NCBI GenBank assembly: GCA_902791425.1
Contig: CADAVS010000003.1
Span: 1-39,770 of the forward strand
Direction: 5' to 3'
DNA from: an uncultured Ruminococcus sp.
GTDB taxonomy: Bacteria > Bacillota > Clostridia > Monoglobales > Monoglobaceae
DNA: 39,770 bases
Part shown: positions 1-39,770 of the stretch, piece by piece
How positions within the stretch are numbered: position 1 is the stretch's first letter
Layout of the letters: the number at the start of each line of letters is the position of its first letter
The notes under the pieces: model-generated
The model's database searches: none
The model's input: the letters and a program-made list of their open reading frames with translations, nothing else
Told to the model about the DNA's origin: nothing
Position numbers and translations under genes: made by a program

Positions 1-519
1 GAAAAAACACCAAGATTATTTAAATTGTATGAAGCTGTACTCAACGGTTATTGCCGTGATAAAAACCTTGAAAAAGCAAAAGAAAACCCAAAAGATTTTC
101 TCGTTGACGGTTCTATGGAATTTATGAAGTTTTTAAAAGAGAATGGAGTTAAGAACTATTTTGTAACAGGTGCCGTTGTGGAAAAGGGTATGGGAATGCA
201 CGAAGAGGTTGAAGGTCTTGGATATAAAATAGGTGCAGGCGAGCTTGTGGAGGATATTCTCGGTTCAACGTGGACTGAGAAGATGCCTAAGGAAATGGTT
301 ATGAAGAAGCTCCGCGGTGATTTAAAGATAGACGGAAAAAATGTGCTTGTTGTAGGCGACGGCAGAGCTGAAATTCTCGCAGGTGCAGAGATGGGTGCAC
401 TCGTTATCAGTCGTCTGCCAAAAACAGCTCAATATCAAAGAAAGCTTCATAGAGAACTCGGAGCAAATATAATAGTTGAAAATTATTTAAACAAAGATTT
501 ATATGAAATTTTCAAATAA
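1..519 (+). CDS. HAD-superfamily phosphatase, 3' part (5' end outside window)
   Basis: The reading frame is open from the first base (EKTPRLFKLYEAV...) to TAA at 517-519, so this is the C-terminal part of a longer protein and the TTG at 25 is not a true start. The fragment shows HAD-type late motifs: a 'YFVTGA' strand with the motif II Thr, then 'VLVVGDGRAEI' resembling motif IV, followed by 'GAEMGALVISRL'. The nucleophile motif (DxDxT) would lie upstream of the window, so it cannot be checked. HAD hydrolases of this type dephosphorylate small phosphosugars or phosphoglycolate in the cytoplasm. It ends 39 nt before a transaldolase and a GmhA-like isomerase gene, so a sugar-phosphate substrate is likely, but that is inference from context. 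Confidence 0.75.
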   Translation, partial: EKTPRLFKLYEAVLNGYCRDKNLEKAKENPKDFLVDGSMEFMKFLKENGVKNYFVTGAVVEKGMGMHEEVEGLGYKIGAGELVEDILGSTWTEKMPKEMVMKKLRGDLKIDGKNVLVVGDGRAEILAGAEMGALVISRLPKTAQYQRKLHRELGANIIVENYLNKDLYEIFK

Positions 520-558
520 AAGAAATAAATTATATGAAAAAGAATAGAGGGAATAAAA

Positions 559-1206
559 ATGAAACTATTTATAGACACAGCGAATGTTGAGGAAATTAAA
601 AAAGCAAATGAAATGGGTGTTATCTGCGGCGTTACAACAAATCCGTCATTGATTGCAAAAGAGGGCAGAGATTTTAAAGAGGTCGTAAAGGAAATAACAG
701 AAATTGTGGATGGTCCCATAAGTGCAGAGGTTATAAACCTTAAAGCAGATGGTATGATTGAAGAGGCTTTAGAGCTTTCAAAGATACATAAGAATATTGT
801 AATAAAAATTCCGATGACAGAAGAAGGCTTAAAGGCTGTAAATGCATTGTCGGCAAAAGGAATAAAGACAAATGTAACTTTGATTTTCTCTGCTGCCCAG
901 GCATTACTCGCCGCTCGTGCAGGTGCAAGCTATGTAAGTCCGTTTGTAGGCAGACTTGATGATATTGGAACAGACGGAATATCTCTGATAAGTGATATTG
1001 CAGAAATCTTTAATATTCACAGTATTGAAACCGAGATAATTGCCGCAAGTATCAGAAGCGGGATGCACGTTACAAACGCAGCCTTGGCAGGAGCAGATAT
1101 TGCAACTGTTCCGTATAAGGTAATTGTTAGTATGACAAAGCATCCGCTTACAGACAGCGGTATTACAAAGTTTTTGCAGGATTGGGAGGGAGTAAAGGCT
1201 AGATGA
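559..1206 (+). CDS. fsa: Transaldolase-like fructose-6-phosphate aldolase (FSA/TalC family)
   Basis: 215 aa, the usual length of the short TalC/FSA (MipB) transaldolase subfamily. Class I (Schiff-base) aldolase: the catalytic lysine is K83 in 'NIVIKIPMT'. Other family marks are the N-terminal '[12 protein letters not shown]', 'GVTTNPSLI' near residues 24-32, '[12 protein letters not shown]' and '[13 protein letters not shown]'. The enzyme either cleaves fructose-6-phosphate to dihydroxyacetone and glyceraldehyde-3-phosphate or acts as a true transaldolase with sedoheptulose-7-phosphate. The sequence alone does not decide between these, and the symbol is given for family only. An RBS (GAGGG, 547-551) precedes the ATG. 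The stop overlaps the next start in an ATGA, so it is co-translated with the SIS isomerase. Confidence 0.9.
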
Positions 1207-1790
1207 AGGATTTACTAAGAAGATATCCAACCCTTGAAATCTGCAAGAAAGATATTGAAAACGCACTAATGCTTATGATTGATACATACAAAAACGGCGG
1301 TAAGGTATTGGTATGCGGAAACGGAGGAAGTGCGGCGGATAGTGAACATATTGTCGGTGAGCTTATGAAGGGGTTTATGCTGAAACGTACTGTTTGCGAC
1401 GAAAGAATCCCTGAAGATTTAAGAAAAAACTTACAAGGGGCATTACCTGCAATTTCGCTTCCGAGCCAATGTGCGGTTTTGTCTGCATTTATAAACGATG
1501 TTGAGCCGGAGATGATGTATGCACAGCTTGTATACGGATATGCAAACAAGAATGACCTTGTGATTGGACTTTCAACCTCCGGCAATTCAAAAAATGTTGT
1601 AAATGCCGTTGAGATTGCAAAATACTTGGGTGTAAAAACACTGTCGCTTACAGGGAAGAATGAAAGTAAGCTGTCAGAAATTTCTGATGTTACAATTCGC
1701 GTACCCGAAACCGAAACATATAAGGTTCAGGAATTACATCTGCCGGTTTATCATTATTTGTGTGCCGAAACAGAAAAAGAAATGTTTTAA
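1203..1790 (+). CDS. SIS-domain phosphosugar isomerase, GmhA (sedoheptulose-7-phosphate isomerase)-like
   Basis: 195 aa, matching the GmhA family. The SIS phosphosugar-binding fold is shown by '[18 protein letters not shown]' near residues 36-53 and '[16 protein letters not shown]' near residues 120-135. The C-terminal '[17 protein letters not shown]' carries the conserved Gln/His region that ends GmhA enzymes. GmhA converts sedoheptulose-7-phosphate to D-glycero-D-manno-heptose-7-phosphate. In a Gram-positive this may serve S-layer glycan heptose or a catabolic pathway. It starts inside the stop codon of the aldolase gene (ATGA overlap), strong evidence of translational coupling. The next gene follows after 124 nt. 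Confidence 0.85.
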
Positions 1791-1914
1791 GAGAAAAATT
1801 GGTAGTATTGTGGGGAATAGAATGTACATCCGCATAAGGTTGTATTTGAAATAATCTTTAAAAAGTCAGTCAAACTTTTATAAATCTAAAAATAATTTGA
1901 AGGGAGAAATGAAA

Positions 1915-2898
1915 ATGAAAGCAATACTTGTAAATGATGACAGAAGCTTAAGGTGGGACAATGTGCCCGACCCGCAAATTAAGAGCGAGGAGGTTCTCGT
2001 CGAAATTCACGCAGCGGCACTTAACCGTGCAGACTTAATGCAGCGTGAGGGGGATTATCCGCCACCGGCGGGATGTCCTGATTGGATGGGACTTGAAATT
2101 GCCGGAGTAATCACTCAAATGGGCGATGAGGCAAAGGCGAAATCCAAATGGAAAATCGGTGACAAAGTATGTGCACTTCTTGGCGGCGGCGGATATGCAG
2201 AGTATGCGGCCGTGAAATATGATATGCTTATGCCTGTGCCAAAAAATTGCACAATGGTGGAGGCAGCCGCTATCCCCGAAGCATTTGCAACTGCATATCT
2301 TAATCTTTTCTACGAGGGTGGTATTAAGGAGGGCAACACACTTCTTATGAATGCGGGTGCATCAGGTCTTGCAAGTGTAATTATTCCAATGGCAAAGGCT
2401 TTCGGAGCAAGGGTTATTACTACTGTTTTGACTGATGAAATTGCAAATTCTATAAAACACTTAAATGCAGACAGAGTTGTTGTTACAACAAAAGAAGATA
2501 TCACAGCCGTACTTAAAGAAGAACTTGATAACGGTCATGGTGTTGATGTTGCAATAGACTGCCTTGGCGGTGAAGTTATGGGAAAATGCATACATTATCT
2601 CACCCACGGTGCAAGATGGATTATGATTGCGGCTCTTGCAGGACAGAAAACGGAGATTGACCTTAAAAATATCTATGTAAGAAATGTAAGAATTATCGGA
2701 AGTACGCTCCGTTCCAGAACTCCTGCGGTTAAAGCACAGATTCTTGCTGAACTTGTTGAAAAGGTGTTCCCGAAAATTGAAAGCGGCGAAGTAAAGCCGA
2801 CAATTTATAAAACACTGCCTATAACTGAGGCGGAGGCTGCACACGATATTCTATACAAAGGTCAGAATGTCGGAAAGGTTGTGCTTACCGTAAAATGA
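1915..2898 (+). CDS. NADPH:quinone oxidoreductase, PIG3/zinc-less MDR family
   Basis: 327 aa from ATG 1915, chosen because the AAGGGAG at 1900-1906 sits 8 nt upstream. The frame also holds a TTG at 1897 and an ATG at 1909, but both are too close to or upstream of the RBS. This is a medium-chain dehydrogenase/reductase with the GroES-like half first ('AALNRADLMQREGDYPPP', 'GLEIAGVI', 'GDKVCALLGGGGYAEYA') and then a Rossmann half with 'LLMNAGASGLAS' as the nucleotide-binding turn. 'NRADLMQR' and 'YPPPAGCPD' are typical of the TP53I3/PIG3 branch, which lacks catalytic zinc and reduces quinones with NADPH. The true substrate here is unknown. Its stop overlaps the next start (ATGA). Confidence 0.85.
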   Translation: MKAILVNDDRSLRWDNVPDPQIKSEEVLVEIHAAALNRADLMQREGDYPPPAGCPDWMGLEIAGVITQMGDEAKAKSKWKIGDKVCALLGGGGYAEYAAVKYDMLMPVPKNCTMVEAAAIPEAFATAYLNLFYEGGIKEGNTLLMNAGASGLASVIIPMAKAFGARVITTVLTDEIANSIKHLNADRVVVTTKEDITAVLKEELDNGHGVDVAIDCLGGEVMGKCIHYLTHGARWIMIAALAGQKTEIDLKNIYVRNVRIIGSTLRSRTPAVKAQILAELVEKVFPKIESGEVKPTIYKTLPITEAEAAHDILYKGQNVGKVVLTVK

Positions 2899-3542
2899 GC
2901 AGAGCAGAAATTATAAATGTTGAATATGCTCAAGGCGATATGCCTGAAACATTTGTGTATTCAAATGGCTCTAAAGATAAATTTTTCAGAATACTATTCA
3001 GATGTTTTCTTATTAAAACCGAAGACAAAAAGATTTTGGTTGATGCAGGTTGTGAAAGTATGCCCGGCTGGAAAATGTATGATTTTATCGGACCTATCAA
3101 AGCATTGAAAAAAATGAATCTTTCGCCGAATGATATTACGGATGTAATCATAACTCATGCACACGGTGACCATATAGAGTGTGTAAAGTATTTTAAAAAT
3201 TCAAATATATACATTCAGCGGGATGAATACGAAAATGGTAAAGATAATTTTACAGATGATATGAATGTAATTCTTTTCGATGATGAATATAGGCTTTGCG
3301 ATGCCGTGCGAGTTGTTAAAATTGCATCTCACTCTGTCGGTTCCTGTGTTGTTGAGGTTGTAAGCGGTGATGATAAATATGTGATTGCAGGCGATGAATT
3401 TTACATTCGGGAAACAATAAATAATCTTAAAGAATGTATGAAAAATAAAGATTTTGTTCCCGCAGATGAGAGAGAAAAAAAGAGAGTTGAATTTATACGG
3501 CACTATTCGGATTGGAAAATCGTTTTGAGTCACTGTGATTAA
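2895..3542 (+). CDS. Metallo-beta-lactamase-fold hydrolase (lactonase-like)
   Basis: 215 aa with the metal-binding HxHxDH motif at H88-A-H90-G-D92-H93 ('ITHAHGDHIE'). Downstream are 'ASHSVGS' (third metal-site His) and 'VIAGDEFY' (bridging Asp), and a C-terminal 'IVLSHCD' supplies a last histidine. Together these make a two-metal hydrolase site of the glyoxalase II / AHL-lactonase group. The N-terminal 'DKFFRILFRCFLIKTEDKKILVDAG' strand order is usual for lactonase-like members. It begins 4 nt inside the oxidoreductase stop codon, so the pair is co-translated. A coupled redox-plus-hydrolysis role is possible but not shown. Confidence 0.85.
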   Translation: MSRAEIINVEYAQGDMPETFVYSNGSKDKFFRILFRCFLIKTEDKKILVDAGCESMPGWKMYDFIGPIKALKKMNLSPNDITDVIITHAHGDHIECVKYFKNSNIYIQRDEYENGKDNFTDDMNVILFDDEYRLCDAVRVVKIASHSVGSCVVEVVSGDDKYVIAGDEFYIRETINNLKECMKNKDFVPADEREKKRVEFIRHYSDWKIVLSHCD

Positions 3543-3571
3543 GCGTCTTTTTAAAATAAAATATTATGTTT

Positions 3572-3600
3572 TGATGCCAAAGTGCATCGGCATTAAGTTT
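3572..3600 (+). terminator. Weak hairpin, possible attenuator before the GH78-like gene
   Basis: TGATGCC (3572-3578) can pair with GGCATTA (3589-3595) across a 10-nt loop, with one G-U pair, followed by AGTTTT. It lies between the lactonase-like gene and the RBS (GGAG, 3602-3605) of the rhamnosidase-like gene. The stem is short and the T-run is only four, so termination would be weak at best. Confidence 0.25.
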
Positions 3601-3611
3601 TGGAGATTAAA

Positions 3612-5738
3612 ATGTTTGAAAATGCTAAATGGATAAGATCGGTTTCAACTACAAAAACAGATTTTTATGATCAAACGCCGGCTCCTTATCTTGCAAGGGG
3701 ATTTGAACTGCCGGACGAACCGGTTAGTGCCACGCTTAATGTGTGTGGTTTGGGAGAAGCGACATATTTTTTAAACGGTGAAATAATTCCGGATAGCTAT
3801 CGTCCTACAGTATGGACTAACGTTTTAAAAAATGTTACATATAATATTTTTGACGTTACATGCATTTTGCACAAGGGCAATAATCGTTTTACTGCTATAC
3901 TCGGAAATATGCATGCATCAAGACTAGAATCATCAATGATGGTTTCGCCGCAGCTGATTATGCAGCTTGATGTCAAAATGAAAAACGGCGAGCATATATG
4001 CATTGTAAGTGACAAAAATTTTCGTACAGCAGATTCGCCAATTGTTTTTTCATCTGCCTGTTGCGGTGAAATATATGATGCAAGAAGGGAAATCCCTGGC
4101 TGCACAGATGCCGGATTTGATGACAGTGACTGGAAAATTCCTATTATAAGTTGTGGACCCGGAGGTGAGTTTAAAACAACTCAGATGCCTCCCATACGCA
4201 AAATAAAAGAAATTACGGGGGCAGAAATCAGCCCTAAAATATTTGACTTTGGTGAAGTGACAGCAGGATATGTCAGAGCAAAAATAACAGGAAAACGTGA
4301 CAGCGTTGTAAAGCTTAAATATTCGGAAAGACTGCTTGATGACGGACATGTGAATATGGGCAGCTTTTCACAGTGGAAATATCCGGATATGATGAACAGT
4401 GATATGTATGTTTTAGACGGCACGCCGGACAGGGTGTTTGACCAGATTTTTTCAATACATGGATTTAGGTATGTGGAGATTGAGGGTGAATATGATTCAA
4501 TAGAACTTACGGCCGTTGTTGCCCACACAGACCTGAAGCCGGTGTCTGAATTTTTATGTGACAATGAAGTTATAAATAAAATCCATAAAGCGTGTTTAAA
4601 TTCCATATTAACCTGCACACAGGGAACAATGGTTGATAATCCGCGCAGAGATTTGCCTTGGCTCGGAGATATAATGCTGAGTTGCGAGGCAAATGTTATA
4701 AATTTTGATACATATGGTCTATTTGACAAGATTCTGACTGATTGCATAGATGAACAGCGACCTTCAGGAATGATGCCCTGGGGTGCCCCTTCTCTGTTTC
4801 CTGAATGGGAGCAAAGAGATCTTAATGGTCCCGACTGGGGGGACAGTGTGATGTTTCATTTGCCGTATTATACATATTTGTACACCGGTAATGACGCATT
4901 GATTAAAAAAACCTGGAATAATATGAATTCCGCTCTTGGGTATTTTAAAAATTTGAGTGACAATTATATTATTTGCAGCGATATCGGAACAGGCGATTGG
5001 TCGGCAATAAAACCCGGTTGCAGCAAGGAAATAACAAATACGGCATTTTTCTACTGGGATGCAGTTATGATGGGTGATATGGCGGAGATTATAGGCGAGG
5101 ATGCTGCTTATTACATAGAATTAGCAGGCAAAATAAAACAATCTTTCCGTGCAAAATACGTTTCGTGCTCAAAAATGACGGCAAATCATATTTCAGAATT
5201 GATAATACCGGCATATACAGGCCTTTTGGAAAATGAGGAAATACAAGATGCGGTTGAAAGAGTTTCATCAGAAATAGAAAACTCAGGAAATGCTTTTACG
5301 TTTGGAGTTCTGGGTCTTAGAATGGTATTTGATTTATTGAGTGCAAACGGAAAAGGACAATTGATTTATGATACTCTTATGAACGATAAGCCATACGGAT
5401 ATGCCCGAAATGTACAAAACGGATTTAAAACTCTGCCGGAACTTTTCAATCCTGAACAAAGCTTGCTTTTAAGCCATAATCACCATTTTTTTGCAATGGT
5501 TGATTCCTGGTTTTACAAGTGGATTGCAGGTATCAGATATGAAAACTTTAAAAAAAGAGAACTTGTTATCTGCCCTTTGTTATTGAAAGACATAAAGAGT
5601 TTTTCAGCAGTTTTGCATGGGGTTAAAGTAACATATAATGACGGTAAACTTACAGTTGACAGCCCCGAGGCTTTTAAATTTATATTTAACGGACATACGG
5701 CAAGATATGCTCCAGGACGGCACTCATTTGAATGTTAG
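3612..5738 (+). CDS. Alpha-L-rhamnosidase-like glycoside hydrolase (GH78-related)
   Basis: 708 aa from ATG 3612 (GGAG 3602-3605, 6 nt spacing); an in-frame TTG at 3600 lies ahead of the RBS. No signal peptide, so cytoplasmic. Beta-sandwich domains come first ('NAKWIRS' near residue 4, 'FDFGEVTAGYVRAKITG' near 211-227, 'HGFRYVEIEGEY' near 283-294). They are followed by an (alpha/alpha)6-type region beginning 'DNPRRDLPWLGDIM' (342-355), which corresponds to the GH78 motif with the catalytic acid, and 'DIGTGDWSAI' near 457-466. GH78 enzymes release terminal alpha-L-rhamnose by inversion. The sequence departs from textbook GH78 in the acid loop (PRRDLPW instead of PHRDERLGW), so specificity could differ. 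It is followed by 215 nt with a possible promoter. Confidence 0.75.
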   Translation: MFENAKWIRSVSTTKTDFYDQTPAPYLARGFELPDEPVSATLNVCGLGEATYFLNGEIIPDSYRPTVWTNVLKNVTYNIFDVTCILHKGNNRFTAILGNMHASRLESSMMVSPQLIMQLDVKMKNGEHICIVSDKNFRTADSPIVFSSACCGEIYDARREIPGCTDAGFDDSDWKIPIISCGPGGEFKTTQMPPIRKIKEITGAEISPKIFDFGEVTAGYVRAKITGKRDSVVKLKYSERLLDDGHVNMGSFSQWKYPDMMNSDMYVLDGTPDRVFDQIFSIHGFRYVEIEGEYDSIELTAVVAHTDLKPVSEFLCDNEVINKIHKACLNSILTCTQGTMVDNPRRDLPWLGDIMLSCEANVINFDTYGLFDKILTDCIDEQRPSGMMPWGAPSLFPEWEQRDLNGPDWGDSVMFHLPYYTYLYTGNDALIKKTWNNMNSALGYFKNLSDNYIICSDIGTGDWSAIKPGCSKEITNTAFFYWDAVMMGDMAEIIGEDAAYYIELAGKIKQSFRAKYVSCSKMTANHISELIIPAYTGLLENEEIQDAVERVSSEIENSGNAFTFGVLGLRMVFDLLSANGKGQLIYDTLMNDKPYGYARNVQNGFKTLPELFNPEQSLLLSHNHHFFAMVDSWFYKWIAGIRYENFKKRELVICPLLLKDIKSFSAVLHGVKVTYNDGKLTVDSPEAFKFIFNGHTARYAPGRHSFEC

Positions 5739-5858
5739 AAATATAAATATATAATTACATCAATTTTCAGCATAAGTGATACGATCTCGAAATTTTATCT
5801 GGAATTTAAAAAATGAAATTTCCATCAAAGTTCACTTTTTGATGATTTTTAGCAATCA

Positions 5859-5898
5859 TTGTGGATTTTAATTATTTATGGATATGTTATATTATAAT
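5859..5898 (+). promoter_or_regulatory. Possible extended -10 promoter
   Basis: In the AT-rich 215-nt gap after the rhamnosidase-like gene, TG (5885-5886) followed by T and TATATT (5888-5893) forms an extended -10. An overlapping TATAAT is at 5893-5898. No -35 hexamer sits at the usual 16-18 nt. It would drive the lipoprotein fragment and the GH36/CE7 genes. Confidence 0.35.
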
Positions 5899-5953
5899 TA
5901 ACTAATTGTTCAAATATTATGAATGTACATAAAAAACGAAAGGAATAAGAAAA

Positions 5954-6178
5954 ATGAAAAAATTATGTAGTTTAGTATTAGTTGCTATGCTGACAGTTTC
6001 GATGGTTGGCTGCGTAGGAACAAAAGTTGGTCAGAATGACGGACGTGACAAAGATGGTAATATTCATATTTCCATCGGAGGTTCACCTACCGAGCGAACA
6101 GAGGAAAATGCAAAAACTTATGACATTTTTATGGCAAATAAGGAAAAGTTTGAACAGGAAAACCTTATGAAATTATAA
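5954..6178 (+). pseudogene. Truncated sugar-ABC solute-binding lipoprotein (N-terminal remnant)
   Basis: 74 aa: a lipoprotein signal peptide with lipobox 'MVGC' (C20), then 'VGTKVGQNDGRDKDGN' and 'GGSPTERTEENAKTYDIF', ending abruptly in 'NLMKL'. The first ~68 residues align without gaps to the intact binding protein at 11658-13082, including the unusual 'GCVGTKVGQ.DGRD.DGN.HISIGG.PTE.TEENAKTYD.FM.NK..FE' order. The ~400-residue ligand-binding fold that follows there is absent. RBS AAAGGAA (5938-5944) and start are intact, so a short lipoprotein may still be made. The two copies differ at many codon positions, so this is an old paralogue that lost its body, not a fresh duplication. It cannot bind sugar as a normal binding protein. 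Confidence 0.8.
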
Positions 6179-6190
6179 GTAGTTGTGAAG

Positions 6191-6208
6191 CAAGCCGGTC
6201 GTGGCTTG
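6191..6208 (+). repeat. Short inverted repeat before the GH36 gene
   Basis: CAAGCC (6191-6196) and GGCTTG (6203-6208) form a 6-bp perfect stem with a 6-nt loop, between the truncated lipoprotein and the alpha-galactosidase start. No T-run follows. It could be a remnant of a terminator or of the deletion junction; function is unknown. Confidence 0.3.
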
Positions 6209-6238
6209 TACTAAATATTATATTCGGGATTGGTGAAT

Positions 6239-8392
6239 ATGGCGGTTCAATATATAAGTGAAAAAAAGTTGTTTGTTCTTACATCAAACGAGTTGATGTA
6301 TGTTTTTGAAATAAGCCCTGACGGCTATCCTGTAAATTTATATTATGGCAGGGAGCTGAAGGATTTTAACGATTTGCCTATGGGCGATATATATTTTTTT
6401 CGCAATGGTACCGAGGGAAGAATTCCTGATGATAGTTTGAGAAGAGAATACACCGCAAACGGCAACGGCATATATTATGAGGCATCTGCTGAACCTGTGT
6501 TTGATGACGGAATAAGAGGGTGTGAATTGGTTTATAAAACTCATTCCGTAAAAAATAACAGCCTTGAGGTTGTGCTTGAGGATAAGCTTCATTCTCTTGA
6601 GGTGTCGTTGCACTATCGAACTTATGATGATGCAAATATTATCGAAAGGTATTCTGTATTTAAAAATAACGGCTGCGGCAATGTTGTTTTGAAAAATGCG
6701 GCATCTGCAACAATTTATATGGAGGATTTTAACAAAGATTATTACCTTACCTCTCTTCCGGGCAATTGGGCAAGCGAATATGCCGTTACAAGACAAAAAA
6801 TCAATACGGGCAAATATGTCCTCGAAACAAGAAACGGATATTGTAACTCGCAAGTTGCACCATACTTTGCCATTGACCGCGGAGCAAGTGAAAATGATGG
6901 TGAAGTATGGTTTGGTTTGCTTGAATGGTGCGGAAATCACAAAATCACAGTTGAACATACAAATTTTGAGACTACGGTAATTAATGCGGGAATTAACAAT
7001 TATGACTTCAATCCTATATTAAAAGCCGGACAAAGCTTTGAAACACCTGCTTTTAAATTTGGCTATACAAAACAGGGGTTTGGGGGAGCGTCAAGAATAA
7101 TTCACGATTATCAGAGAAATTATATTCTGCCAAAAGCATATTCCGACAGCACCTTGCCTGTTCTCTATAATGCTTGGGCGGCATTTGAACTTGATATTAA
7201 CGAACAAAAACTCATAAGTCTTGCTGATTATGCAAAAGCAATAGGAGCAGAGCTTTTTGTTGTTGACGACGGTTGGTACGGAAACAGTACAACTATTGAC
7301 TGTGATCTTGGCGACTGGGTAGTAAATAAAACCAAATTTCCAAACGGCTTGCAACCTCTAATTAAAAAAGTAAATGACTTGGGTATGAAGTTCGGTTTAT
7401 GGATTGAACCGGAAATGGTTGCAAAAACCTCCGATTTATATAAACAACACCCTGATTGGGTTTTCGGTTATGAAAAATACCCTCAGTATGAAAATTGGCA
7501 CGGACGCTATGTTTTGAATCTCGCTAAAAACGAGGTTGCTGATTACATATTTGACGTTATAGACAAGCTGTTGCAAAAATACAACATTGAGTACCTAAAG
7601 TGGGACAGCAACCGATATATGTGCCAAGTGGGCAACGATGACAATGACGTTACAGGGACCAATGAGGCGTGGTATCTCTACTTTAAAAATCTTTATGGTA
7701 TATTTGAACGAATTAACAAAAAATACCCTTATGTTATTATAGAAAACTGTGCATCGGGCGGATTGCGAGCCAATATGTCGCTTGCGAAGTATTGCTCCAG
7801 AATTAATCGCAGTGATAATCAGGATCCGCGAGATGCGTTAATTTTACATCACGGCTTTTCGTTTATTATGAATCCAAAACTCGCCGGTGGCGGAGGGCAT
7901 ATCAGTAAAGTGCCAAACGGAATAAACGGACGTTGTGCGCCCCTCAGATACAGAGCTCATATGGGGATGCTCGGCTCTCTTGCCATAGGGTATGATTTGA
8001 GAAATGCCCCCGAGGATGAAATAAATCAGATTGCATATTATGTGACACAATTCAAACAAATCAGAGAGATAGTTCAACTTGGAGATTTTTATACCGTACA
8101 AGCCCCGGAAAACGGCGAATATTGTGTGTACCAATATGTTTCCAAGGATAAAAAAAGAAGTGTTCTGTTTGTTTTTGGAATCAATCTCTCGTTCAGAAAG
8201 TTTTTGCCGAATATTAAAACGCTTGGACTAAGTGATGATAAGGTTTATAATATCAAACATCTTAAAGCGGCTGATCAGCCGGAGGAGCTTATGTTTAAAC
8301 CAATGAGCGGTAACGGCTTGAAGAATATCGGACTGAGAGTAAATCTTACAGGTGATTATGACAGTAAACTATTTTTAATACAGGAAGAATAA
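6239..8392 (+). CDS. Alpha-galactosidase-like glycoside hydrolase, GH36 (divergent)
   Basis: 717 aa from ATG 6239; GTG 6233 and TTG 6230 are also in frame, but the weak TCGGGA at 6224-6229 best fits ATG. No signal peptide, so cytoplasmic. The order is an N-terminal beta-supersandwich, then a (beta/alpha)8 barrel with 'FVVDDGWYG' (340-348), 'LGDWVVN', 'GLWIEPEMV' (386-394), the nucleophile D456 in 'YLKWDSNRY', 'IENCASGG' (501-508) and the presumed acid/base D526 in 'NRSDNQDPRDA'. The last motif differs from the usual 'WTSDNTDA', as the aromatic before SD is replaced by N-R. This suggests a different subfamily or substrate from classical melibiose/raffinose GH36 enzymes. It ends 15 nt before the esterase gene, so the two are probably co-transcribed. 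Confidence 0.85.
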   Translation: MAVQYISEKKLFVLTSNELMYVFEISPDGYPVNLYYGRELKDFNDLPMGDIYFFRNGTEGRIPDDSLRREYTANGNGIYYEASAEPVFDDGIRGCELVYKTHSVKNNSLEVVLEDKLHSLEVSLHYRTYDDANIIERYSVFKNNGCGNVVLKNAASATIYMEDFNKDYYLTSLPGNWASEYAVTRQKINTGKYVLETRNGYCNSQVAPYFAIDRGASENDGEVWFGLLEWCGNHKITVEHTNFETTVINAGINNYDFNPILKAGQSFETPAFKFGYTKQGFGGASRIIHDYQRNYILPKAYSDSTLPVLYNAWAAFELDINEQKLISLADYAKAIGAELFVVDDGWYGNSTTIDCDLGDWVVNKTKFPNGLQPLIKKVNDLGMKFGLWIEPEMVAKTSDLYKQHPDWVFGYEKYPQYENWHGRYVLNLAKNEVADYIFDVIDKLLQKYNIEYLKWDSNRYMCQVGNDDNDVTGTNEAWYLYFKNLYGIFERINKKYPYVIIENCASGGLRANMSLAKYCSRINRSDNQDPRDALILHHGFSFIMNPKLAGGGGHISKVPNGINGRCAPLRYRAHMGMLGSLAIGYDLRNAPEDEINQIAYYVTQFKQIREIVQLGDFYTVQAPENGEYCVYQYVSKDKKRSVLFVFGINLSFRKFLPNIKTLGLSDDKVYNIKHLKAADQPEELMFKPMSGNGLKNIGLRVNLTGDYDSKLFLIQEE

Positions 8393-8407
8393 TGGAGTAG
8401 ATTTGTA

Positions 8408-9361
8408 ATGATATCAAAAATAAGTGAAAAAGAATTGCTTGAATATCAAGGAATGGGTTATATGCCAGATGACTTTGATGATTATTGGAAGCGTGCTTTA
8501 AAAGAGATGGAGTCTGTTGATGCAAATTTTGAAATGAAGCCCACAAATTTGAATCTCAAGAACCAGGAAAGTTTCGAAATTTGGTTTACAGGAGTGGGAA
8601 ATGCGAGAATATACTGCCGTTATATGCGACCTGTGGGTGCTAAAAATGCACCTGTGATATTTAAACCGCACGGTTATGGCGGTAGATGCGAGAGTTGGTA
8701 TGATATGTTATCATGGATATCACAGGGATACTGCGTTATGGCTATTGATGCTCGCGGACAAGGCGGGAGATCACAGGATACCTTGCAAATAGTTGGGAAT
8801 ACATTACACGGACATATAATAAGAGGTCTTGATAATGAAAATCCCGACGATTTATATTACAGACAGGTATTTTTAGATATGGCTCAGATTGTGCGGATTG
8901 CTGAAACTTTTGAAGAAGTTGATAAAAACAGAATGTACGCACTCGGAGGCTCCCAAGGTGGCGGTTTGGCAATAGCTTGTGCGGCACTTTCGCCGCAAAT
9001 CAAGAAGGTTGTTGCGTACTATCCATTTTTGTCAGACTACAAATATGCATATCTTAATATTGAATCGGCAACGGCATTTGACGAGCTATCTGAGTATTTT
9101 CGGATGTTCGACCCAAGGCAAGAGAATGTCGAAAAAGTATTTCAAAAGCTTGCATATATTGATATACAAAATCTCGCAAAATATGTAAAGGCAGATGTAA
9201 TTATGGCAAGCGGGATGAGGGATTCTGCAGTTCCTGTAATGACACAGTTTGCTATGTTTAATAAATTAAAGACAAATAAAAAATATTACCTTTATCCTGA
9301 AAGAGGTCATGAAAAGCTTGACGATATGGATGAAACCGCAATGCAATGGCTTAATGAATAA
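8408..9361 (+). CDS. Acetyl esterase, CE7 family (acetylxylan esterase / cephalosporin-C deacetylase)
   Basis: 317 aa, the normal CE7 length. The alpha/beta-hydrolase triad is visible: Ser182 in 'GGSQGGGL', Asp272 in 'SGMRDSAVP' and His301 in 'ERGHEKL'. These positions and the oxyanion motif 'DARGQGGRSQD' (114-124) are diagnostic of CE7. These cytoplasmic hexamers remove acetyl groups from imported acetylated oligosaccharides. Upstream GH36 and downstream GH130 and transporter genes suggest acetylated mannan or galactomannan fragments rather than xylan, since no xylanase or xylosidase is seen here. The start is the ATG at 8408. A TAG lies 11 nt upstream and the RBS is poor (GGAGTAG). Confidence 0.9.
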   Translation: MISKISEKELLEYQGMGYMPDDFDDYWKRALKEMESVDANFEMKPTNLNLKNQESFEIWFTGVGNARIYCRYMRPVGAKNAPVIFKPHGYGGRCESWYDMLSWISQGYCVMAIDARGQGGRSQDTLQIVGNTLHGHIIRGLDNENPDDLYYRQVFLDMAQIVRIAETFEEVDKNRMYALGGSQGGGLAIACAALSPQIKKVVAYYPFLSDYKYAYLNIESATAFDELSEYFRMFDPRQENVEKVFQKLAYIDIQNLAKYVKADVIMASGMRDSAVPVMTQFAMFNKLKTNKKYYLYPERGHEKLDDMDETAMQWLNE

Positions 9362-9384
9362 AAGTGATTTTTTAAGAAGATATT

Positions 9385-9438
9385 ATGAAATACACAAATA
9401 TTGCGTTTACAAAATTAAACAGAGGAAAAGAGTTGTAA
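9385..9438 (+). pseudogene. 17-codon ORF, possible remnant of a zinc-type dehydrogenase
   Basis: ATG at 9385 opens a 17-codon frame (MKYTNIAFTKLNRGKEL) closed by TAA at 9436. Just after it, in another frame, the DNA at 9435-9464 reads VSTISRTTEA before a stop. Zinc-dependent dehydrogenases often begin with an 'I.FT..NKAEL' strand and later carry 'STISAGTERA', so this may be the scar of such a gene with its first ~40 codons compressed. The match is short and from memory only. It lies in the 244-nt gap before the AraC gene, which holds no other coding sign. Confidence 0.25.
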
Positions 9439-9605
9439 GCACAATAAGCCGCACAACGGAAGCATAATGGAAGATTTGAACGATATCTGAAAACTAAAGC
9501 CGAATGATTATAATTAAACAGTCAATATTTTCTTGTTGTTTTTTCCTAAAATATAAGTTATTATAATATTAGTGTAGAACCTTTCTGTTTTAAGGGGGCG
9601 AAAAA

Positions 9606-10418
9606 ATGAAGGCAAAAAGGCATCTTGTGATAGATGAAAATTATCCGATTGGGCATGATGTTGATAGGTTTTTTGAGGATGCGCACGATCACGATTATTA
9701 TGAGTTTTTGTATATTATTCGCGGTAAAGCGATAAATGTAGTGAATAATGATATACAGATGTTGGATAAAGGATGTTTGCTTGCGATAAGACCTTCCGAT
9801 GTACATTTTATAAAAAAGATAGAAAATGTTGATGACACATTTGAATTTTTTAATATACCTGTTCCGAAAGAATATATGCAAAGACAATATGTTAAATGTA
9901 TTTCACTGAAAGATATGATTGAAAACAGTGAAATTCCTCGCTGTGTTTATGTGTCAAATACCGAATTGGGCGTGCTGGCGGGAAAAGCAATAAATCTAAT
10001 AGACCTGGTACCTTCTGAGGAGCGTAATTATTTGTATTTTTGCTTGGTTAAAGAACTGTGTTCCTGTATGATAGAATGTGACCATATTAAAAATCAATCG
10101 TGTCCGCAATGGTTTTCCGCATTGATTCGTGAAATGGACAATATAGAACCTGAGGAGATTACTTATGATATGATTTTAGAAAAAGCGTGCGTTTCTAAAT
10201 CGGTATTGTGTAAGACGTTTAAGAAAGTGCTTGGAATGACGCCGTCAAGCTATATAAATAAAAAGAAAATGGAAAAGGCATACAGTATGGTTATATCCGA
10301 AGAAAATTCTTTTACGGAAATAGCAAGTGAGTTGGGGTATGGCAGTTACACTCATTTCAGCAGAGAGTTTGTAAAAGAGTTTGGGACAACACCCAAGGGA
10401 ATACGAGATAGGAAATAA
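9606..10418 (+). CDS. AraC/XylS-family transcriptional regulator
   Basis: 270 aa. The N-terminal half resembles a cupin sensor: 'HDHDYYEFLYIIRGKAINVV' with 'GCLLAIRPSDVHFI' (residues ~28-60). The C-terminal ~100 residues are the two-helix-turn-helix AraC domain: 'MILEKACVSKSVLCKTFKKV' and 'FTEIASELGYGSYTHFSREFVKEFGTTP', the latter close to the AraC consensus. The RBS AAGGGGG (9592-9598) is 7 nt from the ATG. It lies directly before the GH130 and ABC-transporter genes and is closed by its own hairpin, so it probably controls that operon in response to an imported oligosaccharide. That is the usual role of such local AraC genes. Confidence 0.9.
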   Translation: MKAKRHLVIDENYPIGHDVDRFFEDAHDHDYYEFLYIIRGKAINVVNNDIQMLDKGCLLAIRPSDVHFIKKIENVDDTFEFFNIPVPKEYMQRQYVKCISLKDMIENSEIPRCVYVSNTELGVLAGKAINLIDLVPSEERNYLYFCLVKELCSCMIECDHIKNQSCPQWFSALIREMDNIEPEEITYDMILEKACVSKSVLCKTFKKVLGMTPSSYINKKKMEKAYSMVISEENSFTEIASELGYGSYTHFSREFVKEFGTTPKGIRDRK

Positions 10419-10430
10419 TTGACTAATATG

Positions 10431-10466
10431 AAAAAATCTTCTGTTTTCACTGAAGATTTTTTTGTT
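10431..10466 (+). terminator. Rho-independent terminator after the araC-family gene
   Basis: An A-rich arm ending in ...AATCTTC is followed by a loop around TGTTTTCACT and by GAAGATTTTTTT, giving a stem of about ten base pairs that runs into seven Ts. The A-run on the left makes it potentially bidirectional. It separates the regulator from the GH130 operon. Confidence 0.7.
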
Positions 10467-10494
10467 TGATAAAAGAAATTATTGTGGAAATAGA

Positions 10495-10510
10495 TGTTTA
10501 AAAATAAACA
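10495..10510. promoter_or_regulatory. Perfect inverted repeat, candidate operator
   Basis: TGTTTA-AAAA-TAAACA is a perfect 6-bp inverted repeat with a 4-nt spacer, 77 nt before the GH130 start and between the regulator terminator and that gene. An extended -10 (TG-T-TAAAAT, TAAAAT at 10544-10549) lies downstream. Its position suits an operator, but AraC proteins usually bind direct repeats, so a different repressor is also possible. Confidence 0.4.
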
Positions 10511-10586
10511 CTATATGTGTAGATGTGCAGACTTCTTTTATGTTAAAATTAAAATATAAATATAAAAATTTATGGGAGGAAAAATA

Positions 10587-11537
10587 ATGAATATACAAGA
10601 AAAAGTTATGCACAGGTATGAGAATAATCCGTTGATAGCACCCAGAGATATCTGCGATGCATATGCGACGTTTAACTGTGGACAAACAATGTATAACGGA
10701 AAGACAATTTTACTTTTGCCCGTGCAGGAAATGGGAAATCAGGTTCCGTCTATTCACTTGGCGGAGAGCGAGGATGGAATTCACTTTAATATACATAAAG
10801 AAGCGTTTATAAAAAGAAGTGAAAAATTTTACGATTTGGATCACTGGCCGATTGATCCGCGTGTTGCCTACATTCCGGAGGATGATATGTATTACATAAT
10901 AAGGCCTATGAATTCGTCTTGGGGATGTTCATCTCTGTTGCTTCGCACAAAGGATTTTAAGAGTGTGGAAGAAATGGGGATTGTAGCTCTTCCCAACAAC
11001 AGGGTACCGAGCCTGTTCCAAGGCAAGGTTAACGGAAGATATGCAAGACTTGACAGACCATACGGCGGTGCAGGAAGTACAAATGGCGGAGATATTTGGA
11101 TATCGTATTCTGACGACTTGCTTAATTGGGGTGATTATAAACCGTTTATGAAGCCGTACACAAATTGGTCTGCGGATAAAATCGGACCCACACCTCCCAT
11201 CAAAACCAAGTATGGCTGGCTTGAGATATATCACGGTGTAAAATGCTTACGTTACAGTTTAGGTGCTGTTTTGCTTGATCTTGATGACCCGACCAAAATA
11301 ATAGCGAGAGCCAAAAGCCCTATTCTTACACCGAACGAACCTTTTGAATATATGGGACATAGCTACAATGGAACTGTATTTGCTTGCGGTGCAATTGTTG
11401 AGGAAGAAAAGGATGAAATTAGAATTTATTACGGTGCAAGTGACTGTGCTATTGGTCTGGCAAAGGGAAAGCTTAGTGAGCTTATCGAATTGATGAAGTA
11501 TGAAGAGGACAACTGTGAAGATTGGATTTGGAGCTGA
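10587..11537 (+). CDS. GH130 beta-mannoside phosphorylase
   Basis: 316 aa from ATG 10587 (GGGAGG 10574-10579, 7 nt spacing); an in-frame ATG at 10572 overlaps the RBS and is rejected. Five-bladed beta-propeller enzyme with the family core 'HWPIDPRVAYI' (catalytic Asp D90 in the DPR motif), 'LLLRTKDFKS', 'GDIWISYSDDLLNWG', 'GPTPPIKTKYGWLEIYHGV' and 'RIYYGASDCAIGLA'. GH130 phosphorylases cleave beta-1,2- or beta-1,4-linked mannosides with phosphate, giving mannose-1-phosphate. No signal peptide, so it acts in the cytoplasm on imported oligosaccharides. The linkage cannot be told from motifs alone. It is the first gene after the regulator and lies before the transporter genes. Confidence 0.9.
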   Translation: MNIQEKVMHRYENNPLIAPRDICDAYATFNCGQTMYNGKTILLLPVQEMGNQVPSIHLAESEDGIHFNIHKEAFIKRSEKFYDLDHWPIDPRVAYIPEDDMYYIIRPMNSSWGCSSLLLRTKDFKSVEEMGIVALPNNRVPSLFQGKVNGRYARLDRPYGGAGSTNGGDIWISYSDDLLNWGDYKPFMKPYTNWSADKIGPTPPIKTKYGWLEIYHGVKCLRYSLGAVLLDLDDPTKIIARAKSPILTPNEPFEYMGHSYNGTVFACGAIVEEEKDEIRIYYGASDCAIGLAKGKLSELIELMKYEEDNCEDWIWS

Positions 11538-11657
11538 TTATTATAATTAGCTTGATTTTAAAAATAATTTGTGATGAATTTGTTGCATAAAACAGGCAGA
11601 GTTTTAATAAAAAAATATGTTAAAGTATTTAATTATATTAATGAAAGGATGCGGAAT

Positions 11658-13082
11658 ATGATGAAAAACAAATTTAAAGGAATTGTTTCAACAGTGTTGA
11701 CAGCAGTGATTGCTTGCAGCTTGGCAGGATGTGTGGGAACAAAAGTTGGTCAAGGCGACGGCAGAGATGGAGATGGGAATTTGCATATCTCAATCGGTGG
11801 AACACCGACTGAGAAAACAGAAGAAAACGCAAAGACCTATGATTTATTTATGAAAAACAAAGCTGACTTTGAGTCAGCAAATCCGGGCGTTATTGTAGAT
11901 GCGGATAATTGGTCATTTGATCTTAAAAACTATATGACTAAGGCAGAAGCCGGAGATCTTCCCACAATGTATCACACTTCCCCTACAGAAGTTAATAACA
12001 TTGTAGAAAACGGATATGCAGCGGATATTACTGAGCTGGTTAAAAAGTACGGATACGACAAGATGCTCAATGATGAGAAGTATGGCAAGTTGTATATGAG
12101 AGACGGTAAGTATTACGGACTTATTAAGGATGGCACACTCTACGATATGGGAATTGCCTACAATGTAGATTTGTTCCGTCAGGCAGGCTTGCTTGATGAA
12201 AACGGTGTGCCGAAGTTCCCGCAGACATGGGAAGAACTTGCGGAAACCGCAAAAATCATTAAAGAAAAAACAGGCAAGGCGGGTTTTGCTATTGCAACAA
12301 AGAATAATCAGGGCGGTTGGCATTTTATGAACATTATGTGGTCATATGGTGCTGACTTTATGGAACAGGATAAAAACGGCAAGTGGAAAGCAACTTTTGC
12401 AAGCGAAGAAGGCGTAAAAGCTCTTCAGTATATTAAGGATTTAAAATGGAAGTATGATGTGCTTCAGGATGAACTTTTAGCGGATATTCAAGTGGGGGGC
12501 AGAATGCTCTCGACGGGTGATGCTGCAATGATTATCACACAACGTTCAATGCTTGATACATACGCTGAAAAATTCGGACTTAAAGCGAATAATGTTGCTA
12601 TGTCCAAAATGCCTGCCGGACCTGCAGGTCGTTTTGCTCAAGTAGGGGCGAATGTATATATGTTCAGCGGCACAGAAGAACAGAATGAAATGTGCTTTAA
12701 ATGGCTTGATATGCTTGGACAGGGTCCTAACGTTACAGACGCTACAAAAGAACAGTGGGCAAAGAATTACGAAATCAAAGCAGGAAAAGGACATATTGTG
12801 GGCGTAAGAGGTGCGAATCTTTGGCTCAATGATGAAAGGGTAAAAGCTGAAATGGAGGCTATGGAGCCATACAGAACAGTAGAGGATAAGTTCTTTGCGG
12901 ATTATGTAAATGGTGAAGGCGTTGAATATAAGTTTGAACCCGAAAGATGTGTACAGCAGTTATACGCAGCGCTTGATAATGCAATTCAGACTGTCCTTCT
13001 TGATGAAAATGCAGATTGTAAAGACGTACTCGAAAAAACACAGGCTGATTTTCAGGTTAATTTCCTTGATAAAGAAGTGTAA
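11658..13082 (+). CDS. Sugar ABC transporter solute-binding lipoprotein
   Basis: 474 aa from ATG 11658; AAAGGA at 11644-11649 supports this start. The frame extends upstream to 11571, but that stretch has no RBS and would bury the signal peptide. Signal with lipobox L22-A-G-C25, so a lipid-anchored extracellular protein. The first mature residues 'VGTKVGQGDGRDGDGN' are an acidic, glycine-rich linker. The rest is a family 1 type bilobed fold ('PTMYHTSPTEVNNIVENGYA', 'FPQTWEELAETAKIIKEKTGK', 'GDAAMIITQRSM'). It delivers oligosaccharides to the two permeases downstream. Its N-terminus has a truncated paralogue at 5954. A 111-nt gap with a large hairpin separates it from the first permease gene. 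Confidence 0.92.
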   Translation: MMKNKFKGIVSTVLTAVIACSLAGCVGTKVGQGDGRDGDGNLHISIGGTPTEKTEENAKTYDLFMKNKADFESANPGVIVDADNWSFDLKNYMTKAEAGDLPTMYHTSPTEVNNIVENGYAADITELVKKYGYDKMLNDEKYGKLYMRDGKYYGLIKDGTLYDMGIAYNVDLFRQAGLLDENGVPKFPQTWEELAETAKIIKEKTGKAGFAIATKNNQGGWHFMNIMWSYGADFMEQDKNGKWKATFASEEGVKALQYIKDLKWKYDVLQDELLADIQVGGRMLSTGDAAMIITQRSMLDTYAEKFGLKANNVAMSKMPAGPAGRFAQVGANVYMFSGTEEQNEMCFKWLDMLGQGPNVTDATKEQWAKNYEIKAGKGHIVGVRGANLWLNDERVKAEMEAMEPYRTVEDKFFADYVNGEGVEYKFEPERCVQQLYAALDNAIQTVLLDENADCKDVLEKTQADFQVNFLDKEV

Positions 13083-13089
13083 ATATATG

Positions 13090-13157
13090 GTTGTTTAGGC
13101 AAAATGGAGGTTATATAAAATTCAGCCTGTATATAGGAGTCTATTTTGCCTGACAAC
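13090..13157 (+). promoter_or_regulatory. Large nested hairpin between binding-protein and permease genes
   Basis: The left arm at 13090-13108 (GTTGTTTAGGCAAAATGGA) pairs with the right arm at 13140-13157 (TCTATTTTGCCTGACAAC). This gives about 17 pairs with one small bulge and one G-U pair. The 31-nt loop itself contains TATATA at 13112-13117 and again at 13130-13135, which can form an inner stem. No long T-run follows, so it is a better candidate for an mRNA-stabilising or partial-termination element that raises binding-protein output over the permeases than for a full terminator. Confidence 0.6.
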
Positions 13158-13193
13158 GTATTTTGACATTATCGAGGGAGGAGTGAAATAAAA

Positions 13194-14108
13194 ATGAAAA
13201 CTAAATCAAATGTGAAATGCAGAAAAATTGGCAGTAAGTTAGCGGGTTTAAAAAATGAGACGCTTATGTGGCTCTTGTTACTTCCTACTGTGTTTACGCT
13301 AATTTTGTGTCATTGGAATCCTATATTCAGAGGTATGCTGACATCGCTGTTTCAGACAAGAGGGTTTAAACTTGTAGAGTTTGTAGGTCTGCTGAACTTT
13401 AAAAATGTACTTACTGATACAATGTTCCTTCAAACACTGTCAAACACATTTCAATATGTGTTTTGGTCGTTGGTTATTGGTGTAATACCGCCGCTTGCAA
13501 TTGCAATTGCAGTAAATGAAGTTGTACACTTCAAACAGGGGTTTAAGGTTTTGACATATCTCCCTGCGGTTGCTCCGGCGTTGGCAGCAAGTATTATTTG
13601 GATGAATATATTTAGTCCTTCGTCGGGCGGTATGCTGAATATTTTTCTTAATTGGATAGGACTGCCGGCGTCTAAATGGTTGCTTAATGAAAATCTAACA
13701 ATTCCGCTTATTGTAATATCAATGACGTGGAAGGGATATGGTGCAACGATGCTGTTATATCTTTCGTCATTGCAATCGGTAAGTCAAGATTTGCATGAGG
13801 CAGCAGTTATAGATGGTGCGGGGGTTTGGAAGCGACTTTTTAAGATAACGATACCTCATCTTGGACCTACGATGTTACTTATGCTTGTAAATCAAATAAT
13901 AGGTGTGTTCCAGATATTTGACCAGCCATTGGTAATGACAGACGGTGGTCCTAACAATGCATCACTTACTTTGGGACTTACATCATACAAGATGGCATTT
14001 AGTTATATGCAAGTAGACAGAAGTATGGCGTTGGGTACAGTATCATTCTTCATACTGCTTATTGCTACGTTGTTCTATTTCTGGATGCAGAAGAAGTTGG
14101 AGGATTAG
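13194..14108 (+). CDS. Sugar ABC transporter permease, MalF/UgpA type
   Basis: 304 aa with about six membrane segments: the first is 'LMWLLLLPTVFTLILCHWNP' and the last 'LGTVSFFILLIATLFYFW'. The binding-protein-dependent transport motif (EAA loop) is 'HEAAVIDGAGVWKRLFKITIPHLGP', residues ~200-224, which docks the ATPase. 'MTDGGPNNASLTLG' before the last helix is typical of MalF-like carbohydrate permeases. The RBS GGGAGGAG lies 13176-13183. It pairs with the next gene (3-nt gap). No ATP-binding subunit gene is present in the window; many Firmicutes share one MsmK-type ATPase among several sugar importers. Confidence 0.93.
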   Translation: MKTKSNVKCRKIGSKLAGLKNETLMWLLLLPTVFTLILCHWNPIFRGMLTSLFQTRGFKLVEFVGLLNFKNVLTDTMFLQTLSNTFQYVFWSLVIGVIPPLAIAIAVNEVVHFKQGFKVLTYLPAVAPALAASIIWMNIFSPSSGGMLNIFLNWIGLPASKWLLNENLTIPLIVISMTWKGYGATMLLYLSSLQSVSQDLHEAAVIDGAGVWKRLFKITIPHLGPTMLLMLVNQIIGVFQIFDQPLVMTDGGPNNASLTLGLTSYKMAFSYMQVDRSMALGTVSFFILLIATLFYFWMQKKLED

Positions 14109-14111
14109 GCT

Positions 14112-15002
14112 ATGAATAGAAGAATAGAAAGAAAAAAAGAAGGACTTATAACCTCCTCTGATTACAAAAGGTTAAGTGTAAAGATATCATATTGGCTAAT
14201 TGTGTTGTTTTTGGTGTTGTGCTCGTTAATAGCGCTTTTACCGATTGTTTGGGCATTTCTTTCGGGATTTAAGGAACTGAACGAATACTACAGTGTAAAC
14301 CCAACGCTGTTGCCCCAAAAAATAAGTTGGGACAAATTGGTAGATGTGTCAACAAAGCTTAAAATTGGTAAATCATTTATCAACAGTATGATATTGTTTT
14401 TTGGTTGTTGGGTCGGTGAAGTCATAGTTGGAGGAATAGCCGGATATACAATTTCCAGATTACAGCCAAAGGGCAGCAAGTTGTTGTTTACACTTATGTT
14501 GTGGACAATGATGATGCCACATACACTTACTATGGTTCCGATGTTTATGACTTGGACAGACTTTCCTCTTATCCATATAAATTATCAGAACACATGGATA
14601 CCGCTTTGGACAGGCTCTATGGCAAATATATTTAATATACTTTTGTTCAAAAATTTCTTTGATGGAATACCAAAGTCATACATAGAAGCTGCAAAAATTG
14701 ATGGTTGCAGCAATATAGGAATATTTGCAAAAATAATTGTTCCGCTAAGTGTTCCTATTATCTCAACCATAACAGTATTTGTTTTTAACGGTACTTGGAA
14801 TAATTTTATGGGACCATTTCTTTACTTGAAGGATCCAAATATGGCAACAGTCGCACTTAGACTTTATAATACGACTCAGGGCTTTACGGAGCCTGAACAG
14901 ATGCTTGCAGCATTTGTGGTAATGATACCATCTGTAATAGTATTTATGATTTGTTCAAAGCAAATTCTTGGAAATAATATGAATGTTGGCGTCAAGGGAT
15001 AA
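14112..15002 (+). CDS. Sugar ABC transporter permease, MalG/UgpE type
   Basis: 296 aa. The first membrane segment is 'SYWLIVLFLVLCSLIALLPI' followed by 'VWAFLSGFKELNEYY', the usual MalG-type start. The EAA loop is 'IEAAKIDGCSNIGIFAKIIVPLSVP'. The C-terminal 'FMICSKQILGNNMNVGVKG' is close to the standard '...GVKG' ending of this family. It forms the heterodimeric channel with the permease just upstream. It is the last intact transporter gene and is followed by a degraded gene and the alpha-mannosidase gene. Confidence 0.93.
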   Translation: MNRRIERKKEGLITSSDYKRLSVKISYWLIVLFLVLCSLIALLPIVWAFLSGFKELNEYYSVNPTLLPQKISWDKLVDVSTKLKIGKSFINSMILFFGCWVGEVIVGGIAGYTISRLQPKGSKLLFTLMLWTMMMPHTLTMVPMFMTWTDFPLIHINYQNTWIPLWTGSMANIFNILLFKNFFDGIPKSYIEAAKIDGCSNIGIFAKIIVPLSVPIISTITVFVFNGTWNNFMGPFLYLKDPNMATVALRLYNTTQGFTEPEQMLAAFVVMIPSVIVFMICSKQILGNNMNVGVKG

Positions 15003-15083
15003 AAATATAAAAGAAAATGAAGCGTAGTAATGGGGAAATTTATGCCCCGAAAATAACAACTTACTAAAAAGGAGCTTGTATAT

Positions 15084-15643
15084 ATGGAAAGCCGTATTGT
15101 AAAGAAAAACTTAGTTCAACATATAAGGTTTGGCTGTATGCTCCCAATTATGTTACAAACGACAAATTCGATATTAGAGGTATGAGCGAGGTTACCGGAA
15201 TGGATATTGCTCAATACAGCGTGAATAAACGTGAATCGGTGTGTGCTTTTGGTGAAGAATTAAATTCTTCTAAAGAATTGACGGATATGTTTGAAGTCAA
15301 AGGAAATGTCGAAGTGTTAGGAAAGTACAAAAATAGCGGAAAAACGGCAATTGCTAAGAAGGACTTTAATATTTACAGTAGTGTTGCCAAGCTTTCTCCG
15401 ATGGCGTGGAGGGGTATATCGAAAGAGGCGGGTGTACATATGTATACTGATGGTAGCGGAACTTTGATTATGAACAGTCAGTTTGTTTGTTATCAGAATG
15501 CAAATTCTGAGAATTGTCGTCTTGTGTTTGACAGAGACTGTGAATTTGATGAACTGTTTGACGGAGGAAGCTATAAAACAGAAAATAAAATATTGGAGTA
15601 TCGAACCGAAAAAGGAAGAACAAAATTGTTTTACATAAAATAA
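15084..15643 (+). pseudogene. Broken gene: C-terminal piece of a large beta-galactosidase-like hydrolase
   Basis: An RBS (AAGGAG, 15069-15074) and ATG at 15084 open a 33-codon frame that stops at 15183. A second frame, open from 15068 to TAA at 15643, reads 'STYKVWLYAPNYVTNDKF', 'RGMSEVTGMDIAQ', 'KEAGVHMYTDGSGTLIMNS' and 'CEFDELFDGGSY', ending '..GRTKLFYIK'. The run through 15086-15181 looks like real protein, so translation from the ATG would need a frameshift. The first start in the good frame is ATG 15182 (153 aa), which lacks an RBS. The motif order recalls the C-terminal part of large bacterial beta-galactosidase-like hydrolases, from memory and unchecked. The catalytic part is missing. 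Confidence 0.6.
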
Positions 15644-15653
15644 AGGGATAAGA

Positions 15654-18600
15654 TTGGACAATTATATGAGAAAAGAGTTTATACATAAATTAAATCGTTT
15701 TGAGCAATGTGTTTCGGAACGCACATATAAAAAGATAGCTGAAGTGCCGTTTATCGGTTTTGTCACAAAAGAAAGATTATCACTTGCGGAGGCTGAGACA
15801 ATGCCTGCAAAGCCTTGGGTAGTCGGCACGCCTTGGGGTTGCAAATTTGAATATGGTTGGTTTTTTGCTGAAATTGTAATTTCTGAGGAATTAAACGGCA
15901 AAAGGGTTGTATTTAAAAATGATATGGGCGAGGGTGTAGTTTTTGTAAACGGAGATGTTTACGGTGCACTTGATAAGGAACATAGCGAAATAACCCTTTC
16001 TCGCACGGCAAAAGTCGGTGAGAAATACTCCATAGCGTACGAAGTTTATGCAGGACATACTACCGAACCGATAGAGACGTTTCAGCATAGGGTAATACAG
16101 GAGGACAAAGAATATACGGAATTTCCTGAAAATGTTTTTCAAAAGCAAGTGCAAAACGGCGAAGTCGGCATATTTGACGACCAAGTTTACGCATTGCTTA
16201 TGGATTTTAGAACGCTGAACAGCCTTTACAGAAAAATCAGTGAAAATTCAACATCTATGCGTACTCAAATGATAGAAAAAACATTTGAAAAGCTTTGCAC
16301 ATCTTTTGATGTGGAGGTTGCGGAGGATGAATTTAAACAACAGGTTGCACAGGCGAGGGAGCTTTTAAAACCTCTTCTTGATTGCAAAAACGGTTCCACT
16401 GCTCCCACGGTGTACGCGGTAGGCCACTCTCATTTGGATTTGGAATGGCTGTGGACAATTGACGAAACGCGACGCAAAGCAGCACGCACTTTGGGAAATC
16501 AGATGCATCTTATGGAAGAATATCCCGATTACACGTATGTTCAAAGTCAGCCTTGGCTTTTTAACGTTATCAAAAATGAATATCCGGATATGTATTCCAA
16601 AGTAAAGGCGGCGGTAAAAAAAGGGCAGCTTGTTCCCGATGGTGCCACTTGGGTTGAGATGGATACAAATATCCCCTCGGGAGAAAGCCTTGTAAGACAG
16701 TTTATATTTGGCAAACGTTTTATTAAAGAGGAGTTTGGCAAAGATAGCAAAATTTTGTGGCTGCCTGATGTTTTTGGCATAAGTGCTGCACTTCCGCAGA
16801 TAATGAAAAGCTGTAATGTAGATTATTTGTATAATGCAAAAATGATGTGGTCGTACAATCACGGAGTGCCAATATACAAAGGCACTTACAAATGGAGGGG
16901 AATAGACGGTACAGAAGTTTTGCTATATGCACAAGCACCCTACAATGCATTAATGACTCCCGAGCAAAATATTACTATGTGGCAGGAAGCAGATAATACG
17001 GAGAATGTTCCGGATATAATGGTGTGCTATGGTCACGGCGACGGAGGCGGAGGAGCCACACGAGAGCATCTTGAATATGCGATCCGACAAAGCGATCTTG
17101 AGGGTGCACCGAGGGTAAAAATGTCAGACCCGCTCGATTTTTATATTGATGTGGAAAAAAGGTACAACTGCAATAAAGTCTTTGAGAATGAGTTGTGGTA
17201 TGCAGAGCATAAGTCAACATATACCTCTCAGTCGGAGCTTAAAAAGCTTAACCGCAGGAGTGAAGCTGCCCTTCATAACGCAGAGTTCTGGACAGCACTG
17301 ATTGGTGGTGATAAACGTCAACAACTTAATGAGCTATGGAAGGAGGTTTTGTTTAATCAATTTCATGACATACTCCCCGGCACCACAATGAAGGAGCCTG
17401 TGGATAGAGCGGTAAATTCATATAAAAACGTGATTGTCCAATGTGATAATATTACAAATACTGTGCTTGACAGCGTTGTTGACAACACAAAGGATGCGAT
17501 TACAGTGTTTAACGCATTGCCTTGGGCAAGAAATGTGGAGATTGAATTACCAAGAGAATATACATCACTTAAAGCGGTAGACGGAAAAAATATACATACA
17601 TATACGTGTTGCGGAAAAACCTATGCCAATGTGTATGTTGAGGCTTGCGGCTACGAGAGCTATGTTCTTGACAAGAACATAGCTGCCGAAGCTGAATCAA
17701 GTGGTGGCGAGCTTGTCCTGCAAAATGAGTATATAAGAGCTGAGTTCGACGTTGAAGGCAGACTCATAAGTCTGCGTTCGGATGAAGATGAGTATATAAA
17801 TGCTCCTTCAAATGAATTTAAACTGTACAAAAACCATCCTGCACTGTTTGATGCATGGGATATAGATTGCGACTATACCGAAAAAGAAGTTGATGCAAAT
17901 ATAAGTTCTACAGCAAAAATTGTTTCAAAAACAAGCCAAAAGACAGTTTTGCATATAATCAAAAAGTTTTCAAATTCGGTTATTGAGCAGTATGTAACAT
18001 TAAAAAAAGACAGCGCAACGCTTGATTTTGAAACAAAAATCAATTGGCAGGAAACACATAAGCTCCTCAAAGTGAATTTCAACACAAATATCCACACAAA
18101 AGAGCTTATGTCCGAAATACAGTTTGGTCATATATGCCGTTCAAATCATACCAATCACGAGGATGATGTTGCTCAGTATGAAAAATTTCAGCATAAATGG
18201 TCGGCACTTGCCGAAAATGGCAGAATGTTTGCACTTTTAAACGATTCCGTATACGGAGTGAGTGCCGATAAGGGTACAGTCAGCCTTACTCTTTTGACAG
18301 CGTCTATGGCACCTATGCTAAATGCTGATAAAGGCGAGCATACTTTTAAATATTCTGTATGTGTTACAAACCAACCGCTTGATAAATCCCCGATAGTCAG
18401 CGAAGCATACGGACTTAACAATCCCGTAAAGGTTGTAAAGGGCTTTGCAAATGCCAAAAAGTTTTTTGAACTTTCAAAAAACAATATTGTTCTTGAAACT
18501 GTAAAAACCGCAGAGGATGGCAGCGGTGATGTTATAATCCGTATGTACGAGGCGGCGAAGAAGCGTACCAATTGCAAACTTAAATTGGGATTTGATGTAA

Positions 18601-18719
18601 CCGACGCATACATTACAAATATGCTTGAAGATAATGTGTCCGAAACAAATGTGATTAACAATACTATTGAACTTAACTTCAAAGCATTTGAGGTGATAAC
18701 TGTCAGATTGCATATTTAA
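15654..18719 (+). CDS. Alpha-mannosidase, GH38
   Basis: 1021 aa from TTG 15654, chosen because AAAGGGA (15642-15648) is 5 nt upstream; the first ATG (15666) would be 17 nt away. GH38 marks: zinc ligands in 'GHSHLDLEWLWT' (H258, H260, D262), the catalytic nucleophile D372 in 'WLPDVFG', and 'LFNQFHDILPGT' with the further zinc-site histidine near residue 577. This is followed by the beta-sandwich C-terminal domains. No signal peptide, so cytoplasmic. GH38 enzymes hydrolyse alpha-1,2/1,3/1,6-mannosides with retention. It follows the importer genes and the hydrolase remnant by 10 nt, so it was probably in the same operon as both. It points to alpha-mannose in the imported glycan. Confidence 0.93.
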   Translation: MDNYMRKEFIHKLNRFEQCVSERTYKKIAEVPFIGFVTKERLSLAEAETMPAKPWVVGTPWGCKFEYGWFFAEIVISEELNGKRVVFKNDMGEGVVFVNGDVYGALDKEHSEITLSRTAKVGEKYSIAYEVYAGHTTEPIETFQHRVIQEDKEYTEFPENVFQKQVQNGEVGIFDDQVYALLMDFRTLNSLYRKISENSTSMRTQMIEKTFEKLCTSFDVEVAEDEFKQQVAQARELLKPLLDCKNGSTAPTVYAVGHSHLDLEWLWTIDETRRKAARTLGNQMHLMEEYPDYTYVQSQPWLFNVIKNEYPDMYSKVKAAVKKGQLVPDGATWVEMDTNIPSGESLVRQFIFGKRFIKEEFGKDSKILWLPDVFGISAALPQIMKSCNVDYLYNAKMMWSYNHGVPIYKGTYKWRGIDGTEVLLYAQAPYNALMTPEQNITMWQEADNTENVPDIMVCYGHGDGGGGATREHLEYAIRQSDLEGAPRVKMSDPLDFYIDVEKRYNCNKVFENELWYAEHKSTYTSQSELKKLNRRSEAALHNAEFWTALIGGDKRQQLNELWKEVLFNQFHDILPGTTMKEPVDRAVNSYKNVIVQCDNITNTVLDSVVDNTKDAITVFNALPWARNVEIELPREYTSLKAVDGKNIHTYTCCGKTYANVYVEACGYESYVLDKNIAAEAESSGGELVLQNEYIRAEFDVEGRLISLRSDEDEYINAPSNEFKLYKNHPALFDAWDIDCDYTEKEVDANISSTAKIVSKTSQKTVLHIIKKFSNSVIEQYVTLKKDSATLDFETKINWQETHKLLKVNFNTNIHTKELMSEIQFGHICRSNHTNHEDDVAQYEKFQHKWSALAENGRMFALLNDSVYGVSADKGTVSLTLLTASMAPMLNADKGEHTFKYSVCVTNQPLDKSPIVSEAYGLNNPVKVVKGFANAKKFFELSKNNIVLETVKTAEDGSGDVIIRMYEAAKKRTNCKLKLGFDVTDAYITNMLEDNVSETNVINNTIELNFKAFEVITVRLHI

Positions 18720-18740
18720 AACAACATACGCAAAAGTAAT

Positions 18741-18767
18741 CAGGCTATGCCTGTTTATATATATTTT
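18741..18767 (+). terminator. Small hairpin with T-rich tail after the alpha-mannosidase gene
   Basis: CAGGC-TAT-GCCTG (18741-18753) is a perfect 5-bp stem with a 3-nt loop, followed by TTTATATATATTTT. It lies between the mannosidase stop and the RBS of the first surface-protein gene, so it may reduce read-through into that gene. The stem is short. Confidence 0.4.
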
Positions 18768-18795
18768 AATTTATATTTAAAAGGAGAAGATTAAT

Positions 18796-21138
18796 ATGAA
18801 GAAAAAGATTAGTTTTATTCTTGCAGTTGCAATGATTTGCACAATGGTTGCTCCGTTTAGTGCGTTTGCGGTAGGCACACCATCTGTACAAAAGGTAGAT
18901 GGCGAATATTATTTTGATGCTTTTTCGGACACTTTTGCTACCAGTGATGTTCAAAATCAATTGCTAGAGGATATAGCATACTTCAATGATAAAATAAGTA
19001 AAAGTGGTAAACTTACAACTAAAGTATATGATAAAGATAATTATGCAGTTACCGGAGAAAGTACAACTGCAGGTAATTTGCATGGCGGTGCATACACCTA
19101 TGCTTTTCGTGCGCCTAAAGCAAAATTTGAAGATGCTAACAAAAAAGTGGTGCTTACATACGATTTATTTTACAGTGGTGATACCACAACTAGTGCTAAT
19201 GTTACCGCAAACATCGGATTTGTAAACTGGGCTAATACGTATGGTTCAACTGACACAGGATGTAGAATAGGTGCTTACTTGTCATATGTCACAAGAAATC
19301 AGATAGGTTACTCTACTGGGCAAAAGAAACCATATTTAACTTATAATGACGGTACTTACGATTTTTCGTCGAATGCAAATCATTTTGGAGCTATATCTGC
19401 AGTCGCTAACAATACGTACTTAGACGTACCAGAAGGCGGAAGATGGTTTAAAATGCAGACTGTTCTTGAATATGACTCTACTGAAAAATCATACAACAGC
19501 ACATATTATGTAGATGGTTCGCCGATCAAAACCAAGGAAGGCAATGTTGCAGTAACTAAAATAACTATATCAGATAGTACGCGTAAAACCCGTCTTAGAG
19601 ATAATAGAGCTTATATGTGCTTTTCTATACAGGGCTTGAATTCCAGAGTTGCAGTAGATAATGTATCCCTTCGTCTGGTTGACGCAGCATCCGGTACAGC
19701 TCCTGCAACAGCTAATGTAAGCGGTGATACAATTACCATTCCTTTTGAGAACACAACAAACATTGCAAATACTGGAGCAGCCCCTGAACAGGTTAAATTG
19801 GGCTATCTCAATGCAGACACAGCATCAAACGCAGTAGTCACTCAAGCATCTACAGGAACAGAGCTTACTACAGAAAACAAGATAGAAGACAACAAACTCA
19901 TTATTAAGATTAAAGATAATTTGAATAATGAAAAAGTCAAAGTAAACCTTACAGGCGTAAAAGATATTATGGGAAATCAGGTTGCACTTGATAATACTGA
20001 GTATGATGTTACTGCAAACATAGGTTCCTACAATATACCAAACAATGCGTGGTATCAGACTTTTGAGGGATATACTGCAGAAACTATTAACACTCTCGGA
20101 TTTTATCGCAGTACAAGTAAAACGAATACAACGAATTCTCAGGCTGTTTTAGATGCAACACATGGAAAAAACGGAAGCGCGGCAATGGCTTGGAAAGGTT
20201 CATCAAACAGAGTAATCAGCGGTCCCGGTAAATATACAAATACCGCATTCTTAGCGGATGCCGGTCACTTTGAAAATAGCGGCAAAGTGCTTGAATACGG
20301 CTTTGATGTATTTATCCCCGGTACCCGTAATACAGGCGAGGCAGTTACTGCTCAACTTGCAATTACAACAAGCGATATGAAAAGCCCGCAGTGGATTTCC
20401 CGTACTCCTGCAATGAGTCAAAACGCTGACGGAATTAAATTCACAAGCTACAACGCAGACAGCTTGAAAAGCGATTGGGGTGTAACAGCAGCTAGTAATG
20501 CAAATATATACACAGCAGTTAACTTCCCGAATGATTTTAATAGCAAGACATCTGTAGTGACCGATACTGTTCCGAATACAGGAAAATGGGTAAAATTGTC
20601 TTCAAGAGTTGCATATATGACAGACGCTAGTGGCGGATATTATCTTACGACTTTCTATGTTGACGGTAAGATTATGCGAAATGCAGATGGTTCACCTGCA
20701 GTTATGAAGCTCCAAAAGGAAACTGACGGTAAGACAGTTTCGGTTAATGATAGAGGTTCATTTGAATTCCAGGTGGGCATAAATCCCGGAAGCAATGTTG
20801 GTGATGATGTTGTATATTATGTAGATAATATGTATATGAAGCTTGTTAACCCAACAGATGCGGAAGAGCTTAATATCTATGATATTGAAACTTCAGAAGG
20901 TGGAAAAACAGCATCATTTGTGTACAACAATCTTTCAAAACAGGATCAGTCATACCAGTTTATCATTGCAGGATATGATTCAGACGGTAAGCTTGTTGCT
21001 GTAGACGTTTCAAAAACAGGAAAAATCCCTGCACGCAGTACGGGTACGGTATCTTCTACACTTGAGTCTGACATGACAATCGCTTCTTACAGGGCGTACC
21101 TCTGGGACGGCTTTAGCAACTGCAATCCATTGAAATAA
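18796..21138 (+). CDS. Secreted protein with two lectin-like modules (unknown family)
   Basis: 780 aa with a signal peptide ending near 'FSAFA-VGTP' (residue ~26). No catalytic motif or cell-wall anchor is recognised. Residues ~35-293 form a module that starts 'GEYYFDAFSD', contains 'ANKKVVLTYDLFYSG', 'GGRWFKMQTVLEYDSTEKSY', 'YYVDGSPIKT', and ends 'VAVDNVSLRLV'. An Ig-like stretch follows ('GDTITIPFENT...LGYLNADTASNAVV...VKDIMGNQVALDN', ~305-400). A second, diverged copy of the module follows (~415-690, 'WYQTFEGY', 'VLEYGFDVFIPG', 'GKWVKLSSRVAYM', 'VYYVDNMYMKLV'). The last ~90 residues are a beta module ('IIAGYDSDGKLVAV', 'YRAYLWDGFSN'). Homologous modules occur in the proteins at 24848 and 31354. 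It is probably a glycan-binding surface protein; the function is not established. Confidence 0.75.
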   Translation: MKKKISFILAVAMICTMVAPFSAFAVGTPSVQKVDGEYYFDAFSDTFATSDVQNQLLEDIAYFNDKISKSGKLTTKVYDKDNYAVTGESTTAGNLHGGAYTYAFRAPKAKFEDANKKVVLTYDLFYSGDTTTSANVTANIGFVNWANTYGSTDTGCRIGAYLSYVTRNQIGYSTGQKKPYLTYNDGTYDFSSNANHFGAISAVANNTYLDVPEGGRWFKMQTVLEYDSTEKSYNSTYYVDGSPIKTKEGNVAVTKITISDSTRKTRLRDNRAYMCFSIQGLNSRVAVDNVSLRLVDAASGTAPATANVSGDTITIPFENTTNIANTGAAPEQVKLGYLNADTASNAVVTQASTGTELTTENKIEDNKLIIKIKDNLNNEKVKVNLTGVKDIMGNQVALDNTEYDVTANIGSYNIPNNAWYQTFEGYTAETINTLGFYRSTSKTNTTNSQAVLDATHGKNGSAAMAWKGSSNRVISGPGKYTNTAFLADAGHFENSGKVLEYGFDVFIPGTRNTGEAVTAQLAITTSDMKSPQWISRTPAMSQNADGIKFTSYNADSLKSDWGVTAASNANIYTAVNFPNDFNSKTSVVTDTVPNTGKWVKLSSRVAYMTDASGGYYLTTFYVDGKIMRNADGSPAVMKLQKETDGKTVSVNDRGSFEFQVGINPGSNVGDDVVYYVDNMYMKLVNPTDAEELNIYDIETSEGGKTASFVYNNLSKQDQSYQFIIAGYDSDGKLVAVDVSKTGKIPARSTGTVSSTLESDMTIASYRAYLWDGFSNCNPLK

Positions 21139-21205
21139 TTATTGTAATACAGTAAATGACCTGTAAATAATTTTAAAAATCAATCGAACAATGGCTATGC
21201 GTTTT

Positions 21206-21226
21206 GGGGCGGAATATGTCCGCCCC
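21206..21226. terminator. GC-rich hairpin between surface-protein genes
   Basis: GGGGCGGA (21206-21213) and TCCGCCCC (21219-21226) form a perfect 8-bp stem with the loop ATATG. A TTTT precedes it and no T-run follows on the + strand, so it is not a textbook terminator. Given its strength and position 68 nt after the stop of the preceding gene it may still end or stabilise that transcript. Confidence 0.5.
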
Positions 21227-21237
21227 GTTGCAGCCGT

Positions 21238-21288
21238 TTGTATTCAGACATTATTATCCATAAAATTGGGTAATAATGTTTGAATACA
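21238..21288 (+). promoter_or_regulatory. 21-bp inverted repeat overlapping a candidate promoter
   Basis: The left arm at 21239-21259 (beginning TGTATTCAGACATTA) pairs with the right arm at 21268-21288 (ending TAATGTTTGAATACA) over 21 positions, two of them G-U in RNA, around the 8-nt loop ATAAAATT. The same stretch offers TTGTAT (21238-21243), 17 nt, then TAAAAT (21261-21266), a plausible sigma-A promoter whose -10 falls in the loop. It lies 26 nt before the RBS (CGGAGGT) of the large surface operon, so it may be an operator, an mRNA 5' hairpin, or an attenuator. Confidence 0.6.
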
Positions 21289-21326
21289 ATAAAATATTCA
21301 AGAAAAATAGAAACGGAGGTTTTGTA

Positions 21327-24300
21327 ATGCATAAGCACAGTTTTTTGGGCATATTACTCACAGCAGCGATTGTTTGTACAAGTGCGGTATATGCCGACGC
21401 ACCCGTCTACAACACCGTAGAGCCTATATCGGACTCTGAAGAAGTTGTGGCATATGTTAATTTTGGCAACAATGTGGAAAGCAGCGGAATGACAGCGTGG
21501 ATGGGCGAAAAACCGGATATCACTGTTACCAATAAGCAAGGAAGAGAAGGTTGGGTTTTAGATGTAACAAACAAGCAGGACAATGCTTACATCTATTTTG
21601 ATGTTGACGATAATGTGGCTAAGAATGTATTGAATGGTTCCAGTTATCGAGTGGAGGTAGATTACTATGACGAGAGTATATCGAGTCTTGTCTTAAGCTA
21701 CGATCCATATGAGCGAGTTAATGACAGACACGATAATTACAGTTGGGGATCTATGGTAAGAACACACAAAGTTACCCCAAAGGAGTTGGAGCTTGTAGAG
21801 TTCAAGGACACACAAACCTGGAAAACGTACAGCTGGTATTTGGAAAATCCGACTTTCAGTGGAAATATGACCAATGGTGCAGACTTCCGCGTTGGTGCAT
21901 ATGGCTATAATATGGGATATTCCAGAGGAAAGACTCCTCCGGTTGTAGGCTCTGTAAGACTGATTAAAACCGGCACCAGAAGCCTTGTTAATATGACTGT
22001 AACCTCCGATGCTCACGGAAATAACTTTTTTGACGGCGAAGAGGTGAAGCTCAAGGTTAGTATGGACAATTCATACTATCAGTATGAGAGCAGTACTCTC
22101 GGTGATTGGACTGCTGACGTTACATACAGTGTTTACGACAGTCAGGGTAATCTCTATGCCCGAAAAAAAGACACTGCTCGTATGGAGGTTATGAAGACTA
22201 CAAATAAAGAAGTTACCTTCGATATAGACAAATATGATTTGTATTCCTTTATAGTAGAGATTAAAAATGAAGAATTGGGGTTGTACAGCAGGGAACGCTC
22301 AGTATTTGCATATATAAAGGATGCCAGTGAACACCCCAATCCCCGTCACGGAATCGGTGCATCGGCAACTATTCCTGATACCGAACCTATGAAAGAAAAT
22401 GTACGGCTAATTAAAAATGCAGGCTTTGCTCATTTGAGAGCACTTTTTGACGTGTCTTATGAAGTTCACAAATACTATCCTGAGGGCTGGAAGAATACTG
22501 ACGTAACCTGGTATAAGCAGTCCTATCAGGATTATATGAAAGAACTAAATGATGCCGGCATAGAAGTTTTAGCTTATTATAATGGTGATTTCGACAAAGC
22601 GGATTCTTTTGGCAACCGCGGTTACGTTACTGATGAAGGACGAAAGAATAATAATTTCCTGTTTGACGGTCTTGCCGGTATGCTTGGAAAGAGTATTACA
22701 TCTATGGAAATCCTCAACGAATGGAACGGCTCAAGAGTAACCATACCTGAGGGAGAAAACAGAGGCTCTACTTATGCGGCTGTTTGTAAAGCACTCTATC
22801 CCGAAATGAAGAAAAAATACCCCGATCTAACTATTGTGGGTATGGTTCCGTCAAATGTTAAAGTGGATCGTGAAGGTGAAACGTATTTTCGTGAAGCATT
22901 TGAGGCAGGTGCTGCCGATTATATGGACTTGATATCAGTACACTTTTACAATCAGACAGGCCCTAACTTTACATACGACTTCTTCTCCGAGGCTCAAAAT
23001 ACTTATGATATTGCGAGAGAATATGGCTACACGGGACCTATCTGGGTTACCGAAACCGGTACAACCTCAAATGACAACGGAACTGACAGTGAGGAAATAC
23101 AAGGTTGGAGAGATGTACAGGCTTATATAATTTTTCAGGAAAACGAATATTTTGACAGAATTTACAGCTTTTCATCATTTGACTCTCACTACAATCGTGA
23201 CAGGAACGAGCATGAGGCAAACTTCGGTATGATAGAGGGTAAATCAAAGGCTAACAGAATTGTAGATGACGGTGAGGTTGATTGGTCGGCTAAGCCTAAG
23301 TACCTTGGATTTTGTAATCTTAACTCGCTTCTCTATGACGGAAAATATGTAGATAAGATTATGTTTGACAATGTTACAGCCGGTTATCACTTTACAAAAA
23401 AGGACAGCGGTAAGGATATTGTTGCACTGTTTTCCGAAAAGCCTATGACCGATGTCAGTTTAGACCTTGGTACAAACAAGGTAACCGTGTATGATTTTTA
23501 CGGCAACAAAAAAGAGATAACCTCTGACGATGGTAAATATACATTTACTTTAAACGAGGCAGTGTGCTATGTAGAGGGTAATTTTGCAAGATGTGTAAAG
23601 ACAGATACAAGCCTTGTAAAACCAAGCACAGCTTACATTGAAACCGATTGCGGCGAAGAGCATACAATCAGACTTGAAAATAACACAGGAAAAACTCTCA
23701 CAGCAGAGATTAGTCTTATGGATGAGTCGCTCATTACCTGTGAAAAATCAGTTACTATTCCTGACGGCGGAGTAGATTTTACCTTGAGAGCATCAAAGAC
23801 AGCACCTAAAAAGGATGAGCCTGTACACATTACAATAAAAGACGGCGATTCTGTTTACTTTGACGGTGATGTAGTAATGTATATGGTATCTAAGATTTAT
23901 ATGGAGCCAAATGCTGCATTTAGTGAAGGCAAGGCTTGTATAAGAGTTACTTTGAGAAATACAAGTAATATCGATGCAAACGGCTATATAGAAGTTGTTA
24001 ATCCTTCAGAACTTACAGAGCAAAGCAGACAGAAGGTCAGCATCCCGGCAGGTACTACAAAAGACTTTGACATTATTCTTGACGAAAGCTATACAGCACA
24101 AGATCTATATGCTATGGTACGCTTTGTTTCTGATGTTTCAGAAAGTAATCCTATATATACGGATAAGATATTCAATTTTGAGTATGCATCAAAGGCGTTA
24201 AAAGCTCCTACCATTGACGGCGACTTGTCTGATTGGGACAGAGGCTGGATTCATATGAATAATGTTCAGAACTACAAGGAGTATATAGGTTACTTCAAAT

Positions 24301-24830
24301 CATACGATGGTATTAAAGATTTGAGTGCCGATGCTGCATTTATGTGGGATGAGGAAAACTTATACTTTGCTGCGGAGGTTACAGATGATATCTTCTATTG
24401 CCAGGATACAACAGCAGCTCAGGCATGGATGTGCGACGGTATTCAGTTGGGATTTGCACTATATCCGGAGAAATTATTGCAAAGATATGATTTTGAGGAA
24501 ATAATGCTTGTTCTTTTGGACGGCAAGCCCACCATATACAGACACAGGTCAAAATTCAGTCTTGATGACACTACGGTTGTTAATAACGCTGAAATTGCCA
24601 TTACTCAAAATGAGGATAAAACCAAGACGTATTATGAATTTAAGTGTCCGTGGAATGACCTCATACCAAACTATGGCGGAATTAAAGCCGGCGATGATAT
24701 GTTTGTAAGTATATGTATAAACGATAACGATGCTGAGGGCGGAAGATGCGGTGCTATGCTTTACGGCGGCGGTATTGAAGATGCAAAAGACTTCAACAAA
24801 TTTAAACGTATCTATATAAATGACAGATAA
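21327..24830 (+). CDS. Secreted clan GH-A glycoside hydrolase with C-terminal CBM9-like domain
   Basis: 1167 aa from ATG 21327 (CGGAGGT 21314-21320); the frame runs up to 21276, but that extension lies in the hairpin. The signal peptide ends near 'VYA-DAP'. Residues ~30-215 are a beta-rich, probably binding, domain and ~220-330 an Ig-like segment. A TIM-barrel core follows (~335-640) beginning 'PNPRHGIGASA', with the acid/base E465 in 'MEILNEWNG', 'DLISVHFYN', and the nucleophile E576 in 'IWVTETGT'. The 111-residue gap and N-E / T-E contexts are those of clan GH-A; the layout resembles GH39/GH5 but no family is certain. After beta domains, residues ~960-1167 match the CBM9-like domain ('KAPTIDGDLSDW', 'FMWDEENLYFAAEVTDD', 'YYEFKCPWNDL'). 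The next gene begins 17 nt on. Confidence 0.8.
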   Translation: MHKHSFLGILLTAAIVCTSAVYADAPVYNTVEPISDSEEVVAYVNFGNNVESSGMTAWMGEKPDITVTNKQGREGWVLDVTNKQDNAYIYFDVDDNVAKNVLNGSSYRVEVDYYDESISSLVLSYDPYERVNDRHDNYSWGSMVRTHKVTPKELELVEFKDTQTWKTYSWYLENPTFSGNMTNGADFRVGAYGYNMGYSRGKTPPVVGSVRLIKTGTRSLVNMTVTSDAHGNNFFDGEEVKLKVSMDNSYYQYESSTLGDWTADVTYSVYDSQGNLYARKKDTARMEVMKTTNKEVTFDIDKYDLYSFIVEIKNEELGLYSRERSVFAYIKDASEHPNPRHGIGASATIPDTEPMKENVRLIKNAGFAHLRALFDVSYEVHKYYPEGWKNTDVTWYKQSYQDYMKELNDAGIEVLAYYNGDFDKADSFGNRGYVTDEGRKNNNFLFDGLAGMLGKSITSMEILNEWNGSRVTIPEGENRGSTYAAVCKALYPEMKKKYPDLTIVGMVPSNVKVDREGETYFREAFEAGAADYMDLISVHFYNQTGPNFTYDFFSEAQNTYDIAREYGYTGPIWVTETGTTSNDNGTDSEEIQGWRDVQAYIIFQENEYFDRIYSFSSFDSHYNRDRNEHEANFGMIEGKSKANRIVDDGEVDWSAKPKYLGFCNLNSLLYDGKYVDKIMFDNVTAGYHFTKKDSGKDIVALFSEKPMTDVSLDLGTNKVTVYDFYGNKKEITSDDGKYTFTLNEAVCYVEGNFARCVKTDTSLVKPSTAYIETDCGEEHTIRLENNTGKTLTAEISLMDESLITCEKSVTIPDGGVDFTLRASKTAPKKDEPVHITIKDGDSVYFDGDVVMYMVSKIYMEPNAAFSEGKACIRVTLRNTSNIDANGYIEVVNPSELTEQSRQKVSIPAGTTKDFDIILDESYTAQDLYAMVRFVSDVSESNPIYTDKIFNFEYASKALKAPTIDGDLSDWDRGWIHMNNVQNYKEYIGYFKSYDGIKDLSADAAFMWDEENLYFAAEVTDDIFYCQDTTAAQAWMCDGIQLGFALYPEKLLQRYDFEEIMLVLLDGKPTIYRHRSKFSLDDTTVVNNAEIAITQNEDKTKTYYEFKCPWNDLIPNYGGIKAGDDMFVSICINDNDAEGGRCGAMLYGGGIEDAKDFNKFKRIYINDR

Positions 24831-24847
24831 ATCGGAGGTATAATATT

Positions 24848-27800
24848 ATGAAAAAAATTATCAGCATTGTAATTGCTATTGTAATTTTGTCAACAATGCT
24901 CCTGCCAATGACATCATTGGCAGGGAATGTAGACGATATTTCATTCGTCAGAGAAAAAAATCAATATTTCTTTGAAGATTTTTCGGCTTATGATGGCACC
25001 AATATGGATAGTGCTAATTTGAACAATGGCAAAAATATTGGTTACTATACCAGAAGCGTAGCTGTGGATGGTGTAAACGTTCCGAATGTTAAGCAGTATG
25101 TGTATGATGACGGAAACATTGCGGTAGCTCCCTATTTGAGCGGGCAGACTTTCGTTTTGGTTGGACCAAGAGGTAAATCCTCAACAGCACAATACAACGA
25201 ATATGACTTTATATTAGATAAAACTAATTTTGAGGACGCGGGCAACGCTCTCGTACTGAGTTACGATTTGTATGTCCCTTACTCCAGAAGTAACAAAACA
25301 AAATTTTCCGCATATTTGGCATTTGGATATCAGGGTAAGGATTTTAATGGTCAGTCGGGTATTGCTAAAGGTCCGCAACTTGTAAACAGTTCGTCCGGTC
25401 AGAGTTTTACAGGTTGGAATAGTGAGCAAATCGTTGACGGAGCTCAGTATATTGTTAATGCTCAAGACAAGGGCGGCTCAACTATGAACATAAGCATTCC
25501 AAATGACGGAGGCAAATGGTTTGATATTGAAACCTTCGTGGTTTATGACGATGAGCAGAAGGCATATGTGTCATGGAATACTGTAGACGGCGAGCCAATC
25601 AGATGTACGACAGGTTCGTCTGAGGGCGAAATTGCAAAGCTTGTTGCAAAACCGACTGATGATATTCTTCCTAAACTAAAGGATGAGAGAAGAAATGTTT
25701 GGTTCCAGTTTGGTAACGGAACAGCTGAAGAAGATGGTTATGCTATAGATAATATTGCTATAAAACTGTATAACGGTTGTAAAATTGATAACTTTTTATC
25801 TTTATATCCCGACGAAACTACGATAGAAATTCCCGTTTACAATGGCTATGATTTTTCTGACGGTGCACCCGAGGAGATTAAGAGAGGCGTATTTTCAACA
25901 GAGGCTCTAAAAGCAGATAACGGAGTAACACTTACAAAATATGCCGCAGATGACAAGCTTCTTTTAAACGGAGAAAAAGTTACAGATTACAGTATATCTT
26001 CAAATAAAAATGTGGTAATACTTAATGATGTGGCAGAGAGAGACCCCGGCGAATGTATGATGCTTGAGATGAATGGACTTGAGTCTGCGGACGGCAAGGT
26101 ATTAAACAACAGAATGTTTATAGCACCGTCTGAAAACTTTAAAGGAATTGTAGACAAGCATTTCTTTGATGTAAGCGGAGTGGAGATTGCAGTTGATGAT
26201 ATAAATAATATATCTCCTGCAACAGCTACAATTGAGCTGGAATTAATTGGAGTAAGCAGTGCTGTTATTAAAAACGCGGACAATACTGCAACTTGGACTG
26301 CTGATAATGGTGTATTTGACTTTACTTCTGTTCCGCTCAGAACAAATACAGAATATACAATTTACTTAGACGGCGGAGAATATACCAAATTTAAAACAGT
26401 GGAAAACGGTTCCCTTACATTCGGCAATTTTACAAAGAGTTCCGATGCCGTAAATGTTAAATACACCAACACATTCGACGATGATCGGACTGTCTATGCG
26501 ATTGTTATGAATTTTGATGAAAACGGCAGATATATTGCAGGTAATGTAGCTCCAAAGACACTTGCCGGAACTTCAAGCAGTACTGTTACTGTAGATTTAA
26601 ACAGTGTTTCCGGTACTTCTTACAGCAAGGTTGTAATTGTAGACGGATTACAGACTTTAAACGCATTTACAGATGTATATTCCACGAACGGCAATAACAT
26701 CGTTTCTGAAAAAGCTGAAGCTTCAAATGCTTTAGAGTCAGAGAATTTTGATAATAATGGTTCGGTTGTTGTAAAGGGTAATCTTGGAAGCGGTGAAACC
26801 CAGAGAGTTACAGCTGTACTTATAGACGCAGAAGGGAATTTCGTATATGCTAATGATGTAAAGTCTGCAAATGACGGCTCGTATATTTTTAGTATTGATA
26901 TGACAAGCGATATTGCTACAGGTACATACTATTTATATGTTGCGGCAGACGGAAAAGTTTTTGAGAACGGAAAAGAGATACACTATTCAAAGGATGCAAG
27001 TACTGCCATTGCACTTGTAAATAAGGCACAGACTAAAGAAGAGCTTGCGGATATAATTAAAAAGAATCAGGCAGATCTTGAATTCTATTATGATGAATAC
27101 TATGCTCATTTCAACGACAGCGAAAAAGTTATGGTAGCATCAATTTTAATCGGTGAAAAAGAAGACTTAAAAAAATCTAACGGTATTGGATTTGTTACCA
27201 CTGACAAAAACGCGGCAACAAGTGCCTTTAGAAAAGCGGTTATCGTTGCGGCTGTATCTGCCGGCTCTATCAGCAGTTATACTGAGATGGAAGCTAAAAT
27301 CCAACAGCTTGGCAGCGGCATATTGTATGAATGGGTAAATGAAAACGGCAGCAAAGATATATCTTCTGATTTGAAAAAGAAATGGCAGGCGGGTATTATT
27401 TCACGCCTAAATGGTGCAGAGTTTGCAACGACAAGCGACTTCATTAATAAGGTATATGCCGCACTCCTATTTGAATGCATAGCAGATGCTGACGGGCATG
27501 GTAATATTATGGATATGATTAATGACTATATTGATGGAGGCTATATAAGCGGACTTGACAAAAAATATATTACTCCATATGTTTGTAAAAAACTTGTAGG
27601 AAATAATTATACAGGTTTTGAATACTCAATTCTTGCAAAGGATATAAAAAAATATTATGCTGACGAGATTGCTGATGACAACACGGAAAACAGACCCTCG
27701 GGAGGTAGAGGCGGTAGTTTTACCGTTTCAGGTAATACATTAAGCACTCCGGCAACTATTGATGAACAGAATGCTAGCAATGAGATTTTTAACGATATAA

Positions 27801-28327
27801 GCGATTCGTGGGCTAAGGATATAATAATTGAGCTTGCAAATAAAAAAATTATTTCCGGCAAGGACAACGGAAAATTTGCTCCTTCTGACAATATTACAAG
27901 AGAAGAATTTACGGCAATTATAGTAAGAATGTTAGGAATTAACGCTAAAACAGATGCTTCTGTTAATTTTGTCGATGTAAAACCTGGCGACTGGTATTAT
28001 GATTCTGTAAGAATTGCATATCAGCATGGAATTATAAATGGAATAAGTTTTTCGGAATTTGGTGCAGGTGCTAATATCAGTCGACAGGATATGGCTGTTA
28101 TTCTTAAAAATTCCCTTGATTTGCAAGAAATCAGTTATGAAATTTCATCATCGGATTTTGATGATGAAGAACAGATTGCAGAGTATGCAAAGGATGCGGT
28201 AGACGTTCTTTCATCTGTAAGAGTGATACACGGTTATGAGGACGGTCGCTTTAGACCTAATGGGTTGGCTACAAGAGCAGAAGCTGCAAAAGTAATTTAT
28301 GAAGTAATGCAGTTGCTCAACAAATAA
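24848..28327 (+). CDS. S-layer-anchored multidomain surface protein (shared N-module, three SLH domains)
   Basis: 1159 aa; signal peptide ending near 'TSLA-GN'. Residues ~30-310 are the shared module ('YFFEDFSAYDGTN', 'FEDAGNALVLSYDLYVPYS', 'GGKWFDIETFVVYDDEQKAYVSWNTVDGEP', 'AIDNIAIKLY'). Next is an Ig-like part ('ETTIEIPVYNGY', ~320-430), the beta module 'VKYTNTFDDDRTVYAIVMNFDENGRY' (~520-617), another Ig-like domain (~627-715), a long helical region (~720-950) and a Gly-rich linker. Three SLH domains follow (~978-1159): 'FNDISDSWAKDIIIELANKKIISG', 'FVDVKPGDWYYDSVRIAYQHGIING' and 'YAKDAVDVLSSVRVIHGYEDGRFRP'. SLH domains bind pyruvylated secondary wall polymers. No catalytic site is seen, so it probably acts as a glycan-binding or scaffolding anchor. 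Confidence 0.85.
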   Translation: MKKIISIVIAIVILSTMLLPMTSLAGNVDDISFVREKNQYFFEDFSAYDGTNMDSANLNNGKNIGYYTRSVAVDGVNVPNVKQYVYDDGNIAVAPYLSGQTFVLVGPRGKSSTAQYNEYDFILDKTNFEDAGNALVLSYDLYVPYSRSNKTKFSAYLAFGYQGKDFNGQSGIAKGPQLVNSSSGQSFTGWNSEQIVDGAQYIVNAQDKGGSTMNISIPNDGGKWFDIETFVVYDDEQKAYVSWNTVDGEPIRCTTGSSEGEIAKLVAKPTDDILPKLKDERRNVWFQFGNGTAEEDGYAIDNIAIKLYNGCKIDNFLSLYPDETTIEIPVYNGYDFSDGAPEEIKRGVFSTEALKADNGVTLTKYAADDKLLLNGEKVTDYSISSNKNVVILNDVAERDPGECMMLEMNGLESADGKVLNNRMFIAPSENFKGIVDKHFFDVSGVEIAVDDINNISPATATIELELIGVSSAVIKNADNTATWTADNGVFDFTSVPLRTNTEYTIYLDGGEYTKFKTVENGSLTFGNFTKSSDAVNVKYTNTFDDDRTVYAIVMNFDENGRYIAGNVAPKTLAGTSSSTVTVDLNSVSGTSYSKVVIVDGLQTLNAFTDVYSTNGNNIVSEKAEASNALESENFDNNGSVVVKGNLGSGETQRVTAVLIDAEGNFVYANDVKSANDGSYIFSIDMTSDIATGTYYLYVAADGKVFENGKEIHYSKDASTAIALVNKAQTKEELADIIKKNQADLEFYYDEYYAHFNDSEKVMVASILIGEKEDLKKSNGIGFVTTDKNAATSAFRKAVIVAAVSAGSISSYTEMEAKIQQLGSGILYEWVNENGSKDISSDLKKKWQAGIISRLNGAEFATTSDFINKVYAALLFECIADADGHGNIMDMINDYIDGGYISGLDKKYITPYVCKKLVGNNYTGFEYSILAKDIKKYYADEIADDNTENRPSGGRGGSFTVSGNTLSTPATIDEQNASNEIFNDISDSWAKDIIIELANKKIISGKDNGKFAPSDNITREEFTAIIVRMLGINAKTDASVNFVDVKPGDWYYDSVRIAYQHGIINGISFSEFGAGANISRQDMAVILKNSLDLQEISYEISSSDFDDEEQIAEYAKDAVDVLSSVRVIHGYEDGRFRPNGLATRAEAAKVIYEVMQLLNK

Positions 28328-28355
28328 TCAGACTTTAAAAAGGAAGTGAACTTGA

Positions 28356-30998
28356 ATGAAGAAAATAATTGCATTACTTTTAGTGTTTTCACTAATCATA
28401 CCCGGTATGATTATGCCTTCGTTTGCAGTGGAGGTCACAAATGAACATTACGGTGAGGATATTATCAATGAGCTTGAAATACTAAAACATCTCAATATAG
28501 CGGAACAAGATACAGACCTTTCGAAAAAAGTTACAAGAAAAGAGTTTGCAGAGTATATCGGAAAAATGTTAAACCTTGGTACACAAGGACGGACAAACCG
28601 TGTTTATTTTACAGATGTACCCTCCGGCAGTATTATAAATGACTTGGTAGAGCTTGGAATATTTAACGGTACTGTTGCGGAAACTTTTTCACCCAACGAT
28701 GAGATTGTGCTTTCACACGCTTGTGTGGCTCTTGTAAGAGCTTTAGGCTATGTTTACAATGACTCAGACAGTGAGAATATTTATCAGACTATTGTAAGAC
28801 GTTTAGATATTGACGAAGATGTAGTATATGATGACGGAGCTACAAACCGTAATATACTCATTATGATTTACAACACCCTGATGACAGCTGTAGCAGAACC
28901 ATCATATGAAAGAGATAAGTCAGGTGTATGGTCACACAATGTGAAGTGGCGGAAAGATGGTCAATCGCTTATTGAAAATGTATTTGATGCTTATGTTATT
29001 GATGATGGCATTGTAACAGAGACTTACATTTCAAGTCTTAGCGGTGCCGGCACAATAAGCAAGGATGAAATTAAAATTGACAAAAAAACATATAAATGCC
29101 AAATTCCCGAAGCTGCCGAACTGATCGGTCAGCATATAAATGCACTTGTTTCAACTAAAGAAAATATTGAAGAAGTTATTTACATTTCAGCTGATGAAAC
29201 AGAAAACGACACTATTGCAATAGATGCAGACGATATTGGCTCTTTTGACGATTATTGTCTTACATATTATGACGAAAACGACAAGGAACGTGAAGTAAAG
29301 TTTGAAACTACTATGTCGCTTATTTACAATGGTGTTGCAGAGAGCAAAAACATTAAAAAGTTTTTTGAATTAAAAGAGGGTACGGTAAAGTGTGTTAAAG
29401 GTCGTGATAACCTTTACAGCGTGGCAATAATAACGGAATTTGTAAATGTACGTGTAGCTAAAGCGGCAAACCTCCATGACTTGATTATTTACACTGAATC
29501 TGTACCTCCGTACAACGCACTTTGCTTTGATGATGCAAGCGATACTTTTAAGAAAGTATATCTTGCAAGCAATGGTACTGAAGTAGGAGCAACGGTTCTG
29601 GTTGCCAGAGATATTCTTTCGGTTATTCGGTCTACTAACGGAAAATACATTAAGGCTTATATTTGCACAGAAACTGTAAAAGGAAAATTAGAATCCATAA
29701 GCAATGCGGTTAATAAAATTTACACAATAAACGGCAAAGAATATGAAGCAGCTCCCGGATTTGACCCATTGGATAAATATAAACTCGGGGACAATGTAGA
29801 GTATATTCTTGATGCAACAGGCAGGCTTGCAGCTGTTTCAAATGCAAATACAACAGGTGATAAAACTGTAGGTTACTTGTACCAGATGAGTAAGAATGAT
29901 TATGCTTTCGACGATGTTAAGCTCAAAATATATACTCAGAACAAAGAACACAAAATTTTTGAATGTGCTGACAAGGTACAAATTGACGGTGTTAGTGTAA
30001 ATAAGGAAGATATCCGTAGAGTTTTAGGCAACGGTTCAGGCGAACTGAAGAGAACTGTGGTTTTCTTTGAAACAAACAGCGAGGGTAAACTGGTTTACAT
30101 AGATACACCGGCCGCTTCAAAAGATGATAGAGAGAGCAGTAACTCACTATGGATATATGAAAAGGAAGGGAATTTCAAATTTGATGATACAAATAAGATG
30201 TTTTATCCCAAATATCCGTTGTGGTATGATACTTTCATCTTCTGCATACCAAGTGAAGACGACTTATATCCCGAGGAACTGTCATTTGATGTATATATGG
30301 ACAAAACAGGACCATTTGTATCCAAAGCGAATTACAGGGTTTCTATGTATAAATTTTCTGATGACACTCCTTTTGTTGATGTAATTACTTACGATTGCGG
30401 AGATAGGTATACAGGTGAAATCTTAAGTTTGGACAAAGTAATGCTTGTCGAAAGAATAAAGCAAGTAAGTGATGAGGATGGTGTTGGCGTATACGTTATA
30501 TGCGGTGCTGAGAATGGTACATACAAGGAATACAGAGTTGAAAACGGAGTTGACATATCAAACATTGGAGAAGGAGATATCATACGCACCGGAAGAAATG
30601 GCAGAGGATATGTTTCAATAAAACCCGAACTTGTATATGATTACAGTGAAGACAAGAAAAGCTGGCCGGGATTTGCAAGTGCTTCTTATGATTCTAATGG
30701 ACGATTTACATTAGGGTATATTGAAGATATATATCACTACAATGTTGGCGGTACAAACAACGGAAGAATGAGTGCCGTGAGCGTATCTACTGTACCGGGC
30801 GGTGAAATTGAAGAAATGTATCTTTTAGATACAAACTCCAACAATTTTATGATTTATGACAGCCTCAAAAGAGATTACAAAGTATATGTAGGCAGCATAA
30901 ATGAGGCTGTATCTAATGATTTAAATACAGGCGAACCATCTAAAATATTTATACACGTAAACGGTACAAATGTTGTAAATGTAATTATATACAGATAA
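28356..30998 (+). CDS. SLH-domain surface protein of unknown function
   Basis: 880 aa; signal peptide ending near 'PSFA-VEV' (residue ~25). The N-terminal ~28-135 holds two SLH-like repeats: 'EDIINELEILKHLNI...KVTRKEFAEYIGKML' and 'YFTDVPSGSIINDLVELGIFNGT...FSPNDEIVLSHACVALVRAL'. A third degenerate repeat may follow. The remaining ~700 residues are beta-rich with recurring segments of the kind 'INGKEYEAAPGF', 'GDNVEYILDATGRLAAV' and 'AKDILSVIR'-like strands, with no catalytic motif recognised. Last gene of the surface operon: it starts 28 nt after the previous stop and is followed by a strong hairpin. It is probably part of the S-layer that displays the neighbouring enzymes; this is inference. 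Confidence 0.8.
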   Translation: MKKIIALLLVFSLIIPGMIMPSFAVEVTNEHYGEDIINELEILKHLNIAEQDTDLSKKVTRKEFAEYIGKMLNLGTQGRTNRVYFTDVPSGSIINDLVELGIFNGTVAETFSPNDEIVLSHACVALVRALGYVYNDSDSENIYQTIVRRLDIDEDVVYDDGATNRNILIMIYNTLMTAVAEPSYERDKSGVWSHNVKWRKDGQSLIENVFDAYVIDDGIVTETYISSLSGAGTISKDEIKIDKKTYKCQIPEAAELIGQHINALVSTKENIEEVIYISADETENDTIAIDADDIGSFDDYCLTYYDENDKEREVKFETTMSLIYNGVAESKNIKKFFELKEGTVKCVKGRDNLYSVAIITEFVNVRVAKAANLHDLIIYTESVPPYNALCFDDASDTFKKVYLASNGTEVGATVLVARDILSVIRSTNGKYIKAYICTETVKGKLESISNAVNKIYTINGKEYEAAPGFDPLDKYKLGDNVEYILDATGRLAAVSNANTTGDKTVGYLYQMSKNDYAFDDVKLKIYTQNKEHKIFECADKVQIDGVSVNKEDIRRVLGNGSGELKRTVVFFETNSEGKLVYIDTPAASKDDRESSNSLWIYEKEGNFKFDDTNKMFYPKYPLWYDTFIFCIPSEDDLYPEELSFDVYMDKTGPFVSKANYRVSMYKFSDDTPFVDVITYDCGDRYTGEILSLDKVMLVERIKQVSDEDGVGVYVICGAENGTYKEYRVENGVDISNIGEGDIIRTGRNGRGYVSIKPELVYDYSEDKKSWPGFASASYDSNGRFTLGYIEDIYHYNVGGTNNGRMSAVSVSTVPGGEIEEMYLLDTNSNNFMIYDSLKRDYKVYVGSINEAVSNDLNTGEPSKIFIHVNGTNVVNVIIYR

Positions 30999-31044
30999 AG
31001 TTTTAATGCAGAGTTGTCTAAATAAATTAAATGTATATCATAAA

Positions 31045-31079
31045 TTAAAGGGCATCCCAAAGTAAAAGATGCCCTTTAA
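31045..31079. terminator. Strong hairpin terminator after the SLH surface operon
   Basis: TTAAAGGGCATC (31045-31056) and GATGCCCTTTAA (31068-31079) form a perfect 12-bp stem around an 11-nt loop, followed by ATGATATTTTTATTTTTT. It closes the operon 21327-30998. Because the arms are flanked by A/T runs it may also stop transcription from the other side. Confidence 0.75.
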
Positions 31080-31353
31080 ATGATATTTTTATTTTTTAAA
31101 ATTGTATTATGGATGTTAATTGAATATTCCAATGAAGTGTTTTATTTCATATTTGAGCATTATATAAAAATTCGAATTCTATCCGTGAATGGTACGGAGT
31201 GTTTACAATATAGCAGAGAATTTTCAATTGGGTATTTTATTCAAAATAGAACCATAAAATTACTATTTGTACAGATTGTAATGGGAGGTAACCTATTTTT
31301 TTTTAAAAATACAGTGAGCAGGTAAAACCATTTGACCTTTATAGGAGGGGATT
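31080..31353. other. Non-coding stretch before the GH/InlB-repeat gene
   Basis: Together with the terminator this fills a 355-nt gap. It is AT-rich. An 81-codon frame at 31080-31325 starts inside the terminator flank, has no RBS and a low-complexity Phe/Ile-rich translation, so I do not call it a gene. The gap must hold the promoter of the next gene, but no convincing -35/-10 pair was found. The RBS is AGGAGGGG at 31343-31350. Confidence 0.6.
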
Positions 31354-34300
31354 ATGATGAAAAAAATTAGTTTGATACTTTCGCTTGTATTAATCTGTAG
31401 CTTATTTGCCGAACAGAGCGTGTCGGCAAAGTATCTTTCGGAAGTTTCGTTCAAAAAGTATGATAATGCGTATTTCTTTGATGATTTTTCTAAATACGAC
31501 GGTACAAACATTGGCGGTGATTTGCAGACAAACAGCATTGGCTACTACGCAATAAATGCCGCAAGATATGTATATGGCGAAAAAGACAGTAATTATGCTG
31601 TTATGCCGAAAGCTACATACAGCACCCCCAGTTATGATAAAAATTACACAGCTCTTGCTTTAGACGGTCCCCGAGGAGGCTGGTTTGCGGATCCTGATGC
31701 ACAACCGCCGATCGCTGCCAGCCCTAATGGATTTCGGTTTAATATTGACAAGGAACACTTTGAAGATGCCGGTGTTGCTCTTGTTTTCAGCTATGATGCT
31801 TACATTCCATATGACAGAAAAGATAATGTTATGGTAGAAAGTTATATAGGCATCAGCACTGACGGCGGTTTGACGTATGATCGCTGGTTAGCCCGAGGCG
31901 GAAAACTTAAGAGTAGTTCAAGCGGTCAGAATATTATTGGATATAACGCATCAAAAACCATAGATGGAACCACAAGTAATGCTCTTAACAATATTACTTC
32001 AACAGGTACTCCGCAGATTGATTTAAAACTTACACAATCTGAACTTGGAAGATGGGTTAATATGCAGACTGTGCTTTCCTATGATGCCCAAAGCAAGTCG
32101 TATATTTCCTGGAATTTGGTTGACGGTGAGCCCATAAAGCAAACTGCTGGTTCAGATGCAGGCAAAATCGCAAAAATTATTGCAACTCCTACCGATGATT
32201 ATCTTAATAAAATTCAAAACAGAGAATGCTTGTCTTTTTTTATCGGAGCACGATACGCAACAGAAGGAAAACCGGTGGCGGTTGATAATGTTGCAATGTA
32301 TCTTTTTAAATCAGCAGAGGCTCAGGACGGAAAAATAGACGGTAAGACAATTACCATCCCTTTTACAAACGGATATAACTATATTTCATCAATTAATCCG
32401 CCAAATCAAGTTACCAAAGGCTGGATTAATACTGATACGGCAAGTAATGTAAAGGTTTATTTAGATGATAAATTAGTAGATGGAACAACAACGGTTACAG
32501 ACGGTAATGTCCTTAAAATTCTTCTTTCCGTGGAACCTTCTGAAGGACAACGTTTAAAAATTGTCCTTGAGGGCGTCGAAGATATTGCGGGTAATCAAGT
32601 AAAACCGGATAATAGGGCATATTCAATAACAAAGCCTGTTATTACAAGTCAATCTAAAGTGGCACCGTTTTCCATTTTCGAAAAAAGTGAGGGTGTACAT
32701 TATATTGTAAATATAGATTCCGGAACATACACAGTTAAAGACTACTTTGGTGAAATAGTAAAAAGCAGTGAATTTTCCAACGGGAAAATAGATATCGCAA
32801 ACCTTAATTTAGGAAGATTTGAAATTACTGTAAATGACGGTATATGCGAAACAAGCGGCGGTTTTTCTGTTGTGCCTGATGTGGATACAAGACGCGATAG
32901 TTCAGAGAGCGGATTTGCATTTTCGGCAATGGCATCCCACACTCCAACCAGTCAAAATTATGAATCTGTTTACGCAAAAACAATAAAACTTGCCGGAGTT
33001 CATTATGTAAGGGAATTTTGCAACGCAGACGAAGTAGATAAACTAACAAGCGAAGGTTCAAAAAGGTACAGAAAACTTCTTAATGAATATGCCGCTAACG
33101 ATATTGGTGTTATGTTTATGTTTCAAGTGTTCCCCGGAAAAAGCAACGGTATCGGTAAAGAAGATGGGCATGCAGTTACAAGAGATATGATTAGCGTATA
33201 CAATAAAGTTAAGTCTATATTTAATCAGCACGGAAACCTTATTGATACAATAGAAATACTAAATGAGGTAGATGTTAATGGTGCAACTGTTTATGATGGA
33301 CCTGATTTGTATGCTGCATTTTTAAAAACAGCTGCAATCGCAGCGGCAGACAGTAAAAGCGATGTTCTTATATCTACTGAGGGTTCTGCTCAAAATCAGT
33401 TCGGATATATGGAAAAATTATTTAGTAATCAGATATCCGATTATTTTGATGTATACAACACCCACTGGTATGAGAATGAAGATGCAGGATGTTCATCAAA
33501 TGTTGTAGAATATCCGGAAAACATAGATGAATATTTCTTTCAGTCAAGACCATATGGACTTACAGAAAAGAAACTCTGGATGGGCGAATTTGGCTTGCGT
33601 ATGAGATATGAAACTGGTCTTGACGATTTGAATATTGAACAGCAAAAAGGTCAGGCAAGAACCGCACCTACTGCTCTCATAACTGCACAGGCAAACGGTG
33701 CCGACAGAATATTCTGGTTTATTCACGGTTATATATCAGAGGCTATATCGGGACAAAATAATGCCAACGGATATGGCACTATTGACGCTAACTACAATCC
33801 TAATATGGTATACAGCTCTATTTCCGCTTTGACTAATGCAATAGGAAATGCAAGGTACAAGGGAAAGTTCGATAATTCCAATACAGAAGTCAATGCTCAC
33901 TGTTATGAAGACGGCAATACCGAAATCGGATGTTTTTGGTCAGATAATGAGCAACAAATAGAACTTTCAGTAAACAGAGGAAATGTTACTCTTACTGATA
34001 TAATGGGTAATGAGAAAACAATATCTGTAAATGACGGAAAAGTTACACTTACCGTTGGACCTGATATTCAATATATAAGAGCCGAAAACGGTTTTTCTTC
34101 AGAGAGTGTACAAAAAAGAGTAGAATATGATAAAGATTATAAAAGAACAAAATTTACAAAGAGTAAAAAAATTGTAATGCTTCCGATTTTTGAAAACAGT
34201 GCATCAGAATGGACAAGGGACAGATCATATATTCTTTCAGGAACATCTGGAAATACTGTTAAACTCAGAGTGTATAATTTTAATGATGAAGAGATGAGCG

Positions 34301-35583
34301 GTAATGTAAGAATAACTCCTCCTGAGGGTTGGAATGTTTCAATAACATCTAAGGATGTGACAGTTGCTCCTATGGACTATGCAGAACTTGACATTACACT
34401 TACAGGAAGCAACTCCGCTGTAAAGCCTATTATATTCTCGGCAGAGTTTGACGGTGAAAGAGTTTCTGATGCAGTAAGTTACATAAATTCTAAAAATCTT
34501 GGACCATATGACGCACACAGATATATTTCGAATATTGAGTTAAACAGTATTTCATACACTGATGATATGCTCAAAACTGAATTTAATATGGATATAAAGG
34601 CAGTTAAATATCTTATAGACGGCAGAATGTATGATGTTCCGGTAAGCGGACGCATAGCAGAACTTAAAATACCTCTAACGAACGGTGAGCATACGGTCTA
34701 TGTAAGTGCATTTGAAGAATCCAATACTTCCGTCGCGTTTGAAAAAACTATATTGGTAGAGAGAGACAGTGCTGATTGCGTGATAACATATAATGCAAAT
34801 GGCGGCGGTGGAGCACCGATGCCCCAGTTAGCAAAGAATGGAGAAGAATTCAAGCTTTCGTCAGACAGACCATATAAGAGAAATTCGGTATTCATAGGAT
34901 GGTCTAGAAGTAATAATTCTGATTCGGTAGAATATAATCCTGGCGACAAAATCAGTGCAGAGTTAAATATGGTTCTTTATGCTGTATGGGATGATTGTGT
35001 CGAGATTAACAGCGAACATTTTGCACGTTATGTTGCGGATAAAGCCACAATAAAAGGCAAGGTCGATGTCTTATATGCCGGCACCAAAGCGGCGTTTGTA
35101 GTGTTTAATGGCGCGGTTTCTGCAAACAATATTACAGCTTCCGATATAGTTCACATCGGCGAAACTGTAATAGATTCAGAAGGAGAGTATGTTATAGAGT
35201 TTAATGTAAGTGATTTTCCTGATTATAGATATATTTTAAACACGAAGGAGGGTGTAATATCTTCCAAACTCATTGAGGTATCAACCGTATATGATATATT
35301 GGATTATGAGATTACCGTAAGCCAGAGGAATGATACATTTTCCGTAAAGGCTGTTTTTGAAAAGCTGTCAGAGGAGGAAAGCCCGGTATATCTTATAACA
35401 GCATTGTATGATGAAAATGAGTCGCTTATAGAAACATATATGGTATTTGCAGAAGTTGAGCGAGGAAAAAGCGGTATTGGCGGAGTTTATAAAATTCCTG
35501 AAAATGCAGTAACAAGAAAAATATTTCTGTGGACTGCCGATGGAAATTTAACACCGATTTGTGAGCCTAAAATATATCAATAA
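31354..35583 (+). CDS. Giant secreted clan GH-A glycoside hydrolase with shared N-module and InlB-type repeat
   Basis: 1409 aa; signal peptide ending near 'QSVSA-K' (residue ~25). Order: shared module ~30-320 ('AYFFDDFSKYDGTN', 'FEDAGVALVFSYDAYIPYD', 'GRWVNMQTVLSYDAQSKSYIS', 'VAVDNVAMYL'), an Ig-like module ~330-425 ('KTITIPFTNGY', 'INTDTASNVKVYL', 'GVEDIAGNQVKPDN') and a beta segment. A TIM barrel of ~512-840 follows, with acid/base E638 in 'IEILNEVDV' and nucleophile E745 in 'LWMGEFGL'. After it come a NEW3-like beta domain ('NDEEMSGNVRITPPEGW'), one Listeria-Bacteroides (InlB B-type) repeat near 1141-1213 ('ITYNANGGGGAP', 'FIGWSRS', 'LYAVWDD') and the C-terminal beta module ('LITALYDENESLIETY'). 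It has no SLH domain, so it is released or held through partners. The exact GH family is not certain. Confidence 0.8.
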   Translation: MMKKISLILSLVLICSLFAEQSVSAKYLSEVSFKKYDNAYFFDDFSKYDGTNIGGDLQTNSIGYYAINAARYVYGEKDSNYAVMPKATYSTPSYDKNYTALALDGPRGGWFADPDAQPPIAASPNGFRFNIDKEHFEDAGVALVFSYDAYIPYDRKDNVMVESYIGISTDGGLTYDRWLARGGKLKSSSSGQNIIGYNASKTIDGTTSNALNNITSTGTPQIDLKLTQSELGRWVNMQTVLSYDAQSKSYISWNLVDGEPIKQTAGSDAGKIAKIIATPTDDYLNKIQNRECLSFFIGARYATEGKPVAVDNVAMYLFKSAEAQDGKIDGKTITIPFTNGYNYISSINPPNQVTKGWINTDTASNVKVYLDDKLVDGTTTVTDGNVLKILLSVEPSEGQRLKIVLEGVEDIAGNQVKPDNRAYSITKPVITSQSKVAPFSIFEKSEGVHYIVNIDSGTYTVKDYFGEIVKSSEFSNGKIDIANLNLGRFEITVNDGICETSGGFSVVPDVDTRRDSSESGFAFSAMASHTPTSQNYESVYAKTIKLAGVHYVREFCNADEVDKLTSEGSKRYRKLLNEYAANDIGVMFMFQVFPGKSNGIGKEDGHAVTRDMISVYNKVKSIFNQHGNLIDTIEILNEVDVNGATVYDGPDLYAAFLKTAAIAAADSKSDVLISTEGSAQNQFGYMEKLFSNQISDYFDVYNTHWYENEDAGCSSNVVEYPENIDEYFFQSRPYGLTEKKLWMGEFGLRMRYETGLDDLNIEQQKGQARTAPTALITAQANGADRIFWFIHGYISEAISGQNNANGYGTIDANYNPNMVYSSISALTNAIGNARYKGKFDNSNTEVNAHCYEDGNTEIGCFWSDNEQQIELSVNRGNVTLTDIMGNEKTISVNDGKVTLTVGPDIQYIRAENGFSSESVQKRVEYDKDYKRTKFTKSKKIVMLPIFENSASEWTRDRSYILSGTSGNTVKLRVYNFNDEEMSGNVRITPPEGWNVSITSKDVTVAPMDYAELDITLTGSNSAVKPIIFSAEFDGERVSDAVSYINSKNLGPYDAHRYISNIELNSISYTDDMLKTEFNMDIKAVKYLIDGRMYDVPVSGRIAELKIPLTNGEHTVYVSAFEESNTSVAFEKTILVERDSADCVITYNANGGGGAPMPQLAKNGEEFKLSSDRPYKRNSVFIGWSRSNNSDSVEYNPGDKISAELNMVLYAVWDDCVEINSEHFARYVADKATIKGKVDVLYAGTKAAFVVFNGAVSANNITASDIVHIGETVIDSEGEYVIEFNVSDFPDYRYILNTKEGVISSKLIEVSTVYDILDYEITVSQRNDTFSVKAVFEKLSEEESPVYLITALYDENESLIETYMVFAEVERGKSGIGGVYKIPENAVTRKIFLWTADGNLTPICEPKIYQ

Positions 35584-35649
35584 TATGCGTATATTCGGCA
35601 TTCCCTACAGAATACACTAAAAAGCAATTAAGAAGGAAAGGTGATCATT

Positions 35650-37278
35650 ATGCGATGGATTGACAATGCGGTATTTTATCAGATATATCCCCAAAGCTTT
35701 AAAGACTCAAACGGGGATGGAATAGGCGATATTCAGGGAATTATATCAAAGCTTGAATACATAAAAGAAACAGGCTTTAATGCAATATGGATTAACCCGT
35801 GTTTCGACTCGCCATTTATGGATGCGGGCTATGACGTAGCGAATTTTTACAAAGTGGCTCCTCGTTACGGCACCAACGAAGATTTGAGAATGCTTTTTGA
35901 AAAGGCACATTCTATGGATATGTACATTTTGCTTGATTTGGTACCGGGACACACATCATATATGCATCCATGGTTTAAAGAGTCTATGAAACAGGAAAAA
36001 AATGAGTACAGCGATAGATACATATGGACGGACTATGTTGGCAGAGATACCACAACTGTGGAGGGGGTAACAGGCTGGCTTAGAGGAATATGTGACAGAA
36101 ACGGCTCATGTGCAGTAAACTATTATGCAAGTCAGCCGGCACTAAACTATGGCTTTGCCGAAATAACAGATAAAGAAAATCATTGGCAAATGAAGCCTAA
36201 TGAACAAGGTCCTCGAAAAAATGTGGATGAAATGAAAAAAATAATGAGTTTTTGGCTTGATATGGGCTGTGACGGATTTCGTGTTGATATGGCAGGCTCC
36301 CTTGTTAAAAATGATTATGGCCAGGAGGAAACCATTAAAATATGGCAGGATATAAACGGCTATATTCATAAAAAATATCCGAATGCTGTAACAATTTCCG
36401 AGTGGGGCGAGCCTACAAGATCTTTAAGAGGAGAATTTGATGCGGACTTCCTTTTGTCTTTTGGACCTTCGCATTATATGGATTTGTTCCGAAATGCAAA
36501 TATGCTTGATTTTGAAAGTAATACGAACTATTTTTCAAAAACAGGCAAGGGCGACCTTACCGAATTTAAAAAGGCGTATATGCTTTTTTACGAGCAGGCA
36601 AAAAATGGCGGTGTAATTTGCATTCCGTCAGGAAATCACGATTTACCCAGAATGACGGCTTATATGGACGAAGAGGATATAAAACTTGCCTTTTTGTTTT
36701 TGTTTACAATGCCTGGTGTGCCTTTTATTTACTACGGTGATGAAATAGCAATGAAGTATATACATAGTATTCCATCAAAAGAGGGCGGATATTACCGCAC
36801 AGGAGCACGGACTCCAATGCAGTGGGACAATTCTCTCAATGCAGGATTTTCTTCATCAAGAGAGGCTGAACTTTATCTCCCTATTGATGAAGACCAAAAC
36901 AGACCTAATGTAAAACAGCAGATGAATGATGAAAATTCTGTATACAATACAGTTAAAAAACTTATTTCATTGAGAAAGAGTCAAAATTGCTTAGGAAATA
37001 AAGCGGATTTTGAGTTTGTAGATGTGTCTGAGTTGAGATATCCATTGGCATACATAAGAAGTAACGAAAACGAAAAAATGCTTGTTGTTATAAATCCAAG
37101 CAGTAATTATGTGGAATGTAACATTCCAAAAATTGGTGATGTCATATTCTCAATTGGCGAAATGTTTACAAATACAGGTAACAATATCAAAGTTGCACCG
37201 TGTTCGGGTCTTGTTGCAAAAATTGTAGATTATTGTTATAGTGGTTTTGAAATTTACAATCAATTTAAAAATATATAA
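35650..37278 (+). CDS. Alpha-glucosidase / oligo-1,6-glucosidase-like GH13 enzyme
   Basis: 542 aa from ATG 35650 (GAAAGGTGAT around 35636-35645 as RBS); an in-frame GTG at 35641 overlaps the RBS. GH13 regions: 'VFYQIYPQSFKDSNGDGIGD' at the N-terminus, region I 'LLDLVPGHTS' (94-103, with Gly-His in place of the common Asn-His), region II nucleophile D213 in 'GFRVDMAG', region III acid/base E251 in 'TISEWGE', region IV 'SGNHDLPR' (H330, D331). 'RTPMQWD' is common to the oligo-1,6-glucosidase and trehalose-phosphate hydrolase group. No signal peptide, so cytoplasmic; it releases alpha-linked glucose from imported oligosaccharides. The exact linkage is not clear. It is followed at 18 nt by the GH36 gene. 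Confidence 0.85.
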   Translation: MRWIDNAVFYQIYPQSFKDSNGDGIGDIQGIISKLEYIKETGFNAIWINPCFDSPFMDAGYDVANFYKVAPRYGTNEDLRMLFEKAHSMDMYILLDLVPGHTSYMHPWFKESMKQEKNEYSDRYIWTDYVGRDTTTVEGVTGWLRGICDRNGSCAVNYYASQPALNYGFAEITDKENHWQMKPNEQGPRKNVDEMKKIMSFWLDMGCDGFRVDMAGSLVKNDYGQEETIKIWQDINGYIHKKYPNAVTISEWGEPTRSLRGEFDADFLLSFGPSHYMDLFRNANMLDFESNTNYFSKTGKGDLTEFKKAYMLFYEQAKNGGVICIPSGNHDLPRMTAYMDEEDIKLAFLFLFTMPGVPFIYYGDEIAMKYIHSIPSKEGGYYRTGARTPMQWDNSLNAGFSSSREAELYLPIDEDQNRPNVKQQMNDENSVYNTVKKLISLRKSQNCLGNKADFEFVDVSELRYPLAYIRSNENEKMLVVINPSSNYVECNIPKIGDVIFSIGEMFTNTGNNIKVAPCSGLVAKIVDYCYSGFEIYNQFKNI

Positions 37279-37296
37279 TTGTATACGGAGGACAGT

Positions 37297-39483
37297 ATGA
37301 TTACATTTGATGAAACTAATTGTTACTTTCACATAAGCACGCCAAACAGTTCGTATGTCATAAGATTATACGGAGAATATATACCTCAACACTTGTATTA
37401 CGGAAAAAAACTTGACAATTTAAATGGTATTCTCAATGATGACGAGCCGTTTGTTCCGGGATTTTCTGCGATAGACAGAGAATATTGTGAAGAACAAATT
37501 ACAACAGATGTTGTTTTACAGGAATATGCCTTTTATGGAAGCTGTGATTTGAGAAAGCCATCCTTTCACGCAGTATATAAAGATGGCAGTCGAATAACAA
37601 AAATGAAGTTTGTATCGTATAAAATATACAAGGGAAAGCCCACACTTCCTTCTCTTCCGGCAACATATACGGAAAATGATGACGAGGCAGATACGCTCGA
37701 ACTTTTGTACCGCGATGAAGTGACCGGTTTAGAACTTACTTATACATATACTGCGTTTGTGAAATTTGATGCTGTAACACGAAGTGTCAAAGCTAAAAAT
37801 ACAGGCTGTGATGCTGTAAATATTAAAGAAATAATGAGTTGTAATGTTGATTTCCCAAGAAGTGATTTTGATTTTATACATTTACCAGGTGCATGGCTTA
37901 GAGAAAGGCACATTGAGCGGCTCAGTTTAATTTCCGGAAGAACACATATTGAGAGCCGCAGAGGATCAAGCTCGCATCACCACAGTCCTTTTTTTGCATT
38001 GGTTGATAAATGCTGCACCGAAACACAAGGTCAGGTTTATGGATTTAGTTTTGTGTATAGCGGAAATTTTGAGGCGGGTGCTGAAGTTGACTCTTTTGGG
38101 AACACTCGTGCATATATGGGTATAAATTCCTTTGACTTTAATTGGATGCTAAAAAAGGATGAACAATTTATCGCTCCTGAAGTTGTTATGGTATATTCGT
38201 CAGAGGGATTGGGCAAGATGTCTCGAACATATCACAAATTATACAGAACTCGTCTTGCAAGAGGAATGTATCGTGATACGGAAAGGCCTGTGCTCATTAA
38301 CAACTGGGAGGCAACATATATGAATTTTGATGAACAAAAAATTGTTGACATTGCACGCACAGCCGCAAAAGCAGGTATAGAAATGCTTGTGCTTGATGAC
38401 GGTTGGTTTGGAAAAAGAAATGATTCACAAAGTTCATTGGGCGATTGGTTTGTGTTCAAAGACAAACTCCCCTCAGGAATTAACGGACTTGCAAAAAAGG
38501 TAAATGATTTAGGGTTAAAATTCGGGCTTTGGGTTGAGCCGGAAATGATTTCTGAGAACAGTGACTTGTATCGAAGTCATCCCGATTGGTGTATTCATGT
38601 TTCGGGCAGAGAAAAAAGCAGAGGCAGAAATCAGCTTGTTCTTGATTTGTCCAGACAGGATGTATGTGATTATATTGTAAAAGTATTATCAGATATTTTA
38701 AGCAGTGCACCCATTTCGTATGTAAAATGGGATATGAACAGGAATATGTCAGAAATAGGCTCTGAAAAATTACCTCCCGAAAGGCAGTCAGAGGTTGCTC
38801 ACAGATATATGCTTGGTTTGTATGGCGTTTTGGAAATGCTTACCCAAAGATTTCCAAATGTATTATTTGAAGGGTGCAGCGGTGGCGGCGGACGATTTGA
38901 TGCTGGTATGATGTACTATTTTAATCAATATTGGACAAGTGATGATTCTGATGCAGTAGAGAGAATGTACATTCAACATGGCACCAGTCTTGTTATGCCA
39001 TCTACTTTTATGGGTGCTCATGTTTCCGAAGTTCCAAATCATCAAGTAGGACGAGTGACATCTTTAGAAACAAGAGGAAACATTGCTTTTTGTGGACAAT
39101 TAGGCTACGAATTGGATGTAACCAAAATGTCAGAAGAGGAACTTGATGCCATAAGAGCACAAATAGAAAAATACAAAACCATCAGTGATACTGTTCATAA
39201 CGGGGATATGTACAGACTTTTGTCGCCATTTGATAGCAATTATGTTGCATGGGAGTTTATCTCTAATAACAAAAACCAGGTGGTTGTTTGCTATGGTACT
39301 GTTAATACATTGCCTCAGTGTAAAAATAATTTTGTAAAACTTGAAGCCTTAGAATCAAACCGAGAATACCGACTTTTTGGTGCAGACAAAGTATACAGTG
39401 CAGATGTTTTGATGAATATAGGATTTGCTGTTGAAAATCAAAAGGATTTTTCGGCTGATTTGTATGTCTTTGAAAAAATATAA
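37297..39483 (+). CDS. Alpha-galactosidase, GH36 (AgaA-like)
   Basis: 728 aa from ATG 37297 (GGAGGA 37287-37292); the in-frame TTG at 37279 lies before the RBS. The length and motifs match classical tetrameric GH36 enzymes: 'MLVLDDGWFG' (363-372), 'LGDWFVF', 'GLWVEPEMISE', nucleophile D479 in 'YVKWDMNR', 'FEGCSGGGGRFD' (524-535), and acid/base D549 in 'YWTSDDSDAVERMYIQ'. These positions agree with those known for Geobacillus AgaA. No signal peptide, so cytoplasmic. It hydrolyses terminal alpha-1,6-galactose from raffinose-type or galactomannan oligosaccharides. It is more typical than the other GH36 gene at 6239, so the two are unlikely to be redundant. Confidence 0.93.
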   Translation: MITFDETNCYFHISTPNSSYVIRLYGEYIPQHLYYGKKLDNLNGILNDDEPFVPGFSAIDREYCEEQITTDVVLQEYAFYGSCDLRKPSFHAVYKDGSRITKMKFVSYKIYKGKPTLPSLPATYTENDDEADTLELLYRDEVTGLELTYTYTAFVKFDAVTRSVKAKNTGCDAVNIKEIMSCNVDFPRSDFDFIHLPGAWLRERHIERLSLISGRTHIESRRGSSSHHHSPFFALVDKCCTETQGQVYGFSFVYSGNFEAGAEVDSFGNTRAYMGINSFDFNWMLKKDEQFIAPEVVMVYSSEGLGKMSRTYHKLYRTRLARGMYRDTERPVLINNWEATYMNFDEQKIVDIARTAAKAGIEMLVLDDGWFGKRNDSQSSLGDWFVFKDKLPSGINGLAKKVNDLGLKFGLWVEPEMISENSDLYRSHPDWCIHVSGREKSRGRNQLVLDLSRQDVCDYIVKVLSDILSSAPISYVKWDMNRNMSEIGSEKLPPERQSEVAHRYMLGLYGVLEMLTQRFPNVLFEGCSGGGGRFDAGMMYYFNQYWTSDDSDAVERMYIQHGTSLVMPSTFMGAHVSEVPNHQVGRVTSLETRGNIAFCGQLGYELDVTKMSEEELDAIRAQIEKYKTISDTVHNGDMYRLLSPFDSNYVAWEFISNNKNQVVVCYGTVNTLPQCKNNFVKLEALESNREYRLFGADKVYSADVLMNIGFAVENQKDFSADLYVFEKI

Positions 39484-39517
39484 ACTTAGGTTTATTTATG
39501 TTTTAGGAGGTAATTAT

Positions 39518-39770
39518 ATGAATTTCACGAAACTTCAAAATTGTATGGATAGATTCGTGTCAGAATACAATGTTCCCGGAGTAGATTGCATTGTTAATAT
39601 AGAACACGAGCAGGTATTTAGGTATTTTAACGGTAAAAGTGATATTGAAAACAACAAGCCTATGCAGGGCAATGAACTGTATATAATTTTCTCGATGACA
39701 AAGATGCTCACTTGTACGTGTGCATTGCAATTGTTTGAACAGGGTAAATTTTTAATGAGTGATCCCATCT
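39518..39770 (+). CDS. Serine beta-lactamase-fold hydrolase, 5' part (runs off the window)
   Basis: ATG 39518 preceded by AGGAGGT (39505-39511). 84 codons are visible and the frame is open to the end of the window. 'FSMTKMLTC' carries the S59-x-x-K62 catalytic motif of class C beta-lactamase / DD-peptidase relatives (PF00144 type), after an N-terminal 'FVSEYNVPGVDCIVNIE' strand usual in that family. No signal peptide is apparent, which speaks for an esterase or peptidase-like cytoplasmic hydrolase rather than a secreted penicillin-resistance enzyme. It starts 34 nt after the alpha-galactosidase stop and probably belongs to that operon. The remaining YxN and HxG motifs lie outside. Confidence 0.8.
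   Translation, partial: MNFTKLQNCMDRFVSEYNVPGVDCIVNIEHEQVFRYFNGKSDIENNKPMQGNELYIIFSMTKMLTCTCALQLFEQGKFLMSDPI

Follow-up and report, generated by a model that had tools for sequence, protein, structure and literature searches.

The window, a 39,770-base stretch that forms contig C3 of genome G000, probably encodes the extracellular part of a Gram-positive polysaccharide utilisation locus (PUL), in which concanavalin-A-like (ConA-like) capture modules and a wall-bound chassis of an SLH protein and its partner p880 would work together with an ABC importer and internal enzymes. This reading draws on homology, gene order, recurrence across families and the enzyme families encoded. The module shared by three of the surface proteins is narrow in distribution and the cassette architecture is broad; the wider system is seen through the module's neighbours p880 and p1184. 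Its conserved core is the importer, the SLH 'arm' and p880 with variable enzymes, and not the module. If it has not already been described, the SLH-p880 pair is what is most novel here, more so than the module.

Gene content of the locus

All notable genes between 9606 and 39483 lie on the plus strand, separated mostly by short gaps, in the order AraC-type regulator, GH130, solute-binding protein, two permeases, a 153-residue protein, GH38, five surface proteins, GH13 and GH36. The coordinates are presented in Table 1. Among solved structures, the GH38 enzyme is nearest to Ams1-type α-mannosidases and the GH130 enzyme to mannoside phosphorylases. The glycan-related setting that a preliminary description of this DNA had supposed for the module carriers is borne out by the importer, the AraC regulator and the GH38, GH130, GH36, GH13 and GH39-like enzymes. 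The 153-residue protein (15182-15643), which lies between the importer and the GH38 gene, was not assigned to a family; an ORF of the same length is found at the same place in genome G003 (L024:11925-12386).

Table 1. Positions in the window of the genes, domains and module copies discussed in the text.
Feature	Coordinates	Strand	Remarks
α-L-rhamnosidase-like	3600-5738	+	flanking sugar gene
Second GH36	6230-8392	+	flanking sugar gene
AXE1-type esterase	8408-9361	+	flanking sugar gene
AraC-type regulator	9606..10418	+	
GH130 mannoside phosphorylase-like enzyme	10572..11537	+	
ABC importer solute-binding protein	11571-13082	+	homologues adjoin the same cassette in other genomes
ABC importer permeases	13194-14108, 14112-15002	+	homologues adjoin the same cassette in other genomes
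GH38 α-mannosidase	15654..18719	+	no apparent signal peptide
780-aa secreted 'free' protein	18796..21138	+	two modules, one Ig-like domain, C-terminal ~75-aa beta domain
Module copy 1 of 780 aa	18877..19755	+	residues 28-320; alignment, genome profile search
Module copy 2 of 780 aa	20011..20910	+	residues 406-705; separate subtype; alignment, profile search, tree
1184-aa GH39-like (clan GH-A type) enzyme	21276..24830	+	C-terminal CBM9-like domain; no module
1159-aa SLH-anchored protein	24848..28327	+	module, diverged Ig-like domain, Ig + helical 'arm', three SLH repeats
Module copy of 1159 aa	24929..25837	+	residues 28-330; alignment, profile search
Three SLH repeats of 1159 aa	27788..28288	+	
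p880, 880-aa partner	28356..30998	+	N-terminal weak SLH-like region, then ~700 unassigned residues
1409-aa enzyme-like protein	31354..35583	+	module, Ig-like, GH-A-type barrel, NEW3-like, C-terminal beta domains
Module copy of 1409 aa	31435..32373	+	residues 28-340; alignment, profile search, AlphaFold/Foldseek
Ig-like domain after module of 1409 aa	32374..32628	+	TITIPFTN ... TDTASN ... DIAGN; from sequence
GH13 α-glucosidase-like enzyme	35641..37278	+	
GH36 α-galactosidase-like enzyme	37279..39483	+	

The 1184-residue enzyme matched PF11790 and PF06452 in Pfam and 5jvk in the PDB (E = 7e-4), the matches to PF11790 and 5jvk being weak, and a paralogue matches PF01229 (GH39). Residues Glu 482 and Glu 593 are invariant in five homologues and, judging from the sequences, are likely the catalytic pair. 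In the GH-A-type barrel of the 1409-residue protein, NE occurs at 637-638 and GE at 744-745. The 780-residue protein matched no Pfam family, and no anchor or other attachment to the cell was found in its sequence. Weak Pfam matches of p880 to viral glycoproteins fell below cut-off and were dismissed as chance. A terminal beta domain of ~75 residues with 'YLWD/FLWT'-like motifs is found at the C-termini of the 780- and 1409-residue proteins, with a similar one at residues 539-607 of the 1159-residue protein; it also closes the free proteins of related cassettes.

In the scheme proposed for the locus, ConA-like modules on the SLH-anchored and free proteins would hold a heteroglycan at the wall where the GH39-like and 1409-type enzymes would cut it. 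The adjacent ABC importer would take up the fragments, and GH130, GH38, GH36 and GH13 would finish them inside the cell. The SLH protein and p880 would form the constant wall-bound chassis, the parts being in physical contact, and enzymes and modules would be swapped for other glycans in other loci. The target would be one shared glycan, probably one that contains mannose and galactose. The rhamnosidase-like and GH13 genes fit such a heteroglycan poorly, and no single target glycan accounts for the rhamnosidase, GH36, GH38, GH130 and GH13 together.

The shared module and its predicted fold

The ORFs that start at 18796, 24848 and 31354, all on the plus strand and each with a signal-peptide-like start, had been thought to share an N-terminal module. 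Both BLASTP and phmmer found their N-terminal ~300 residues to be highly significantly alike. In BLASTP, the 1159- and 1409-residue proteins align at 32% across 441-451 residues with E values of about 1e-47 to 1e-51, and the 780- and 1409-residue proteins at 30% across 446 residues with an E value of about 1e-33. A second copy in the 780-residue protein is significant against both of the others (E about 1e-7 to 1e-9). When a four-copy profile was run against the 1.8-Mb, 192-contig assembly, exactly four places were returned, all in the window locus. The window thus holds four copies of ~300 residues across three secreted proteins: two on the free 780-residue protein, one on the 1159-residue protein with its C-terminal SLH anchor and one on the 1409-residue protein with its glycosidase-like barrel.

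The preliminary description was therefore right that enzyme, SLH anchor and free protein each carry the module and that one protein has it twice, and the motifs it quoted are present in the alignment of the four window copies. Other parts fared less evenly. The word 'giant' suits the 1159- and 1409-residue proteins and describes the 780-residue protein poorly. The Ig-like domain said to follow with TIxIPFxN and TDTASN is clean after the first copy of the 780-residue protein (ADTASN) and in the 1409-residue protein, but is diverged in the 1159-residue protein (TIEIPVYNG, no TDTASN).

As had been supposed, the module falls in no sequence family of Pfam, NCBIfam or the PDB, and its copies are not split among known families. 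Neither the whole carriers nor 11 excised copies from three genomes gave a Pfam match above the gathering cut-off, Laminin_G_3 included; an NCBIfam search of the window proteins returned nothing useful for the module, and PDB sequence profile searches nothing convincing. A match to PDB 2yzs (whole-sequence E = 0.002) had a best stretch with an i-E of 0.1 over ~60 residues and was set aside as chance. Kinship with CBM27 was also rejected. The CBM27 of Caldicellulosiruptor Man26 (PDB: 1pmh, E = 0.11) shares a mannan context and two short collinear weak matches with the module, including the terminal '(V/L)DNV' strand; however, the match is not significant, no CBM27 family is among the Pfam matches, and the fold comparison favours the ConA class.

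AlphaFold models of the module were built from only six sequences and are of low confidence, both for the 1409 copy with its Ig domain (mean pLDDT = 53, pTM = 0.55) and for the second copy of the 780-residue protein (mean pLDDT = 42, pTM = 0.49). A Foldseek search with the first low-confidence model identified almost exclusively ConA-like folds (PL7 alginate lyases, legume lectins, calreticulin, Emp46/47 and neurexin LNS). The best matches of the second, also a low-confidence model, were glucuronan lyase, Emp46/47, PL7, GH16 and GH131, with large unrelated viral proteins lower in the list. L-type lectin folds were also among the dominant matches for the two copies. Owing to the poor quality of the models, TM-scores by query length were low, mostly 0.15-0.32, and the fold assignment rests on local structural-alphabet similarity. 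The earlier guess of a jelly roll therefore gains from the agreement of two different copies and is likely rather than proven: the models point to a concanavalin-A-like lectin/glucanase jelly roll. With that fold class, the module represents a new family that has no name yet, although both its fold and the type of locus that houses it are known, and it is a candidate for a new lectin-like family.

The module shares this predicted fold class with Laminin_G_3 (PF13385) and the ConA superfamily, and its positional equivalents in distant cassettes carry Big_5 together with weak Laminin_G_3 or other ConA-like matches. In contrast to members of those families, it is not recognised by the Pfam models and it is longer (~300 residues). 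Identity of the window Ig domain with Pfam Big_5 was rejected, as an HH comparison with Big_5 segments gave a probability of 0.5%; the link between the two is thus only architectural.

We take the module to be a glycan-binding, presumably carbohydrate-binding, domain, although no carbohydrate-binding residue was identified in it. No group of invariant residues has a catalytic appearance, which is why we favour binding over catalysis. That the module is itself a ConA-like glycoside hydrolase or polysaccharide lyase, similar to GH16 or PL7, seems improbable. Its best Foldseek matches do include a PL7 alginate lyase (1vav), the glucuronan lyase (2zzj), GH16 and GH131, and a CBM of ~300 residues would be a large one; on the other side, neither an active-site-like acidic pair nor a Tyr/His set is invariant across the copies, one copy shares its protein with a GH-A barrel, and another protein has two copies.

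ConA-like domains can also be structural or adhesive instead of glycan-binding. Thus, the module might be an adhesion domain or spacer of S-layer-type proteins which, with the Ig-like domain, holds enzymes off the wall or links surface proteins and binds no nutrient glycan. We regard this as the less likely role, but one to be taken seriously. The module usually lies at or near the N-terminus and, second copies aside, is followed by an Ig-like domain; ConA-like folds occur in adhesins, and SasG is among the Foldseek matches. While F18, FE109-110, D121, G205, W207, YD216-217, VDG229-231, G239, K247 and DN284-285 are invariant in all four window copies, those that remain fully or almost invariant when 11 copies are compared (Y216, DN284-285 and DG230-231) look structural. 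A glycan-binding role is favoured in turn by the positional equivalents in other cassettes, which match lectin-type Pfam families, by the carbohydrate enzymes that otherwise fill the locus, and by the multi-copy free proteins, which are typical of binding proteins.

Distribution of the module and of the SLH-p880 pair

Among the 391 class genomes sampled, the module profile matched five, and four of these strongly; the fifth (G327) reached only 2e-4 and lies outside any cassette. Co-occurrence in other genomes, which the preliminary description had predicted, was found in G002, G003, G033 and G097. Within the same genus, G003 has the same module-bearing proteins as the window, and G002:C160 has the window's gene set in inverted orientation: GH130, importer, p880, the module-bearing SLH protein, a GH39-like/CBM9 protein, the two-copy free protein, a 1409-type enzyme and GH13-, GH38- and GH36-like genes. 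The enzyme as a module carrier holds for the window but not for G002, where the 1409-type enzyme lacks the module. A second, diverged cassette (G002:C8) has two module copies in its free protein and none in its SLH protein. G033, of another genus, presents an importer, a two-copy protein and a GH39-like protein, and G097, of another family, has three copies in the free protein and none in the SLH region. Because the G002 enzyme and the SLH proteins of G002:C8 and G097 lack the module, the carrier on which it is most constant is the free multi-copy protein. The nearest named relative is on MAG RUG12270, where a 1409-type ORF (L009:9923-11479) ends after 518 residues, before the barrel and near a contig end, by truncation or assembly error.

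These absences bear on whether the repeats are ordinary LamG-type decorations that were acquired independently by three proteins which do not form one functional unit. The enzyme copy occurs in one lineage and is missing in G002, and SLH copies are missing in two related cassettes. We nevertheless consider this unlikely, as the four copies are one family found nowhere else in the genome and, in a tree of 15 copies, subtype is conserved by position across genomes inside a syntenic locus. Second copies separate from N-terminal copies; window 780b, G002 802b and both G033 copies group together (99/97), and therefore two module subtypes predate these genomes.

The wider system was followed through profiles of the neighbours. 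The p880 profile matched 130 of 391 class genomes and the GH39-like/CBM9 profile 32 of 391; in a 398-genome sample of the phylum, p880 at E ≤ 1e-30 occurred solely in the window's own genome. Among the first p880 loci compared, mostly chosen for nearby GH39-like proteins, the recurrent order was importer, GH39-like protein, large unassigned protein(s), SLH 'arm' and p880, with the importer sometimes on the other side. The GH39-like proteins of this cassette carry CBM9, and the proteins in the module's place are of a ConA-like/Ig type, having Big_5 with weak matches to Laminin_G_3, Sialidase-like_CBM or MAM; one such protein elsewhere in the class has Laminin_G_3 over its cut-off. In an HH comparison of the module profile with the large proteins of p880 loci, probabilities were 99.7% for L078, 89% for L077, 82% for the L072 enzyme, 72% for a 715-residue protein of L077 and 72% for L075, with window control proteins at 1.4% or less; matches below 90% are suggestive only. 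The top ranks went to proteins in the module's place and to SLH N-termini, and related modules therefore recur on enzymes, anchors and free proteins alike.

Twenty further p880 homologues were taken by their place in the match list and not by their neighbours. An SLH protein lay immediately upstream of p880 on the same strand in 12 of these 20 loci. Neighbours included two GH10 (L084), a heparinase II/III-type protein with GH20 (L085, L098), HepII (L099), a beta-helix whose GH141 match is weak (L094), a polysaccharide deacetylase together with Laminin_G_3 and Big_5 (L088), GH38/GH13-like (L083) and GH39-like (L082) proteins and an importer (L089), a list that is not a census because only some neighbours were scanned. 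Other arrangements of these genes were also observed. In G097, the SLH arm and a p880-type protein, adjacent genes elsewhere, are fused in one 1412-residue ORF (L041:12561-16799), and p880-type genes are in tandem at L076:5526-11044 (G033:C13) and L077:4397-9811 (G045:C88).

A tree of 41 p880 proteins places SLH-paired copies on many deep branches and most copies that lack an SLH neighbour in one group (core solitary form 100/100). Genome G000 itself encodes a solitary p880-type protein of 971-972 residues away from the window locus (L101, G000:C14:243-3158). Since solitary relatives from other families make up one tight clade, L101 could be a core protein of the surface or of an S-layer-like kind.

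From these results, we tentatively suggest that the SLH 'arm' and p880 may constitute an undescribed recurrent wall-bound chassis, a counterpart to SusC/SusD as marker genes across Clostridia, to which ConA-like capture proteins and enzymes are fitted interchangeably and in which p880 is kin to a solitary core surface protein. No description of the SLH-p880 pair was found in the literature covered, which took in few subscription journals. To our knowledge, the Gram-positive bacteria of gut and rumen have no agreed pair of glycan-locus marker genes comparable to SusC/SusD. If the suggestion is true, a pair recognisable by sequence would allow Gram-positive glycan loci to be found and their targets predicted. 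It would also raise the question of how an assembly that is bound to the wall but is not a cellulosome captures glycans and passes them to an ABC importer.

Comparison with known systems

The window locus is of a widespread and apparently undescribed kind of Gram-positive sugar-harvesting cluster. As defined in the available text of Sheridan et al. 2016 (PMC5320581), a gpPUL combines polysaccharide-degrading enzyme(s), a carbohydrate transport system and a transcriptional regulator in one locus; gpPULs have no SusC/SusD. The window has the enzymes (GH38, GH130, two GH36, GH13, rhamnosidase-like and GH39-like genes), the transporter (solute-binding protein and two permeases) and the regulator (AraC, 9606-10418), and no Pfam match to SusC or SusD was found among the window proteins scanned. 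It thus resembles the gpPULs of that text, with their ABC transporters and AraC-type regulators, and differs from them, as described there, in the SLH 'arm' and p880 pair and the ConA-like free protein. No paper combining the terms 'gpPUL' and 'SLH domain' was found in the same literature.

Like a cellulosome, the locus has a non-catalytic surface protein that presents binding modules beside enzymes; unlike one, it has neither cohesin nor dockerin, none being found on contig C3. The earlier claim that neither is used holds for the locus but not for the genome, which has its sole dockerin on C61 and cohesins on C61 and C20. On C61, a 576-residue protein ending in a two-repeat dockerin adjoins one of 800 residues that combines a cohesin with three SLH repeats (L111, G000:C61:4410-8647). 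The genome that contains the window thus also encodes a minimal one-to-one wall system of cohesin and dockerin.

The 1.8-Mb assembly of G000 encodes 58 SLH repeats over roughly 25 to 30 proteins, and SLH anchoring is therefore a major surface strategy there. SLH-anchored carbohydrate enzymes of gut and rumen Clostridia, for example those of Monoglobus pectinilyticus, are secreted and held at the wall by SLH repeats at their C-termini. The window locus is like them in its secreted carbohydrate-active proteins and C-terminal SLH anchoring; however, it places anchor, binding module and enzyme on separate proteins and adds p880 as a recurrent partner.
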